In this document: positions 1 through 64,000 of the stretch, in pieces
Numbering within the stretch: position 1 is the stretch's first letter
Layout: the number at the start of each line of letters is the position of its first letter
Origin: an uncultured Bacteroidota bacterium
GTDB taxonomy: Bacteria; Bacteroidota; Bacteroidia; Bacteroidales; F082
DNA length: 64,000 bases
Reading direction: 5' to 3'
NCBI GenBank assembly: GCA_913055825.1
Contig: CAJXKB010000007.1
Location: forward strand, 1-64,000
Translations under genes and position numbers: made by a program
Notes under the pieces: model-generated
What the model was told of the DNA's origin: nothing
Database searches by the model: none
The model's input: only the letters and a program-made list of their open reading frames with translations

Positions 1-776
1 CTGTTCCATTGGTTGGCTATTTCATGCCTTTCGTCCCAAATCTTTAAAGATTTTAAGATAAAATTTACGGCTCCTTCATAATCGCCCAGATATAATTTGA
101 TTAGTCCAATGTGGTATAAAGAAATGCCGGTTTCATGCTTTAGTTTTAGTTTTTGGTTAATAGTCAGGGCATTATAAAAATGTTTTAGTGCAATGATGAA
201 TTGATTCTTTATCATGTTGATGACGCCCAATCTTTCATTGGCAACCGCAATGCCATAATCGTAATCAATCTTATGAAACTGCTTTAACGCTATTGTTTGA
301 TATTTTTTAGCTTCTGTGTAATTGTTCATCATCAGATACTGACGACCAATAGCACTGTACGCAAATCCTACAGCCTTGGGTAATTTGCTTTTTTCCGCAA
401 TTTGTAAAGCTTTTTTCAAAACAACTATAGACTGTTTATACCGGGCTTTACTATTATAGATACCTATAAGATAATTGAATACATTGAACTCCTCAAAATT
501 ATAGCCTCTTTGGTCAGTGGTTTGAATGATTTTTTTAAAATATTCAAAGGACTTGGTTGTATCGCTTATTTGATATAACCCCATGATCTGGCTTAGTAGC
601 GTTATTTTTTCTCTGCCTTTGGCATCAACCAACTGCTTTTGTAATTTTTCTATTTCTATTGAGTTGGAGTGCCCCAGAGCAGTTCCTTCAACATAAAATA
701 AGAGGAAACAAAAAAGGATTACTGAGAGAATAGTTCGCAAACTCTTCAAATAAATTTCAGGAACAGAATGTGTCAT
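1..776 (-). CDS. TPR-repeat protein with N-terminal signal/anchor, partial (runs off the left edge)
   Basis: An open minus-strand frame begins with ATG at 776 and is still open at base 1, so only the first 258 or so residues are seen. Residues about 15-30 are hydrophobic (signal peptide or anchor). The rest is helical, with tetratricopeptide-like units whose spacing of small and aromatic residues is visible in stretches such as AFAYSAIGRQYL and ISLYHIGLIKLYLGDYEGA. In Bacteroidota, exported TPR arrays of this kind often form the sensory N-terminus of histidine kinases or LuxR-type regulators, but the part that would show this lies outside the window, so that is only inference. Function not assigned. 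Confidence 0.75.
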   Translation of the reverse strand, partial: MTHSVPEIYLKSLRTILSVILFCFLLFYVEGTALGHSNSIEIEKLQKQLVDAKGREKITLLSQIMGLYQISDTTKSFEYFKKIIQTTDQRGYNFEEFNVFNYLIGIYNSKARYKQSIVVLKKALQIAEKSKLPKAVGFAYSAIGRQYLMMNNYTEAKKYQTIALKQFHKIDYDYGIAVANERLGVINMIKNQFIIALKHFYNALTINQKLKLKHETGISLYHIGLIKLYLGDYEGAVNFILKSLKIWDERHEIANQWN

Positions 777-1022
777 TTTATGAAAGGGTAAGTTTTTTTA
801 TGTTGATTAATATAAAGTTAATATTTTTTTCTTCTTCAATATTCACCGTCCTGCCAAATATAGGAATAATAAATAAAAGTTTCACTGGTTTACGCATATA
901 AAAAGATTACAAAAAACAAGACCTGTAAATGCTGTGAACAAAGCTTATGTCGAATTCAGGTTATAAGACTTTACCGTCATCGTTAAACACTATTCTTTTT
1001 ACTACCCGTTCGTCTTTGCAAT
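777..1022. other. AT-rich intergenic stretch, nothing specific recognised
   Basis: AT-rich sequence between the TPR gene and the GC-rich structured element. It should hold the promoter of the minus-strand TPR gene. A short phrase here, CTTATGTCGAATTCA near 949, resembles one near 44435 (CTTATGCCGAACTCA); I do not know what it represents. No coding frame or hairpin convinced me. Confidence 0.4.
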
Positions 1023-1280
1023 CTCGTTAGAGACGAGAGAAGCAATCTCCTGAAATAACCCGGCGCCGTGGGAAGACACAAGCGGACGTTTGCACCAGGG
1101 AGCGTGGCAAAATGCCATCCACATTATTTTGCATGAGGGATAGGAACGGCAGCCCGGAGGCTAAAGGGCTTGTGGAAGCAATGGCGGAAGGCGCGACAGG
1201 GGAGCGTTCTCCCGCCATATAGCTGAACAGCCCTTGAGCCGAGGACTACAGTGGATAGCCCGGCCTGAAAGGCATGCCCA
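1023..1280 (+). ncRNA. GC-rich structured RNA-like element upstream of ahcY (possibly Flavo-1-like)
   Basis: A sharply GC-rich island between AT-rich flanks with nested complementarity and no credible coding frame. Visible helices: CTCGT (1023-1027) with ACGAG (1033-1037); AAGGGCT (1164-1170) with AGCCCTT (1229-1235); inside that ATGGC (1181-1185) with GCCAT (1214-1218) and GGGAG (1200-1204) with CTCCC (1209-1213); and the terminal hairpin GCCT-GAA-AGGC (1263-1273). Motifs such as GGGATAGGAACGGCA and GTGGATAGCCCGGCC look like a multi-copy intergenic RNA I recall from Bacteroidota, possibly the Flavo-1 class; the name is from memory and unverified. It ends about 50 bases before the ahcY promoter, so it is more likely a separate transcript than a leader riboswitch. 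Strand is inferred from these motifs. Confidence 0.5.
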
Positions 1281-1332
1281 ACCCAAAACACACAAAGTAA
1301 GGTTATATAAAAATTTTGGTGAATAAAATATT

Positions 1333-1340
1333 TACCTTTG
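1333..1340 (+). promoter_or_regulatory. Bacteroidota-type -7 box of ahcY
   Basis: TACCTTTG matches the Bacteroidota sigma-A -7 consensus TAnnTTTG. It places the transcript start near 1346, about 18 bases before the ahcY ATG, so the GC-rich element upstream is not in this transcript. No well-spaced -33 TTTG is obvious. Confidence 0.55.
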
Positions 1341-1363
1341 CACCCTAATTTAAAACAAAATCA

Positions 1364-2818
1364 ATGTCGGAAACAAACACAAAAACACAATTGCAATTTA
1401 AAATTGCTGATGTCAACCTGGCTGATTGGGGCCGGAAAGAAATGGATATTGCCGAAAAAGAAATGCCCGGTCTGATGGCCGTCAGAAAAAAATATGCTGC
1501 AAACAAACCATTGAAAGGAGCTCGAATTACGGGGTCGCTGCACATGACCATTCAAACTGCCGTACTTATTGAAACGCTTGTGGAACTGGGTGCCGATGTG
1601 CGATGGGCCAGTTGTAATATTTTCTCCACACAAGACCATGCTGCCGCCGCTATTGTGGTAGGTAAAAACGGAACTCCTGGCAACCCGCAGGGTGTGCCGG
1701 TATTTGCCTGGAAAGGGGAAACGCTGAAAGAATACTGGTGGTGTACGCGCCAGGCATTAACATTTCCTAACGGGAAAGGCCCCAATTTGGTGGTTGATGA
1801 CGGTGGCGATGCCACGCTTTTGATACACAAAGGCTATGCAGCCGAAGAGAATCCTGCTACACTGGATGTAAAAGCCGAAAGTGAAGAGGAAGAAGAAATC
1901 CTGAATTTATTACGTCAAACATTGGCCGAAGAACCCAACAAGTGGCACAATACAGTGAAAGAGTGGAAAGGTGTTTCGGAAGAAACTACCACGGGTGTAC
2001 ACCGTTTGTATCAAATGAAAGAAGCAGGTACTTTGTTGGTTCCGGCTATTAATGTAAACGACTCGGTAACCAAATCGAAATTTGACAACCTGTACGGTTG
2101 CCGCGAATCGTTGGCCGACGGTATCAAACGGGCTACCGACGTAATGATTGCCGGAAAAGTAGTTGTTGTTGCCGGTTATGGCGATGTGGGCAAAGGTTCG
2201 GCCAAATCTATGCGCTCCTACGGTGCACGGGTGATTACCACGGAAATTGACCCTATCAACGCTTTACAGGCTTCCATGGAAGGTTTTGAAGTAACCACTA
2301 TGGAAGAAGCCGTGAAGGAGGGCAACATTTTTGTAACCACCACCGGAAATCGGGATATCATTACGATTGAACACATGGCAGCCATGAAAGATGAGTCCAT
2401 CGTATGTAATATAGGCCATTTTGATAACGAAATTCAGGTACATCAATTGGAGACTTATCCGGGAATCAAAAAAATAAAGATAAAACCCCAGGTAGATAAA
2501 TATGTATTTCCTGATGGTCATTGTATTTATTTGCTAGCTGAAGGCCGTTTGGTAAACCTGGGCTGTGCTACCGGTCATCCTTCGTTTGTGATGAGTAATT
2601 CTTTTACTAACCAGACCCTGGCGCAAATGGATTTATGGGAAAAACGCGATCATTACAAAGTTGATGTTTATCGTTTACCGAAATATCTCGATGAAGAGGT
2701 AGCACGCTTACATCTGGCAAAATTGGGAGTAAAACTTACCACGTTAACGCCCGAACAGGCTGCTTACATAGGCGTACAGGTGGAAGGGCCTTACAAACCT
2801 GAACATTACAGATATTAA
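1364..2818 (+). CDS. ahcY: Adenosylhomocysteinase (S-adenosyl-L-homocysteine hydrolase)
   Basis: 484 residues, full length for the family. This cytosolic NAD-dependent enzyme reversibly splits S-adenosylhomocysteine to adenosine and homocysteine, relieving product inhibition of methyltransferases. The substrate-binding region is present with HMT around residue 60 and the [11 protein letters not shown] segment near 240. The NAD-binding glycine motif [11 protein letters not shown] lies near residue 270, and the C-terminus ends in the characteristic YKPEHYRY. The ATG at 1364 sits just behind a good -7 box. It is followed by a strong hairpin terminator and appears monocistronic. Confidence 0.97.
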
Positions 2819-2838
2819 AAAATTATTTTAAGTATTGG

Positions 2839-2867
2839 AAAAACGCCTCTTTTCGGGGCGTTTTTTG
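2839..2867 (+). terminator. Rho-independent terminator of ahcY
   Basis: ACGCCTC (2843-2849) pairs with GGGGCGT (2855-2861) around a TTTTC loop, with one T-G wobble, extended by A/T pairs and followed by a run of T. It lies about 20 bases past the ahcY stop. Confidence 0.85.
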
Positions 2868-3070
2868 TTTAACGCAATGAAGTTATACAAAAAGGGATTG
2901 TTATTGGCTAATTGTCATAAGACAGCTAATAAATATATTTTAAAAGTTAAATTACTTGTGTTTTAATGTAGGAATTAATAGAAGTCCCCTTAATTCTTAA
3001 TTATTTATAGTTGTTTCCCCATATAAAGAAATCATTGATTATCTTTGTTTAATTAAAACTGCCACAATCA

Positions 3071-4141
3071 ATGAGAAAACATCTAATCCTTAGTGACCGT
3101 TTGTTTCGGATGGTGCTGTTTACGGCAGCCGTATTTATTATTATAGCCGGCATGATGGCTGCCGAATCATTTATTACCCTTTTGCTTTTGGCCGTTTTTA
3201 TCAGCATCATAGGGGTGCACCCGGTACATTGGCTCGATCAAAAGAAAGTACCTCATGCCCTGTCGGTAACGTTAGTGTTGCTGGGTATGTTGCTGGTGGT
3301 TTTTGGTTTAAGTGGCATCATCGGCGGATCGGTCAGCAGCTTTACTTCCCATCTCGACAAATATGAAAGCCGGTTGGTCGATATTCAGCATTCGCTTAAT
3401 TTGACATTGCACCAGTACGGACTGGATTTATCCACAGAAAGTTTAAATAAAGTATTTGACCCCGGAAAAATACTTGACTTCACAGCGTCAACGCTTGGGC
3501 AACTCGGAAATGTGATGAGCAATGCCACCCTGATTATTTTTATTGTGTTGTTTATTTTACTTGAGATGAACAGCATTGCCCTCAAGGCAAAAATATTTGG
3601 TACCGCCGAAAGCAAAACCATGGCCAATCTTTCGCGGATCGAAAACAGCATACGCCATTATCTCGTAATTAAAACAGTGGTGAGTATGTTAACCGGTATT
3701 TTAATTGGCGTTTTTCTCTGGATTTTTGGGGTTGAATATGCTATTTTGTGGGGACTGATTGCCTTTTTGATGAATTATATTCCCAATATCGGTTCCATTA
3801 TTGCGGCGATACCGGCTTTTTTGTTTGCCTGGATTCAGTTGGGCTTTGTGGATGCCATGTGGGTATTGGCCATATACGCAGTTGTCAACTTGTTTGTGGG
3901 TTATTTGGTTGAGCCACGGGCAATGGGCCGGGGAATGGGTTTATCAACCCTTGTGGTTTTCCTTTCATTAATTATTTGGGGCTATATTTTGGGCATTGTC
4001 GGCATGTTTTTGTCAGTACCACTTACCATGACCCTCAAAATTATCCTGGAACAAAATGAAAACACCCGGCCACTTGCTGTTGCCCTGGGAACCGACGAGG
4101 ATGCATTAAAATTAATGGAAGAGCAAAAACAGCAAGTTTGA
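3071..4141 (+). CDS. AI-2E family (PerM-like) membrane transporter
   Basis: 356 residues of polytopic inner-membrane protein. N-terminal hydrophobic helices lie at about residues 15-90, a soluble, partly helical stretch follows (about 90-150), and a cluster of C-terminal membrane segments includes the family pattern LWGLIAFLMNYIPNIGSIIAAIP near residues 235-257, only partly quoted here as NYIPNIGSIIAAIP. This is the AI-2E/PerM superfamily, which includes exporters of autoinducer-2 and Na+/H+ antiporters; the substrate cannot be told from sequence. It stands alone between the ahcY terminator and the topA promoter. Confidence 0.9.
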   Translation: MRKHLILSDRLFRMVLFTAAVFIIIAGMMAAESFITLLLLAVFISIIGVHPVHWLDQKKVPHALSVTLVLLGMLLVVFGLSGIIGGSVSSFTSHLDKYESRLVDIQHSLNLTLHQYGLDLSTESLNKVFDPGKILDFTASTLGQLGNVMSNATLIIFIVLFILLEMNSIALKAKIFGTAESKTMANLSRIENSIRHYLVIKTVVSMLTGILIGVFLWIFGVEYAILWGLIAFLMNYIPNIGSIIAAIPAFLFAWIQLGFVDAMWVLAIYAVVNLFVGYLVEPRAMGRGMGLSTLVVFLSLIIWGYILGIVGMFLSVPLTMTLKIILEQNENTRPLAVALGTDEDALKLMEEQKQQV

Positions 4142-4199
4142 TGATTCAAAATAATATTTAGCCATTTTGTTCCTTTTTATGCTTTTAATTGAAAAAGTT

Positions 4200-4207
4200 T
4201 ACTTTTG
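4200..4207 (+). promoter_or_regulatory. -7 box that decides the topA start
   Basis: TACTTTTG fits TAnnTTTG. Transcription should begin near 4213, which rules out the upstream in-frame TTG at 4205 (inside the box) and supports the ATG at 4247. Confidence 0.6.
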
Positions 4208-4246
4208 CAGCGCTTTTCTCATCGTAAGCATAAAAAAATCTTGAAT

Positions 4247-6571
4247 ATGGCTAAAAATCTTGTAATTGTTGAGTCACCTGCCAAAGCCAAAACCATTGAA
4301 GGTTTTCTAGGAAAAAATTATACCGTTCGTTCCAGTTTCGGACATGTGGCAGACTTAAATTCGAAAAAGTTAAGTGTTGATGTGGAACATGATTTTGAAC
4401 CACAGTATGAAGTAAGTCCCGATAAAAAGAAATTGGTAACTGAACTCAAAAAGATGGCCAAAGCTGCCGAAATGGTTTGGTTGGCATCTGATGAAGACCG
4501 TGAGGGAGAAGCTATTTCATGGCATTTGTTCAGGACACTTAAACTGACAGAGGACAAGAGTAAGCGGATTGTATTTCACGAAATAACCAAAAGTGCCATT
4601 CTACAGGCAATCGAAAAGCCTCGTAAAATTGATGAAAACCTGGTGGCGGCTCAGCAGGCACGCCGGGTACTCGACCGCTTGGTTGGCTATCAACTTTCTC
4701 CGTTACTTTGGCGAAAAGTAAAACCGTCGCTTTCTGCGGGCCGCGTTCAATCGGTGGCTGTACGGCTGATTGTGGAAAGGGAAGAAGAAATTAAAAAATT
4801 CACAACATCATCTGCTTTCAGAACTATAGCGGAGTTCCGGCTTGCCGATGGAAAAAATACACAAACTTTCAAAGCTGAATATGCCGAGCGTTTCGATACG
4901 TTAGAAAAGGCTAAAGCTTTTATCGAAAATCAAATTGATGCCGTTTTTACCATAGCATCAGTGGAAAAAAAACCGGCAAAAAAATCACCGGCCCCGCCAT
5001 TCACCACGTCAACTTTGCAACAGGAGGCATCGCGAAAGCTGGGTTACTCGGTAGCCAATACTATGCGTATTGCTCAAAAATTGTATGAATCGGGGCGCAT
5101 TACTTATATGAGGACCGATTCGGTAAACTTGTCCAAAATGGCACTTAACACTGCCAAACAAGAAATTGAAAGCCGTTTTGGAAGCAATTATGTTAAAATC
5201 CGCCATTACAAAACGAAAAGCAAAGGTGCCCAGGAAGCTCACGAAGCCATCAGGCCTACCTATATTAATAATATTTCCATCGACGGAAGTGCAGAGGAAA
5301 AACGTCTTTACGATTTAATTTGGAAACGCACCATATCGTCACAAATGAGTGATGCACAACTCGAAAGGACCAATGTTTGCATTTCCTCTTCCAAGGCACC
5401 GAAGGATTTTATAGCAAGTGGCGAAGTGATAAAATTTGATGGTTTCCTGAAAGTTTACCTGGAAGGAACCGATGATGAGAATGGTGAACTAAAACGCGGA
5501 ATGCTTCCTGCCTTTGCCAAGGGCGATTTACTTAATCTAATTGAAATGCAATCAACCGAGCGTTTCACCAAGCATCCGCCCCGCTATACCGAAGCCAGCT
5601 TAGTTAGGAAAATGGAAGAACTTGGAATTGGACGTCCTTCTACCTATGCACCTACTATTTCTACTATACAGAAACGCGAATATGTGGTTAAAGAAACCCG
5701 TGAGGGGGTAAAACGTAAGGTGCAGAATGTTATTTTGAAAAACGGTAAAATTGAAGAAAAAATAACCCATGAAAATACCGGCAGCCAAAAGGCCAGGCTT
5801 TTTCCTACAGATATTGGCGTTTTGGTGAACCGGTTCCTGATGCAGTATTTTGACGATATCCTCGATTATAATTTCACTGCAAGTGTTGAAAAAGAGTTCG
5901 ATGAAATTGCTGCCGGAAAAAAAGCCTGGAATAAGTTTATTAAGGAATTTTACGGCCCTTTCCATCAAAAAGTGGAAGAAACCCAGGAAAATTCAGGTAA
6001 ATTCAGTGGAGAGCGGCTTTTGGGCAAAGACCCGAAAAGTGGTAAAAATGTGTATGTAAAAATAGGCCGTTACGGTGCTATTGCCCAGATTGGCGATACC
6101 GATTCGGAAGATAAACCACGCTTTGCCGGATTACGAAAAGAACAAAGCCTGGAAACCATTACCCTGCAAGAAGCTTTGAAATTATTTGATTTTCCTCGTA
6201 TGTTAGGTGAAGTTGACGGCGAAGAAGTAAGCGTTGCTATTGGCCGTTTTGGCCCTTACGTAAAACACAATAAATTGTTTTATTCTATCAAAAAAGAGTA
6301 CAACCCGGCTTCGCTTACTCTCGAAGAAGCTATCCGTATTATGGAAGCCAAAAAAGAAGCAGACCGGAAAAAAGTAATCAAAACTTTTGAGAAAGATAAA
6401 GATGTAAAGGTGCTGAATGGCCGTTATGGAGCCTACCTTGTAATTAAAAAACAAAATTATAAAATCCCTAAGGATATGGACCCTGCAGCTCTCACTCTTG
6501 AAGATTGTTATGCTATTTCGAAGGATCCCAAAAACATGCCTAAAAAGAGGTACGCCCGAAAGAAAAAGTAA
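4247..6571 (+). CDS. topA: DNA topoisomerase I (type IA)
   Basis: 774 residues from ATG 4247, which opens MAKNLVIVESPAKAKTIEGFLG-type family sequence (shown here only in part). It relaxes negative supercoils in an ATP-independent way. The Toprim domain is N-terminal, with the acidic metal motif SDEDREGEA near residue 82. The active-site tyrosine is in GRITYMRTDS near residue 287. The C-terminus lacks Cys4 zinc ribbons and instead carries repeated Topo-C units, recognisable by GRYGAIAQIG, GRFGPYVKH and GRYGAYLVI, and it ends in a basic tail. Nothing suggests truncation. Confidence 0.97.
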   Translation: MAKNLVIVESPAKAKTIEGFLGKNYTVRSSFGHVADLNSKKLSVDVEHDFEPQYEVSPDKKKLVTELKKMAKAAEMVWLASDEDREGEAISWHLFRTLKLTEDKSKRIVFHEITKSAILQAIEKPRKIDENLVAAQQARRVLDRLVGYQLSPLLWRKVKPSLSAGRVQSVAVRLIVEREEEIKKFTTSSAFRTIAEFRLADGKNTQTFKAEYAERFDTLEKAKAFIENQIDAVFTIASVEKKPAKKSPAPPFTTSTLQQEASRKLGYSVANTMRIAQKLYESGRITYMRTDSVNLSKMALNTAKQEIESRFGSNYVKIRHYKTKSKGAQEAHEAIRPTYINNISIDGSAEEKRLYDLIWKRTISSQMSDAQLERTNVCISSSKAPKDFIASGEVIKFDGFLKVYLEGTDDENGELKRGMLPAFAKGDLLNLIEMQSTERFTKHPPRYTEASLVRKMEELGIGRPSTYAPTISTIQKREYVVKETREGVKRKVQNVILKNGKIEEKITHENTGSQKARLFPTDIGVLVNRFLMQYFDDILDYNFTASVEKEFDEIAAGKKAWNKFIKEFYGPFHQKVEETQENSGKFSGERLLGKDPKSGKNVYVKIGRYGAIAQIGDTDSEDKPRFAGLRKEQSLETITLQEALKLFDFPRMLGEVDGEEVSVAIGRFGPYVKHNKLFYSIKKEYNPASLTLEEAIRIMEAKKEADRKKVIKTFEKDKDVKVLNGRYGAYLVIKKQNYKIPKDMDPAALTLEDCYAISKDPKNMPKKRYARKKK

Positions 6572-6641
6572 AGGCTGACCGATTTCGGGATACTTTTCCT
6601 TTTATTTTCTAATTTAGTGCCCCGAAAGCAAAAAGTATTCC

Positions 6642-7823
6642 ATGGAACCAGAAATTTATTTTGAACCCATTTCCTCTTTATTGTCAGGGTTTTTTAAACA
6701 AAATGATGATAATTCCACCTTAGGTGATGTGTTGGAGGCCTATATCGAAAAGGGCAAGTTCCCCTCACTCGAAGGGGCACAAATCGCTATAATCGGTATT
6801 AATGAAGACCGTAAATCGGTTGGCAATGTGGGCTGTGACACTGCTCCCGACCGTGTTAGGGAATATTTGTATCCCCTGCAAATCCACTGGAACCGTTTGC
6901 ATATTGTTGATCTCGGTAATATCAGTCAGGGGCACACCGTGGATGATACTTACTTTGCTGTGAAAGACGTGGTGTCGATGTTGATAAAAATGGATATTGT
7001 GCCGATTTTGATCGGCGGAAGCCACGATTTGACCTACGCTAACTATCTAGCTTACGAAAACATTGGACGTGTGATTAATATTGCCGCGGTTGATCCTGTT
7101 TTTGATTTGGGGCATGATGATGATGAGCTCACGTCCCGTTCGTATCTCAGCCGTATTATTTTACACCAGCCTAACTTTTTATTTAATTTCACAAACATCG
7201 GGTACCAAAGCTATTTTGTGAACCAGGATGCGTTGGTGTTGATGAAAAATTTGTTTTTTGATGTGAACCGCTTGGGTAACGTACGGGCCAATATGGAAGA
7301 AACCGAGCCCATGGTCCGCAATGCGGATATCCTTACTTTTGACCTGTCGGCCGTTCGTGCAGCTGACTCTCCCGGAAATTATTATGCCGGTCCCAACGGT
7401 TTCAGTGGTGAAGAAGCTTGTCGCATTTGCCGGTATGCCGGCATGAGCGATAAATTAAGCAGTTTCGGGATTTATGAACTGAATCCTGAATTTGATCCCC
7501 GCGGTCAGAGTGCCCATCTCGTTGCTCAGATGATTTGGTATTTTCTGGATGGGTTTGCCAACCGCCAGCACGATTTGCCATACGAGGACACAAAAGATTT
7601 TGTCCGCTTTCAGGTTTATCTCGAAGGGCAGGGAGAAGAGCTGATTTTTCTGAAAAGTAAAAAAACCGACCGCTGGTGGATTGAAATCCCACTTAAAAAT
7701 CCTGTAAATAAAAAATATATCCGGCATCATTTTGTGCCCTGCTCTTACAGTGATTACCAAACTGCACTTCAGCAGGAAATCCCCGATCGTTGGTGGATGT
7801 TGCAGCAAAAACTTATGGGGTAA
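6642..7823 (+). CDS. Arginase/formiminoglutamase-fold protein with degraded metal site
   Basis: 393 residues. The ureohydrolase fold is recognisable from GGSHD near residue 125, the DPVFD segment near 150 and FDLSAVRAADSPG near 235. Family enzymes use two Mn ions held by GG-x-H, D-x-H-x-D and D-x-D. Here the first His is present, but the D-x-H-x-D equivalent reads DPVFD (His replaced by Val) and the D-x-D equivalent reads DLS (second Asp replaced by Ser). Members are commonly annotated as formimidoylglutamase in Bacteroidota. With two of six usual ligands missing I doubt ureohydrolase activity. The gene follows topA by 70 bases and converges on ruvC. Confidence 0.8.
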   Translation: MEPEIYFEPISSLLSGFFKQNDDNSTLGDVLEAYIEKGKFPSLEGAQIAIIGINEDRKSVGNVGCDTAPDRVREYLYPLQIHWNRLHIVDLGNISQGHTVDDTYFAVKDVVSMLIKMDIVPILIGGSHDLTYANYLAYENIGRVINIAAVDPVFDLGHDDDELTSRSYLSRIILHQPNFLFNFTNIGYQSYFVNQDALVLMKNLFFDVNRLGNVRANMEETEPMVRNADILTFDLSAVRAADSPGNYYAGPNGFSGEEACRICRYAGMSDKLSSFGIYELNPEFDPRGQSAHLVAQMIWYFLDGFANRQHDLPYEDTKDFVRFQVYLEGQGEELIFLKSKKTDRWWIEIPLKNPVNKKYIRHHFVPCSYSDYQTALQQEIPDRWWMLQQKLMG

Positions 7824-7825
7824 AT

Positions 7826-8380
7826 TTATTTTTTAAGCCTGCCGGGATTATCTTTTAAAAAACCGGCCCAGTTGTTATAGCTTTTTTTAGTGGAGGAGGT
7901 GTTGCCTTGGAAAAAATGACAAACGGCAGCAGCCAGCCCGTCAGTAGCATCCAGATGATGCGGAATCTCACTGAAATTTAAAATGGTTTTCAACATTCCG
8001 GCCACCTGTTCTTTGGAAGCATTCCCGTTTCCGGTAATAGCCTGCTTTATTTTTTTTGGCGAATATTCAAAAATCGGGAGGTCTTTATACAAGGCGGCAG
8101 CCATGGCTACGCCTTGTGCACGCCCAAGTTTGAGCATCGATTGAACATTTTTTCCGTAAAAAGGCGCCTCTATGGCCAACTCGTCCGGTTTGTATTGTTC
8201 AACCAAACCAAGCGTCCGTTCAAAAATCTTTTTTAATTTTAAGGCGTGATTTGAATATTGGCCCAGTTTCAATATGCCCATGGTTACCAGTAGGATGGAA
8301 TTTCCTTTTTGTTGTATCACTCCGTAACCCATGATGTTTGTTCCCGGGTCAATACCTAATATAATTCTTTCGTTAGCCAA
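7826..8380 (-). CDS. ruvC: Crossover junction endodeoxyribonuclease RuvC
   Basis: 184 residues. RuvC resolves Holliday junctions as a dimer working with RuvAB. The RNase H-like fold shows its acidic residues in order: the first Asp in GIDPGT near residue 11, Glu in IEAPF near 71, and the C-terminal HHLDATDG near 142. The start appears to be a TTG (CAA at 8378-8380 on the plus strand) giving MANERIILGID; no ATG is placed sensibly upstream. The start lies only 12 bases from the divergent gene at 8393, so their promoters must overlap coding sequence or each other. Confidence 0.95.
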   Translation of the reverse strand: MANERIILGIDPGTNIMGYGVIQQKGNSILLVTMGILKLGQYSNHALKLKKIFERTLGLVEQYKPDELAIEAPFYGKNVQSMLKLGRAQGVAMAAALYKDLPIFEYSPKKIKQAITGNGNASKEQVAGMLKTILNFSEIPHHLDATDGLAAAVCHFFQGNTSSTKKSYNNWAGFLKDNPGRLKK

Positions 8381-8392
8381 TGCTGCGCTTTT

Positions 8393-9415
8393 ATGGCAAA
8401 ATTAAACAAAACATACAATTTTCTGATCCGTACCGGCATTTTGCTGATTACCTTGTATTATCTCTACGAACAGCTTTTCAAAAAGCATAATTTACATGAT
8501 TTTTTAGGAAATATTCAGGGTGTTGTCAATTTTAAAGGTTTTTGGTTTTTTCTCCTGCTTACACTGTTGCTAATACCGGTTAACTTATTGTTGGAGAGTT
8601 ATAAATGGCAACTTTTAATGGCTAAAATGGAAAAGATAAATTTGTGGCAGGCATTTAAGGCTGTATTGACCGGTATTTCGGTGAGTATGTTTTTGCCCAA
8701 TAGAATGGGTGATTACCTTGGACGTGTGTTTGTTTTAAAAAAAGCCGACCGTTTGCAGGCTACACTTTCCACGGTTTTGGGCAGTGTTGCCCAGCTACTT
8801 ACTACACTTTTGTTTGGGGCAGGTTCTCTTATTATTTTGTTGCCCCGCTGGCTCAACACGTCTAACAGCCTTAATCAATGGGCCTATGCCGGACTAATAT
8901 TTGGTATTGTGCTGCTGGCCCTGCTCATGGTATTTTCGTTTTTGAATTTTTCGGTTTTTACCTATGTTTTGCAAAAGCTTAGTGGGAGGGCTTATAACAA
9001 AATTGCCCACTATGCTGTTGTATTTTCTTGGTATGACATGAAGGAACTCTTACAAGTATTGCTAATCAGTATATTGCGTTATCTGGTATTTTCTTTTCAG
9101 TTTTATTTGCTGCTTCATCTGTTGAAGGTGCCGGTTAATTATTTTCATGCTATGGTACTCATTGGGCTCATTTATTTACTGATGACGATTATCCCTACGG
9201 TCGCCTTGTCTGAAATTGGAGTTAGGGGCTCGGTGAGCCTCTACGTCTTCGGTTTGTTTTTTGGCTCGTCGGTATTATCCGAAAGCTTGAGCCAACAAAT
9301 TGTTACTGCTTCTTCGGCACTTTGGCTGTTCAACCTGGCCCTGCCGGCACTATTGGGTGTTTTTTTTATTTACCGTCTTAACTTTTTCAGAAATATGCAG
9401 AACCATGTACATTGA
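8393..9415 (+). CDS. Lysylphosphatidylglycerol-synthase-type membrane protein (UPF0104/YbhN-like)
   Basis: 340 residues with about eight predicted membrane segments and no soluble catalytic domain. The pattern matches the LPG_synthase_TM family: a conserved early MFLPNRMGDYLGR segment near residue 102 and a later IGVRGSVSLYVFG segment near 276. Relatives act as flippase-like membrane domains or accessory proteins in lipid and glycoconjugate synthesis. It overlaps the next gene, a glycosyltransferase, by 11 bases, so the two are probably translated together; a shared role in envelope glycoconjugate assembly is inference. Confidence 0.85.
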   Translation: MAKLNKTYNFLIRTGILLITLYYLYEQLFKKHNLHDFLGNIQGVVNFKGFWFFLLLTLLLIPVNLLLESYKWQLLMAKMEKINLWQAFKAVLTGISVSMFLPNRMGDYLGRVFVLKKADRLQATLSTVLGSVAQLLTTLLFGAGSLIILLPRWLNTSNSLNQWAYAGLIFGIVLLALLMVFSFLNFSVFTYVLQKLSGRAYNKIAHYAVVFSWYDMKELLQVLLISILRYLVFSFQFYLLLHLLKVPVNYFHAMVLIGLIYLLMTIIPTVALSEIGVRGSVSLYVFGLFFGSSVLSESLSQQIVTASSALWLFNLALPALLGVFFIYRLNFFRNMQNHVH

Positions 9416-10541
9416 ACTGTTTATATTGTTGCTATCGCTTACTGCATTCTGTTATATAATGGTGATTTTGATTATTACTATAGGTTGGTACAGGATGAAA
9501 AACTTCACTTCTTCAGTACGTGGATTTTCCACCCGTGTCAGTGTTGTGGTTGCTTATCGCAATGAATCCAATCATATCGAAAAATTTCTCGAAAGTATAA
9601 CGAAGCAAACTTATCCCGACCGGTTGTGGGAACTGGTACTTGTGAATGATCATTCGGAAGATAATGGTTTGCAAAAGATTAATAAATTTATCCCGAATCA
9701 TAAAAACATAACCATCCGTCTAATTGATGCTGAAGGTGAAGGAAAAAAAACAGCCCTACTGGAAGGTGTCCGCCAGGCCAATGGCAGGCTGATTGTTACC
9801 ACTGACGCCGATTGCAGAGTGTCGCCCAACTGGTTGGCCAACATGGTTGCTTTTTACGAGCAGGAACATCCATTGTTGATTTTAGGGCCGGTGGTTTATG
9901 AAAACGAAAAAGGATTTTTGCAAAAACTTTTTTCCCTTGATTTTATGAGTCTTGTGGCTTCGGGAGCAGGTTCGGCTTCCAAGAAATTACCCCTGATGGG
10001 AAACGGGGCCAACATGGCATTTGAAAAAGATGTTTTTCTCGAAGCCGGTGCCGAAGCACAAAAGCACAATTTTGCTTCGGGTGATGATGTGTTTTTGGTT
10101 CATTATTTGGCTAAAGAATTTGGCAAACAGGCAGTTCGTTTTATCAAAAATAGGGAAAGCATGGTTTTTACAGCTCCTCCGGCTAATTTAAAAACGTTTC
10201 TTCACCAACGTGTCCGCTGGGGATCTAAGGCGAAGGCTTACGAACTGGTCTGGCCTTTATTGGTGGCCTTTTCGGTGTTTCTTTTTAATGGTTTGCTGGT
10301 CGCTTCTTTTTTTGTGAGTTTCTTTATTCCCTGGTTTTCCTCCATTTTTTTGCTGTTCATTTTGTTAAAATTTGTAGTTGATTTGCCATTGATGCAGGCG
10401 TTTAGTGATTTTTCAAATAAAAGAAATTTACTGGTTTATTTGCTGCCGTTTGAATTTATCTATCCATTTTACATTTTGTATGCAGCCTTCAAAGGTATAT
10501 TTTTCCGTTACGAATGGAAAGGAAGAAAAACATTACGATGA
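9405..10541 (+). CDS. Membrane-bound family 2 glycosyltransferase
   Basis: 378 residues from ATG 9405 (an earlier in-frame start would lie deep in the preceding gene). An N-terminal membrane helix is followed by a GT-A domain starting SVVVAYRNESNHIEKFL. The metal-binding DxD-type motif is TDADC near residue 128, the acceptor region contains NGANMAF, and the QRVRW motif (HQRVRWGSKAK near 268) is typical of processive or lipid-linked GT2 enzymes. Two or three C-terminal membrane segments follow. Donor and acceptor cannot be told from sequence. Its overlap with the preceding membrane gene suggests a two-gene unit. Confidence 0.88.
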   Translation: MYIELFILLLSLTAFCYIMVILIITIGWYRMKNFTSSVRGFSTRVSVVVAYRNESNHIEKFLESITKQTYPDRLWELVLVNDHSEDNGLQKINKFIPNHKNITIRLIDAEGEGKKTALLEGVRQANGRLIVTTDADCRVSPNWLANMVAFYEQEHPLLILGPVVYENEKGFLQKLFSLDFMSLVASGAGSASKKLPLMGNGANMAFEKDVFLEAGAEAQKHNFASGDDVFLVHYLAKEFGKQAVRFIKNRESMVFTAPPANLKTFLHQRVRWGSKAKAYELVWPLLVAFSVFLFNGLLVASFFVSFFIPWFSSIFLLFILLKFVVDLPLMQAFSDFSNKRNLLVYLLPFEFIYPFYILYAAFKGIFFRYEWKGRKTLR

Positions 10542-10552
10542 AAGAAAACACG

Positions 10553-11230
10553 CTAGTGTTCCCGGCTTTTATTTATGATCGCTTCGGCGTAAGCCACATC
10601 GGCCGGATGGGTAATTTTGATATTTTCCACATTGCCCGATACGGTGAACACAGGCTGTCCGTCACTTTCCAGCACAACGGCATCATCGGTAAAATCTTCA
10701 CGATAAGTTTGCAGGTAAGCTTTTTTAATTAATTGTGATTGAAACACCTGTGGTGTTTGCACGATTCGATAATGTTTACGATTCACGGCCCGGCTAAGGC
10801 CGTTTTCAACTTGTCGTACCGACTCGTTGAGCGGAACTACAGGAATAGCATTACCGTGGATGCGCGCCGTGCGAAAACAGTTTGAAATGGTTTCGTTACT
10901 CACCAATGGGCGTACGGCATCGTGGATACAAACCATACTTTTATCAGGAATGGCAGCCAGTGCGTTTTTTACCGAATGAAATCGCGTAGGGCCGCCTTCC
11001 ACAATGCGATGTGACAATGTGAAATTATATTGGGCACATAATTGTTTCCACCGGCCAATCTCAATACCGGGCAAAACCAGCATAAAATCGGCTTTGCCAA
11101 AAAAAGCCGAAAAAGCTTCAAAAGTATGCATCACCAACGGTTTACCTTTTAATAAAAGAAATTGTTTCGGGGTGGCCGATTTCATACGTAAGCCTTTGCC
11201 CCCCGCTACCAATACGATGTATGTGTTCAT
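10553..11230 (-). CDS. ispD: 2-C-methyl-D-erythritol 4-phosphate cytidylyltransferase
   Basis: 225 residues, normal for IspD. It transfers CMP from CTP to MEP in the non-mevalonate isoprenoid pathway. The nucleotide-binding motif AGGKGLRMKSATPKQF is at residues 9-24; VCIHDAVRPLV near 100 and the C-terminal TDDAVVLE and NIKITHPAD motifs are also present. The Gly-rich start has VAGGKG where AAGxG is usual. It ends 11 bases from the convergent glycosyltransferase stop. Confidence 0.95.
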   Translation of the reverse strand: MNTYIVLVAGGKGLRMKSATPKQFLLLKGKPLVMHTFEAFSAFFGKADFMLVLPGIEIGRWKQLCAQYNFTLSHRIVEGGPTRFHSVKNALAAIPDKSMVCIHDAVRPLVSNETISNCFRTARIHGNAIPVVPLNESVRQVENGLSRAVNRKHYRIVQTPQVFQSQLIKKAYLQTYREDFTDDAVVLESDGQPVFTVSGNVENIKITHPADVAYAEAIINKSREH

Positions 11231-11410
11231 ATGTATTTAAAAATTGCGCCATAAAAGTATGGAAAAATCATGTTGGCCGCAGATAATTCAATTGTATTTC
11301 AAAATGCCGGTAAATCATTTTGAAATATACGAAATATACAATTGTAACCCGGTACAACCCTGAAAAGGCACCGACATTAAATTGATTTTAAAATATTGGA
11401 TGAAACCTCC

Positions 11411-11418
11411 TATTTTTG
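11411..11418 (+). promoter_or_regulatory. -7 box deciding the start of the OstA-like gene
   Basis: TATTTTTG matches TAnnTTTG. It overlaps an in-frame TTG at 11416, which therefore cannot be the initiator; the next in-frame TTG, at 11434, is the likely start. Confidence 0.5.
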
Positions 11419-11433
11419 CAGAAAGCAAATCTT

Positions 11434-12954
11434 TTGAAACGACACGTAATATATATCTGTACATTTCTTTTGTTGCTGACGGGCTTGTGGGCCTCAGTTG
11501 GTGCTTACGGCCAGGGCAAAACACGCATTCATGTATTGCACGCCGATGCGTACAATTTTAATGCACGCCTCGGTAAAGATGTGCAACGGCTCATTGGCCA
11601 TGTAAAGCTGAAACAGGATTCCACACTTTTTTTTAGCGACAGTGCTTTTTTAAATGATAAAAAAAGAAATTTCGATGCTTTTGGGCGCGTGCATATTAAT
11701 GTAAACGACACGCTAAATTTGTATGGCGATCGGCTTCATTACAATGGAAAAACACGAATTGCCGAACTCTTCGGGCATGTGGTTTTGCAGGACGAAAAGG
11801 CCAGGCTTACCACCAATCACTTAGTGTACAATCGTTTAACACGAATTGCTTTTTATGATGCGGGCGGTACTATCTATTCCGATTCAAATATCCTGAAAAG
11901 TAAACAGGCCATTTATAATACACAATCAAATATATTTCATTTCCGGAAAGAGGTTGTACTTTCCAATCCCGATCAGGTAACACGGGCAGACACTTTAATT
12001 TATAATACCAACAATAAAACGGCTTACTTTCGCGGCCCCACGCTCATAAAAGATTCGCAAAGCACCATCCGGTGCGTAAAAGGCTGGTATGATACCCGGC
12101 GTGATGTTTCCAAGTTGATGAACATGCCGGTGATTGAAAGTAACGGGCAGCAATTAACAGCCGATAGTCTGGAATATAATAACCACACCACTTTTGGTCG
12201 TGCTTTTGGCCGTCTCCGAATCACTGATACGTTGCATAGTGTGATTGTGGAAGGACGTGTGGGTGAAATGTGGGATAATAAAGGAATAACATACGTAACT
12301 GACTCGGCCATGGCAATTACTTACTATAAAGGTGATTCGTTGTTTATCCATGCAGATACGCTGTGGGTCTATTTCGACCGGAACAGGAAAACAAAAAAAA
12401 TGCTGGCCTATAATGGTGTTCGTTTTTATCGTGATGACTTGCAGGGGAAATGCGATTCTTTATCATATGTAATGAGCGATTCGAGCCTAAATCTTTACAA
12501 GCTTCCTGTGCTTTGGTCCGGAAAAAACCAGCTTACTGCCGACTCGATGCAAATCAGCATCGGTGGTAACCACATCGATTCATTGAATATGTATAATAAT
12601 GCTTTTATCATTTCGCGCGACAGCCTGACTTCATTTAATCAAATTTCCGGCCGTATGATGACCGGTTATTTCAAACAAAATAAAATCTATAAAATGAATG
12701 TGGAGGGGAATGCCCAATCTATTTATTGGGTACGCGATGATGATAAACGTTTAATTGGCGTCAACAAAGCGGAAGCCAGTAGTATGGTTATCAGGATTTC
12801 GAACAATCAAATAAGGGCCATAAATTACCTGGAACAACCATCCCAAAAGATGTTCCCTGAGACAGAACTTACCAAAGAAAACCGTTATTTAAAAGGCTTT
12901 CAATGGCTCGAAAAACTACGGCCATTTTCAAAATTGGATATTTTCAGCAAATAA
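11434..12954 (+). CDS. OstA-like (LptA/LptD N-domain) LPS-transport protein
   Basis: About 506 residues from TTG 11434, giving MKRHVIYICTFLLLLTG, a clear signal peptide. An ATG start is absent near the N-terminus. The mature protein is a long run of beta-jellyroll OstA repeats, recognised by recurring units such as RLIGHVKLKQDS, LFGHVVLQDEKARLTTN and VYNRLTRIAFYD. In Bacteroidota such proteins are thought to form part of the periplasmic lipopolysaccharide bridge. Its stop (TAA, 12952-12954) abuts the stop of the convergent MCE gene with no spacer. A second OstA-containing gene (LptD-like) lies 2.3 kb downstream. Confidence 0.85.
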   Translation: MKRHVIYICTFLLLLTGLWASVGAYGQGKTRIHVLHADAYNFNARLGKDVQRLIGHVKLKQDSTLFFSDSAFLNDKKRNFDAFGRVHINVNDTLNLYGDRLHYNGKTRIAELFGHVVLQDEKARLTTNHLVYNRLTRIAFYDAGGTIYSDSNILKSKQAIYNTQSNIFHFRKEVVLSNPDQVTRADTLIYNTNNKTAYFRGPTLIKDSQSTIRCVKGWYDTRRDVSKLMNMPVIESNGQQLTADSLEYNNHTTFGRAFGRLRITDTLHSVIVEGRVGEMWDNKGITYVTDSAMAITYYKGDSLFIHADTLWVYFDRNRKTKKMLAYNGVRFYRDDLQGKCDSLSYVMSDSSLNLYKLPVLWSGKNQLTADSMQISIGGNHIDSLNMYNNAFIISRDSLTSFNQISGRMMTGYFKQNKIYKMNVEGNAQSIYWVRDDDKRLIGVNKAEASSMVIRISNNQIRAINYLEQPSQKMFPETELTKENRYLKGFQWLEKLRPFSKLDIFSK

Positions 12955-13902
12955 CTAAAAAACAGAGAATTTGAGATAACGGTGCGGATTTTCGCGAATA
13001 TCTTTTATTAGTTTATTCAACTGAAGCATGGTTTTATTCAACTTGATGTGCAAACTATCGCTGGTAATTAAAGACCCAACGGTCCCCTGGCCGGCATTTA
13101 TTTTAGCCAAGAGAGCATTCAAATGAGTAAGTGATTGTTTTGTTTCGCGTAAGGTTTGTCCTATTTGTGCCTGGTTGAGTGTATCGCTGATCCTTTTGAA
13201 GTTGCTGATTATTTTATTTATGTCGCCTTTTTTATTATTCAAAGCCAAGCTCAACGAATCGATATTAGTCAGGGTTTGCGATATCCTTATCCGGTTGTCG
13301 CTGACCAAAGCATTCAGATTGGCGGTGGTTTTATTCAGGTTGTCAAAAGTACCCTGAATATTTCTTACGGTAGTATCTATACTGTGTGTATTAGTCTTAC
13401 TTAGCATTTTTGAGACGGAGGCCACCAAACTGTCCACATTGGATAAAATGGCTTCTGCACGGGCTTTCATGGGGGCGAGAGCCGAGGTAACCTGTTGCTT
13501 TAAAGTTACTTCTACGCAACCAATTAAGGTGTCGCCGCTTTTTGCCATTTCCCTGGAAGTGCCTAATTTTAAATCCACCGATTTGTCACCTAACAAAGTG
13601 GCATTGATAATTCGTGAATGGGTATCTTTGGGCAAGGGGATTTTTTTATTCAGGACTAGTTCAATTATTATATCACCCGACCCGTCTGGTGCCAAATGAA
13701 TATTTCGAACTGCGCCCACCTGCATACCGTGAAACAAAACAGGATTGGCATTTACCAGTCCGCTTATGTCGTGGTAACGAACATAGTAAATCGTTTCATT
13801 ACGAAACAAGTCTTTGCCTTTCAGATAATTGTATCCCCATATAAAAATAATAATCCCAAATATAAAAGAAAGGCCTATGTATATGTAAGTTGATTTTTTC
13901 AC
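12955..13902 (-). CDS. MCE/MlaD-family lipid-transport protein
   Basis: 315 residues. One N-terminal membrane helix (about 5-25) is followed by a single MCE domain (about 38-115) with the family pattern VRYHDISGLVNANPVLFHGMQVG, quoted here only in part as DISGLVNANPVLFHG. A long helical/coiled-coil tail follows, rich in Asn, Ser and Thr. It probably sits in the inner membrane as the substrate-binding ring of an Mla-type phospholipid transporter. The matching permease and ATPase candidates are 16 kb away (29351-30834), not adjacent. Confidence 0.9.
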   Translation of the reverse strand: MKKSTYIYIGLSFIFGIIIFIWGYNYLKGKDLFRNETIYYVRYHDISGLVNANPVLFHGMQVGAVRNIHLAPDGSGDIIIELVLNKKIPLPKDTHSRIINATLLGDKSVDLKLGTSREMAKSGDTLIGCVEVTLKQQVTSALAPMKARAEAILSNVDSLVASVSKMLSKTNTHSIDTTVRNIQGTFDNLNKTTANLNALVSDNRIRISQTLTNIDSLSLALNNKKGDINKIISNFKRISDTLNQAQIGQTLRETKQSLTHLNALLAKINAGQGTVGSLITSDSLHIKLNKTMLQLNKLIKDIRENPHRYLKFSVF

Positions 13903-14057
13903 GATGACAAATTTTTTAGGTTTTTAAAATAGTTTAGTTCTTTATTCTTATTTGTAACAAAAGTACGAAATTCATTCATAATTTTAATTTTTTTTAATGT
14001 AATAACCTCAACTTGCCCTAATCTATGCTCATAGCTTAAGATAATTATGGCAGCACT

Positions 14058-15236
14058 TTATTTCCCCGCCAATTTTAGCTTCCTCGCTTTATTGAGGCTG
14101 ATGCGTTTTTGTTGATAAAAAGCCACAATAAAAGCGTCACGGTAACCCAATTGCTGTATTGCTTTTTGGTGTTGGGCAGCTTTATTTATGGAGGTAAAAT
14201 GCCCCGAAGTGTATTTGTACATGCCGTTACTTCTATATACTTTAATGTTAGTTACTTGTGGGAATTTTTTAAACGGGCTTTTGTAAAGATGAGCCCCCGT
14301 ATAAAATTGAACCCTGTATTCAACCCCGGGTGTGTGGGATGTTACGGTTTGGTTTACTACTGTTTTTACCGAACTGACACTGGCTTTTTTTGTTTTAGCA
14401 GGCAAGGGTTGCCGTGGAAGGGCATTTTCTTTTTCAAATGATTGTTTATAAGCTTTAAAAGCGCGGTAAATGGCCGACGCGAGATATATCTGGCCTTTTT
14501 GCGATAACAAAAAGGCTTCCTCGTTGGGATTGCTCAGAAAACCCAACTCTACCAAAACACTGGGCATGGTGGTACGCCATAACACCAAAAAGCCGGCCTG
14601 AAATACGCCCCGGGCTTTACGTTTTAAATGATATTTAACCTGATTTTCGATTAAATGTGCCAGGTTCAGGCTTTGGGCGAGATAAGTGTTTTGAAACAGC
14701 GATAAATTTATATACGACTGGGGCGAGTTTATGTCGAAACCATCGTAGGAAGTGCGTGGATTATCCTCATACAAAATGGCAGCGTTCTCAGCTTTGGCAA
14801 CTCCCAAATTGGCTTTGCTTTTTGATAAGCCCATTACGTAAGTTTCGGTCCCATAAGGCTTTGAGCTGGGGTTTGAATTACAATGAATAGAAATAAATAC
14901 GTCTGCATGGTTTTTATTTGCAATTTCAGCCCGCCGGTACAACGGGATAAAACGGTCGGTGGTCCGGGTGTAGATAACCTTTACATCTTTCAGGTTTTGT
15001 TGGATGTAACGGCCCACCTTAAGTGCCACTGCCAGTGTAATGTCTTTTTCGCGTGAATGTTTTCCCAAAGCACCCGGGTCTTTGCCACCGTGTCCCGCAT
15101 CAATCACCACCGTGCGGATGCGTGAACCCTGTTGGCCCAGCATGTTTTGTGGCAGGCCAAACACAATTGATATGAAAAGCAGGGGGATAAATGCCCTTAC
15201 TTGGAATTTTGAAACTATATTTGCAAAAAGATTCAT
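14058..15236 (-). CDS. N-acetylmuramoyl-L-alanine amidase (Amidase_3, AmiC-like)
   Basis: 392 residues with an N-terminal signal sequence (about 15-35). The zinc amidase domain spans about 37-265 and shows its ligands: His in VIDAGHGGKDPGALG, Glu in the region after AEIANKNHADVF, His in ISIHCNSNP, and the catalytic Glu in VLVELGFLSN. It cuts the amide bond between MurNAc and the stem peptide during cell separation. Residues about 310-385 look like a SPOR-type peptidoglycan-binding domain. It is divergent from the LptD-like gene, with starts about 40 bases apart. Confidence 0.93.
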   Translation of the reverse strand: MNLFANIVSKFQVRAFIPLLFISIVFGLPQNMLGQQGSRIRTVVIDAGHGGKDPGALGKHSREKDITLAVALKVGRYIQQNLKDVKVIYTRTTDRFIPLYRRAEIANKNHADVFISIHCNSNPSSKPYGTETYVMGLSKSKANLGVAKAENAAILYEDNPRTSYDGFDINSPQSYINLSLFQNTYLAQSLNLAHLIENQVKYHLKRKARGVFQAGFLVLWRTTMPSVLVELGFLSNPNEEAFLLSQKGQIYLASAIYRAFKAYKQSFEKENALPRQPLPAKTKKASVSSVKTVVNQTVTSHTPGVEYRVQFYTGAHLYKSPFKKFPQVTNIKVYRSNGMYKYTSGHFTSINKAAQHQKAIQQLGYRDAFIVAFYQQKRISLNKARKLKLAGK

Positions 15237-15275
15237 CAGTATCCAGATTATATAAACAAAAGTAAAAGTTCCATT

Positions 15276-17942
15276 TTGGTGAGCCCGGGTTTTACAATTA
15301 AATTATTAACATCCTTTTGGTTATTTTATTTTGTCAGTTTGGGATTAGCTCGTGCTGATACAAAGCCTGTGCCGAAAAATTTCTTTGGAAGTAATGACAC
15401 TATTGCTTTTCAGCAGGATTCACTGATCGGGGCCGATAGCCTTAAAACATTGCAGCCGGCGAAAGATACGACCGGTAATTTTATGAATTTGGAGTTCGAT
15501 TTGGTGCGTCATGCACAGGATTCCATTGTTCAGGACTTGTTAAACAAGAAAGTTTACCTTTATGGCAATGCCGAAATTACCTACGGCGACATTGATTTAA
15601 AGGCCAATTACATTACTGTGAATTTTAACGATAATACGGTGTTTGCTACCGGAATGAAAGATTCGACTGGAAAAATAGTAGGCAAACCGGTTTTTAAACA
15701 AGGTGATGAAACTTTTAACTCGGATACGCTTATCTACGATTTTGTGACAAGGAAAGGGATTATCAGAGGTGTACGTACTAAAAACGATCAGGGTTTTCTG
15801 CATGGCGATATAGTGAAAAAAATGCCTGACAACTCGGTAAATGTAAAAGGTGGTTATTTTACCACTTGTGATTTACCACATCCACATTTTGAATTTCGTT
15901 TTAACAAAGCCAGGATTATTCCTAATAAAATGATTATTACCGGTCCTGTGTATATGCAAATAGAAGGCGTGCCCGTGCCGTTGGCCTTGCCATTTGCTGT
16001 TTTTCCAAACAATCCAAAACGAAAATCGGGCATTGTGATGCCTACCTATGGAGAATCGCCCAACCGGGGGTTTTATCTCCAGGGAGGGGGGTATTTCTGG
16101 GATATTAACGACAAAATGACCCTTAAGGTTACCGGCGACATTTATACCGGCGGCAGCTGGAAAATTTCGCCGGTATTTACCTATAAAAAAAGGTATAAAT
16201 ATGGCGGTAATTTTTCGTTGGGGCTGTCGCGAAATATTATAAGCACAAAAGGAGCTCCTGATTACAGTAATACCCGCGATTTTTCCATCCGGTGGACACA
16301 TACACAGGATTCTAAAGCCAGGCCCAACAGTACATTTTCGGCTAATGTCAACATTATCAGCAGTAATTTTGTGAAATACAACGTGGTTTCCGTTAACGAT
16401 TATCTGTCAAACGAATTTCAATCGAGCGTGGCTTATCAAAAAAACTGGGCCGGAAAATATTTTCTCACGGTAAATGCCAGTCACCGGCAAAACACCAAAA
16501 CCCATCAGGTACAACTTACTTTACCTGAGATTTCATTCACGGTAAACCGTTTTTATCCGTTTCGCAGCAAAAAAGGCGGTAAAAAAGGACTACTCGACGA
16601 CTTGAGCATGTCATATTCTATGAATAGCCGCAATACCATCACAGCAACCGATTCCACTTTGTTTAAACCCACCACCCTGCGTAATGGTATGCAGAACGGG
16701 ATGGTTCATAAAATTCCCATCAGTTTGCCCATGAAACTATTTAAGTATTTTACATTAAGTACTTCGATAAACATCACCGACAGGATGTATGCCAATAGTC
16801 TTAGAGAACGCTGGGTAAACGATATTGTGGTTAACAATGGTGATACCACCGTGGGCTATGTGAACGTGGATACAATTTCAGGATTTAATAATGTGTTCGA
16901 TTTTAGCGTTAGTAGTTCTTTATCTACTAAGATTTACGGTATGCTGCGTTTTAAAAAAGGGCCCATACGTGCTATTCGCCATGTGTTTACCCCACGTATC
17001 GGCGTGTCATACGTGCCTGATTTTGGAAGTGATAAATGGCACTATCGCGATTTTTATTATGATCAATTGGGCAACAAGGTATATTATTCAAAATATCAGG
17101 GTTTTATTTACGGAACGGCGCCAAGCCGTAAATCGGGAAATATCTCGTTTAGTTTTGCAAATACGCTTGATATAAAAGTGCCATCAAAAAAAGATACTAT
17201 TACAGGCCTGAAGAAAATCCCACTTATCGAAAACCTGACCATAACCGGAAATTATGATTTCGCCAAAGATTCACTGCGTATGTCGAATATCAACATAACC
17301 GGACGGACGCGCCTTTGGAAAGGGTTGTCTATTCAGTATGCCAGTTCGTTTAGCCCTTATGTGGTTGATTCGGCCGGACATGCTATTAACAAGACGGAGT
17401 GGGCCGTGAACCGGCGATTGTTGCGTATTAACAACAGCTCGTGGAATTTGAGTTTTAATTTAAGCCTGAGTGATAAGGATTTCAATAAACGGAAAAAGAA
17501 AAAAACCGAGACACAAAATATTCCACCTGGAACTCCAAAATCCGAAATAAACGACATTAACTCACATCCCGGGCAATATGTTGACTGGAAAATTCCCTGG
17601 TCGTTGAACATTAATTATCATTTTACTTATACAAACGTGAAGAATTATGTCCGTCAGATATGGACACCCAAAAAAACACTGGTGCAAACCCTTGGGTTTT
17701 CAGGTCAGTTAAGTTTAACCCCTAACTGGAAATTTTCGTTTAATTCGGGTTGGGACTTTACCAATAAACAACTGGCTTTTACGTCGGTAAACCTGTATCG
17801 CAATTTGCACTGCTGGGAGATGCGCTTTAGCTGGATTCCTATTGGCCCACGCAAAAGCTGGAATTTTACCATAAACGTAAAAGCATCTATTTTAAAAGAT
17901 TTAAAACTTACTAAAAGGAAAGATTTCCGTGATTATTATTAG
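15276..17942 (+). CDS. LptD-like outer-membrane LPS-assembly protein
   Basis: 888 residues. The start is non-ATG: TTG at 15276 or GTG at 15279, both giving a signal peptide ending near LARA; the first ATG would delete it. An OstA-like beta-jellyroll occupies about 70-220 (segments YLYGNAEITYGDIDLKAN and IIRGVRTK). A large beta-barrel rich in aromatic and polar strands fills the rest, ending KRKDFRDYY. In Gram-negative bacteria LptD inserts LPS into the outer leaflet. The protein is longer than the E. coli version, as is usual in Bacteroidota. An adjoining lptE was not seen. Confidence 0.88.
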   Translation: MVSPGFTIKLLTSFWLFYFVSLGLARADTKPVPKNFFGSNDTIAFQQDSLIGADSLKTLQPAKDTTGNFMNLEFDLVRHAQDSIVQDLLNKKVYLYGNAEITYGDIDLKANYITVNFNDNTVFATGMKDSTGKIVGKPVFKQGDETFNSDTLIYDFVTRKGIIRGVRTKNDQGFLHGDIVKKMPDNSVNVKGGYFTTCDLPHPHFEFRFNKARIIPNKMIITGPVYMQIEGVPVPLALPFAVFPNNPKRKSGIVMPTYGESPNRGFYLQGGGYFWDINDKMTLKVTGDIYTGGSWKISPVFTYKKRYKYGGNFSLGLSRNIISTKGAPDYSNTRDFSIRWTHTQDSKARPNSTFSANVNIISSNFVKYNVVSVNDYLSNEFQSSVAYQKNWAGKYFLTVNASHRQNTKTHQVQLTLPEISFTVNRFYPFRSKKGGKKGLLDDLSMSYSMNSRNTITATDSTLFKPTTLRNGMQNGMVHKIPISLPMKLFKYFTLSTSINITDRMYANSLRERWVNDIVVNNGDTTVGYVNVDTISGFNNVFDFSVSSSLSTKIYGMLRFKKGPIRAIRHVFTPRIGVSYVPDFGSDKWHYRDFYYDQLGNKVYYSKYQGFIYGTAPSRKSGNISFSFANTLDIKVPSKKDTITGLKKIPLIENLTITGNYDFAKDSLRMSNINITGRTRLWKGLSIQYASSFSPYVVDSAGHAINKTEWAVNRRLLRINNSSWNLSFNLSLSDKDFNKRKKKKTETQNIPPGTPKSEINDINSHPGQYVDWKIPWSLNINYHFTYTNVKNYVRQIWTPKKTLVQTLGFSGQLSLTPNWKFSFNSGWDFTNKQLAFTSVNLYRNLHCWEMRFSWIPIGPRKSWNFTINVKASILKDLKLTKRKDFRDYY

Positions 17943-18029
17943 CCGGCATACTTGTTTTAACATCCACCGGTAATATCAGCCCGTTGTGATAGAATTTTTT
18001 TACTTTAGCTCCCAAAACAAATCATTAAA

Positions 18030-18992
18030 TTGAATCAACTTTTTTCACGAACATATTTTTTAATTATTGTGGGTTTATTGTCAGCCGCTCAGCTTTTTGG
18101 TCAACAAGCACCTGTTTTTACCCAGTACAGCTCGGCTTTTATGTTTGTGAATTCCGGTTATGCCGGGATGGGCGAAGGAATTTGCATAAATGGAATTGCC
18201 CGCCAGCAGTGGGCCGGTTTTAAGGATGCAGAGGGAAATAAAGTGGCACCGCAGGATTTTCTTATCACGGCCGATGCTCCTTTACCGGCCGCTCACGGAG
18301 GTGTTGGCATTTCTATTATTCAGGACAAACTGGGTTTCGAAAGTAATATTGGTGTTCAACTGGCTTACTCCTTTCATTTTAAAACTACAGCCGGATTGAT
18401 TGGTATGGGAGCAGGTGTTAACCTGACTAACCGAACAATTGATTTTACTAAGTTCAATCCGGTTGATCCCAACGATCCCGCGTTGCTGACATCAAAGCAG
18501 GGCGATATGCTTATCGATGGTAATTTGGGTGTTTTTTTTAAGGGAAATAATAATTTCTTTGCAGGATTATCGGTTACCAATATTTTTGAAAGCAGGGGAA
18601 AGAACCTGAGCACTTCGGATGCGGTAATTAGGTATCAAACCGACCGTACCTTTTATTTTACGGCCGGATACACCTTAACGATGCCAAATCATCCCGAATT
18701 TGAACTTATTCCTTCGGTTATGATTCTTTCGGATATTGCTTCCACACAATATAATTTTTCAACCATCGTTAATTACAAGAGTAAGTTTTGGGGTGGTGTG
18801 AATTACAGGTATCAGGAATCCATTGGTTTTATGGTAGGAGTTACAATTAACGGATTCCGGCTTGGTTATTCGTACGATTTACCTACCTTGCCGGTTGGAT
18901 TGGCAGGAAGTCATGAAATTAGTCTGGGATATTGTTTTAAAATTAAAACCGAAAAGGCAAAAACCAGTTATAAAAACACTCGTTTTCTGTAA
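18030..18992 (+). CDS. PorP/SprF family type IX secretion membrane protein
   Basis: 320 residues. It begins at TTG 18030 with a signal peptide ending near LFGQQ. The mature start APVFTQYSSAFMFVNSGYAG is the family hallmark (the Q-Y-...-N-P-A-Y-A-G region). The rest is a predicted outer-membrane beta-barrel with repeats such as FFAGLSVTNIF and FWGGVNYRYQES. It stands immediately before gldK, the usual position of porP in T9SS operons. Its role is in the outer-membrane or ring part of the secretion machine. Confidence 0.93.
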   Translation: MNQLFSRTYFLIIVGLLSAAQLFGQQAPVFTQYSSAFMFVNSGYAGMGEGICINGIARQQWAGFKDAEGNKVAPQDFLITADAPLPAAHGGVGISIIQDKLGFESNIGVQLAYSFHFKTTAGLIGMGAGVNLTNRTIDFTKFNPVDPNDPALLTSKQGDMLIDGNLGVFFKGNNNFFAGLSVTNIFESRGKNLSTSDAVIRYQTDRTFYFTAGYTLTMPNHPEFELIPSVMILSDIASTQYNFSTIVNYKSKFWGGVNYRYQESIGFMVGVTINGFRLGYSYDLPTLPVGLAGSHEISLGYCFKIKTEKAKTSYKNTRFL

Positions 18993-19045
18993 TTTGCAGA
19001 AAACCACAGAAAAGAAATGCGTTTAGAAATATCAAATTAATAGAA

Positions 19046-20419
19046 ATGAAAAGAAGATGGTTGTTATACATTTTAGCCGGAATTGTATTGGCAGGTTGTA
19101 GCAATACAGGCACAGGTGAACTTGTAGGAACGCGGAAAAATGAAAAACCGTTTTACCAGCCCGATCCGTATGGGATGGTTTTTGTACCACAGGGAAGTTA
19201 TACCATGGGAGCAGGAGATCAGGATATTACAAATGGCCATCTTATTCAGCCGAAGACGGTTTCCGTATCTGCTTTTTTTATGGATCAAACCGAAATTACA
19301 AACGACGAATACCGGCAATTTGTTTACTGGGTACGCGATTCCATTGCACGACAAATTTTAGGGGATGTGCGTCCTGATGATTACCTCATTGAAGAAAATT
19401 CAAAAACAGGTGAGACTTATGATCCCCCACATCTTAACTGGAAAACAAAAATCAATTGGAACAGTGAGGATCAGGATGTACGTGATGCTCTTCAGGAATT
19501 GTACCTGCCTGAAAACGAACGCTATTTTCGTCATAAACAAATTGATGCCCGAAAACTGATGTATTCATACTACTGGGTCGATTTGCAGGGTACTGCCCGA
19601 AAGGATATGAGTAAAAAAGGAGATCCTAAGATGGCCTCTTTTGCAAACAGACCTTTGGGAACACGCAACCGTTCGGTGTTTGTGCATAACGCAACCATCA
19701 ATGTATATCCGGATACGCTATGCTGGATTACCGATTATACCTATTCGTTTAACGATCCCATGACAGAAAAATATTTTTCCCACCCGGCTTACGACCATTA
19801 TCCTGTGGTGGGGGTCAACTGGCAGCAGGCCAGGGCTTTTTGTGTTTGGAGGACTGAGTTTTTAAACAGTCATCTGCGTGCAAAAAAAGGAGGGGTCGAA
19901 CTTTCCGAATTTCGTTTGCCCACCGAGGCCGAGTGGGAGTGGGCTGCCCGTGGAGGAAACCAGCTGAGTCCTTATCCCTGGGGCGGACCTTATACACGGA
20001 ACGATAAAGGTTGTTTCCTTGCAAATTTTAAACCCTTACGGGGAAATTATATTGCCGATGGTGGCCTGCGTACCGTGGTTGTGGGCCATTATCCACCCAA
20101 CGATTTTGATTTGTATGATATGGCCGGTAATGTGGCCGAGTGGACAAACAGCGCCTACGACCCCTCTTCGTATAATATCTCGTGGGACATGAACCCCAAT
20201 TATACGTATAATGCCAAACCCGATGATCCACCTGTAATGAAAAGAAAGGTAATCCGTGGTGGTTCATGGAAAGATGTTGCCTATTATTTGCGCGTTACAA
20301 CCCGGGCGTATGAATATCAGGACACGGCTAAATCATATATCGGTTTTCGTTGTGTTCAACCTTATCTGGGTCGGAATAAAGGAGATAACCCCAGCAAGGA
20401 ATCTCACGTCTATCATTAA
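19046..20419 (+). CDS. gldK: T9SS ring lipoprotein GldK/PorK
   Basis: 457 residues with a lipoprotein signal (lipobox LAGC, Cys at residue 18). The remainder is a formylglycine-generating-enzyme-like (FGE-sulfatase) domain: GMVFVPQGSYTMGA near residue 43, TEITNDEYRQFV near 83, the RLPTEAEWEWAARGG motif near 296, and C-terminal KVIRGGSWKD and GFRCV. GldK/PorK forms the periplasmic ring of the type IX secretion system with GldN and is not an active FGE enzyme. It is the first of the tight gldKLMN group. Confidence 0.96.
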   Translation: MKRRWLLYILAGIVLAGCSNTGTGELVGTRKNEKPFYQPDPYGMVFVPQGSYTMGAGDQDITNGHLIQPKTVSVSAFFMDQTEITNDEYRQFVYWVRDSIARQILGDVRPDDYLIEENSKTGETYDPPHLNWKTKINWNSEDQDVRDALQELYLPENERYFRHKQIDARKLMYSYYWVDLQGTARKDMSKKGDPKMASFANRPLGTRNRSVFVHNATINVYPDTLCWITDYTYSFNDPMTEKYFSHPAYDHYPVVGVNWQQARAFCVWRTEFLNSHLRAKKGGVELSEFRLPTEAEWEWAARGGNQLSPYPWGGPYTRNDKGCFLANFKPLRGNYIADGGLRTVVVGHYPPNDFDLYDMAGNVAEWTNSAYDPSSYNISWDMNPNYTYNAKPDDPPVMKRKVIRGGSWKDVAYYLRVTTRAYEYQDTAKSYIGFRCVQPYLGRNKGDNPSKESHVYH

Positions 20420-20461
20420 AAAAAATAATTAAGAACGATTAATTTATATAAGCGAATCATT

Positions 20462-21472
20462 ATGGGATTTTTTGATTTTAATAAAACAAGAGTATACAGA
20501 AACCTGATGGCCAAGGTTTACGGTATAGGGGCATCGGTGGTTTTAATAGGGGCTCTGTTAAAAATAAACCATTATGGAGGGGCCGATTTTGCCCTCGCTT
20601 TGGGGCTTGGAACCGAAGCTTTAATCTTTTTTCTTTCGGCCTTTGAAGTGCCTCATGTTGAACCCGACTGGAGTATGGTCTATCCAGAATTAGCCGGTAT
20701 GTACCATCCCGTAAAAGGAAGTGACGCCCAAACATTGAGAGGCCGGCAAACAGCAACCCAAAAGCTGGATCAAATGTTTGAGAAAGCACAAATTGACCAG
20801 TCAATGATTGACAAGCTTGGGGAAGGATTGAGTAAATTTTCTGAAAACGCAGTAAAAATGGCTGACGTTACCGATGCAGCTGTGGCATCCAAAAATTTTG
20901 CCGACGAGCTAAATTCGGCAGCGCAATCTACTCATAAGCTCGGTGAAGTTATGGAAAACGACCTTAAAGCAGCTGGTAGCTATTCGGAAAACATGAATGT
21001 CATCAACCAAAAAGTTGAGGTGCTTTCTAATGCCTATTCACAGGCAGCCGATATCCTCAAAGGAAATATGGATACTACCGAAGAATTTGCAGGGACAGTA
21101 CACGAGGCTACCCAATCGGCAAAAAACCTGGCAGCGGGTTATCAAAAATCAGCCGAAATACTGTCAAAATCGGTAGAAGCACTCGATTTTACTGCTGTTG
21201 AAGGTGATGCTTACAATACACAACTTAGAAAAATTGCTGAAAATCTCGCTGCACTGAATGCAATTTATGAAATTCAATTGCAGAGTAGCAATGATGCAGT
21301 GGAAAACTCGGGAAAAATGCGGGAAACCATGTCGCAACTGTTACAAAGCCTTGAGAAATCAACCGCTAATTCCGGTCAGTTTGCATTACAACTGGAAACT
21401 TTGTCACAACGGATGGAATCGCTCAATAAAGTATATGGTAATATGTTGACTGCCATGAATATTCAGGCCTGA
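20462..21472 (+). CDS. gldL: T9SS inner-membrane motor protein GldL
   Basis: 336 residues. Two N-terminal membrane helices (about 15-35 and 42-60) are separated by the KINHYGGADF segment and followed by FFLSAFEVPHVEPDW. The rest is a long soluble, coiled-coil-rich region. GldL with GldM forms the proton-motive-force-driven rotary motor of T9SS, a 5:2 complex in known structures. It lies 42 bases after gldK and 37 before gldM. Confidence 0.96.
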   Translation: MGFFDFNKTRVYRNLMAKVYGIGASVVLIGALLKINHYGGADFALALGLGTEALIFFLSAFEVPHVEPDWSMVYPELAGMYHPVKGSDAQTLRGRQTATQKLDQMFEKAQIDQSMIDKLGEGLSKFSENAVKMADVTDAAVASKNFADELNSAAQSTHKLGEVMENDLKAAGSYSENMNVINQKVEVLSNAYSQAADILKGNMDTTEEFAGTVHEATQSAKNLAAGYQKSAEILSKSVEALDFTAVEGDAYNTQLRKIAENLAALNAIYEIQLQSSNDAVENSGKMRETMSQLLQSLEKSTANSGQFALQLETLSQRMESLNKVYGNMLTAMNIQA

Positions 21473-21509
21473 TAAAAACATGAGCCGTGTAAACATAAAA
21501 CTAATTTAA

Positions 21510-23195
21510 ATGGCTGGATATAAAGAGACACCGAGACAGAAAATGATCGCCATGATGTACCTCGTGCTTTATGCATTGTTGGCACTTAACGTGTCGAAAC
21601 AGGTGCTGGACGCTTTTTTGGTGGTGAACGAAAGTGTGGAAAGCACAAACGAAAGCCTGAGTGAGAAGATTGCTTCTACTTATAACCGCTTCGAGCAACA
21701 ATATCAGTTGAATCCCGATAAGGTGGGTCCGTATTGGGAGAAATCCAAAGTGGTGAAGACTAAATCAGACGAAATGCTACAATATCTTAACCACTTGAAA
21801 TTAAAGCTGATTGAGGTGTCTGAAAAGAAAGACTCTGCCTTTGTGGTGAAAAATTATTATTTTGACTCCCTCGTTACCGATGTGTATCATCCAACTAAAA
21901 TGATTAAAAAGAAGTTTTTGAACCTGAATTCCGTACCTACCAAAGATCGCTATAACGATGTAACCAATTACCTGATTGGCGTCGGGAACAGCAAAAAAGG
22001 GGAAGCTTATCGCCTGAGTAAAAGAATGACAGATTTACGCACCACCATGTTGCATTTTATGAATTTACCTGATTCAAGCACTAAGGTGGGGTTGATTACC
22101 AACTTTTTAGGTGATAAAAAAATTATTTATCGCAATGCTGACCATCAAAAGCAGGATTGGGAAAATCACAACTTTTATTATACTATTTTGGCAGCTGATA
22201 TCACGTTGACAAACAAAATAATATCGGAAGTTAAAATGGCTGAATTTGATGCCATGAAGTATTTGTATAGCTCGGTTACCGAAAAAGATTATAAATTCGA
22301 TAATGTGGCAGCCAAAGTTATTCCAAAAAGTACTTATGTGCTTAAAGGTGGTAAATACGAAGCCGAAGTGCTGGTGGCTGCTTACGATACCAAGACGAAT
22401 CCCAATGTGAGGGTGTTGGCCGGTACGGATTCCATTACGGATAAAAACCTGAAAAATGCCCGCTTAATAAAAGGTAAAGGCGGATTGGTGAAATTGGTTT
22501 TTCCGGCTAATAAAGAGGGAAATCATAAATATGCCGGAATTATTGAAATGGTCGATCCGAAAACCAATCAAATTGCCCATTATAATTTTAATGCCAACTA
22601 CACGGTGGCTCCTCCATCGTTAACGGTGGCCCCTTTAAAAATGAATGTGTTTTACATCGGGGTCGAAAATCCGGTCTCAATCACATCGCCTGGCCTGGCC
22701 GAACAACAAATTAAGCCGCAGATCACGGCCGGAAAGTTATATCGTAAGGGCAAAAACTGGATGGTGAAAATTGATAACAGGGTGCCCGGAAACAAAGTGT
22801 ATGTGAGTGCTGTGGCTAAAATCGATGGCAAACAGGTTTTGTTGGGAAAATCGGAATTTCGCGTGAAGCGTGTTCCCGATCCCATTGCCGAAGTGGCCGG
22901 CCAAACCAATGGTAAAATTGATAAAAATATTTTGCTGGCTGCCGGCGCTATTATTCCCGACATGAAAGACTTTGAATTTGATTTGTATTTTACGGTTACG
23001 TCGTACACCTTTGCCACCATACTAAATGGTGACTGGATACCTAAAAGTATCAGGGGTAATCGCTTTACTCCCGAAATGATTAACATTATCCGGAAAGCCA
23101 AACACAAACAAAAGTTCTTTTTTGAAAATATTGTGGCCAAAGGCCCTGATGGAACGGTGAGAAGCCTGAACCCCATTAGTTTAGAGATTAAATAA
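21510..23195 (+). CDS. gldM: T9SS motor/shaft protein GldM
   Basis: 561 residues. The single N-terminal membrane helix (MIAMMYLVLYALLALNVSK, from about residue 12) is the most conserved part and packs inside the GldL pentamer. The long periplasmic part begins with a helical domain and continues as beta-rich domains, for example YTVAPPSLTVAPLKMNVFY and NPVSITSPGL. This periplasmic shaft transmits motor torque to the GldK/N ring. It ends 8 bases before gldN, suggesting translational coupling. Confidence 0.96.
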   Translation: MAGYKETPRQKMIAMMYLVLYALLALNVSKQVLDAFLVVNESVESTNESLSEKIASTYNRFEQQYQLNPDKVGPYWEKSKVVKTKSDEMLQYLNHLKLKLIEVSEKKDSAFVVKNYYFDSLVTDVYHPTKMIKKKFLNLNSVPTKDRYNDVTNYLIGVGNSKKGEAYRLSKRMTDLRTTMLHFMNLPDSSTKVGLITNFLGDKKIIYRNADHQKQDWENHNFYYTILAADITLTNKIISEVKMAEFDAMKYLYSSVTEKDYKFDNVAAKVIPKSTYVLKGGKYEAEVLVAAYDTKTNPNVRVLAGTDSITDKNLKNARLIKGKGGLVKLVFPANKEGNHKYAGIIEMVDPKTNQIAHYNFNANYTVAPPSLTVAPLKMNVFYIGVENPVSITSPGLAEQQIKPQITAGKLYRKGKNWMVKIDNRVPGNKVYVSAVAKIDGKQVLLGKSEFRVKRVPDPIAEVAGQTNGKIDKNILLAAGAIIPDMKDFEFDLYFTVTSYTFATILNGDWIPKSIRGNRFTPEMINIIRKAKHKQKFFFENIVAKGPDGTVRSLNPISLEIK

Positions 23196-23203
23196 TTAAA
23201 AAG

Positions 23204-24049
23204 ATGAAAAAACTGTTTCTTATTACCTGTTCAGTTATGCTGCTCCTTGGCCCTGCCATGCTGAAAGCGCAAATTACGGATGAATCTCCCTTGGATGGTT
23301 TGTATGCTGATCAGGGAATTGTCAACAAAACGCCATTGCCTCTGCCCGGTGTGCGAAAAGCAGACGTTATGTGGTCAAAACGCATTTGGCGCGAAATCGA
23401 TTTCCGTCAGAAAATGAACCAGGTCTTTTATTTTCCGATTAATCCCCACCAAAACTGGAAATCGTTTATAACGGTGATCCTCGACGCCCTGAAACAGGGA
23501 AAAATTACGGCTTACGATGTGTCAAATACCGATGAACTGCTGGTGCCGATTACTTATCAGGAAATCATCGGCCGCCAAACCGATACCATTCATAAAATTA
23601 TGCGACGGTCGTATCCGCCTTATGATGAATATGATACAACAATTATCACTGAATTTGATCCTTCCAAAGTGATGCGCCTGCGCCTGAAAGAAGACTGGTA
23701 TTTTGATAAACAACGCTCGCAAATGCTTGTCCGCATCGAAGCTTTCTGCCCCGTAATTATTAAAGAACACAACGGTCAGGAAGTTACCGAACCTTTGTTT
23801 TGGGTATCGTATCCACAGTCACGAAAAGTCCTTGCGCAGGCCCTGGCATTTAATCCGTCTAATTCGGCCATGCGTTTAAGTTTTGACGATATTTTTATCA
23901 AACGTTTGTTCAGTAGTTATATTTACAAAGAACAAAACATGTACGACCGGCGGATTTCGGCTTATGCCACCGGCGTGGATGCCATTATGGAATCAAACCG
24001 GATTAAACGGGAAATGTTCAACTTTGAACAATATCTCTGGCAATATTGA
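23204..24049 (+). CDS. gldN: T9SS ring protein GldN/PorN
   Basis: 281 residues with a signal peptide ending near LKAQ. Family features include RKADVMWSKRIWREIDFRQKMNQ (partly quoted as RIWREIDFRQKMNQ) near residue 65, FDPSKVMRLRLKEDWYFDK near 150, and the C-terminal SAYATGVDAIMESNRIK. It forms the periplasmic ring with GldK. It is the last gene of the porP-gldKLMN group, closed by a hairpin terminator. Confidence 0.95.
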   Translation: MKKLFLITCSVMLLLGPAMLKAQITDESPLDGLYADQGIVNKTPLPLPGVRKADVMWSKRIWREIDFRQKMNQVFYFPINPHQNWKSFITVILDALKQGKITAYDVSNTDELLVPITYQEIIGRQTDTIHKIMRRSYPPYDEYDTTIITEFDPSKVMRLRLKEDWYFDKQRSQMLVRIEAFCPVIIKEHNGQEVTEPLFWVSYPQSRKVLAQALAFNPSNSAMRLSFDDIFIKRLFSSYIYKEQNMYDRRISAYATGVDAIMESNRIKREMFNFEQYLWQY

Positions 24050-24066
24050 TATAAGTTAGCAGTATT

Positions 24067-24096
24067 AAAACTCTCCTCACCGGGGAGTTTTTTTGT
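24067..24096 (+). terminator. Terminator of the gldKLMN operon
   Basis: AACTCTCC (24069-24076) pairs with GGGGAGTT (24082-24089), with one T-G wobble, and is followed by a T-run. It separates the secretion genes from recG. Confidence 0.85.
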
Positions 24097-24101
24097 TTTT
24101 A

Positions 24102-24109
24102 TACCTTTG
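24102..24109 (+). promoter_or_regulatory. -7 box deciding the recG start
   Basis: TACCTTTG matches TAnnTTTG. It lies directly before ATG 24114 and excludes the longer frame that begins at 24093. The inferred transcript would start at or very near the ATG, so the message may be leaderless or nearly so. Confidence 0.5.
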
Positions 24110-24113
24110 CTTC

Positions 24114-26219
24114 ATGCATGCTATTTTTGATACTTCCATTACCTATTTAAAAGGTGTCGGTCCGCATAAAGCCGACTTGCTTGCCAAAGAGTTAGGCATC
24201 AGGACTTATCGTGATTTGCTTGTGTATTTCCCTTTTCGTTATGTGGATAAAAGCAAAATTTATAAAATTAAAGAAGTAACTACCGATGCCACTTATTTTC
24301 TGTTGAAAGGACGGATTACCAACTTGCAGGCAGTGGGCGATAAAAGAACAAAATACATTAAAGCCCAACTGGTTGACGATAGCGGAAGTATAGAGTTGTT
24401 GTGGTTTAAAGGCCTTCGATGGATTAAAAACCGCTTTGAGCCCGGAAAGGAATATTTGGTGTTTGGGAAGCCTTCTGTTTATAAAAATATGTTCAATTTT
24501 GTTCATCCTGAAATTGATGATGTCCCGGATGAACAAAGCGGGGCACTGACCAACCGGCTGGAAGGAATTTATCATTCTTCCGAAAAGCTTAAAAATGCCG
24601 GGATGGGCAGCCGGGGTATTTCCAAACTAATCAAAACGTTGCTTACAGCAACGGCCGGGCAACTTTTGGAAAATCTGCCTGATAATTTTATAAAACGCTA
24701 TGGCCTGCTGGATCATAAAACGGCCATGCTCAACATCCATTTTCCTGCAAATCCTGAAATTATTAATAAGGCCATCCTCAGGCTCAAATTTGAAGAATTG
24801 TTTTTCCTGCAGCTTGAATTGCTGTTGCAGAAAAAGATTTTAAAAAACAAGGCTCAAGGCCAGGTTTTTGAGAGAGTTGGAGAAAAATTTAATACTTTTT
24901 TTAAAGATTATTTGCCTTTTGAACTGACCGGGGCACAAAAACGTGTTATTCGCGAAATTCGCGGCGATTTGCGCACCGGCAAACAAATGAACCGCTTGTT
25001 GCAGGGCGATGTAGGTAGCGGCAAAACCCTGGTGGCTTTGATGAGTATGCTTATAGCCATTGATAACGGTTTTCAGGCAACTTTTATGGCGCCTACCGAA
25101 ATATTGGCCACCCAGCATTACAACACATTACGGCAAATATTGGGCGACATGAATGTGTCAGTGGAATTGCTTACCGGCTCCACCAAAGCAACTAAACGCA
25201 AACAACTTCACGAAGATTTGCAGCAGGGCCGGCTGGATATTCTTGTAGGCACACATGCACTGATTGAGGATACGGTAAAATTCAGTAAGCTGGGATTTGT
25301 GGTTATTGATGAGCAGCACCGTTTTGGTGTGGCACAGCGGGCTAAACTGTGGAAAAAAAATAAAATTCCTCCCCACGTGTTGGTAATGACGGCTACGCCC
25401 ATTCCACGCACGCTGGCCATGACCCTGTATGGTAATCTCGATATCTCAATTATTGATGAATTGCCCCCCGGCCGCAAGCCGGTGAAGACCCTTCATTTTT
25501 TTGAATCGAAAAGATTGCGCGTGATTGGCTTTATGCGCGACCAAATTCAAAAAGGCAGGCAAATTTATGTGGTTTATCCATTAATTTCGGAATCGGAAAA
25601 AATGGATTTGAAAAACCTGATGGATGGTTATGAAAATATGCTGCGTGATTTTCCTGAACCTGAATATCAGGTGAGTGTGGTGCACGGGAAGATGAAACCT
25701 GATGTTAAGGCCTTTGAAATGAAACGTTTTACCGACGGAATTACAAATATACTGGTGGCTACTACTGTGATTGAAGTAGGCGTTGACGTGCCCAATGCAT
25801 CGGTGATGATCATTGAAAATGCCGAACGTTTTGGATTATCTCAATTGCATCAGCTCCGGGGACGTGTAGGACGTGGGGCCGACCAGTCGTGGTGTATACT
25901 TATGTCGGGAAATAAGCTTTCTAACGAAGGTAGGAAAAGACTGGAAATAATGGTTTCCACTACCGATGGATTTAAAATTGCCGAAGCTGATTTAAAACTC
26001 CGCGGGCCGGGTGATATACAGGGGACACGACAGTCGGGGATGCTCGATCTTCACCTTGCCAATCTTGCAAAAGATGGTGATTTAATAGCCAAAACCCGTA
26101 AAATTGCCGCTGAAATTCTCGAAGACGACCCCCGCCTGCAAAAAGAAGAAAACCGGCGACTGAACCTGGAAATTCGCCGCAGGTTTAAAGATAAGACCCT
26201 GTGGGCACGTATTTCGTAG
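24114..26219 (+). CDS. recG: ATP-dependent DNA helicase RecG
   Basis: 701 residues from ATG 24114. RecG remodels stalled forks and branched DNA. In order: an N-terminal wedge/OB-fold domain with TYLKGVGPHKADLL and LLVYFPFRYVD; the Walker A motif GDVGSGKT near residue 299; the DEQH box (VIDEQHRFG) near 398; SAT-type motif MTATPIPRTLA near 425; and motif VI QLRGRVGRG near 582. The C-terminal wedge-associated segment follows. Length is normal. Confidence 0.97.
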   Translation: MHAIFDTSITYLKGVGPHKADLLAKELGIRTYRDLLVYFPFRYVDKSKIYKIKEVTTDATYFLLKGRITNLQAVGDKRTKYIKAQLVDDSGSIELLWFKGLRWIKNRFEPGKEYLVFGKPSVYKNMFNFVHPEIDDVPDEQSGALTNRLEGIYHSSEKLKNAGMGSRGISKLIKTLLTATAGQLLENLPDNFIKRYGLLDHKTAMLNIHFPANPEIINKAILRLKFEELFFLQLELLLQKKILKNKAQGQVFERVGEKFNTFFKDYLPFELTGAQKRVIREIRGDLRTGKQMNRLLQGDVGSGKTLVALMSMLIAIDNGFQATFMAPTEILATQHYNTLRQILGDMNVSVELLTGSTKATKRKQLHEDLQQGRLDILVGTHALIEDTVKFSKLGFVVIDEQHRFGVAQRAKLWKKNKIPPHVLVMTATPIPRTLAMTLYGNLDISIIDELPPGRKPVKTLHFFESKRLRVIGFMRDQIQKGRQIYVVYPLISESEKMDLKNLMDGYENMLRDFPEPEYQVSVVHGKMKPDVKAFEMKRFTDGITNILVATTVIEVGVDVPNASVMIIENAERFGLSQLHQLRGRVGRGADQSWCILMSGNKLSNEGRKRLEIMVSTTDGFKIAEADLKLRGPGDIQGTRQSGMLDLHLANLAKDGDLIAKTRKIAAEILEDDPRLQKEENRRLNLEIRRRFKDKTLWARIS

Positions 26220-26278
26220 CCTGCCTTAAATAATCATAAAAGCATCTGTACAGCCTCGTTTGATTATCTTAGGTTGTT

Positions 26279-26286
26279 TATATTTG
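26279..26286 (+). promoter_or_regulatory. -7 box upstream of the S41 protease gene
   Basis: TATATTTG fits TAnnTTTG, with a TTTG at 26259-26262 as a possible but closely spaced -33 element. The protease ATG follows 22 bases downstream. Confidence 0.5.
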
Positions 26287-26308
26287 CAGACGATCAAATT
26301 TTGTAAAA

Positions 26309-27937
26309 ATGAATAATCCTAAACGAAAATATAGTGTCTATCTTCCCATTGCGTTTTCACTCGTTTTAATATCTGGAATTATCCTCGGCTTTTTGCTCGA
26401 ACGAACTTCATCGCCTTCAAAAGGCCTCTCCTTTTTGCCGGGTACTCACCAGGCCTATGGTAAAGTAGACGATATTATTCAATATATCGATAATAATTAT
26501 GTTGATTCGGTAAATCAGGATCACCTCGAAACAGATGCCATTAAAGGGATGTTGAACGATCTGGATCCACATTCGGCTTATATTACTGCCGATGAATTTA
26601 ACGAAATAAATGACCCCCTTTTGGGAAGTTTTGAAGGAATAGGCATTAGTTTTCGTATTGAACGGGATACCATCATGGTAATTAATCCCATCCCGGGTGG
26701 TCCATCCGAAAAGGTAGGCCTGATGGCCGGCGACCGCATTGTAAAAGTGAATGATACACTTGTGGCAGGCGTTAAAATCACCAATAATAAAGCCATCCAC
26801 AAACTGAAAGGAAAAAAAGGAACTAAGGTGAAAGTTTCCATATTCAGGCGCGGTGTTCCCAAACTCATCGACTTTACCATTACGCGCGGCATTATTCCTA
26901 CCTACAGCCTTGATATTGCTTACATGGTTGATAAAAATTTGGGATACATTAAACTGAATAAATTTTCGGCTACTACTTACGACGAATTTGATGCTGCAGT
27001 AAAAAAACTGCAAAAGAAGGGGATGAAAAAACTTATCCTCGATTTACGGGGAAATCCGGGCGGTTATCTTGCTGCTGCCATTAACGTGGCCGATGAGTTT
27101 TTGCCCGCCGGCAAATTGATTGTTTATACCAAAGGACTTCACCGGCCCAAATCGTTTGCATTTGCAACCGACAAAGGACGGCTTCAGCATACCGACGTGG
27201 GTATCTTAATTGATGAAGGAACTGCCTCGGCGGCCGAAATTGTTACCGGCGCTTTGCAGGATAACGATATCGGTGTAGTAATCGGTCGTCGCTCCTTCGG
27301 AAAAGGGCTTGTGCAGGAACAAATGCGCCTGCCCGACGGTTCGGCATTGCGCCTGACCGTGGCCCGATATTATACGCCCACCGGCCGTTGTATCCAGAAA
27401 CCTTACAAAAAAGATGATTTTAAGGATTATTATTCCGAGGCTTATCATCGCTATTTGGATGGAGAGTTGGAAAATCGCGACAGCATAAAATTTAACGACT
27501 CGTTGAAATACACCACACCCAAAGGTAAAATTGTGTATGGCGGTGGAGGCATTATGCCCGATGTTTTTGTTCCCATTCAGATTGATAGTTTGCATTCGTT
27601 TTACAACATCCTTGCCAACAAAGGGATGATTTATCAGTTTGCTTTTGACTTTACGGACACCCACCGGCACGAATTGCGGAAATACAAAAATTTTAAAACC
27701 TTTAACCGTGGTTTCCATATGACCGACAAGATGTACCGGAATTTGGTGGCTTATGCCAAATCAAAAGGAATTATAGGTACACCGCAAAAAGTTAAGGTTT
27801 CAAAAGATAAAATTGAAATTTTATTTAAAGCTTATGTTGGTCGTAATATATTGGACGAGAAAGGGTTCTATCCTATATACCACAAAATAGACCCTGTGTT
27901 TAAAAAGGCGGTGGAGGTAATGCGGGATAGAAAATAA
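26309..27937 (+). CDS. C-terminal processing peptidase (family S41, CtpA/Prc-like)
   Basis: 542 residues. An N-terminal membrane anchor (about 10-30) is followed by a helical segment with MLNDLDPHSAYI, a PDZ domain (about 100-190, with GIGISFRIE and AGDRIVKVNDT), and the S41 core. The catalytic Ser is in DEGTASAAEIV (near 307) and the Lys in RRSFGKGLVQEQ (near 331). It is a periplasmic protease that recognises exposed C-termini. An extra region of roughly 120 residues after the core is common in Bacteroidota versions. It is located next to recG, away from any obvious substrate. Confidence 0.94.
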   Translation: MNNPKRKYSVYLPIAFSLVLISGIILGFLLERTSSPSKGLSFLPGTHQAYGKVDDIIQYIDNNYVDSVNQDHLETDAIKGMLNDLDPHSAYITADEFNEINDPLLGSFEGIGISFRIERDTIMVINPIPGGPSEKVGLMAGDRIVKVNDTLVAGVKITNNKAIHKLKGKKGTKVKVSIFRRGVPKLIDFTITRGIIPTYSLDIAYMVDKNLGYIKLNKFSATTYDEFDAAVKKLQKKGMKKLILDLRGNPGGYLAAAINVADEFLPAGKLIVYTKGLHRPKSFAFATDKGRLQHTDVGILIDEGTASAAEIVTGALQDNDIGVVIGRRSFGKGLVQEQMRLPDGSALRLTVARYYTPTGRCIQKPYKKDDFKDYYSEAYHRYLDGELENRDSIKFNDSLKYTTPKGKIVYGGGGIMPDVFVPIQIDSLHSFYNILANKGMIYQFAFDFTDTHRHELRKYKNFKTFNRGFHMTDKMYRNLVAYAKSKGIIGTPQKVKVSKDKIEILFKAYVGRNILDEKGFYPIYHKIDPVFKKAVEVMRDRK

Positions 27938-28004
27938 GTACACCAAAATAGCAGTCTCACCTTCCGAATACTTTCTGTAAGTTATTCCGGAACAATGCCT
28001 TCGG

Positions 28005-29006
28005 TTATACGGTTTCTTTGGGAAACAGTTTAAATGCTTTTTCCACAATGGAATCTTCATCTTGCCGCAGCATACATTTAAAATGATTTTTGGGGCATTT
28101 TTTATGGCCGATTTTACTGCAAGGCCGACATTTAAGATTAGTTACTTCGGCAATTGCCAAACGTTCCGGGTGGTCGGGCTCATAAGGGGACATGCCAAAT
28201 TCGGGAATGGTATTGCCCCATATACTGATAACAGGTTTGTTAAAGGCGGCGGCAATGTGCATCAGTCCCGTGTCGTTGGTGATGATTAAGCCGGCTTGCC
28301 GTACAATGGAAGCCGATTGGTCAAGGCTGAGTTGGCCACAGGCATTTAGTAAATCTTGCTTTTGACAAATTTCCTTGATTTTTTCACCCGGCAGCCTGTC
28401 TTCGGAACCACCGAGCAAGACCACAGGCCAAGGCAACCGCTCGATAACAGCAGCCGTTTTTTCAATAGGAAAAATTTTGGTTTGGTGCTTTCCGCCAATG
28501 ATAAATCCCACAAAAGCATTTTCTTTTAAAGGAGGGAAATCCCTCAGATCCACCCAGGATTTTTCGGGGATAAAATAATCAAGCCCTTTCCCGTCGTTTT
28601 TAACGCCAAGCGATTCAACGGCCTGAAAATAACGATCGACAATATGCTGTCGTGGCAAACGGTTCAGCTTAAAATTCACCAGCAACCATTTCTCTTTGTT
28701 AAGTTTCGGAAAAGATGCTGAGGGCTTCTTCAGTGCCTGTTTTATGCGAAACGACCGTATATTTTTTTGTAAATCCACCACAAAGTCAAAATTTTCCGTA
28801 CGTAGGGAAGGAACAATTTCTGAAAGTTTTTCATTAAATGAATGTACTGTATCTAGATGAGGATTAGTGTTATATAATCCTGCAAAAGCATTTTTTGTAA
28901 GCACGTGCAACTCACAATGCAGCTGTGTTTTTAGCGCCCGGATAACCGGAGTTGTTAACACAATATCCCCAATGGAGCTGAAGCGGATAAGCAGAATCTT
29001 TTTCAA
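28005..29006 (-). CDS. Family 9 glycosyltransferase (heptosyltransferase-like)
   Basis: 333 residues beginning MKKILLIRFSSIGDIVLTTPV, the classical GT9 opening. The donor-binding motif ITNDTGLMHIAAAFNKPVISIWG (partly quoted: NDTGLMHIAAA) lies near residue 240. The C-terminal part carries a cysteine-rich patch CRPCSKIGHKKCPKNHFKC near 295-313, typical of many Bacteroidota GT9 enzymes. The enzyme probably adds a heptose or similar sugar to the lipopolysaccharide core; the exact donor is unknown. A 61-residue minus-strand gene precedes it in the same direction, 51 bases upstream. Confidence 0.9.
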   Translation of the reverse strand: MKKILLIRFSSIGDIVLTTPVIRALKTQLHCELHVLTKNAFAGLYNTNPHLDTVHSFNEKLSEIVPSLRTENFDFVVDLQKNIRSFRIKQALKKPSASFPKLNKEKWLLVNFKLNRLPRQHIVDRYFQAVESLGVKNDGKGLDYFIPEKSWVDLRDFPPLKENAFVGFIIGGKHQTKIFPIEKTAAVIERLPWPVVLLGGSEDRLPGEKIKEICQKQDLLNACGQLSLDQSASIVRQAGLIITNDTGLMHIAAAFNKPVISIWGNTIPEFGMSPYEPDHPERLAIAEVTNLKCRPCSKIGHKKCPKNHFKCMLRQDEDSIVEKAFKLFPKETV

Positions 29007-29057
29007 GGCAATTCTTTTTTACAAATCTAAGGGTTTTTGTGCTTTGAAGCAAAACGC

Positions 29058-29243
29058 TTAACCTGCCTGTAACTCCTTAGCTCCCGGAAGAAATCCTTCC
29101 AGTTTTGACGGATCGTGAATTAAAACCGGAATATGCTGTGGGCAAATCCAGTAAGTTGCACCTTTAAAATCGACTTGTACCAAAGGTACTTGTTGCTCGT
29201 CCCTTTGACAAAATAAACAATGCTTGTGGTTTGAATCTTTCAT
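29058..29243 (-). CDS. Small Cys/His-rich protein, possible zinc binder
   Basis: 61 residues. CLFCQRDEQQVP near residues 9-20 and ICPQHIPVLIHDP near 33-45 give a C-x2-C ... C-x2-H arrangement that could hold one zinc ion. No signal peptide. It sits just upstream of the GT9 gene on the same strand and may be cotranscribed. I recognise the general type as a small conserved hypothetical but cannot assign a function. Confidence 0.65.
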   Translation of the reverse strand: MKDSNHKHCLFCQRDEQQVPLVQVDFKGATYWICPQHIPVLIHDPSKLEGFLPGAKELQAG

Positions 29244-29350
29244 AATATATATGTGTTAAAATAATACAGTTTGAGCCGGTAAAAGTCGGAAAAATTTTTG
29301 TCCTGTAAATGCGGATGCAACTCAAAATTTAGTAATTTAGCCATTGAATT

Positions 29351-30091
29351 ATGAAAATATTATATCAAATTGGCGAGTATGTCCTACTTATCCTTCAGGC
29401 GTTTAAAAAGCCCGATAAAGGATATGTTTTTCGCAGGCAATTAATGTTTGATTTTCAACGACTGGGAACGGAATCCATAGGTATTGTTGCAATCATTTCC
29501 ATTTTTACCGGAGCAATTATAGCCATCCAAATGGCTTACAACACCGATTCCCCGTTTATTCCCAAATCCACCATTGGTTTTTCTACGCGCCAAATGCTGG
29601 TACTCGAAATCTCACCTACTATTGTTAGCATGATCCTGGCCGGAAAAGTAGGATCACGTATTGCTTCCGAAATTGGTACTATGCGTATCAGCGAACAAAT
29701 AGATGCACTTAGGGTTATGGGTATTAACCCTGCTAACTATTTGATACTTCCAAAGATAACGGCGGCCATGATCTATAATCCCATTCTTATTATTTTTTCT
29801 ATATTTCTCGGTGTAATAGGGGGATGGATTGCAGGTATGGTTACCGGATTAGTTCCTTCAGCTGATTATCTGCTTGGAATCCGCGAATGGTTCGACCCGT
29901 TTACAATTACTTATGCCCTCATTAAAACAGTGGTTTTTGCTTTTATTATTACTTCGGTTTCTGCGTACAAAGGATATTACGTAAAAGGCGGCTCCGTCGA
30001 AGTGGGGCAAGCCAGCACCGATGCCGTGGTGGCCAGCAGTATACTGATCATCTTTTTCGATTTGATTTTAACCCAACTACTGCTCACATGA
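29351..30091 (+). CDS. MlaE-like ABC transporter permease
   Basis: 246 residues, five to six membrane segments. The family core motif is visible as VLEISPTIVSMILAGKVGSRIASEIGTM near residue 84 (partly quoted: AGKVGSRIASEIGTM) with MRISEQIDALRVMGINP following. MlaE works with an MCE protein and an ATPase to move phospholipids between inner and outer membranes. Its stop overlaps the start of the ATPase gene by 4 bases. Confidence 0.93.
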   Translation: MKILYQIGEYVLLILQAFKKPDKGYVFRRQLMFDFQRLGTESIGIVAIISIFTGAIIAIQMAYNTDSPFIPKSTIGFSTRQMLVLEISPTIVSMILAGKVGSRIASEIGTMRISEQIDALRVMGINPANYLILPKITAAMIYNPILIIFSIFLGVIGGWIAGMVTGLVPSADYLLGIREWFDPFTITYALIKTVVFAFIITSVSAYKGYYVKGGSVEVGQASTDAVVASSILIIFFDLILTQLLLT

Positions 30092-30834
30092 TCGAAGTAA
30101 AAAATATATCAAAATCCTTTGAAGGAACTACGGTTTTACACGATATTTCTACCACTTTTGAGCGGGGGAAAACCAATTTAATTATCGGGCAGAGTGGTTC
30201 AGGGAAAACCGTTTTTATGAAATGTTGTATCGGTCTTTATGATGTGGACCAGGGCGAAGTTGATTTTGACGGGAGACGGTTTTCAAATATTTCCGATAAA
30301 AAAAGAAAGCAAATCAGACAGGAAATGGGCGTATTATTTCAGGGTGGTGCCTTGTTCGACTCATTTACCGTGGAAGAAAATGTGATGTTTCCGCTGAATA
30401 TGCTTACCGAAATGAGTCTTGAAGAAAAACACGAACGGGTTAACTTTGTGCTGGAACATGTAAATTTAGTAAATACCAATAAAAAATATCCTGCCGAACT
30501 GAGTGGGGGGATGATAAAAAGAGTGGCTATTGCCAGGGCTATTTCATTAATGCCCAAATATTTGTTTGCCGATGAGCCCAATTCGGGACTGGATCCGAAA
30601 ACCGCCGAAAAAATTGATGAGTTGCTTTCGGAACTGACCAAAAAATTTAATATGACTACGGTGATCAATACCCATGATATGAACTCGGTGTTAACCATTG
30701 GCGAAAAGATTTGTTTTATAAATCATGGAAAATTGTGCTGGGAGGGAAACAAAGATGAAGTACTTACCACCGACAAAAAACAGCTGAACGAATTTGTTTT
30801 TGCCAATGAATTTACACGCAGGCTGCGAAAATAA
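30088..30834 (+). CDS. MlaF-like ABC transporter ATP-binding protein
   Basis: 248 residues. The Walker A is GQSGSGKT near residue 35, the Q-loop is LFQGGALFDSFTV, the signature is LSGGMIKRVAIARA near 138, and the Walker B is YLFADEPNSGLDP. The GGALFDS motif is typical of Mla-type ATPases. It overlaps the permease gene (ATGA junction), so the two form a complex. The matching substrate-binding MCE protein is probably the one at 12955-13902. Confidence 0.94.
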   Translation: MIEVKNISKSFEGTTVLHDISTTFERGKTNLIIGQSGSGKTVFMKCCIGLYDVDQGEVDFDGRRFSNISDKKRKQIRQEMGVLFQGGALFDSFTVEENVMFPLNMLTEMSLEEKHERVNFVLEHVNLVNTNKKYPAELSGGMIKRVAIARAISLMPKYLFADEPNSGLDPKTAEKIDELLSELTKKFNMTTVINTHDMNSVLTIGEKICFINHGKLCWEGNKDEVLTTDKKQLNEFVFANEFTRRLRK

Positions 30835-30928
30835 AATGATAAACCCCGGCAAAGATTCTGAATTTTAGATTTTTTTTATCTTTTGATTTCTGTTTTTCTT
30901 CATCTTTGCCTGACAATATGATTCGATT

Positions 30929-31339
30929 ATGATGTACATCACCCGTAGAGAACGATTTAATGCGGCTCACCGCTTGTTCAGGCCCGAATATTCCGACACG
31001 AAAAATATGGAAGTATTTGGGAAATGTTCAAATCCCAACTGGCATGGTCACAATTATGAGCTTTTTGTAACGGTGAAAGGCACGGTTGACCCCGAAACCG
31101 GATTCTTAATCAATTTAAAAGCGTTAAGCAAACTGATTCGTGAAAAAATCATTCAAAAAATCGATCACAAAAACATCAACTTAGAAGTGGATTTTATGCA
31201 AGGCCAAATGGCTTCCACTGAAAACCTGAGTGTGGCCATCTGGAACGAGCTGGAAAAACCCGTTCGGCACTTGGGGGCTAAACTCCATTGTGTTAAAATT
31301 TGTGAATCTGAAAATAATTTTGTGGAATATTTTGGATAA
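30929..31339 (+). CDS. 6-pyruvoyl-tetrahydropterin synthase / QueD family protein
   Basis: 136 residues. Zinc-binding histidines are in FNAAHRL and [11 protein letters not shown], and the catalytic cysteine in GKCSNP. The later DHKNIN, PTEN-equivalent STENLSV and C-terminal [11 protein letters not shown] motifs also fit the family. It converts dihydroneopterin triphosphate either to 6-carboxytetrahydropterin (queuosine pathway) or to 6-pyruvoyltetrahydropterin. The neighbour folE makes that substrate, 54 bases downstream on the same strand. Which product is made cannot be told; no other queuosine genes are nearby. Confidence 0.88.
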
Positions 31340-31392
31340 AAAACCAAACTGGCATCCTTTTTGCGATAAGAACAACCAATAATTTATTAATC

Positions 31393-32010
31393 ATGGATAA
31401 ACCGAAAGCCATGCTCGATTACGAGCGAATTGAAACATATGCTCCCGACAAGCTGGAGCAATTAACAAAACACTATAAAGAAATTTTAAAACTTATAGGC
31501 GAAGACCCTGATCGTGAGGGCCTTGAAAAAACGCCCCTCCGGGTGGCCAAATCCATCCAGTTTCTCACTCAGGGTTACGACCACGACCCCAAAGAAATTC
31601 TACTATCTGCCAAGTTTAAAGAAGATTACAGGCAAATGGTTATTGTGAAGGACATTGATATTTTTTCAATGTGTGAGCACCACATGATCCCTTTCATCGG
31701 TAAAGCGCATGTGGCTTATATCCCTAACGGATACATCACGGGACTGAGTAAAATTGCCCGGGTTGTTGAAGCTTATGCCCGCCGGTTACAGGTGCAGGAA
31801 CGCCTTACTACCCAGATAAAAAACGCCATTCAGGAAACGCTTGATCCGTTGGGGGTAGCCGTTGTGATTGAAGCCCGGCATTTGTGTATGGCCATGCGCG
31901 GGGTTCAAAAACAAAACTCGGTAACTACTACTTCCGATTTTACGGGTGCATTTGAGCGTAAAGAAACCCGTGAAGAATTCATTCATTTAATTTCATCACA
32001 TCTATCTTGA
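31393..32010 (+). CDS. folE: GTP cyclohydrolase I
   Basis: 205 residues, standard for the type IA zinc enzyme. It converts GTP to 7,8-dihydroneopterin triphosphate. Zinc ligands are visible in [10 protein letters not shown] (near 93) and in [10 protein letters not shown] (near 158), followed by [14 protein letters not shown]. It follows the PTPS/QueD-type gene, forming a two-gene pterin unit. Confidence 0.97.
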
Positions 32011-32055
32011 AAAATAATTGAATAAATTATTCGTTAACCATTAAAATAGATAAAA

Positions 32056-32784
32056 ATGAACAACTTTCAGGAACAAAATAATTTTGTAATTGGAAACAGG
32101 TCTTCGGCTATGCCAATGGCCCGTACTTTCTTAGCCGGTGTTTTTGGGTGGATGTTCCTTGCCTTGGGGATTACAGCCATAACGTCATGGCTTTTTGCCT
32201 CAAACCCACAATTGATGTCTGTTATGTATAACGCCCAAGGGGGAATGACAATTCTTGGATGGGTTGTGATGTTGGCCCCGATTGGTTTTGTGATTTGGCT
32301 GTCGGCAGGTTTTAACCGAATGTCGGCTTCCACTATGGTGTTAGTGTTTGTTGCGTATTCGGTACTGATGGGTATGAGCCTCAGCTTTATCTTTCTCGCT
32401 TTTACAGGAGCTTCCATTGCTACTACTTTTTTAGTTGCATCGGGCATGTTTGGTGTGATGGCTATAATGGGCTACACCACCAAAACCGATTTGACCAAAT
32501 TCGGAAGTATTATGTTTATGGGGCTTATTGGTATTATCATTGCCAGTGTGGTAAATATGTTTATGCATAGTGGCAGTATGGATTATATCATCAGCTTTTT
32601 GGGGGTGTTAATTTTCACAGGGCTTTCAGCCTATGATGTTCAAAAGCTAAAACGCATTGGGTCGGGTATGGCTGAAGGTGCTGAAAATACACGTAAAATG
32701 ACCATCTTTGGGGCGTTGACCCTTTACCTCGACTTTATAAATTTATTTCTATTTTTGCTGCGTTTTTTTGGCAACCGACGTTAG
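32056..32784 (+). CDS. Bax inhibitor-1 / YccA family membrane protein
   Basis: 242 residues, seven predicted membrane helices. Family features are the N-terminal MARTFLAGVFGWMFLALGI and the C-terminal FTGLSAYDVQKLKRIG with acidic residues, followed by ALTLYLDFINLFLFLLRFFG. Bacterial members may act as pH-sensitive calcium leak channels or as partners of FtsH; no role can be fixed here. Confidence 0.92.
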   Translation: MNNFQEQNNFVIGNRSSAMPMARTFLAGVFGWMFLALGITAITSWLFASNPQLMSVMYNAQGGMTILGWVVMLAPIGFVIWLSAGFNRMSASTMVLVFVAYSVLMGMSLSFIFLAFTGASIATTFLVASGMFGVMAIMGYTTKTDLTKFGSIMFMGLIGIIIASVVNMFMHSGSMDYIISFLGVLIFTGLSAYDVQKLKRIGSGMAEGAENTRKMTIFGALTLYLDFINLFLFLLRFFGNRR

Positions 32785-32806
32785 TTATTCATTTTAAAAC
32801 AATTTT

Positions 32807-33688
32807 ATGATTGCTTATGTTTTCCCCGGTCAGGGGGCACAATATGTAGGGATGGGAAAAGATTTGTATGACAAATCTTCCAAAGCACGCGATTTGTTTC
32901 ATAAAGCCAATAGTATCCTTAAATTTAAAATTACTGATTTGATGTTTGAGGGCACGGAAGAGGATTTGCGTCAAACCAATGTTACGCAACCTGCCATCTT
33001 TCTGCATTCTGTCATTTTGGCAAAAGCGTTGGGCGAAGATTTTCATCCCGATATGGTTGCCGGCCATTCCCTCGGAGAATTTTCGGCATTGGTGGCCAAC
33101 GAAACCTTGTCGTTTGAAGAAGGCTTACGCTTGGTAATTAAACGGGCCGATGCCATGCAGAAAGCCTGTGAAGCCGAAGCTTCAACCATGGCTGCTGTAC
33201 TTGGGCTGGACGATGATACCGTTGAAGATATCTGCGACAGTGTCGACGATATTGTGGTTCCTGCTAACTATAATAGCCCCGGCCAACTGGTAATTTCGGG
33301 GACAATAAAAGGCGTGGAACAAGCCATGGCAAAAGCTACCGAAGCCGGTGCTAAAAGAGTTATTCCTTTAAAAGTGGGAGGTGCGTTTCATTCACCGTTA
33401 ATGGAGCCGGCACGTATGGAACTGGCCGAAGCCATCCAGGATGCCAAATTTAACAGGGGAATTTGTTCTATTTATCAAAATGTTACAGGCCAGTCTGTTA
33501 CCGATCCTGAGATTATTAAAACAAATTTAATTTCACAGTTGACCTCTCCGGTACACTGGACACAAATTATGCAAAACATGTTGGCTGATGGCGTCAGTGA
33601 AGTTGTCGAAGTAGGTCCCGGAAAGGTATTGCAAAGGTTGTTTAAAAAAATTGATCGCAAATTACCTGTACGTAGTGCAGAAGTATAA
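32807..33688 (+). CDS. fabD: Malonyl-CoA:ACP transacylase
   Basis: 293 residues. It transfers malonyl groups from CoA to acyl carrier protein in fatty acid synthesis. The opening FPGQGAQYVGMG, the nucleophile motif GHSLGE (Ser near 88), and the catalytic His in VGGAFHSPLM (near 195) are all present. It stands alone among housekeeping genes; other fab genes are not in the window. Confidence 0.96.
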   Translation: MIAYVFPGQGAQYVGMGKDLYDKSSKARDLFHKANSILKFKITDLMFEGTEEDLRQTNVTQPAIFLHSVILAKALGEDFHPDMVAGHSLGEFSALVANETLSFEEGLRLVIKRADAMQKACEAEASTMAAVLGLDDDTVEDICDSVDDIVVPANYNSPGQLVISGTIKGVEQAMAKATEAGAKRVIPLKVGGAFHSPLMEPARMELAEAIQDAKFNRGICSIYQNVTGQSVTDPEIIKTNLISQLTSPVHWTQIMQNMLADGVSEVVEVGPGKVLQRLFKKIDRKLPVRSAEV

Positions 33689-33713
33689 ATTCCCCTTATA
33701 AATTCCAAATTCC

Positions 33714-33721
33714 TATCTTTG
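33714..33721 (+). promoter_or_regulatory. -7 box of tyrS
   Basis: TATCTTTG matches TAnnTTTG and lies 27 bases before the proposed TTG initiation codon, giving a leader of about 20 bases. Confidence 0.55.
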
Positions 33722-33748
33722 CCAAAATTTATCTAAAAGCTGAGAAAA

Positions 33749-35047
33749 TTGAAGAATTTTGTTGAAGAATTGCGCTGGCGCGGAATGATACACGATGTAA
33801 TGCCCGGTACCGGGGAATATTTAAATAAAAACATGACTTCGGGCTATGTGGGCATCGACCCTACTGCCGATTCATTACATATTGGCCACCTCGTGGGTGT
33901 GATGATGTTAAAGCATTTGCAACTGTGCGGCCACCGGCCCATAGCATTGGTAGGTGGTGCAACCGGAATGATTGGCGATCCGTCAGGCAAATCGCTGGAA
34001 AGAAATCTGTTGGATGAAGCTACTTTACGCAAAAATGAAGAAGGTATTAAAAAGCAACTGGCAAAATTTCTTGATTTTGAAAGCGATACAAAAAACCGTG
34101 CTTTATTGGTTAACAATTACGATTGGATGAAAAATTTCAGTTTTCTGGAATTTATCCGTGACATAGGCAAACATATTACCGTTAATTATATGATGTCGAA
34201 AGATTCGGTGAAAAAGCGTATTGGGGCCGACAGTAAAAACGGCATGTCATTTACCGAGTTTTCGTATCAGCTTGTACAAGGATACGATTTTCTTCATCTT
34301 TACCAGTATGAAAACTGCCGTTTGCAAATGGGTGGTGCCGATCAATGGGGAAATATTACGACCGGAACCGAACTTATCCGGCGGAAGCTGGGATACCAAA
34401 CTGAAGCTTTTGCCCTTACTTGCCCTTTGATTACCAAAGCTGACGGAAGTAAATTCGGAAAGACAGAAGGAGGAAATGTTTGGCTCGATCCCGATAGAAC
34501 AAGTCCGTATGAATTTTATCAGTTCTGGCTTAATGTGTCGGATGAAGATGCTGAGAAATACATCAAAATCTTTACGCTGCTTTCCCGTGAGGAAATCGAA
34601 GCACTTATTGCCAGTCACAAAGAGGCGCCTCATTTGCGTTTGTTGCAAAAAGCCCTGGCAAAAGACATAACTATCCGTGTACATTCAGAAGCTGACTATG
34701 AGGCTGCAGTAGAAGCTTCTCAAATTCTATTTGGGAAGGGAACTACAGAAACCTTGAAGAAACTGGATGAACGCATGCTGCTTAGCGTTTTTAAGGGTGT
34801 TCCACAGCCTGAAGTTTCACGTAGCGAATTTGAATCCGGTATTGGATTCCTGGACTTTCTATCTAAAAAAACAGGAGTGTTCAAATCGAACGGAGAAGCT
34901 CGCAGAATGTTGAAAGATAAAGCAATATCAGTGAATAAAGAGAAAGTGGATGAAAATTACGGCCTCAGCATCGATGATTTGTTGAATAACAAATATATCC
35001 TTATCCAAAAAGGAAAGAAGAACTACTTTCTGGTTAAGATTGTGTAA
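33749..35047 (+). CDS. tyrS: Tyrosyl-tRNA synthetase
   Basis: 432 residues. The start is probably TTG at 33749: the product then opens [20 protein letters not shown], which is conserved in the family, while the first ATG would remove about 12 of these residues. The HIGH motif is HIGHL near residue 44, the KMSKS equivalent is KFGKT near 235, and a C-terminal S4 RNA-binding domain is seen at about 365-420 ([16 protein letters not shown]). It charges tRNA-Tyr. Confidence 0.96.
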
Positions 35048-35180
35048 CGTATATCGATCAAAAAATATAAAAGCTCCCTTTGAATAAATCGGTTTTTTTT
35101 CTTTAACAGTTACCTCCGTTACTAAATTCAAATTGTTTAAAACATTTTTTGTTTTGAATTTTTAAAGCAATTTCATTTTT

Positions 35181-35188
35181 TATTTTTG
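35181..35188 (+). promoter_or_regulatory. -7 box upstream of the SirB1-like gene
   Basis: TATTTTTG matches TAnnTTTG. With transcription starting near 35195 the ATG at 35212 is a more comfortable initiator than the one at 35200. Confidence 0.5.
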
Positions 35189-35199
35189 GTTGATATAGG

Positions 35200-36096
35200 A
35201 TGAAATCCGAGATGACAGAAAAAAAAGTAAATAAAGAATTACTGGCGTTGATTCGGCTACTGGATGAACCGGATGAAAAAATATTTGACACTGTTGGAAA
35301 GAAAATTATTGAATATGGTACGGAGGCTGTTCCGGTGCTGGAAGATGCCTGGGGATACATGACCGGAAAAATCGAACTGAAACGTGCTGAAGAACTTATT
35401 GAACAAATCCGGCTTGAAAATGCTTTCCATCAATTAGAAAAATGGGCTAATGGTGCTAGTGACAATCTGTTAGAGGCTTTTGCTTTAATTTCGGTTTTTC
35501 ATCAGCCGGATGCCCCGGCGGATGCATTGATTGAACCGGTTCAAAAAATTTACCGCGATTTGTGGCTGGAAATGAATGATGAACTTACAGCGTTGGAAAA
35601 AATACGTGTTGTCAATCATATTTTTTTTGATGTATACCGGTTTGAAGGCCGGCAAAATGAGGTTGCTGATATTCATACTTATATGCTTGATAACCTGCTG
35701 CGTACGCAAAGGGGAAATCCTTTTTCACTGGCGTTGCTTTACCTGATTGTTACGCAGAAGCTCGGACTTCCCGTTTTTGGTGTAAACCTTCCCCATCATT
35801 TTATTCTGGCGTATATGGATGATACACAATTGATAAAACCTGTAAATAATTATATAGAAAACGAAGTGTTGTTTTATGTAAATCCTTTTAACAGGGGGAC
35901 GGTTTTCCGAAAAAGTGAAATAGAGTTATTCATTAAGCAGTTAAATATAAAAATGCAGGATAGCTTTTTTTTACCTTGCGACAACCTTACTGTAGTTCGT
36001 CGTTTTCTCAATGAGATAATGATCATTTATCAGAAAAATCATAAACCTACTAAAGCAGAAGCAGTAAAATATTTATTACGGGCAGTATCGGTTTAA
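35200..36096 (+). CDS. Transglutaminase-like SirB1 family protein
   Basis: 298 residues if started at 35200 (MKSEM), 294 from ATG 35212 (MTEKK). The central part carries the SirB1/Transglut_core2 pattern: VVNHIFFDVYRFEG near 140, RGNPFSLALLYLIVTQKLGLPV near 173 (partly quoted: GNPFSLALLYL), and LPHHFILAYMDD near 200. The cysteine of true transglutaminases is not in this motif (Ser at the NPFSL position), as in SirB1 relatives. Function unknown. Confidence 0.82.
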   Translation: MKSEMTEKKVNKELLALIRLLDEPDEKIFDTVGKKIIEYGTEAVPVLEDAWGYMTGKIELKRAEELIEQIRLENAFHQLEKWANGASDNLLEAFALISVFHQPDAPADALIEPVQKIYRDLWLEMNDELTALEKIRVVNHIFFDVYRFEGRQNEVADIHTYMLDNLLRTQRGNPFSLALLYLIVTQKLGLPVFGVNLPHHFILAYMDDTQLIKPVNNYIENEVLFYVNPFNRGTVFRKSEIELFIKQLNIKMQDSFFLPCDNLTVVRRFLNEIMIIYQKNHKPTKAEAVKYLLRAVSV

Positions 36097-36120
36097 CAGG
36101 GCCGGAAAGGTGTAATTTTT

Positions 36121-36128
36121 TAATTTTG
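36121..36128 (+). promoter_or_regulatory. -7 box of the GT2 gene
   Basis: TAATTTTG matches TAnnTTTG, 8 bases before the ATG at 36137. Confidence 0.5.
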
Positions 36129-36136
36129 TATGGTTT

Positions 36137-36892
36137 ATGGAAAAGATTTCAGCAGTTATAATTACTTATAACGAAGAAAAGAAAATAGGGGATTGCTTGC
36201 AATCGCTTCAGGGAATTGCGGATGAAATTGTGGTTGTGGATTCGAATTCGACCGATAAAACAGCTCAAATAGTCAAAAGTTTCGGCGGGCGTTTCCTCCG
36301 GCATTCTTTTGAAGGGTATATTGAACAAAAAAACTTTGCTTTAACACGGGCCGAATACAATTTTGTGTTGTCGCTTGACGCTGATGAAATATTGTCGGAG
36401 CCTTTGCGTGAGTCAATTTTAAAGGTGAAAGAAAAACCGGAATTTGACGGATACTATATGAACCGCATGACTTTTTTGGAAGGCAAGCCCATTAAATGTT
36501 GTGGCTGGTATCCCGACACAAAACTGCGACTTTTCAGGCGTGATAAAGGCCGTTTCACAGGTTTAAACCCACATGATGAATTTAGGTTTACAAAAAAAAC
36601 TGAAATAGGAAAATTAAATGGTGATTTGTTGCATTACTCGTTTGATTCATGGGAAGCATTATTAAAACAAAACGATAAATTTGCCCGCATTTCTGCCCAA
36701 AGCTATTTTAATAACAGACGAAAATTATCGCCTTTTTATATATGGGTTAATCCTTTAGTGCGGTTTTTTCGTGATTATTTTTTGAAAGGCGGGCTGAAAG
36801 CCGGGAAAACAGGGTTGCTGATTTCAAAAGCCAATGCACAAGCTACCTTTCTGAAATATAAATACATAAAAGAGATTAAGAAAAAAAAATAA
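36137..36892 (+). CDS. Family 2 glycosyltransferase (WaaE/KdtX-like)
   Basis: 251 residues. A soluble GT-A fold opens KISAVIITYNEEKKIGDCL, followed by EIVVVDSNSTDKT, and the metal-binding DADE motif (LSLDADEIL near 80). The CGWYPDTKLRLFRRDKGRF segment near residue 120 is typical of lipopolysaccharide core beta-glucosyltransferases of the WaaE type. No membrane anchor. It likely works on the lipid A core together with the GT9 enzyme elsewhere in the window; this is inference. Confidence 0.9.
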   Translation: MEKISAVIITYNEEKKIGDCLQSLQGIADEIVVVDSNSTDKTAQIVKSFGGRFLRHSFEGYIEQKNFALTRAEYNFVLSLDADEILSEPLRESILKVKEKPEFDGYYMNRMTFLEGKPIKCCGWYPDTKLRLFRRDKGRFTGLNPHDEFRFTKKTEIGKLNGDLLHYSFDSWEALLKQNDKFARISAQSYFNNRRKLSPFYIWVNPLVRFFRDYFLKGGLKAGKTGLLISKANAQATFLKYKYIKEIKKKK

Positions 36893-36959
36893 GTTTGGTA
36901 TAAACTGTCGGGTTAGCCTGTCGGTTCAAACTTAAACAATGACAAAAAGGTGAAAACAG

Positions 36960-37409
36960 ATGAATTTTTTTAAAGAATTTGAGCCCATTTGGGCGGATTT
37001 TGATCCCAACAACCACATGCGCCATACGGCTTACAACAATTATGCTGCAGAAGTCAGGGTGGCCCTCCTTACGGCAAAGGGATACAATATGGAAAGAATG
37101 CTGGAGCTGGATTTAGGTCCGGTTTTGCTTACAGAGGAAACTAAATTTATGAGGGAAATCAGGCAGGGAGAGAGACTCAGAGTTGATGTGGAACTGTTGG
37201 GTCTCTCCGAAGATGGCAAATTCTGGAATATGAGGCATCATATTTATAAAAACGGTAATAAATTATCAGCTGTTATCAATGTGGAAGGAGCCTGGATTGA
37301 TTTGAAAACCAGAAAAATAAAAGTGCCGCCTCAAGACATTACCGAACACTTTCTATCGCTTCCCAAAAGCGAGGATTACCAAACTATCGAGAAGAAGAAA
37401 AAGCAATAA
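36960..37409 (+). CDS. Hotdog-fold acyl-CoA thioesterase (4-hydroxybenzoyl-CoA thioesterase-like)
   Basis: 149 residues. WADFDPNNHMRHTAYNNY near residues 11-28 is the active-site signature of the 4HBT family, with Asp in DFDPNNHM and the long helix following. The beta-sheet continues with LTEETKFMREIRQGERLRVDVE. Its acyl-CoA substrate is unknown. The basic tail IEKKKKQ ends just before the convergent threonine-dehydrogenase-like gene. Confidence 0.88.
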   Translation: MNFFKEFEPIWADFDPNNHMRHTAYNNYAAEVRVALLTAKGYNMERMLELDLGPVLLTEETKFMREIRQGERLRVDVELLGLSEDGKFWNMRHHIYKNGNKLSAVINVEGAWIDLKTRKIKVPPQDITEHFLSLPKSEDYQTIEKKKKQ

Positions 37410-37455
37410 CGAATCCTCCTCGCAATGACACCTTTTTTCGGAGTGGACGCTATAA

Positions 37456-38406
37456 TTACTTTGATAATTTCTCCCTGATTTTCTCCAGCATAACACGGGT
37501 CATTTCGTCCAGACCATATTCGGTTTTCAGCCCCCAATCTTTTTGTGCTACACTATCGTCGATACTGGCGGGCCAACTATCGGCAATTGCTTGCCTGAAA
37601 TCGGGTTTATAGCTAATGCTGAAATCGGGAAGATGTTTTTGAATAGCTTTGGCAAGCTCTTTTGGATCAAAAGAAATCCCCGCCATATTGTATGCTGAAC
37701 GAAGACTGAGTTTATTACCATCCGCCTGCATCAACCGGATAGTGTTTGTTATGGCATCGTCCATAAACATCATGGGTAGAGCTGTGTCTTCTTTTAAAAA
37801 GCACTGGTAGCTGTTTTTCTCAATTGCATCAAAGAAAATTTCCACTGCATAATCAGTGGTGCCGCCTCCCGGCTCGGTTTTATAACTTATAAGACCGGGA
37901 TAGCGTACACTGCGAAAGTCTACACCATAGCGATTGTGATAATATTCACCCCAGCGTTCTCCCGCCAATTTGGAGATGCCATAAACAGTATTGGGTTCCA
38001 TCACAGTAAGTTGTGGCGTGTTGTGCCGGGGAGTTGTAGGGCCAAATACAGCAATCGAGCTGGGCCAGAAAATTTTCCTGGCATCCGATTGTCGTGCTGC
38101 TTCAAGTGTATTCATCAAAGCCTTCATGTTGATGTCCCAGGCTTGTAATGGAATTTTCTCGGCATTGCCCGAAAGAACCGCTGCCAGGTTATAGATCTGG
38201 GTGATTTTATAGCGAACTAAAAAATGCAAAAGATTTTTAAAATCAAGCACATCCAATATCTGAAAAGGACCACTGTTTCTAATCTCCAATGTGGGTTGTT
38301 TTATGTCAGTAGCGTATACATGGTCGTTGCCATAAATTTTACGCAACGCCATAACCAATTCAGAACCAATTTGCCCTGAACTTCCGATAACTAAAATATT
38401 GTCCAT
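37456..38406 (-). CDS. NAD-dependent epimerase-type L-threonine 3-dehydrogenase
   Basis: 316 residues from ATG at 38406; the frame is open farther upstream but those residues look non-coding. The Rossmann motif is VIGSSGQIGSEL near residue 5. The catalytic YxxxK is YGISKLAGERWGEYY near 140, preceded by FWPSSIAVFG. RYPGLISYKTEPGGGTTDYAVEIF (partly quoted: GLISYKTEPGGGTTDY) is specific to the short-chain threonine dehydrogenase subgroup. It oxidises L-threonine to 2-amino-3-oxobutyrate; the usual partner, KBL ligase, is not in the window. Confidence 0.85.
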   Translation of the reverse strand: MDNILVIGSSGQIGSELVMALRKIYGNDHVYATDIKQPTLEIRNSGPFQILDVLDFKNLLHFLVRYKITQIYNLAAVLSGNAEKIPLQAWDINMKALMNTLEAARQSDARKIFWPSSIAVFGPTTPRHNTPQLTVMEPNTVYGISKLAGERWGEYYHNRYGVDFRSVRYPGLISYKTEPGGGTTDYAVEIFFDAIEKNSYQCFLKEDTALPMMFMDDAITNTIRLMQADGNKLSLRSAYNMAGISFDPKELAKAIQKHLPDFSISYKPDFRQAIADSWPASIDDSVAQKDWGLKTEYGLDEMTRVMLEKIREKLSK

Positions 38407-38686
38407 GATTTTTTTGTTGAGTGAATAAGCACTGCAAAAATAATAAATGAATACGTTGCGCCTGCTTTTCCCCCGATTTCTTTGAAATATAGAATTATTC
38501 CAACGAAGTGCCGGCCGATTGTTCCTGAATTTTTCATCACGATGAAGATGATGCCTCTCAAGTTGCGATGGTGCCTGGTGCGAACGGGCTTCAACTGGTT
38601 TTAGAACCATTGGGCAAAGTGTTGTTTTAATCCGCTCTTTTCTACCCTTCCTTAAAGATTTTTGTCAGGAATGTGCACAGGTTTAC

Positions 38687-38694
38687 TAATTTTG
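38687..38694 (+). promoter_or_regulatory. Promoter of cysS
   Basis: TAATTTTG matches TAnnTTTG, and TTTG at 38661-38664 gives a -33 element 22 bases upstream, close to the Bacteroidota spacing. The ATG of cysS follows at 38712. Confidence 0.6.
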
Positions 38695-38711
38695 CAGCCT
38701 AAAACATTGTT

Positions 38712-40178
38712 ATGGAAAACAAATTAACCATCTACAACACCTTAACAAGAAAAAAAGAGGTCTTTGAGCCCATTAATCCACCGCATGTCGGAATGTATGT
38801 GTGTGGTCCGACGGTATATGGCGATGCTCATTTGGGACATGCCCGTTCGGGAATAAATTTTGACATTCTTTTTCGTTATCTGAAATACCTGGGGTATAAA
38901 GTGCGGTATGTTCGTAATATTACCGATGTGGGACACCTTGAAAATGATGCGGATTCGGGTGAAGATAAAATTCAAAAAAAAGCAAGACTTGACCAGCTGG
39001 AGCCCATGGAGGTGGTGAAATATTTTACCGATCGCTACCATCAAAATATGGATCATTTGAACAACCTTCATCCCAGTATTGAGCCCACTGCCTCCGGTCA
39101 TATTATTGAGCAGATTGAGCTGGTGAAGAAAATTCTGGAAAATGGTTATGCCTACGAATCAGAAGGTTCTCTCTATTTTGATGTGGAAAAATATAACCAT
39201 GATTTTCAATATGGGAAATTGTCGGGACGGCGTATCGAAGAGCTTTTGCAAAACACACGCGAATTGGCCGGGCAGGAAGAGAAAAAGAATGCTTTCGATT
39301 TTGCCCTGTGGAAAAAAGCCGATCCCAAACATATCATGCATTGGCCTTCACCCTGGAGCGAAGGCTATCCGGGTTGGCACCTCGAATGCTCGGCCATGGG
39401 TAAAAAATACCTGGGCGAAACGTTTGATATTCACGGAGGCGGTATGGATTTGCTGTTTCCTCATCACGAATCGGAAATTGCACAAGCCAATGCTGCCATG
39501 GGCCACGATCCGGTAAAATATTGGATGCACAATAATATGATTACGGTGAACGGCCAGAAAATGGGTAAGTCATTAAATAATTTCATTACCCTTAACGAGT
39601 TCTTTACCGGTCGGCACAGCGCCCTCGATCAGGCCTACAAACCCATGACCATCCGCTTTTTTATCCTGCAGGCGCACTACCGCAGTCCCCTCGATTTTTC
39701 GACCGATGCCCTGAAAGCCGCCGAAAAGGGGATGCATAAACTGTTCGAAGCCTATCACTTGCTTGAAAATCTTAAACCGTCAAAAACCTCTTCGATAGAG
39801 ATCAAATCCTTTGAAAACAAATGTTTTGAGGCCATGAATGACGACCTGAATACTCCCATGGTGATTGCACAGTTGTTTGAGTTGGCCAAAGCTATTAATT
39901 TGGTAAACAGCGGCCGTGAATCGCTCACTCAAAATGATATTGAGCAAGCCAAAGCGTTGATGAAACTCTTTTTATTTGATTTGTTAGGTTTAAAGGACGA
40001 AAAACAAGAAGACGATTCGGAGTTAATCGATTATTTGATGGGTACCCTCTTAAAAATAAGACAGGAGGCCAAAGAAAAGAAAGATTATGCTACTGCCGAT
40101 ATGATTCGCAACGAGTTGGCCAAATTAAAAATCCAGATCAAAGACACCAAAGAGGGTGCCAAATGGAGCTTTTTATAA
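38712..40178 (+). CDS. cysS: Cysteinyl-tRNA synthetase
   Basis: 488 residues, full length. Class I synthetase that charges tRNA-Cys. The zinc-binding cysteine is in [10 protein letters not shown] near 29, the HIGH equivalent is AHLGHARS near 40, the second zinc region is GWHLECSAM near 222 with [15 protein letters not shown], and the KMSKS motif is KMGKSLN near 281. The C-terminal DALR-type helical domain ends in KWSFL. Confidence 0.97.
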
Positions 40179-40192
40179 CAAGAAGCCTATAA

Positions 40193-40301
40193 GTTTGGAG
40201 TGCCTAGAGTTTGAAGTACTTGGAGTTGGTTTCCGAAAAATACTTTCAAAATTTTGATTTATTATCCCTGTATTTTGGGTTTTACTTTAGGCACTCCAAA
40301 C
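40193..40301. repeat. 14-bp inverted repeat flanking 81 bases, downstream of cysS
   Basis: GTTTGGAGTGCCTA (40193-40206) is an exact reverse complement of TAGGCACTCCAAAC (40288-40301). Its right arm merges into the heptamer array. It could fold as a large stem at the 3' end of either flanking gene, although the 81-base loop is long for a terminator. Confidence 0.8.
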
Positions 40302-40387
40302 TCCAAACTCCAAACTCCAAACTCTAAACTCTAAACTCCAAACTCCAAACTCTAAACTCTAAACTCCAAACTCCAAACTCCAAACTC
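40294..40387. repeat. Tandem heptamer array (CTCCAAA / CTCTAAA)
   Basis: Thirteen consecutive 7-base units run from 40294 to 40384, then a partial CTC. Two variants alternate: A = CTCCAAA, B = CTCTAAA, in order AAAABBAABBAAA. The array lies between the convergent cysS and acyl-CoA synthetase genes, and its last partial unit overlaps the stop codon of the latter. There is no spacer diversity, so this is a simple satellite and not CRISPR. Confidence 0.95.
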
Positions 40388-42077
40388 AATTAACTAAATG
40401 TTCTAACCCCAGCTCTTTGATACTTATTTCACGCATTTCAACTTTCCTAATTTTTCCGGTTACGGTTTTAGGAAAATCGTCAACGAATTTAAAATATTTC
40501 GGGATTTTATAATGCGCAATGGTACCTTTACAATATTTAATAAGCTCTTTGGATGTTACTTTTGCATTGTCTAGAACCTTAACCCAAGCCATCACAGCCT
40601 CTCCGTATTTTTCATCGGGAACGCCAATGACTTGAACAGTATTGATTTTTGGATGTGACATTAAATAGGTTTCAACTTCTTTGGGATAAACATTTTCTCC
40701 TCCACGAATAATCATATCTTTTATTCTTCCGACAATGTCGATATATCCTTCTTCATCAATGGTGGCCAGGTCGCCTGTATGCATCCATCGTGCACTGTCA
40801 ATAGCCTGTCGGGTTTTCTCTTCTTCGTTCCAATAGCCCAGCATCACGCTGTAACCACGAGTACAAAGTTCTCCTTTTTCACCTCGTTTTACCACCAATC
40901 CGGTTTCGGGATCAATAATTTTAACTTCCTGATGGGGATGTACCTGGCCCACGGTGCTTACCCGTTTTTCAAAAGGAGTCTCCGAGTTGGTTTGGGTACT
41001 CACCGGACTGGTTTCGGTCATTCCATAGGCTATTTGCATATCGTCCATTTGCATGATCTCCTGCACTTTTTTCATCAGGTTAACCGGGCAAATGGCTCCG
41101 GCCATAATGCCTCCACGCAAACTGGTCACATCATATTTTTTTATTTTGGGATGTTCAAGTTCTGCGTAAAACATGGTAGGAACGCCGTACAAAATGGTGG
41201 CTTTCTCTTTGTCTGTGGTTCGAATTACCGCTTCAGGATCAAAACTACGGCTGGCATAAATAGCTGTGGCACCGTGCGAAAGACATCCCAGGTTTCCCAT
41301 CACCATACCAAAACAATGATATAAAGGTACGGGAATGATCATACGGTCTTTTTCCGTCAAATGCAGCGATTCGGTTACAAAATAACCGTTGTTCAGAATG
41401 TTATGGTGGCTTAATGTGGCTCCTTTTGGAAAGCCGGTGGTGCCGCTGGTATATTGAATGTTTATGGGCTGGTCGAACGTGAGTGTTTTTGCAATTTCAT
41501 CTAACACGCCCGGATCCTGATCTTTTGCTTTTTCAAGCATTTGTTTCCAGGTGAACATGCCGGGGTCAGGTTTCTTTTTGAGTGTAATAATCGTGGTAAG
41601 CGATGGCGATTTCGTACATTTCAGTTGTCCGGGTTTGCTATATTTCAGGTGGGGAACCAGTTCGTTAATCATGGCCGAATAATCTGAGTGTTCGGTTTTT
41701 TCATCGGCCACCAAAAACTTACATCCCGATTGTTTTAATACGTATTCCAATTCGCTTGTTCGATAACTTGGGTTGATGTTTACCAAGATAGCTCCCAACT
41801 TAGCGGTAGCGTATTGTAATACCATCCATTCTGCACAGTTCAGGGCCCAAATCCCAATACGATCGCCTTTTTCTAATCCGAGGGCATGTAAGCCCAGGGC
41901 ACAGGTGTCAACTTGCTCCTTAAGTTGTGAATAACTCCATCTGATGTTTTGATGAACGACGATTAAGGCCTCATTTTGTGGAAAGCGTGCGGCGGTTTCG
42001 TCAAACATTTCTCCAATGGTTTTGCCCAACAAAGGAACGTTTCCGGTTCCACTCACATAACTCATTTGATTTGACAT
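40386..42077 (-). CDS. Acyl-CoA synthetase (AMP-binding, fatty-acyl-CoA ligase type)
   Basis: 563 residues from ATG 42077 (an upstream TTG at 42083 is in frame but less likely). ANL-superfamily adenylating enzyme. The P-loop-like motif is YTSGTTGFPKGATLSH near 212, followed by IPVPLYHCFGM; IAYGMTETSPVS (near 352) and the hinge GRIKDMIIRGGENVYPKEVE near 455 are present. The catalytic Lys is in KTVTGKIRKVEM near the C-terminus. It activates medium- or long-chain fatty acids; the chain preference is unknown. The stop codon touches the heptamer array. Confidence 0.93.
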   Translation of the reverse strand: MSNQMSYVSGTGNVPLLGKTIGEMFDETAARFPQNEALIVVHQNIRWSYSQLKEQVDTCALGLHALGLEKGDRIGIWALNCAEWMVLQYATAKLGAILVNINPSYRTSELEYVLKQSGCKFLVADEKTEHSDYSAMINELVPHLKYSKPGQLKCTKSPSLTTIITLKKKPDPGMFTWKQMLEKAKDQDPGVLDEIAKTLTFDQPINIQYTSGTTGFPKGATLSHHNILNNGYFVTESLHLTEKDRMIIPVPLYHCFGMVMGNLGCLSHGATAIYASRSFDPEAVIRTTDKEKATILYGVPTMFYAELEHPKIKKYDVTSLRGGIMAGAICPVNLMKKVQEIMQMDDMQIAYGMTETSPVSTQTNSETPFEKRVSTVGQVHPHQEVKIIDPETGLVVKRGEKGELCTRGYSVMLGYWNEEEKTRQAIDSARWMHTGDLATIDEEGYIDIVGRIKDMIIRGGENVYPKEVETYLMSHPKINTVQVIGVPDEKYGEAVMAWVKVLDNAKVTSKELIKYCKGTIAHYKIPKYFKFVDDFPKTVTGKIRKVEMREISIKELGLEHLVN

Positions 42078-42083
42078 AAGCAA

Positions 42084-42390
42084 AATGTTTCTAACTGTTT
42101 TTTATACAGTTATTGTGAATAAATATAAATTCAAAACGGGTGGATTTTTAAAATAAATCAAAAAAAGCTATGAGTGTCCAAGGTTAATTAAAAGTGTAAA
42201 TGTATAAAAAAATTGAAAAAACAAGGAGGCTTATAATTTATTACACCTATTTTGAAATCAGGTTGTTCCTGTTCACCAATTAAGTTAAGGCTTATAATTC
42301 AATTTGTTGTCTGTTATTTTCAAAGAAATGACCTGGCAGTGTTTTTCTAAACCTGAAAAACTGTATTTTTACTCATTAAATCAGATAGTC
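42084..42390. other. AT-rich intergenic region with a duplicated 11-base phrase
   Basis: Divergent spacer between the acyl-CoA synthetase and recJ. AGGCTTATAATT occurs twice, near 42228 and 42287, about 60 bases apart. No clear -7 box for recJ was found, and no coding frame other than an open upstream extension of recJ beginning at a TTG (42304) that I do not accept. Confidence 0.4.
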
Positions 42391-44151
42391 ATGGAGAAGC
42401 GCTGGATAATAAAAGAAAAGCCTGATAACCAGGTTGTTGATGCTTTAGCGAAAGAGCTGAACATCAGCCCTAAACTGGTTGGGCTACTTGTTCAGCGCGG
42501 GGTAAAGACTTTTGAAGAAGCCCGTTCTTTTTTCAGGCCCAAACTGGAAGAATTACACGATCCTTTTTTAATGAAGGATATGGACAAGGCCGTTGACAGA
42601 ATTCTTAAAGCAGCCAGGGAAAATGAAAATATCATGGTTTATGGCGATTACGATGTGGATGGTACAACGGCTGTTTCGTTGGTTTATTCGTTTTTGAAAA
42701 TATTCCATAAAAAAGTTGAATTCTATATTCCTGATCGTTATGCCGAGGGCTATGGCATTTCTTACAAAGGTATTGATACGGCTGCCGAACATCATGTTAG
42801 TTTAATTATTGCACTTGATTGTGGGATAAAAGCCATTGACAAAGTTAGGTATGCTACCGAAAAAGGAATTGATTTTATTATTGGCGATCACCACCGTCCC
42901 GGGGATAAAATTCCGGAAGCAGTGGCTGTATTGGATCCAAAGCGAAATGATTGTCCCTATCCTTACAAGGAACTTTCAGGTGCCGGAGTGGGTTTTAAGT
43001 TGACGCAGGCCTTGGCGATCAGTAAAAAAATTCCCATGAAAAAAGTGTATGCGGCCCTTGATTTGCTGGCCGTGAGTATTGCTGCTGATATTGTTCCCAT
43101 AACCGGTGAAAACAGGATACTTGCATTTTACGGATTAAAGCAAATTAATGAGCAACCCAGGCCCGGTTTGGCTTCTATATTGAGGACTTCAGGTTTTGAG
43201 CCAAAAAAAGAAGTGGGCAAAGACAAACGTGTTTTTTCGAGGGAAATTACTATTAACGATTTGGTTTTCGTGGTGGGGCCGCGTATCAACGCTGCCGGAA
43301 GAATAAAGGATGCCACCGACTCGGTACGTTTGCTCATTAGCAACAATGACGATTATGCCGGGAAATTGGGTGACGCCATTAATATTTTGAACAATACACG
43401 TCGCGACCTTGATTCGGGGATTACACAGGAAGCAATCGACATGATTAGTAACAGCGATGAGCTTCAGCAGAAAAAGACTACGGTTTTGTATAAACCCGAT
43501 TGGCACAAAGGTGTGATTGGAATTGTAGCCTCCCGCCTGATTGAACATTTTTACAAGCCTACCATCGTGTTGACCTTTTCGGATGGTTTGATTACCGGAT
43601 CGGCACGCTCCATCAAGGGTTTTGATATTTATGATGCCATTGATGCGTGTAGCGATTTGCTGGAGCATTTTGGCGGACATATGTATGCCGCCGGATTGGC
43701 CATGAAGCCGGAAAACCTGAATGCCTTTTTAACCCGTTTTGAGGATTATGCACAGGAAAACCTGACTGACGAAATGATGTTGCCTGAGATAGAAATTGAT
43801 GAAAAACTCTTTTTTAGTGATATTAATTCGAAATTTTATCGCATTTTAAAACAGTTTGCCCCATTTGGCCCGGGTAATATGGCACCTCTGTTTATGTCGG
43901 AAAATGTAATTGATACCGGATATGCCAAACTGGTGGGAAAAAATGGTGACCAGCGGCATTTGAAACTGGAAGTTGTGCACAAAAACCATTCTGGGAACCC
44001 AATAAAAGCAATCGCGTTTAATATGGGGCACTTTTGGGAACCTGTCCACGAGGGTAGAAGTTTTAGCCTCTGTTATCATATTGATGAAAATACATGGCTG
44101 GGAAATACTTCTATTCAACTAAGGGTGAAAGATATTAGGATGGAAGAATAG
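42391..44151 (+). CDS. recJ: Single-stranded-DNA-specific exonuclease RecJ
   Basis: 586 residues from ATG 42391 (MEKRWIIKEKP). RecJ degrades single-stranded DNA 5' to 3' in recombination and mismatch repair. DHH-family motifs: MVYGDYDVDGTTA near 82, IALDCGIKA near 142, and GDHHRPG (the DHH motif) near 165. The DHHA1 domain follows with GGHMYAAGLAM near 430, then an OB fold. Length and architecture are normal. Confidence 0.96.
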   Translation: MEKRWIIKEKPDNQVVDALAKELNISPKLVGLLVQRGVKTFEEARSFFRPKLEELHDPFLMKDMDKAVDRILKAARENENIMVYGDYDVDGTTAVSLVYSFLKIFHKKVEFYIPDRYAEGYGISYKGIDTAAEHHVSLIIALDCGIKAIDKVRYATEKGIDFIIGDHHRPGDKIPEAVAVLDPKRNDCPYPYKELSGAGVGFKLTQALAISKKIPMKKVYAALDLLAVSIAADIVPITGENRILAFYGLKQINEQPRPGLASILRTSGFEPKKEVGKDKRVFSREITINDLVFVVGPRINAAGRIKDATDSVRLLISNNDDYAGKLGDAINILNNTRRDLDSGITQEAIDMISNSDELQQKKTTVLYKPDWHKGVIGIVASRLIEHFYKPTIVLTFSDGLITGSARSIKGFDIYDAIDACSDLLEHFGGHMYAAGLAMKPENLNAFLTRFEDYAQENLTDEMMLPEIEIDEKLFFSDINSKFYRILKQFAPFGPGNMAPLFMSENVIDTGYAKLVGKNGDQRHLKLEVVHKNHSGNPIKAIAFNMGHFWEPVHEGRSFSLCYHIDENTWLGNTSIQLRVKDIRMEE

Positions 44152-44733
44152 GGGGCCTAGGAAAAAGTCAAACAAAAGGCTAATGGAAAAAGTCAAAAGG
44201 GTTTAATCGTGAAATTAATTCCCAAAATTAACACTCTCCTTTTTGCTCTCTTGAACATTCTGATGACGCATCCAATGAGCAGTTTATTTTATCTGCCCAA
44301 TCGACCGCAGTGTGATGCCTCCTCATGACTTTAGCAAGCTTCTCCTATACTTCTTCATTTTTTCTTGCATTAACCCCGTTGGTACTGTAAGAAAATGAAT
44401 CGTCTGGAAAATTCCCACTTAAAGCTGTAAGCATATCTTATGCCGAACTCAATTTAATACTTTTCCGTTTCTAAAAAAACATTAAGGGCAGTGATAATTG
44501 TACGCATGCGAATAATTTATAATTATTAAAAATATTAACAATAAGCAACCGGGAAAACCAGGTTATCCCTTGTTATAAACTAACAAAACCTGCTGATAAT
44601 CAGATATTAATATAACTATTTACATGTGTTGTGAAATTTGTTGTTAACTTGTTAACGCTCAGTTTTTTATTTATATCAGAAATAAATTAGCCCGGCTTAT
44701 ATGGAGGCTCTTATTATATCATTTTCTTTTACA
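44152..44733. other. Intergenic region with possible decayed minus-strand coding relic
   Basis: No intact gene. On the minus strand, about 44460 to 44235 reads as two adjoining open stretches in one frame (SGNFPDDSFSYSTNGVNARK and, after a stop, VMRRHHTAVDWADKINCS), which looks like eroded protein-coding sequence, but I do not recognise the family. Near 44162-44205 the phrase GAAAAAGTCAAA occurs twice. The right end is AT-rich and contains the promoter of the large respiratory operon. Confidence 0.3.
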
Positions 44734-44741
44734 TATTTTTG
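44734..44741 (+). promoter_or_regulatory. -7 box at the head of the Mbx-like respiratory operon
   Basis: TATTTTTG matches TAnnTTTG. It is the only good promoter-like sequence found ahead of the run of closely spaced genes from 44780 to 56640. It argues for ATG 44780, since the ATG at 44753 would have almost no leader. Confidence 0.5.
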
Positions 44742-44779
44742 CCACGTATTTTATGATTAATAATACAAAAACGTATGTT

Positions 44780-45778
44780 ATGAACTTATCGGTCAATTAT
44801 TTAGGTTTAAAATTAAAAAGCCCGGTGGTGGTTGGAAGTTCCAGTCTTACCACCTCGATTGCCAACCTGAAAAAGATAGAAAACAGCGGTGCCGGGGCTG
44901 TGGTTTTAAAATCCATCTTTGAAGAAGAAATTTATAATGAATATCGGAGCATTCTTGAAAAGGAAAAAGATCTGGAATTTCCGGATGTTCGTTTTTTAGA
45001 TTATTACGATTATAAAATCAAGGAAGATAATATTAAGAAATACCTCGACTTAATCAAAACAGCCAAAAGCACGGTCAACATTCCTGTTATAGCCAGCATC
45101 AACTGTGTGAGCTCGTGGGAATGGAATTTCTTTGCTAAGAAGTTGGAAGAGGCCGGAGCCGATGCCATCGAATTAAACATGTTTATCCTTCCTTCCGATT
45201 TTACCAAAACGGCAGATGAAATTGAGCAGACCTATTTGAATATTATTGCTAAAATTAAGGAAGCGGTAAAAATTCCGATTGCTGTAAAATTGAGTTATTA
45301 TTTTGCCGACTTAGCAGCTTTTGTTAAAAGGGTTTCCGAAAGTGGTGTGGATGGTGTTGTTTTGTTCAACCGTTTTTTCCATCCTGATTTTGACATTGAA
45401 AACTTCAAAATTATTCCTTCCAATGTATTGAGCCGTTCTTCCGATTTGGCCATTTCGTTACGTTGGATGTCGATTTTATCAGGCCGGATGGGATGCGATT
45501 TGATTGCTTCAACGGGGGTTCACGACGGGGCATCTGTTATCAAAGAAATTTTGGCCGGTGCCAATGCTGTGCAAGTGGTTTCAGCCCTATATAAAAACGG
45601 AATCGAGTCCATTTCCGACATGTTGCAAGAGATTAAAGAATGGATGGAAAAACATGGCTTTGAAAATCTTGATGATTTCAGGGGTAAAATGAGTCAGGTG
45701 AACAGTCCTAATCCTGCCGAATATGAACGTGTCCAGTTTATGAGATATTTTGAAGGCAAAAAATATAATTTAGGATAA
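44780..45778 (+). CDS. Dihydroorotate-dehydrogenase-like flavoprotein
   Basis: 332 residues from ATG 44780 (9 more if ATG 44753 is used). It opens LSVNYLGLKLKSPVVVGSSSL, the typical start of DHOD TIM barrels. FMN-type motifs are seen in SINCVSSWEW, AIELNMFILPS and IAVKLSYYFADL, and the phosphate region in DLIASTGVHDGASVIKEILAGANAVQVVSALY (partly quoted: LAGANAVQVVSALY). The usual catalytic residue region of true PyrD enzymes is altered, as in the Bacteroidota DHOD-like subgroup. It is 19 bases before the first Mrp-type gene on the same strand, so a redox link to that complex is plausible but unproven. Confidence 0.82.
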   Translation: MNLSVNYLGLKLKSPVVVGSSSLTTSIANLKKIENSGAGAVVLKSIFEEEIYNEYRSILEKEKDLEFPDVRFLDYYDYKIKEDNIKKYLDLIKTAKSTVNIPVIASINCVSSWEWNFFAKKLEEAGADAIELNMFILPSDFTKTADEIEQTYLNIIAKIKEAVKIPIAVKLSYYFADLAAFVKRVSESGVDGVVLFNRFFHPDFDIENFKIIPSNVLSRSSDLAISLRWMSILSGRMGCDLIASTGVHDGASVIKEILAGANAVQVVSALYKNGIESISDMLQEIKEWMEKHGFENLDDFRGKMSQVNSPNPAEYERVQFMRYFEGKKYNLG

Positions 45779-45797
45779 CTCCTTAAAAAATAATTTT

Positions 45798-46310
45798 ATG
45801 CAAACTTTAACATTTAATCAAAAACTGGGGCGTTTTATCCTTAACTGGATTTTCCTGATGATAGTGTGGCTTATGTTTACCAGCACGCTGTTTTGGCAGG
45901 AAGTCGTTGTGGGTGCTCTGGTTTCCATGTTACTTTCGTTGGCCAGCATCAGGCTTTTTACCTGTTGTACACTGTCTCTCTTAAATCCGGTACGGATTTT
46001 TTGGATGATTTGGTATTTTTTTGTTTTCCTCAAAGCATTAATCATCGCCAATTTTGATGTGGCACGGAGGGTTATTTCTCCTTCGCTACCTATCAATCCC
46101 GGCATTGTTAAGTTCAAAACGAAACTAAAAACGAATTATTCAAAAATGGTTTTGGCCAACAGTATTACACTAACCCCGGGAACCCTTTCGGTGGATGTGG
46201 TAGGCGATACCTTTTACATTCACTGGATTGACGTGGAGACCACCGATCCGGAAGAAGCTTTTAAAATAATTGCCGAACCTTTTGAAAAAGTTCTGTTAAA
46301 AATCTTTTAA
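45798..46310 (+). CDS. MnhE/MrpE-like cation antiporter subunit (MbxA-type)
   Basis: 170 residues with two or three N-terminal membrane helices and a soluble C-terminal part carrying the family signature NSITLTPGTLSVDV near residue 120. It is the Mrp E subunit, found in Mrp Na+/H+ antiporters and at the head of Mbh/Mbx/Mbs operons. Only 2 bases separate it from the next gene. Confidence 0.92.
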   Translation: MQTLTFNQKLGRFILNWIFLMIVWLMFTSTLFWQEVVVGALVSMLLSLASIRLFTCCTLSLLNPVRIFWMIWYFFVFLKALIIANFDVARRVISPSLPINPGIVKFKTKLKTNYSKMVLANSITLTPGTLSVDVVGDTFYIHWIDVETTDPEEAFKIIAEPFEKVLLKIF

Positions 46311-46312
46311 TT

Positions 46313-46570
46313 ATGACTTACATTATTTATATAGCGCTGACACTTATGGCTCTGGGGATGATCTTCTCGGCCATTCGGTTTGTGAAAGGGCCCACGGCCG
46401 CTGACCGTACGGTAGCCATGGACACGCTCACCACCATTGGTGTGGCCGCCCTGGTTTTGGTCGGATATATGTTTGAACGTTTTATTTATGTTGACGTAGC
46501 ACTGGTTTATGCTGTTCTCGGCTTTATCGGTGTTATTGTTATAGCAAGATATTTGGAGGGCGCCTTATGA
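46313..46570 (+). CDS. MnhF/MrpF-like subunit (MbxB-type)
   Basis: 85 residues, three membrane helices. RFVKGPTAADRTVAMDTL near residue 22 is the MrpF signature. It overlaps the next gene by 4 bases. Part of the cation-translocating membrane arm. Confidence 0.92.
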   Translation: MTYIIYIALTLMALGMIFSAIRFVKGPTAADRTVAMDTLTTIGVAALVLVGYMFERFIYVDVALVYAVLGFIGVIVIARYLEGAL

Positions 46571-46932
46571 GTATATTGGAAATTATCGGCGGGATATTGC
46601 TCATCATTGGCAGTATCTTCTTGTTTCTCGGGGGGCTTGGAATTTATCGTATGCCCGATACTTATAACCGTCTTCAGGCAGGAACAAAAGCCACTACACT
46701 GGGCGGTATGAGCCTGGTGCTGGGTGTAGGGATACTGGAACCGGCTTGGATATGGAAAGCTTTGATTATCATTATCTTTATTGCTTATTCCAACCCCATT
46801 AGTTCGCATGCACTGGCACGGGCAAATTACCGCAGAGGCCATTATCCCTACATTAAAAGTAAAGATAAAAAAAATATGGACGCTTATCAGGAAGTCGTTC
46901 CCCACACAAAAGAAAAGGAGGACAAAGTATGA
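46567..46932 (+). CDS. MnhG/MrpG-like subunit (MbxC-type)
   Basis: 121 residues. Three membrane helices with the signature IYRMPDTYNRLQAGTKATT near residue 26 and SNPISSHALARA near 78. A polar C-terminal tail of about 30 residues is longer than usual. It overlaps its neighbours by 4 bases on each side. Confidence 0.92.
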   Translation: MSILEIIGGILLIIGSIFLFLGGLGIYRMPDTYNRLQAGTKATTLGGMSLVLGVGILEPAWIWKALIIIIFIAYSNPISSHALARANYRRGHYPYIKSKDKKNMDAYQEVVPHTKEKEDKV

Positions 46933-47213
46933 TTTATTTCATTTTGATATCTATTTTGCTTCTGTTAATGATAGCTGCTTCTGTATATTCCATTGTACAA
47001 AAAGATTTGCTTTATGCTGTGATGGCTACCGGAATAATCAGCCTGATTCTTTCTATTTTGTACTTTTTACTTCAGGCACCGGATGTGGCATTAACCGAAG
47101 CCGCCATTGGTGTGGCATTAACGACTATTATTTTTGTCATTACCATCCGCAATACCGTGCGAATGGAAGAAGAAGGTGAGAGTAAAGAAAAATTTAAATC
47201 CGCGGTGAAATGA
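46929..47213 (+). CDS. DUF4040 / MbhD-like membrane subunit
   Basis: 94 residues, three hydrophobic helices, with LLQAPDVALTEAAIGVALTT near residue 46, the conserved segment of the DUF4040 family. This segment corresponds to the C-terminal part of MrpA and to NuoJ-like membrane-arm subunits. It overlaps the next gene by 4 bases. Confidence 0.9.
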   Translation: MIYFILISILLLLMIAASVYSIVQKDLLYAVMATGIISLILSILYFLLQAPDVALTEAAIGVALTTIIFVITIRNTVRMEEEGESKEKFKSAVK

Positions 47214-47926
47214 AAAAAGTTTTAGTCATATTATTATTGGCGGTTTTGGGCTATTATACTGCCGTTACTTTTTTTGATATTGGTTTTGGCCAGCCCCATT
47301 TCGTCGCCGGAGTAAAACCGGTAAAAGACATTTATCTTGCTAAGACTGTAAAACCACTTACGGTTTCCAATGCGGTAACCAGTATTGTTGTGAATTTCAG
47401 GGGATTTGATACTCTCGGTGAAGTAACGGTACTTTTTCTGGCCGTTACCGTTCTTGGTAGTGTTTTGTATAAGAAAAGACATGCCGTGGGTGAACGTTCT
47501 GTGTTGTTTAATGCCAGCAGTATTGTTACTGCCGGTTCTAAACTGCTGTTCCCTGCTATTATTTTGCTTGGTGCTTATGTTTTTATCCACGGTCACCTGT
47601 CGCCCGGTGGAGGGTTCCAGGGCGGTGTTATTATTGCCACAGGCTTCTTGCTTATGTTGCTGGCCTACGAAAACTATTCAGTAAGCCATACGGCTCTTTC
47701 TATTGTGGAATCTTTGGCAGGTATCACTTTTGCCGGTGTTGGCCTGTTGGGTTTTATGCATGGAGGGACTTTTCTTCAGAATTTTTTGCCTGCCGGCGTG
47801 CTGAACAATTTGTTTAGCGGAGGTATCATTCCTATCATTTATATTGCCGTTGGCTTTAAAGTGGCAGCCGAACTTACCGGTGTTATTTATACTGTTTTAA
47901 ACGAAAAAGGTGAAAGCAATGGATAG
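47210..47926 (+). CDS. Fused MbhE-MbhF (MnhB-like) subunit
   Basis: 238 residues. The N-terminal third (two helices, including AVTSIVVNFRGFDTLGEVTVL near residues 52-72, partly quoted as FRGFDTLGEVTVL) matches MbhE-type sequences and the end of MrpA. The C-terminal part is an MnhB domain with GHLSPGGGFQGGVIIA near residue 127. In Mbx operons these parts are likewise one gene. The last codons overlap the following gene by 8 bases. Confidence 0.9.
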   Translation: MKKVLVILLLAVLGYYTAVTFFDIGFGQPHFVAGVKPVKDIYLAKTVKPLTVSNAVTSIVVNFRGFDTLGEVTVLFLAVTVLGSVLYKKRHAVGERSVLFNASSIVTAGSKLLFPAIILLGAYVFIHGHLSPGGGFQGGVIIATGFLLMLLAYENYSVSHTALSIVESLAGITFAGVGLLGFMHGGTFLQNFLPAGVLNNLFSGGIIPIIYIAVGFKVAAELTGVIYTVLNEKGESNG

Positions 47927-48302
47927 TACATTATTTAGCTATTTAGACTATGCTGTTTACGGAACGGCTGTCATTGTGATGTTGATTGGCTTTTATGGTG
48001 CCATGGTGAAAAAATCATTATTGAAAATAGTGATAGGTCTTTCTGTTATTGATTCCGGACTGAACCTGTTGATTGTGGCCATAGGCTATTATAAAGGTGG
48101 TACAGCACCTATTTTTTCGCAGGGGTTTTTGGAAAATTTTAAATCAGTAAGTAAAATGACCGACCCTGTGCCCCAGGCACTCGTGCTCACCGCCATAGTC
48201 ATTGGTTTTGGTGTGACGGCTGTGGCATTGGCACTGGTTATCCGCTTATACAGACATCACGGTACTTTAAATATTGACGAAATAAAGAATTTGAAATGGT
48301 AG
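47919..48302 (+). CDS. MnhC/NuoK-like subunit
   Basis: 127 residues from ATG 47919 (an upstream GTG at 47910 is in frame). Three membrane helices, with SVIDSGLNLLIVAIGY near 44 and DPVPQALVLTAIVIGFGVTA near 84, the MrpC/NuoK signature. It overlaps the preceding gene by 8 bases and the next by 7. Confidence 0.93.
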   Translation: MDSTLFSYLDYAVYGTAVIVMLIGFYGAMVKKSLLKIVIGLSVIDSGLNLLIVAIGYYKGGTAPIFSQGFLENFKSVSKMTDPVPQALVLTAIVIGFGVTAVALALVIRLYRHHGTLNIDEIKNLKW

Positions 48303-49777
48303 GAACTCCGGTATTATTTATCGCAATTCCCCTTATGGCGGCTTTTTTAATTCCGCTGCTCGGGATGATATGGAAAGAACTGGTCAGGATTGTGCCGGGA
48401 CTGGTACTCACCTATTTGTTAATATTGTCCATTAATTTGTTGGACCATGTTTTGGCACACGGCCCCATTGTGGAAGTTATCGCCGGCTGGGGGCCTCCTA
48501 TAGGTATTAATCTGGTATTTAGTGCTCTTTCAGGCTTTTTGGTCGTTCTGATGGAGTTTTTAGGGCTGTTGGTTTGGGCTTATAGTTATCGTTTTAAAAG
48601 AAATGTGGATTATGAGCCGGCACTGAAATACTTCCTCATGCTTATGATGCTTATTACCGGTTCGGTGGGAATTGTACTTACAGGCGATATTTTCAACATG
48701 TTCGTGTTTATTGAGATCACCAGTATTTCGGCTTACGGGCTTACGGCTTTTTACAAAGGACGTAACAGTGCCGAAGCTTCCTTCAAATATGTGATGATGG
48801 GCTCCGTCGCTTCCACCTTTCTGTTGCTGGCGATAATGATTATTTATGCTCAACTCGGCACCTTAAATATGGCTGATATTGCGAACAAAATTCATCTGAT
48901 GAATCCGACACTTAAAATTGTGTCGTATATCTTTTTTGTTACCGCACTGGGAATTGAAGCTGAAATTTTTCCACTTAACGGATGGGCTCCTGATGCTTAT
49001 GCGGAAGCACCTGGTCCTGTAGGAGCTGCTTTTGCCGGCATCGTTGTGAAAGCTGCTGTTTATGCCATTATCCGTTATACTTATACTATTTTCGACCTTT
49101 CGGGAACTTTTAATTTCCTGATCATTATTGGAATGATAACCCTTATTATTGCCGAAACGGCAGCCATTCGTCAGGAAAAACTCAAAAGGATGCTGGCATA
49201 TTCCAGTATAGGGCAAATGGGACTGGTGATGGTAGCTTTTGGCTTTGGAACCGAAGAAGGCGTTTTCGCCGCTTTGTTCCTTATGTTGAATCATGCCATT
49301 ATTAAATCCTTGTTATTTTTCTCGGGAAGCTATCTTACATACAATTCAACTGATAAAAAGATAAGTGAAGTAAACGGGATGTCGAAATTCTTACCCATTA
49401 CATCCTTGTTGTTTGCCCTCGGCGCATTTGCCATTGTCGGATTACCTCCTTTTGCCGGATTTTGGAGCAAACTGGCTGTGATGACGGCGGCAGCCGACAG
49501 CAATATGATTCTGATTATGGCTCTTGTTCTTATTGTCAGTGTGGTTGAACTTGTTTACTACCTACGGGTTGTCAATCGGGTTTATTTTTATAAAAAGGAA
49601 GCCGATGTCAAACCGAAACGACCTACCGTCAATGCTTTGATAGTAATGATTACGCTTGGCGCGATTATCCTGTTAGTTGGTTTTTATCCGGATGCAGTTA
49701 CCGGTTTGTTGCACAAAGCTTCTGCCGGTTTGATGGATAAAACACAGTATATCCATAATGTTTTGTCAGTTCGATAA
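48296..49777 (+). CDS. MnhD/NuoN-like antiporter subunit (MbxH-type)
   Basis: 493 residues with about 14 membrane helices. The key acidic residue of the proton/cation channel is in FNMFVFIEITSISAYGL near 138. The lysine is in GAAFAGIVVKAAVYAI near 250, and MLAYSSIGQMGLVMVAFG near 298 and GLPPFAGFWSKL near 381 are typical of complex I-type antiporter subunits. It is the first of two large antiporter-like subunits in the operon. Confidence 0.93.
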   Translation: MVGTPVLFIAIPLMAAFLIPLLGMIWKELVRIVPGLVLTYLLILSINLLDHVLAHGPIVEVIAGWGPPIGINLVFSALSGFLVVLMEFLGLLVWAYSYRFKRNVDYEPALKYFLMLMMLITGSVGIVLTGDIFNMFVFIEITSISAYGLTAFYKGRNSAEASFKYVMMGSVASTFLLLAIMIIYAQLGTLNMADIANKIHLMNPTLKIVSYIFFVTALGIEAEIFPLNGWAPDAYAEAPGPVGAAFAGIVVKAAVYAIIRYTYTIFDLSGTFNFLIIIGMITLIIAETAAIRQEKLKRMLAYSSIGQMGLVMVAFGFGTEEGVFAALFLMLNHAIIKSLLFFSGSYLTYNSTDKKISEVNGMSKFLPITSLLFALGAFAIVGLPPFAGFWSKLAVMTAAADSNMILIMALVLIVSVVELVYYLRVVNRVYFYKKEADVKPKRPTVNALIVMITLGAIILLVGFYPDAVTGLLHKASAGLMDKTQYIHNVLSVR

Positions 49778-49798
49778 TATCAAGATAAAAGATAAAAG

Positions 49799-51646
49799 AT
49801 GAATACGATATATATAATATTTTTGATTTTCCTTGGCGGTGCGGTCTTTACTTATTTCGCCGGAAAAATTCACAAGGTACTTCAGGATATCCTGTTCCTG
49901 GTTTCCATACTTGTACCGGCCTATTTGTTTTTTGCCAATGTGGAAATCGGGCAAAATGTAAATTTGACGCTTGGTGGAATTTCTCTGAGCTGGGGCATCA
50001 ATTACTTTAGCTGGTTATTTTCCCTCATTGTTTTAGGCCTTGGCTCGTTGGCAGCTATTTATGCCGTCGGGTTTATGAAAGGTGAAAAACGCCGGGGTTA
50101 CTTCTATTTTAACTTTATACTCAGTATTATGGCCATGACTGGTATTTTGCTGAGTCGAGATCTGGTTTCTTTCTTCGTTTTTTGGGAAATTATGACCTGG
50201 TCATCTTACCTGATAACTATTTATAACGGAAATAAAGTCCAAAGTATTGGAATTAAATATTTCGTTTTTAGTGCCATTGGTGCTTATGCCATGCTGATGG
50301 CCATTGTCATGGTTCATCATATTACAGGTAGTTTCCTGATTGGTGATATGATTCATGCCTATCCGGCCATGGCGTTGAGTATGCAAATCTGGATTCCCAT
50401 TATGTTTTTAATGGCATTTGGTGTAAAAGCAGCGATGATGCCCTTGCATGTTTGGGCTCCTGGAGCATATAGCAATGCGCCTATGGCCTATACATCAGTT
50501 TTCTCCGGTGCCTTGTCAAAAATGGGTATTTACGGAATGACCCTTGTTTTAGTAACCATGGTCAACCATATTCCGCAAGGGGTTTGGTTTCGCGAAGTAT
50601 TGGCTTGGTTAGGTGGTATTACAGCTGTGATAGGTACGCTTTGGGCTATTCAGCAAGATGATGCTAAAAAGTTGCTGGCCTATTCTTCAGTAGCCCAGTT
50701 GGGATATATTATTACGGGTATTGCCATTGGAACCGAATTGGCTATGCTGGCCGGATTATTCCTTGCCGTGATGCACGCTTTATTTAAAGGTACGCTTTTT
50801 ATGGTGGTTGGTGCTATTGAAAAACAAACAGGAACCTCAAACTTTACTGAAGTTACCGGATTAATCCGCAAAATGCCCTGGACTTTTCTATCGGCGTTGC
50901 TTGCTATTATTGCATTGGCCGGTATTCCTCCTTTGGGTGGCTTTGTGGGGAAATGGATGCTTTACGAATCGCTGATTACCAGCAACCATTATTTGCTGGT
51001 AATTGTGATTTTCTTTGCCAGCACGGCAGCCTTCCTGTATTGCTATAAGTTCCTTTTCGGATTTTTCATGGGACAGGAAGAAAAAGAGTGGGCACATGTG
51101 AAAGAAGCGCCCGCTGTTATGGTACTTCCTATGTTGATTATGGCATTATTTATGCTGGTACTGGGTACTTTCCCTGGAATTATTCTGAATCCTATTAACC
51201 ATGGCTTACAAGCGTTAGGTTATGCCGATTCGTACAAACATTTGTGGGACACCTCCATTATTTTGAATAGTTGGGGCAATAAAGTGGTGCTACAACCCAT
51301 TCTTTATTCCATAGCCGGAATCTTCTTGTTCTTTATCGCTTTTCTTACCTGGAAAGGATATAAAAACACCCGTTTTATTTCAACCAAAGACATCAGCTCA
51401 TCGGGTGAAGTACCAAAAGAAGACGAAAACCTTACTTTCTCGGTGGGATTCATGCAGCCTTTCTACCGGGCAGTCGAGCCGGCCATGCGTCGCCAAATCG
51501 ATAAATATTATAATGCTTTTGCCGACGGCCTCGAAGCAACATTTGAATTTTTGAGAAGAATATATACCGGAAACGGTCAAACTTACGCGATTTACGTCAT
51601 CGTGTTTGTGGTAGTCATGCTTTTATTTAAAGACTTTTTGTTCTAA
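49799..51646 (+). CDS. Second large antiporter-like subunit (MrpA/NuoL-type, MbxH'-like)
   Basis: 615 residues. A NuoL-like core with the acidic residue in FFVFWEIMTWSSYLI near 128, lysine in FSGALSKMGIYGM near 238, KLLAYSSVAQLGYIITG near 285, and IPPLGGFVGKWMLYES near 378. It ends with a hydrophilic stretch (about 520-590) and a final membrane helix that may form a lateral segment. Two large antiporter-like genes placed side by side, before the NuoH homologue, are a feature of the Mbx/Mbs type and not of Mbh hydrogenases. Confidence 0.92.
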   Translation: MNTIYIIFLIFLGGAVFTYFAGKIHKVLQDILFLVSILVPAYLFFANVEIGQNVNLTLGGISLSWGINYFSWLFSLIVLGLGSLAAIYAVGFMKGEKRRGYFYFNFILSIMAMTGILLSRDLVSFFVFWEIMTWSSYLITIYNGNKVQSIGIKYFVFSAIGAYAMLMAIVMVHHITGSFLIGDMIHAYPAMALSMQIWIPIMFLMAFGVKAAMMPLHVWAPGAYSNAPMAYTSVFSGALSKMGIYGMTLVLVTMVNHIPQGVWFREVLAWLGGITAVIGTLWAIQQDDAKKLLAYSSVAQLGYIITGIAIGTELAMLAGLFLAVMHALFKGTLFMVVGAIEKQTGTSNFTEVTGLIRKMPWTFLSALLAIIALAGIPPLGGFVGKWMLYESLITSNHYLLVIVIFFASTAAFLYCYKFLFGFFMGQEEKEWAHVKEAPAVMVLPMLIMALFMLVLGTFPGIILNPINHGLQALGYADSYKHLWDTSIILNSWGNKVVLQPILYSIAGIFLFFIAFLTWKGYKNTRFISTKDISSSGEVPKEDENLTFSVGFMQPFYRAVEPAMRRQIDKYYNAFADGLEATFEFLRRIYTGNGQTYAIYVIVFVVVMLLFKDFLF

Positions 51647-51664
51647 ATAATAATAGATAGATCA

Positions 51665-52576
51665 ATGGAAGAAGTATTGTATAATGTATTGGGAGCTATC
51701 GCTACTTTTTTGGTAGCCTTTGTAGTGGGAATGACTTATGGCGGTTTAAACCGTAAAATCACCGCAAGGGTGCAAAATCGTAAAGGCCCGCCTTTTTACC
51801 AGAATTTTATTGATACCTTAAAGTTGGCATCCAAAAAATCAGCTATCCATCATGGTGTGATGCAACATTTTGGGCCGGCCTTTCTGATGGTTACATCGGT
51901 GATGTCGTTGTTGATTGTACCGGTTTTAACCCATAATCAATGGTTTCCTAACCTGAATTTCCATGGTGATTTAATTTTCCTTTTGTATATTATGGTATTT
52001 GGTCCTTTGGGAATGGCTCTCGGTGCCGGCCAAACCGGTAATCCTAACTCAGCTATCGGTATAACGCGTGGTTTAAGCCAGATGGTGGGTTATGAAATTC
52101 CGTGGGTATTGGCTCTGGTGGCTTTGATGATTCAATATCATACCACTTCCATTGTTGGTTTGATGGCCGTTCAGGCTCAAAGTGGAACATGGTTGATGTT
52201 TTCATCTCCTTTTGCCTTTATTGCGGCTGTAATGGCCATGTTGGGAATGTTCAGTTATTCGCCTTTTGATGTTGTCATTGCTCCGGCAGAGATAGCTTCA
52301 GGTCCTGCTTCTGAAAACGGCGGGAAATATCTATTTACCATGATGTCTTCCGGGTCGGTATTCGCTTTTGTGAAATTGACACTTTATGTGGACCTTTTTA
52401 TGGGCGGTGCTGATAATATTGTCATCTTATTGGTGAAAACCTTTGCCCTGTATATGATTCCCGTATTATATAGTTTAACCACTGTACGTTACAGGACAGA
52501 ACAATCTATAAGGTGGTTTTGGGGCTGGCCCAGTTTTTTCGGTTTGCTCGCTATATTACAGGCAGTAATATTTTAA
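51665..52576 (+). CDS. NuoH-like membrane subunit (MbxM-type)
   Basis: 303 residues with eight membrane helices. KITARVQNRKGPPFYQNFID near residue 30 and FDVVIAPAEIASGPASENGGKYLF near 202 (partly quoted: EIASGPASENGGKYL) are NuoH/HyfC-type signatures. It joins the peripheral arm to the membrane arm. The position between the antiporter genes and the NuoB homologue follows the Mbx order. Confidence 0.93.
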   Translation: MEEVLYNVLGAIATFLVAFVVGMTYGGLNRKITARVQNRKGPPFYQNFIDTLKLASKKSAIHHGVMQHFGPAFLMVTSVMSLLIVPVLTHNQWFPNLNFHGDLIFLLYIMVFGPLGMALGAGQTGNPNSAIGITRGLSQMVGYEIPWVLALVALMIQYHTTSIVGLMAVQAQSGTWLMFSSPFAFIAAVMAMLGMFSYSPFDVVIAPAEIASGPASENGGKYLFTMMSSGSVFAFVKLTLYVDLFMGGADNIVILLVKTFALYMIPVLYSLTTVRYRTEQSIRWFWGWPSFFGLLAILQAVIF

Positions 52577-52588
52577 ATAGACATTACT

Positions 52589-53134
52589 ATGATTAACGAT
52601 AAGAATTCACAGAAAATAGTAGACATCATCCAAAATTGGGCGCGCAAGCACTCCATTTGGGTATTGGGCTACGGAACCGGTTGTGGTGCTATTGAAATTC
52701 CCCCTACCATGACTTCACGTTACGACGCCGAGCGCCTTGGTGTGCGTGGTGCTGCCACGCCTCGTCAGGCCGACGTGCTACTGATTACCGGATATCTGAC
52801 TACCAAAACACTCAAACGCGTAATTCGTGTTTACGAACAGATGCAAGACCCCAAGTATGTGATTGGCTTTGGCTCATGTACCATCAATGGTGGCATGTAT
52901 TACGATTCGTATAATACCATTAAGGTGTTGGATAAATACCTGCCTGTTGATGTTTATATCAACGGTTGCATGCCCCGTCCCGAAGCCGTTCTTTCCGGTT
53001 TTGGGCAACTGCAAAAACGAATTGCCGAAGGGCGTGCCGATGGAGCCAAACAGTATAAGGAAAACCTGGAGTGGTATCGGGCCAACCAAAAGAAAATTAT
53101 CCCCAATTGGGTCATGCCTGAATATAACTGGTAA
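52589..53134 (+). CDS. NuoB-like [4Fe-4S] subunit (MbxJ-type) with an incomplete cysteine set
   Basis: 181 residues. The nickel-iron small-subunit-like fold is clear from GTGCGAIEIPP near residue 32, GFGSCTINGG (Cys 97) and INGCMPRPE (Cys 127). NuoB has a CC pair and hydrogenase small subunits a CxxC pair in the first motif; here there is one cysteine (Cys 32), so only three of the four N2-type cluster ligands are present and no other Cys exists in the protein. The cluster might be 3-Cys with another ligand. The basic N-terminal segment and C-terminal ANQKKIIPNW extension are also unusual. Confidence 0.9.
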   Translation: MINDKNSQKIVDIIQNWARKHSIWVLGYGTGCGAIEIPPTMTSRYDAERLGVRGAATPRQADVLLITGYLTTKTLKRVIRVYEQMQDPKYVIGFGSCTINGGMYYDSYNTIKVLDKYLPVDVYINGCMPRPEAVLSGFGQLQKRIAEGRADGAKQYKENLEWYRANQKKIIPNWVMPEYNW

Positions 53135-53143
53135 AAACGATTG

Positions 53144-53716
53144 ATGATGAAAGAACTAAAAGAACATATAATCAGACGTGTTAAAGCTAATTTTACCGAA
53201 GCAGAAGAAAACAACGACTTTACTTACGATCGTCTTGATTTTACAGTAAAGAAAGAGGTTGTCCCTTCTCTCTTGCTTTTTCTAAAAGAAGAAATGGGCT
53301 TTAAACACCTTTCACACGCCAGTTGTGTTGACTGGCTTGAAGAAGGCGAATTGGAACTGGTTTTTATCCTTTGGTCTCCCAAAGATAAAATCAAAGTTTT
53401 TGTACGGACCCGTCTAGACCGTGATAATCCGGTAATGGACAATATGGATAATATCTGGCCACAACTTCACACTTACGAAAGAGAATTTCGTGAAATGTTT
53501 GGCGTTCAGTTTACCGGATTGGAAGCCCCAGATGAATTTATCCTTGAAGATTGGCAGGGTCCGCCACCTTTCCGCCGTGATTTTGATACGGCTGCGTATG
53601 CAGAAAAAACCTTCTGGCATCGTCCCGGCAGAGAAGATGCACAGGATGTGCGTGAAACGATTGCTAATCGTGATGGCGAAGATATCCCTGATTTTGCAAA
53701 AAAATACTCGAGATAA
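53144..53716 (+). CDS. NuoC-like subunit (MbxK-type)
   Basis: About 190 residues from ATG 53144 (a TTG just before and an ATG just after are also in frame). The 30-kDa-subunit motif HTYEREFREMFGVQFTG lies near residue 108. It is a soluble scaffold protein of the peripheral arm, next to the NuoD-like subunit, and only 1 base separates its stop from the next ATG. Confidence 0.92.
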   Translation: MMKELKEHIIRRVKANFTEAEENNDFTYDRLDFTVKKEVVPSLLLFLKEEMGFKHLSHASCVDWLEEGELELVFILWSPKDKIKVFVRTRLDRDNPVMDNMDNIWPQLHTYEREFREMFGVQFTGLEAPDEFILEDWQGPPPFRRDFDTAAYAEKTFWHRPGREDAQDVRETIANRDGEDIPDFAKKYSR

Positions 53717-53717
53717 A

Positions 53718-54821
53718 ATGAGAGAAAAGGCAACAACACTATATTTAGGACCTCAGCACCCGGGGATTACCGGAAACATGATGGTCCGTCTGAAAGTTGA
53801 AGGAGATACTATTGTTAAAGCTACCACTGAAGTGGGATATCTTCATCGTGCTTTTGAGAAATTACAGGAACGTAGAAACTGGTTACAAGCTTTCACTCTT
53901 CTTTGCCGTTTTTGTGTGCCTGAACCTGATCCGGTTGAAGAATCATATGCACGCGCTGTTGAATTGCTCGAGGGTCGCGAAGTTCCCGAAAGAGCAAAAT
54001 ATATCCGTGTCCTGATGCTTGAGTTAGCCCGGATGGGTGCTTATATGTTGTGGTATGGCGGGCAAAACGGTTCTCTCGGCCTCTATACTATGGGTCAGTG
54101 GTCCGTTGGGGACAGAAACTATATCCTCGACCTTTTTGAAGAGCTTACCGGTGGTCGTGTTTATCATATGTACATTTGGCCGGGCGGTGTTCGTCGCGAT
54201 CTTCCCGAAGGCTTTGCTGATAAGGTATTGCGTACTATGGACTATTTTGAAAAAAGGTTGAAAGATTATGACGACCTTATGTTCGACAATACGATTTTTC
54301 AGAAAAGGACACAGGGCATTGGTATAGTCCCGAAAGAAAAAGCTGTGGAATGGGGCGTTGTCGGACCTATTCTTCGTGGATGTGGTATTAAAAGCGATAT
54401 CCGTATTGACGATCCTTATGAAGTGTATGATAAACTTGATTTTGTAGTCCCTACGCATGAAGGCGGCGATATTTGGTCGCGTGCTTTAGTACGTCGCGAG
54501 GAAGTACGTCAGTCTATAAGAATTATCCGTCAGGTAATAGAAAAGATGCCTTCCGGTGAAATTTATAATAAAATTCCTAACCCTCATAAATGGGCGTTAC
54601 CCAAAGGCGATGCTTATGCCCGTACCGAAGCTGTCCGTGGTGAAGTGGGAATGTACATTGTAAGTGATGGTAGTACACACCCCAGACGAACTCATTTTAG
54701 AGGCGCTGCTTATGTACATGCCATCACCTTGCTCGAAAAGGTTTTGGTAGGAGCCAATGTGGCCGATGTGTCTGCAATTATGAACAGTTTGGGGACTTGT
54801 CCTCCGGAAATTGAACGTTAA
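53718..54821 (+). CDS. NuoD/hydrogenase-large-subunit-like protein (MbxL-type) with partial Ni-Fe ligands
   Basis: 367 residues from ATG 53718. It opens LGPQHPGITGNMMVRLKVEGD, the classical start of the family. [NiFe] hydrogenases bind the metal through an N-terminal CxxC and a C-terminal DPCxxC. Here the N-terminal motif is LLCRFC (Cys 63, Cys 66), while the C-terminus reads SLGTCPPEIER, keeping one cysteine (361) and having Glu where the last should be. NuoD has none. So three of four ligands remain. No C-terminal maturation peptide is seen, and no hyp genes are in the window. I therefore do not call it a hydrogenase. Confidence 0.92.
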   Translation: MREKATTLYLGPQHPGITGNMMVRLKVEGDTIVKATTEVGYLHRAFEKLQERRNWLQAFTLLCRFCVPEPDPVEESYARAVELLEGREVPERAKYIRVLMLELARMGAYMLWYGGQNGSLGLYTMGQWSVGDRNYILDLFEELTGGRVYHMYIWPGGVRRDLPEGFADKVLRTMDYFEKRLKDYDDLMFDNTIFQKRTQGIGIVPKEKAVEWGVVGPILRGCGIKSDIRIDDPYEVYDKLDFVVPTHEGGDIWSRALVRREEVRQSIRIIRQVIEKMPSGEIYNKIPNPHKWALPKGDAYARTEAVRGEVGMYIVSDGSTHPRRTHFRGAAYVHAITLLEKVLVGANVADVSAIMNSLGTCPPEIER

Positions 54822-54849
54822 TCTTGAACCAGATAAAACAAAAAAAGAT

Positions 54850-56640
54850 ATGAGTTTTTTTGATCTGAAAGGTACTTTAAAACCCCTCACTGCCTTAAAA
54901 CAGTTTGGGAAAAAACCACATACTATTTCCTATCCCAAAGTATCGAAAGAAGCAGCGGATCGTTACCGCGGATTTCATTATAATGATTTGGAAGAGTGTA
55001 TCGGATGCGGTAACTGCTCTACCATTTGCCAGAATGCTGCTATCGATATGATCCATCTCGAGGGAATTGAAGGTAAAAAAGGCGATTCGGGGCTGCGCCC
55101 ACGAATTGACCATGGCCGTTGTTGCTGGTGTGCGCTTTGTGTTGAAGTTTGTCCTACAGGAAGTTTGAGCCTGACCAAAGACTACAATTATGTGAGTGAA
55201 GATCCCGATTCGTTCCTCTGGACACCAGGGAAAGACAATCCGCAAGGAAAAGAAAAGATTTCATTCTTCAGTACAGAAGAAACCTCACTCAATGTCTTTC
55301 AGCGCGTTCCTATGCCCGAATTAGAAGGAAAAGAGCGTGTAAAGAGTTTTGCTGAGGTGGTATTGGGCTATAGCGAAACCGAAGCCCGTGCCGAGGCCAG
55401 CCGCTGTATCAGCTGCGGACTCTGTACAGAAGTTTGCCCCGATCACATGCATATTCCTGAGTATATCAATGCGATTGCTTCGGGTAATGATGCGGATGCT
55501 GTTCGTATTATTTACGATAATAACCCATTACCTGAAATGTGTGGTAAGGTTTGTACACACCGGTGCGAGGATGTTTGTGCCATTGCTTCGCGTGGTGAAG
55601 CCATCGCCATTCAGTGGCTGAAACGGTATGCTACCGAAACGGCTGCTACTGCTGATATTACCCACGAAATTGTAAATCCTGAAATCAGGGAAGCAAATGG
55701 CAAAACAGTGGGAATTGTCGGTGCTGGGCCTTCAGGCCTTACCGCAGCTTATTATCTGGCTTTGCGTGGTTACGATGTTACCATTTACGAAGCCAATGCC
55801 AAAGCAGGCGGCGCTACCATGTATGGGATTCCTAAATATCGTTTCCCAATCGACAGCCTGGATAAACAGATTGATTATATCCAAAGTATTGGTGTGAAAA
55901 TTAATTTCAACACCAAAGTGGGGAAAGATATCAGTTTCAAAGAAATTTATGATAATAATGATGCTGTATTTATGGGCGTAGGTTTCCCCGATGCCTGGTC
56001 ACTTGGTGTGGATGGTGAAAATGCAGAAGGCTCCATTCAGGCATTCCGTTATCTCTACATGATAAATTCTGGCGAAAAAGTAGATATCGGTGATAAAGTA
56101 ATCGTTGTGGGTGGTGGTAATGTTGCTATTGATGCAGCTCGCGTAAGCCGTCGTATGGGCGCTGAGGTAACCATTCTTTATCGTCGCCGGGTGGCAGATA
56201 TGCCTGCTGCTCAGGATGAAATTGATGGTGCTGAGGAGGAAGGCGTAACGATTGTTCCACAAGCCATTCCGATTAAGGTGATTGAAGACGAAAAAGGACA
56301 TGTAAAAGCAGTTGAATATCTGAAAGCTGAAATGGTTCCCGATGAACGTGGTGGCCGTCCGCGTCCGGTAGCTATCGAAGGGAGTAACACCATTATTGAA
56401 GCTACTTCAGTGATGGCTGCCATTGGCCAAAAGGGCGATTACAGCTTCCTCGAAAAAGAATTTGAAGATAAAATTAAAATCGAAAGAGGACGTTTTATCG
56501 TCAATGAAAAACAACAAACCGGTGACCCGAAAGTGTTTGCCGGTGGCGATGCTGTGAACCGTACTGCCGATGCTATTTCGGCCATTGCCGACGGTTTCCG
56601 TGCCTGTAAAGCCATTGACGAAATGCTAATGACAAAATAA
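54850..56640 (+). CDS. NuoI-like ferredoxin domain fused to GltD/NfnB-like NAD(P)H oxidoreductase
   Basis: 596 residues from ATG 54850. Residues 1-110: NuoI-like, with two [4Fe-4S] motifs, CIGCGNCSTIC (50-60) and CWCALCVEVCP (C91, C94, C97, C101). Then a GltD-type N-terminal iron-sulfur region, CISCGLCTEVCP near 194 and CGKVCTHRCEDVC near 236. Next an FAD-binding GIVGAGPSGLTAAYYLA near 300, an NADPH-type GGGNVAIDAARVSRRMGA near 424, and the closing FAGGDAVN. This subunit should connect NAD(P)H chemistry to the ferredoxin/complex I-like arm. It ends the operon; the group II intron remnant begins about 20 bases after the stop. Confidence 0.93.
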   Translation: MSFFDLKGTLKPLTALKQFGKKPHTISYPKVSKEAADRYRGFHYNDLEECIGCGNCSTICQNAAIDMIHLEGIEGKKGDSGLRPRIDHGRCCWCALCVEVCPTGSLSLTKDYNYVSEDPDSFLWTPGKDNPQGKEKISFFSTEETSLNVFQRVPMPELEGKERVKSFAEVVLGYSETEARAEASRCISCGLCTEVCPDHMHIPEYINAIASGNDADAVRIIYDNNPLPEMCGKVCTHRCEDVCAIASRGEAIAIQWLKRYATETAATADITHEIVNPEIREANGKTVGIVGAGPSGLTAAYYLALRGYDVTIYEANAKAGGATMYGIPKYRFPIDSLDKQIDYIQSIGVKINFNTKVGKDISFKEIYDNNDAVFMGVGFPDAWSLGVDGENAEGSIQAFRYLYMINSGEKVDIGDKVIVVGGGNVAIDAARVSRRMGAEVTILYRRRVADMPAAQDEIDGAEEEGVTIVPQAIPIKVIEDEKGHVKAVEYLKAEMVPDERGGRPRPVAIEGSNTIIEATSVMAAIGQKGDYSFLEKEFEDKIKIERGRFIVNEKQQTGDPKVFAGGDAVNRTADAISAIADGFRACKAIDEMLMTK

Positions 56641-56659
56641 TTAATCAGTTCTCTGATAA

Positions 56660-56957
56660 ATCGAGTAGGTAGGGGGATTACTCCCCCGCCCTCACACACC
56701 ACCGTACGTACTCTCGTATACGGCGGTTTCAAGTTAACTCTGAACTTCTCGTAATTTGCCGACATGTTGTATAATCTAAGTTTTACAAACCATTCTAAAT
56801 TCATAGCTTGATGCGCTTGCGGACAACTCGACTTACGCCACCAACCTTTTCCTGACAACGCAAGAATCCAACTCTGCCAGTTCGAAACGCCTTGACTGCT
56901 CAAAAAGCGTTTCATGGCGTACGTTTTCTTAGTTTGTTTTAGTCTATAACATCCCAA
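56660..56957 (-). mobile_element. 3' remnant of a group II intron (maturase C-terminus, domains V and VI)
   Basis: Reading the minus strand: the end of an intron-encoded protein of roughly 70 residues (SSQGVSNWQSWILALSGKGWWR and HQAMNLEWFVKLRLYN are the typical maturase/DNA-binding end of F- or E-class reverse transcriptases, quoted in part as SWILALSGKGWWR). Then domain V at about 56697-56727, a 34-nt type hairpin with CCGTATACGAGAGTACGTACGG. Then domain VI at about 56671-56690, GGGGGAG-loop-TCCCCC, ending CTACTCGAT near 56660. The order ORF, DV, DVI is exactly that of an intron 3' end. The reverse transcriptase domain and the 5' ribozyme are missing, so it is a dead fragment. Confidence 0.88.
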
Positions 56958-57049
56958 CTTCTGATATATATCATATTATTCTTCAAGAAAAATCTTTTTT
57001 TTTAATGAAAACATCAGTCGTCAAGGTAGTCAAGAGAATTCAATTATTC

Positions 57050-57057
57050 TAATTTTG
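57050..57057 (+). promoter_or_regulatory. -7 box of the multihaem cytochrome operon
   Basis: TAATTTTG matches TAnnTTTG. Transcription from about 57063 leaves a 45-base leader before ATG 57108 with GGGAG just upstream of it. Confidence 0.55.
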
Positions 57058-57107
57058 TGTTAATAATTTCACAAAATAATAGCGTCGAAATAAAAACCCG
57101 GGAGACC

Positions 57108-58070
57108 ATGAAAAATAATACCGTTATCAGTATTCTGATGTTGATGGGCTTATTCATTGCAATTCATTCGGCTGTTGGTCAGGACACCCTCAAAGATAAT
57201 AAGTTTAAAAACGCTGTCGAAAATCATAAGTGTTTTAAATGTCACGGGCAGAAGTATTACTCCTATTATAATGAGTGGACCGAAAAGAAAGTTATCAAGA
57301 GAATGAATCCTTTTTATGTCATTGATTCGGTTAAGTTCTACACACAAAATCACTGCAGTTTTAAATGTATCGATTGCCATGATGCCGATTATGAAACATT
57401 TCCACATGATGGAATGCTGCAAATGGAAGGAATGTCCACTTGCCTTGATTGCCATGAAGATGATGAAAAAACGGCGAAGTATCATATGGAGGGAATCTAC
57501 AAAGAATATAAAGCCAGCGTTCATTTCAAAAAATACGGTACTGTTTTCAGTTGCTGGATGTGCCATGACCCTCATAAGTATAAAGTTACTGCCAGGGAAA
57601 ATGAAGATATTAGCAATGTGATTATTTATGATAATGAAATGTGTTTAAGTTGTCATTCGAATGGGACTAATAACACGATACTTTCCGATTCTGCATCTAA
57701 AAATATGGTGGCTGCCCATGATTGGCTTCCAAACCAAAAGCTTCATTTTCAAAATGTAAGATGTCTTGATTGCCATGTGAAGATTCAAAATGATTCAATG
57801 GTTAATCACGATATTTTACCTAAAAAAGATGCTGTTAAAAGATGTGTGGATTGCCATTCGAAAAACACGATTTTAAGCGCTACATTGTATAAATTTCAGT
57901 CAAAGGAGAGCAGGAGTAAACTTGGTTTCCTAAATGCTACTATTTTAAACAATTCATATGTGGTTGGCGCCAACAGGAATCACATCCTGAATAAAGCGAG
58001 CCTGATCATATTCGGATTGGTAATTATCCTGCTTATTATTCATGGAATTCTGCGTATAATAATAAAATGA
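57108..58070 (+). CDS. Seven-haem c-type cytochrome with C-terminal membrane anchor
   Basis: 320 residues from ATG 57108. The signal peptide ends near SAVGQD. Seven CxxCH haem motifs are seen: CFKCH, CIDCH, CLDCH, CWMCH, CLSCH, CLDCH and CVDCH, from about residue 42 to 252. A hydrophobic helix at about 297-318 near the C-terminus should anchor the protein in the inner membrane. The domain faces the periplasm. One base separates it from a cytochrome b gene, so the pair probably passes electrons from the quinol pool to periplasmic carriers. The haem spacing did not match NrfA, NapB or octahaem families that I know, so the acceptor is open. Confidence 0.92.
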   Translation: MKNNTVISILMLMGLFIAIHSAVGQDTLKDNKFKNAVENHKCFKCHGQKYYSYYNEWTEKKVIKRMNPFYVIDSVKFYTQNHCSFKCIDCHDADYETFPHDGMLQMEGMSTCLDCHEDDEKTAKYHMEGIYKEYKASVHFKKYGTVFSCWMCHDPHKYKVTARENEDISNVIIYDNEMCLSCHSNGTNNTILSDSASKNMVAAHDWLPNQKLHFQNVRCLDCHVKIQNDSMVNHDILPKKDAVKRCVDCHSKNTILSATLYKFQSKESRSKLGFLNATILNNSYVVGANRNHILNKASLIIFGLVIILLIIHGILRIIIK

Positions 58071-58071
58071 T

Positions 58072-58680
58072 ATGAAAGAAAAAATCTATTTATATCCCAT
58101 TTGGGTAAGAATATGGCATTGGCTGAACGCTTTGCTATTCCTATTGTTAGTCTTGACGGGACTCAGTATGCAATATGCAGCAAAGGATTCTTTATTGTTT
58201 CCATTTAATGTTTCGGTTACAGTACATAACACTTGCGGAATAATCCTCGTTTTTAATTTTTTGTTTTTTGCTTTTGCAAACCGTTTTACATGGAACGGAA
58301 AATACTATAATATCCGGTGGAAAAGATACGGAAAAGAATTGTGGCGTCAAATACGATTTTATTCCTACGGCATCTTCAAAAAGGAACCCCATCCTTTTCC
58401 GGTAACCAAAAAGAGGAAATTCAACCCGTTGCAACAACTCAGTTATGTAATTGCCATGTACATTCTCATCCCGTTAATCATTATCAGCGGCATCGGACTG
58501 TTATTTCCCGAAATAACGCTAAACGTTTTATTTGGTAAGAGCGGTATTTGGTTAACAGATTTGTTTCATCAGTTTTTAGGCTTTTCACTAACTATATTTT
58601 GGCTGATTCATTTGTATTTCTGTACGATTGGAAAAACTGCAACAAGTAATTTTAAAAGTATGATTGATGGTTGGCATTAA
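58072..58680 (+). CDS. Cytochrome b561-type membrane protein
   Basis: 202 residues, four membrane helices. Haem-ligand histidines are placed in IWHWLNALLF (near 18), VTVHNTCGI (near 52), DLFHQFLGF (near 164) and WLIHLYFC (near 180), the pattern of Ni/Fe-hydrogenase/formate dehydrogenase-type cytochrome b subunits. It probably oxidises or reduces quinol and hands electrons to the adjoining seven-haem cytochrome. Its start lies 1 base after the preceding stop. Confidence 0.9.
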   Translation: MKEKIYLYPIWVRIWHWLNALLFLLLVLTGLSMQYAAKDSLLFPFNVSVTVHNTCGIILVFNFLFFAFANRFTWNGKYYNIRWKRYGKELWRQIRFYSYGIFKKEPHPFPVTKKRKFNPLQQLSYVIAMYILIPLIIISGIGLLFPEITLNVLFGKSGIWLTDLFHQFLGFSLTIFWLIHLYFCTIGKTATSNFKSMIDGWH

Positions 58681-58718
58681 AAATAAAAATGGTGTGCGTT
58701 TTTACACCAGGAAATTGT

Positions 58719-59432
58719 TTATCCTTTTTTGCTTAAATCTAACAAAACTTCTTTTTTTAGAATTTTGAAATGGTTGCCATTACAATCAATAATACCGTCA
58801 TCCTTAAAATCTTTTAATGTCCTGATAGCGCTTCCGTTGGTCATACACGACATATTTGCAATATCAGACCGACTGAGTTCCGTTGTGAATTCCCGGCTTT
58901 GATAAATATCCTCTGAAAGGTAAATAAGTGTGTCAGCCAACCTGCCATTCATATGTTTTTGTGTCAAAGATTTTAACTTGTCGTATAAATTAATAATCTC
59001 ACGATTTAAATCGGTAACCAGCTTCATAACATATGATTGGTTTGATAAGGTAAGCTGCTTAAAAAGGTTAATGTCAACAAAACAGGTTTTTGTGTCACCC
59101 AGGGCTTCTACCGAAAAATAATGACGGTAATCGGTATAAAGCCCGGGGCCGCATATAATGGCAGGCTTGCTTAGAATTTTTAGCAGAACAGTCTGACCGA
59201 AGCTTTCTAATAATACTTTCGCTTTACCTTCGGATAAATAAATGACATGAGTTAGGGGGCTGCCCTGCTTAATAATTGTTTCACCTGCCTTAAAGCTTAC
59301 CTGAAATCGGTTTGAATTTATCGACTTTAGCTGTTCGCTGTTTAGCAAATTAAAAAACGAAGGTATCACCTCACATCCGCTTCCCTTGTCTTGTATTTCC
59401 TTCTCATTTAATTGTATCGACTTCATATTCAT
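58719..59432 (-). CDS. Crp/Fnr-family transcriptional regulator
   Basis: 237 residues. An N-terminal cyclic-nucleotide-binding-like beta-barrel (about 30-140: FKAGETIIKQGSPLTHVIYLSEGKAKV, partly quoted as GETIIKQGSPLTHVIYL) is followed by a long helix and a C-terminal winged helix-turn-helix (about 168-235: ELSRSDIANMSCMTNGSAIRTL). It lacks the N-terminal cysteine cluster of FNR, so the signal is not obviously oxygen through an iron-sulfur cluster; haem or a nucleotide are possible. It is convergent with the cytochrome b gene and divergent from the lipoprotein gene, so it is a good candidate regulator of these cytochrome genes. Confidence 0.92.
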   Translation of the reverse strand: MNMKSIQLNEKEIQDKGSGCEVIPSFFNLLNSEQLKSINSNRFQVSFKAGETIIKQGSPLTHVIYLSEGKAKVLLESFGQTVLLKILSKPAIICGPGLYTDYRHYFSVEALGDTKTCFVDINLFKQLTLSNQSYVMKLVTDLNREIINLYDKLKSLTQKHMNGRLADTLIYLSEDIYQSREFTTELSRSDIANMSCMTNGSAIRTLKDFKDDGIIDCNGNHFKILKKEVLLDLSKKG

Positions 59433-59594
59433 ATTGTATTTTTTACAAAGGTTGCTTTTTAAAGTTAGTAAGCCAAATAAAAAAGCTATTAAAATTAATT
59501 GTTAGATGATATATGTCACTTCTATTTACAAAAATAATCATTTTTTAAAGTTAAAAGATCATCTCCCTAAACATCCAACGAATTCTTTTTAAAT

Positions 59595-59602
59595 TATTTT
59601 TG
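59595..59602 (+). promoter_or_regulatory. -7 box in the Crp/lipoprotein divergent spacer
   Basis: TATTTTTG matches TAnnTTTG. It would give a leader of about 90 bases before ATG 59699. The spacer 59433-59698 is the natural place for Crp/Fnr-type operators, but no TTGAT-N4-ATCAA palindrome was seen. Confidence 0.45.
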
Positions 59603-59698
59603 TGTTAATAAAATAACAAACAAACCTGTAATGGTAATTTAATTCATGTTATTTTCAGGTTTAGGTAAAGAAATAAATTATAACAAAATGAAGACAAA

Positions 59699-60094
59699 AT
59701 GAAGACAAAAAGTAAAATTCTGGTATTCACATTTTTACTGGCGATGGGATTGATAAGCTCATGCCAGTATGATAATATCATTGAACCGGTTACACCTCCG
59801 CCAAATCCTACGGATACTGTTAGTTTTGTAAATCAGATTGAGCCTATTTTTAATAATAATTCAAATTGTACGGCTTGTCACTTTACTGGAGGAGGGCATT
59901 CCGATTTAACTACAGGCAATGCTTATAATAGTATAAAAAGCATGGGGTTAGTCAATCTTTCCGATCCGGAAGCAAGTATCATTTATTGGTACCCGAATTT
60001 AGATAACAGTTCGGATCATACATGGAAAAAATATACTGCTGAAGAAGCTCAACTGGTTTTACAGTGGATAAAACAGGGAGCATTAAACAATTAA
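59699..60094 (+). CDS. Mono-haem c-type lipoprotein
   Basis: 131 residues. The lipobox is ISSC (Cys 22). One haem motif, CTACH, lies near residue 58. The rest resembles small Planctomycete/Bacteroidota cytochrome-c-like domains, ending LVLQWIKQGALNN. It probably sits in the outer or inner membrane as an electron carrier. The start region is an 11-base tandem duplication: a first ATG at 59688 opens only four codons (MKTK) and its stop overlaps the true start as ATGA. Confidence 0.9.
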   Translation: MKTKSKILVFTFLLAMGLISSCQYDNIIEPVTPPPNPTDTVSFVNQIEPIFNNNSNCTACHFTGGGHSDLTTGNAYNSIKSMGLVNLSDPEASIIYWYPNLDNSSDHTWKKYTAEEAQLVLQWIKQGALNN

Positions 60095-60105
60095 AATATA
60101 ATGAT

Positions 60106-60996
60106 ATGAATGCAAAAAAAATAATATTAAATTTTATTTTATCACTTTTAATTGCCGGTACCGGATTTGCCCAAGACACACTAAAAGTGAAAAAAGTTGA
60201 TAAGCCTGTTCGATTTCCGTGGGACAGTGAACTACTGATTGACAACCAAACGACGTTATCTCCACCCGCAAAAACATTGGAATTTATTATCCAACACCGC
60301 TTTGGATTGGTTAATCAAAAAGGTATCCATGACCTTTTTGGCCTTTACGCACCCGGGGCTAACATTCGCCTGGGATTGAATTATACTGTAGCTAAACACC
60401 TGACATTGGGTTATGGCATTACAAAAAAGAATATGTATAGCGATTTTCAAGTAAAATGGACTATTATTGAGCAAACCCGATCAAACCGGATTCCTGTGGC
60501 CGTTGCTGTTTTTGGTGATTTTGCTGTTGATGGAAGGAGTAACGAGGCTTTGGGAACCCAGTATAAATTTTCAAATCGATATTCCTATTTTAGTCAGGTA
60601 ATTGTGAGCCGGAAATTTTGCGATCATTTTTCTATAGCTGCCACGGCAAGTTTTACCCATTTTAACACGGTTGCAGTTGGAAGGAACCATGATGTTATTG
60701 GTGTGGGGGTGAATGGACAGATTAAATTCTCTCCACAATCCTCCATCCTATTTCAGTACGATATTCCTTTAAAGATACAAGGTATTTCCGAGCAAAGTGA
60801 ATTTACTTCCCTTAACTCTGCAAAACCGAATTTTGGATTTGGTTATCAGGTAGAAACAGCAGCCCATTCCTTTCAAATTTACTTTACTACAGCAGATGGT
60901 ATTTTGCCACAGGACATTTATCTGAATAACCGGAACGACTGGACAAAAGGTGATTTTATGATTGGGTTTACCATCACTAGATTGTGGAATTTTTAA
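60106..60996 (+). CDS. DUF5777-like outer-membrane beta-barrel protein
   Basis: 296 residues from ATG 60106 (the frame is open from 60064, but ATG 60106 follows directly with a good signal peptide ending AGTGFAQ). Beta-strand-rich with regular aromatic residues and a C-terminal Phe (TRLWNF), as for outer-membrane barrels. I recognise the DUF5777 type from segments like EFIIQHRFGLVN near 62 and FGLYAPGANIRLGLNYT near 80; these occur beside c-type cytochromes in Bacteroidota. Its stop-to-start gap with the preceding lipoprotein is 11 bases. Confidence 0.8.
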   Translation: MNAKKIILNFILSLLIAGTGFAQDTLKVKKVDKPVRFPWDSELLIDNQTTLSPPAKTLEFIIQHRFGLVNQKGIHDLFGLYAPGANIRLGLNYTVAKHLTLGYGITKKNMYSDFQVKWTIIEQTRSNRIPVAVAVFGDFAVDGRSNEALGTQYKFSNRYSYFSQVIVSRKFCDHFSIAATASFTHFNTVAVGRNHDVIGVGVNGQIKFSPQSSILFQYDIPLKIQGISEQSEFTSLNSAKPNFGFGYQVETAAHSFQIYFTTADGILPQDIYLNNRNDWTKGDFMIGFTITRLWNF

Positions 60997-61032
60997 CAAT
61001 GTAATTATTATTAATTATAAAATTTAAATAAA

Positions 61033-61464
61033 ATGAAAAAAATAAGCGTAACTAACTTAATCGGACTTTTTGTATTGTTGTTTTTCGTAGGGACATTAAC
61101 GGCCTTTATGTCTCCCCAGAACCAAAAGAAAGGCGCCAAATGGGTGATTCCTGAAAAATATCATAAAATGAAAAATCCTTATGTGGGGAATAAAAAAGAC
61201 GTAATGATAGGAAAAATGCTGTATAATAAATATTGCAAATCCTGTCATGGATCAAAAGGGCTTGGCGATGGTCCCAAGGCAGCGAAACTTAAGACTTTCC
61301 CGGGTGATTTCAGTACGGCTAAATTCCAGGCTTATACCGATGGCGACTTGTACTATATGACAGCTGTTGGAAGAGAAGGCGAGATGAAAGGGTACAGTAA
61401 AAAAATTCCGGACGAAGAAAGTATATGGGGAATAGTTAGTTATATGCGAAAGTTGAAAAAATAA
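61033..61464 (+). CDS. Class I c-type cytochrome with N-terminal anchor
   Basis: 143 residues. A hydrophobic N-terminal segment (about 5-28) acts as signal or anchor. The haem motif CKSCHG lies near 75. Met in GEMKGYSKKIPDEE (near 118) is the likely sixth haem ligand, and the C-terminal WGIVSYMRKLK is the usual class I ending. It is probably the diffusible or tethered periplasmic carrier of the cluster, following the barrel gene by 36 bases. Confidence 0.93.
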   Translation: MKKISVTNLIGLFVLLFFVGTLTAFMSPQNQKKGAKWVIPEKYHKMKNPYVGNKKDVMIGKMLYNKYCKSCHGSKGLGDGPKAAKLKTFPGDFSTAKFQAYTDGDLYYMTAVGREGEMKGYSKKIPDEESIWGIVSYMRKLKK

Positions 61465-61488
61465 ATACGATAAAATCATTCAATCCCT

Positions 61489-61770
61489 GTGAAGCTGGCA
61501 AAGTATGGTTCAGAATTGGATGGCCCCTGGATCCCCGGGTATATCGACTTAACAACACTACACACTACTTATCAAAAGGTTATCTCTTTAACCACTGGCG
61601 ATATATCCACCTACATTCAGACATTGCGTACTGTCTTGGCAACAAAAATGTGCAACTCCTGTCATAATCCGGCAGATGAAGGTGCAGACCAGGCTATCAC
61701 AATTAACGGTATCAACTGCGGACCACAAGGGGGTGACAGCCGTGCTTACGTTGGGGATCAACCATCCTGA
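61489..61770 (+). pseudogene. Fragment of a c-type cytochrome gene
   Basis: An open stretch of 93 codons from GTG 61489 with no signal peptide and one haem motif, KMCNSCHNPADEG near residue 55, ending abruptly in SRAYVGDQPS. Downstream frames are broken. It looks like part of a larger multihaem protein that has decayed; the original start and the rest of the haem sites are absent. I cannot name the family. Confidence 0.5.
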
Positions 61771-61959
61771 GTACGGCTGTATTGATTGAAATGACTCACA
61801 TACCTTCCTGCCTGTTGACCATAAAACCAAAGCATTGTCTAACCTGCTTACCATCGGTTTGTATGTTAAACATTTTCTATTTTATCTTCTGTGGTATGCT
61901 ATCTGTTCACCAATCAGCAAAAGGGATATCCAAAACACCTTGATTGTGTTTCGTGACAA

Positions 61960-62133
61960 CAGTCATCTTTGCGTAAGGGAAGTGAGGATTATGTGTATGA
62001 TTTGCCACGGGTGGAGTTCATAACAGGATTTACCGGCAATAAAGTTTTGAAAGGCTACAATGAAAACCATTCAGCTCAAGTTGATAAAGGTAGCTACACA
62101 GGTGAAATTTTTAAAAACAAAAGTGGTAATTGA
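61960..62133 (+). pseudogene. Second decayed coding fragment
   Basis: A 57-codon open segment without a start codon (QSSLRKGSEDYVYDLPRVEF ... AQVDKGSYTGEIFKNKSGN) lies between stops. Its composition looks like protein-coding sequence of an exported protein. It may belong with the haem fragment at 61489 or be an unrelated relic. No family recognised. Confidence 0.35.
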
Positions 62134-62485
62134 CCTATCAACGGGTTTTTACAGTAAATGCAATTTCAAGAAGGCACCGGGAATGGTTGAAAATTTACGC
62201 CTATAAACCATAAAACGATAACCAGTTGTTCTTAAACCTGTTGACAGATTTTCATATCCTACCAGATTTTCAATGACAAAAACTGATGAGAGAAGATAAG
62301 GCTGCGTGTTTACGTATTACACAGATTAATTGCATGTAAGTATTTTTTTAGGCGTGGACACCACATAAATAAACCTCACCTAACCTAATTTTGACTGAAT
62401 AAATTTGTTTGTGAATTATTCAGGTTTTTATTCATTTATTTTTTTAGAAGAAAAACTTCTATCACTAAAATCGATTGATAGACAT
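62134..62485. other. Non-coding AT-rich stretch
   Basis: No credible frame. It probably continues the decayed segment on its left and then becomes plain intergenic sequence leading to the strong hairpin. Confidence 0.4.
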
Positions 62486-62516
62486 AATAGGGTTTTACCA
62501 CATGTAAAACCCTATT
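62486..62516 (-). terminator. 13-bp perfect hairpin 3' of the split-Soret-like gene
   Basis: AATAGGGTTTTAC (62486-62498) is an exact reverse complement of GTAAAACCCTATT (62504-62516) around a CACAT loop. It lies 62 bases past the stop of the minus-strand cytochrome gene. A long T-run is lacking on the minus side, so termination is likely but not certain; it may also serve plus-strand transcripts. Confidence 0.7.
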
Positions 62517-62577
62517 AAATACATTTTTATTTCCATCTATTAGTAAATAATGCCATACTTAATGAATAGTAAAAAAT

Positions 62578-63690
62578 TTATTTTGACATAACAATTCTTA
62601 TTGTTTTCATATAATTACCTGTTGTTAATCTTGCCAGATAAATTCCATTTGGAACTTGATTTCCGGAATTATCAAGACCCTTCCAGGTAACCTTGTATGT
62701 GCCAGCATTCATCAAATCGGAATCGATGAGTGAGTAAATCAGCTGCCCCTTAATATTATAGATCTCAAATCGTACCTTTTCAGATTTAGGTATTGAAAAT
62801 TTAATAGTTGTTTCATTATGAAACGGATTTGGATAAGCTTTTGAAAGATTATAATCCTTAGCAACTATAGAAGGCGTAGCAGTAATATGATGTGCTGTTG
62901 TATGGCATGATACACATTCCATATGAGTCATTACATTGTCTAGTACAGATGGGCCATGACAAGACATACAAGTAGTATTTTGATCTGAATCAGCATAAGT
63001 AGCAGTAAAATTATCTGCAAAATATTCATTAAGAATACTAACTGTTTTAGCAGCAATATCACCAGCTAACCTTCCACATCGTTCTAATCTTTCCGGGCTT
63101 GATACTTTTTTATTCGCTGCTGCGCACCACTGACTTACTGATGGATGGCATAGAGGACTACCAGAAACACTCTGTGCCATTTCTCCATCATAATGAACAT
63201 CAGAATAAACAGCACTATTTGCCGCATCAGTAGGTAATGCCTCCGTTGTGTACCAACCCCATAGTTCAGTAATGAGGGCAGTAGATGGTGTACTTTCTAC
63301 TACGAGGCTAATCAAAGCCCCTGCACCGTTTAACGTTCCACACAGTGATCCCCATCCTACTCCGCCACCTTTGCCAAATAACATTATTTCAGTAGGAAAT
63401 CCTGTCCATGGGTCTCCAATTTCCCTCTGTAATAATTGTACAATGCCAGTAAGTACACCGGCAGCACAAAACTTACCATCGTAGTAGGCCGTATGCGCTG
63501 CATCGCGTGCTTCTTCGGGATCTAAGGCTACGTATGGGTAGGGCCAAGATGATGATTTACTGTTCTTTTCATCAGCATAAGCTTTGTTGTTTAATAACAA
63601 ATTTAAACCTGCAGCACCCGCTGCAGCCCCAATTACAATTTTTGAAGAATCTTTAAAAAATTCTTTTCTTGAAATTATTTTTTTTTCCAT
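62578..63690 (-). CDS. Split-Soret-like (C_GCAxxG_C_C) dihaem cytochrome with T9SS sorting domain
   Basis: 370 residues. Tat-like signal SRKEFFKDSSKIVIGAAAGA (one Arg of the pair replaced by Lys), cleaved near AYA. The redox-active C_GCAxxG_C_C-type domain shows YYDGKFCAAGVL near 68-79, GWGSLCGTLNGAGALI near 111, PLCHPSVSQWC near 177, and RCGRLAGDIA near 203. Two haem motifs follow, CMSCHG and CVSCHT, near 240 and 256. Residues about 282-370 form a type A T9SS C-terminal domain (AYPNPFHNETTIKFSIP, then VPNGIYLARLTTGNYMKTIR). So the protein should cross the inner membrane, receive haem, then be secreted through the GldKLMN machine. Known split-Soret cytochromes lack such a tail. Confidence 0.9.
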   Translation of the reverse strand: MEKKIISRKEFFKDSSKIVIGAAAGAAGLNLLLNNKAYADEKNSKSSSWPYPYVALDPEEARDAAHTAYYDGKFCAAGVLTGIVQLLQREIGDPWTGFPTEIMLFGKGGGVGWGSLCGTLNGAGALISLVVESTPSTALITELWGWYTTEALPTDAANSAVYSDVHYDGEMAQSVSGSPLCHPSVSQWCAAANKKVSSPERLERCGRLAGDIAAKTVSILNEYFADNFTATYADSDQNTTCMSCHGPSVLDNVMTHMECVSCHTTAHHITATPSIVAKDYNLSKAYPNPFHNETTIKFSIPKSEKVRFEIYNIKGQLIYSLIDSDLMNAGTYKVTWKGLDNSGNQVPNGIYLARLTTGNYMKTIRIVMSK

Positions 63691-63796
63691 AGTATTTAGA
63701 TTTTATTAGTTGTCAATTTTCACATGGTTGTTTATGACAACTTGGTTTATAATCACAAGACAAATATAATATTTATATGTTAATCCATTCACAATA

Positions 63797-63836
63797 GATT
63801 ATAATATAAATCATAATTGATTATAATATAAATCAT
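63797..63836. repeat. Two 18-bp direct repeats with partial dyad symmetry
   Basis: GATTATAATATAAATCAT occurs at 63797-63814 and again at 63819-63836, a period of 22 bases (about two helical turns). Each copy has a GATT ... AATC dyad. They lie about 105-145 bases upstream of the split-Soret-like gene start, in a good place for tandem operator sites. Confidence 0.7.
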
Positions 63837-63945
63837 CATTTGATGAAATAATTAACAGATCAATCTTGTTAATTTGGAACAAGAACACGGAGAAGTTGTT
63901 TAAAGTTAACTATCAAGATATCAATTAACAACTAAATGTTGAAAA

Positions 63946-63995
63946 GAAAGAATGATACAAAAAAATTGGAAACCAATCCTTAGTATCATTCTTTC
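63946..63995. repeat. 13-bp inverted repeat with inner hairpin
   Basis: GAAAGAATGATAC (63946-63958) is an exact reverse complement of GTATCATTCTTTC (63983-63995); inside lies a second small dyad, ATTGG-AAA-CCAAT. It may be a terminator for a minus-strand gene lying to the right of the window, or an element end; the edge prevents a decision. Confidence 0.65.
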
Positions 63996-64000
63996 AAAAA

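Follow-up and report, generated by a model that had tools for sequence, protein, structure and literature searches.

The window, a stretch of 64,000 nucleotides from an uncultured Bacteroidota bacterium, carries near its end a complete gene for a split-Soret cytochrome c, and encodes elsewhere the core of a T9SS. The features on which the first part of our analysis rests are as follows.

62578..63690, reverse strand: split-Soret cytochrome c with a T9SS tail, complete gene (ATG start, 370 aa)
63568..63690, reverse strand: N-terminal export signal, residues 1-41 (Tat-like R-K-x-F, low-hydropathy core, AYA-D cleavage site, predicted boundary)
62896..63549, reverse strand: split-Soret / C_GCAxxG_C_C core, residues 48-265 (Pfam, NCBIfam, 1h21 sequence and fold)
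62956..62970, reverse strand: haem c motif 1, CMSCH, residues 241-245 (CxxCH)
62902..62916, reverse strand: haem c motif 2, CVSCH, residues 259-263 (CxxCH)
62581..62853, reverse strand: T9SS type A C-terminal sorting domain, residues 280-370 (TIGR04183, PF18962; tail folds of PorU, PorZ, RgpB and RemZ)
62485..62517, no strand: perfect 14-bp inverted repeat downstream of the split-Soret gene, probable transcription terminator
19046..24049, forward strand: gldK, gldL, gldM and gldN, the T9SS ring and motor (TIGR03525, TIGR03513, TIGR03517 and TIGR03523)

Two tandem 22-bp A+T-rich repeats (63789-63832) lie upstream of the split-Soret gene and could form an operator, and close to the end of the contig lies a possible terminator, a 16-bp inverted repeat (94%; 63946-63995).

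The Desulfovibrio split-Soret protein is a dimer with bis-His haems and a novel iron-sulfur centre, and we know of no established function for split-Soret cytochromes. The window protein matched PF09719 (C_GCAxxG_C_C) in a Pfam search (E = 8e-9, 36 bits against a cut-off of 27), which together with the two CxxCH motifs at residues 241-245 and 259-263 bears out the C_GCAxxG_C_C dihaem protein proposed in the earlier note. It also matched the NCBIfam model for split-Soret cytochrome c, NF047622 (E = 4e-49, 168 bits), while falling short of that model's 400-bit cut-off, a Desulfovibrio equivalog threshold that no sampled Bacteroidota member reached; we therefore place it in a distinct subfamily rather than with the Desulfovibrio equivalog. 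The same note had called the protein "split-Soret-like", which proved an understatement, as it is truly homologous to the Desulfovibrio desulfuricans ATCC 27774 protein whose structure has been solved (PDB 1h21), which it matched by sequence with E = 1.4e-30 and 34% identity over the core. The core of an AlphaFold2 model aligned with 1h21_A over 191 residues at 3.2 A (Z = 26.9), in a model with a mean pLDDT of 72 that is weak at the N-terminus and the haem motifs and contains no haems. The two proteins have the core fold in common, and their CxxCH pairs occupy equivalent positions; the conserved extra cysteines are likewise the same in both, as is the LCH-motif His. Cys75, Cys117, Cys181, Cys205, His182 and both CxxCH motifs were invariant in 82 of 82 homologues, and His267 was present in 74 of the 82; we infer that the four cysteines are likely ligands of a non-haem iron centre, and that His182 and His267 would be the distal haem ligands. 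A "novel iron centre" is named in the titles of PDB 1h21 and of a reference cited in PMC5701242. Unlike 1h21, the window protein runs on for about 100 residues into a T9SS type A tail, predicted to sort it to the surface, whereas the split-Soret cytochromes described so far are periplasmic.

The assignment of the tail as a type A T9SS domain, also made in the earlier note, was upheld by two sequence models, TIGR04183 (41.2 bits against a cut-off of 23), which matched residues 286-367 of 370 and thus the extreme C-terminus, and PF18962 (Por_Secre_tail; E = 1.4e-8, 35.3 bits against a cut-off of 27), and its fold agreed. The predicted tail is a seven-strand Ig-like domain that aligned with the PorU tail (Z = 10.7) and the mirolase CTD (Z = 8.5), middling Z values being common in themselves, and it aligned also with the PorZ and FlgD Ig domains; Foldseek matches included the T9SS tails of RgpB, the RemZ complex and the NucA complex. 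Both the sequence family of the tail and its fold are thus shared with described type A cargo (RgpB, RemZ and the PorU/PorZ tails), and the difference lies in the cargo domain, here a c-type cytochrome, described T9SS cargo being enzymes, adhesins and virulence factors (PMC9127263, PMC5445135). The gldKLMN core that had been noticed in the window was confirmed, with all four genes above the model cut-offs, and the genome also encodes SprA (E = 0), TatC, a CcsA-type assembly protein (Cytochrom_C_asm) and 43 T9SS-tail matches, that of the window protein included. Given the tail model, the tail fold, GldKLMN and SprA, and the presence of the tail in T9SS-type phyla and its absence elsewhere (see below), there is good support for the predicted placement of the window protein at or beyond the outer membrane, in line with what the note had claimed.

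The architecture recurs in other Bacteroidota, where the earlier note had proposed to look for it. A split-Soret protein was found in 26 of 395 genomes of the phylum, our own included, and all 26 of these phylum-sampled homologues carried two CxxCH motifs and a type A tail (TIGR04183), a conservation that argues against chance. Among 80 named loci the tail was present in 66, from Bacteroidota, Ignavibacteriota, Chlorobiota, Kryptonium, KSB1, Caldithrix and two unassigned bacteria; the 14 tail-less loci all belonged to Bacillota, Chloroflexi, Spirochaetes, Acidobacteria or archaea, none of these phyla being known for T9SS, and their proteins stop 3-21 residues past the second haem. The 26 phylum genomes and 66 tailed named loci rule out an architecture unique to this genome. 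Nor is the tail universal in Bacteroidota, since among 295 genomes of the window's own order we found tailed proteins in six other genomes and a distinct tail-less type in three (L146, L147 and L154), both readable N-termini of which were twin-arginine. The nearest relatives of the window protein showed 57-60% identity over the full length, and across deeply diverged members the tail keeps its YPNPF start, its glycines and a C-terminal Lys. In a quick tree with several weak forks, the window protein fell within a well-supported set of 41 tailed proteins common to Bacteroidota and Ignavibacteriota, and two tail-less Acidobacteriota were nested among tailed members; this tree needs three tail changes and so does not establish that the tail arose only once: either one gain followed by losses or several gains would fit. 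We conclude that the tailed split-Soret architecture is a conserved and apparently undescribed family in Bacteroidota, Ignavibacteria and relatives; in the parts of the open-access literature that our searches reached, we found no prior report that joins split-Soret cytochromes with T9SS or with arsenic. A link to phages or plasmids was dropped, since a scan of viral contigs with the window protein gave no match and the matches in plasmid records were to the T9SS tail only. Two loci were irregular: the split-Soret gene of an Ignavibacterium MAG (L099, 4100-5270) has two in-frame stops near its N-terminal part and is decayed or mis-assembled, and a Bacillota MAG (L116) has two split-Soret genes in tandem.

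The description of the N-terminus as a Tat-like signal held in part. Its low hydropathy and its R-x-x-F pattern, with F11 invariant in the 26 phylum homologues, fit Tat; its motif, S-R-K-E-F-F, lacks the twin arginine of Tat substrates, as do the signals of nearly all tailed members (RK in 54 of about 68, RR in 2, KR in 1, and mostly RQ, RN, RH or RS in the rest), whereas RR was found in 10 of the 13 readable signals of tail-less members. The hydropathy of the signal core was 1.79 in the window protein, with means of 1.77 for tailed and 1.82 for tail-less members, against 2.25 for 12 other T9SS proteins of the same genome, which have the short, strongly hydrophobic Sec signal that the window protein does not. 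A core as mild as that of the tail-less members, and milder than that of the genome's own T9SS cargo, favours a Tat or Tat-derived route, while the loss of the twin arginine and the habit of T9SS, whose substrates enter the periplasm via Sec according to reviews (PMC9127263, PMC5445135), favour a drift to Sec. The signal therefore reads as ambiguous; a Tat-T9SS route would be new, since T9SS cargo has been described as Sec-dependent.

Convergent with the split-Soret gene, and not in the same operon, lies a cluster of cytochrome genes with a regulator.

61033..61464, forward strand: monohaem c-type cytochrome, candidate periplasmic carrier (Pfam; homologue in the L167 split-Soret operon, E = 4e-20)
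60106..60996, forward strand: DUF5777 beta-barrel protein (PF19089, E = 5e-71; start moved by inspection from GTG 60064 to ATG 60106)
59699..60094, forward strand: monohaem cytochrome with a lipoprotein-type signal (LISSC)
58719..59432, reverse strand: Crp/Fnr-type regulator (its relatives adjoin the split-Soret gene, in divergent orientation, at L065, L074 and L130)
58072..58680, forward strand: cytochrome b561-type membrane subunit, thiosulfate-reductase cytochrome b-like (PF01292, E = 5e-29; homologue in L108; NF011582, E = 2e-58, 198 against a cut-off of 204)
57108..58070, forward strand: seven-haem c-type cytochrome carrying a hydrophobic anchor at its C-terminus (by inspection, the start was shifted from GTG 57057)

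This set recurs in part in two other genomes and is missing beside the gene in most relatives. At locus L108 the split-Soret gene is followed directly by homologues of the lipoprotein, the DUF5777 protein, the seven-haem cytochrome and the b561-type subunit together with a thioredoxin-like gene, and at L167 by two haem lipoproteins, a DUF5777 protein and a monohaem cytochrome c. The neighbourhood is thus evidence, from few genomes, for a shared electron route. A quinol-to-outside chain of the kind known from MtrCAB-type porin-cytochrome conduits would be matched here by candidates for each part (cytochrome b, multihaem c, small c carriers, barrel and surface cytochrome); in contrast to MtrCAB, no homologue of MtrA, MtrB or MtrC was identified, the barrel is a DUF5777 protein, and the surface protein is a dihaem cytochrome with a probable iron site. 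We dropped the ORF at 61489-61770 as a member of the set, having found no homologue of it. Between the monohaem cytochrome and the split-Soret gene, at 61465-62130, two short open stretches in the same frame are split by stops, the first with a CxxCH, and have the look of a decayed haem-protein gene. Upstream of the cytochromes, a run of Mrp-antiporter-like and complex-I-like genes at 44753-56640 (subunits E and B, NuoN/M-like, NuoH-like and NuoD-like) ends in an Fe-S/NAD(P) oxidoreductase (PRK13984-like) and appears to encode a membrane energy-converting complex.

The commonest context in relatives was of another kind, namely an arsenic-resistance island with genes for ArsR, ArsE-type and other thioredoxins, ArsF, CcdA/ArsG-like proteins, an ArsP-type permease, ACR3, ArsC and ArsM, so that the split-Soret gene shares the neighbourhood of ars operons with ArsEFG, ArsP or ACR3 in many genomes. 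A PAS-sigma54 activator and a TPR protein were encoded directly upstream of the split-Soret gene in about 30 loci. At least one of ArsP, ACR3, ArsC and ArsM was present in 32 of the 66 tailed loci, as against 1 of the 14 tail-less ones. ACR3 lay within 10 kb of the split-Soret gene in 9 of 35 genomes, where about 0.25 would be expected, and ArsP in 13 of 35, linkage to one or the other spanning 10 family groups in all; for random placement the binomial P values are about 1e-12 (ACR3) and 6e-20 (ArsP), both overstated because the genomes are related and not independent. The tail-less Bacteroidales members G535 and G545, a separate lineage, also lay inside ars operons, and one fragment (L067) carried both ars-type genes and the DUF5777/lipoprotein pair. 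In our own genome ACR3, ArsC and ArsR were found together on another contig, and the contig of the window breaks off at 549 bp upstream of the split-Soret gene, so that for this genome the arsenic link would stand by analogy; in Melioribacter roseus the split-Soret gene and ACR3 are 700 kb apart. We did not find a secreted cytochrome as a component of an ars system in the open-access literature searched. One tail-less split-Soret gene inside an ars operon (L170, 8175-9100) reads in two frames, with an apparent frameshift, and a tailed sub-clade (L112, L121, L122, L132 and L134) has another conserved neighbourhood (clusters c14, c16, c24 and c40), mostly without ars efflux genes adjoining the split-Soret gene.

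Sequence and comparison together show the core fold, the two c-haem motifs, the conserved site of four cysteines and the type A tail, and show also that the secretion machinery is present and that the architecture is conserved as a family; electron transfer is the likely general role of the protein. With somewhat more confidence than doubt, we regard the window protein as one that transfers electrons at the surface and may have a link to arsenic or redox stress. Haem attachment would take place in the periplasm through CcsA-type maturation, the protein would fold as the known dimer with stacked haems, and the tail would carry it through SprA; more speculatively, electrons might pass from the quinone pool by way of the b-type cytochrome, the seven-haem cytochrome, the small c cytochromes and the haem lipoprotein/beta-barrel pair to the split-Soret protein. 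The recurrent place in arsenic-resistance islands suggests that the role may be metalloid redox handling, or the handling of metalloid-caused stress, rather than bulk mineral respiration, although island-building can group genes without a shared function.

What such a surface protein would do can be read in two ways that stand about equally open, each of them possible but doubtful when taken alone. It could act in respiratory extracellular electron transfer to minerals, humics or an electrode, as the terminal cytochrome or as a relay, fed by the b561-type subunit and the seven-haem, monohaem, lipoprotein and DUF5777 proteins, for which the recurrence of this set at L108 and L167 and the DUF5777 and lipoprotein genes near the L067 gene speak, as does a tailed member in M. 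roseus, which respires Fe(III) and also uses arsenate and nitrite as acceptors (PMC3534657). A split-Soret cytochrome of Pyrodictium is encoded with cytochrome b and was present during growth on both ferrihydrite and nitrate, but it was not differentially abundant (PMC8105010). Against this reading, the protein is a dihaem and not a long multihaem wire, the role of DUF5777 as an electron conduit is putative, and most relatives have no cytochrome cluster nearby, many of them sitting among ars genes. The extracellular electron transfer put forward in the earlier note is supported in part: a candidate envelope route lies beside the gene, with parts recurring in two other genomes, while a specifically respiratory role is weakened by the arsenic-resistance context commonest in relatives and by the fact that no acceptor can be read from the sequence. 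The alternative, a surface arsenic or metalloid redox factor that takes part in the ars response by trading electrons with extracellular arsenic species or reduced thiols, draws on the surrounding ACR3, ArsC, ArsM, ArsP, ArsE, ArsF and ArsG/CcdA-type genes, on the linkage statistics and on the separate tail-less Bacteroidales lineage; yet those P values are inflated, the protein has no recognisable catalytic site for arsenic, tail-less members elsewhere are mostly away from ars genes, and the CcdA and thioredoxin neighbours could serve cytochrome maturation.

A third reading, in which the protein has the tail yet never gets beyond the periplasm or the inner side of the outer membrane and keeps the usual split-Soret role, seems very unlikely to us. 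PMC4215793 describes Dde_3211 and Dde_0653, split-Soret cytochromes of Desulfovibrio alaskensis, as periplasmic and gives no phenotype for two split-Soret mutants of this species, and the atypical signal leaves the first export step uncertain; but the YPNPF start, the glycines and the C-terminal Lys of the tail have been kept across deep divergence, and members from phyla that are not known for T9SS have no such tail. A bolder version of the arsenic-linked reading, in which a conserved class of proteins with haems and an iron site would cross the inner membrane by a Tat route accepting R-K signals, be loaded with haem in the periplasm and go on through T9SS to arsenic-linked redox chemistry at the surface, strikes us as unlikely; if true, it would give, to our knowledge, the first Tat-to-T9SS cargo and the first surface cytochrome of an ars system.

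As surface electron-transfer proteins, which is the reading we prefer, c-type cytochromes with a T9SS tail would give Bacteroidota and Ignavibacteria a way of bringing redox centres to the outside of the cell that does not depend on MtrCAB-like conduits. The linkage to ars genes offers a new and concrete lead on the role of split-Soret cytochromes, and the gene is carried by a cultured organism, M. roseus (G188:C1), whose tailed member is encoded behind a sigma54 activator and TPR genes.
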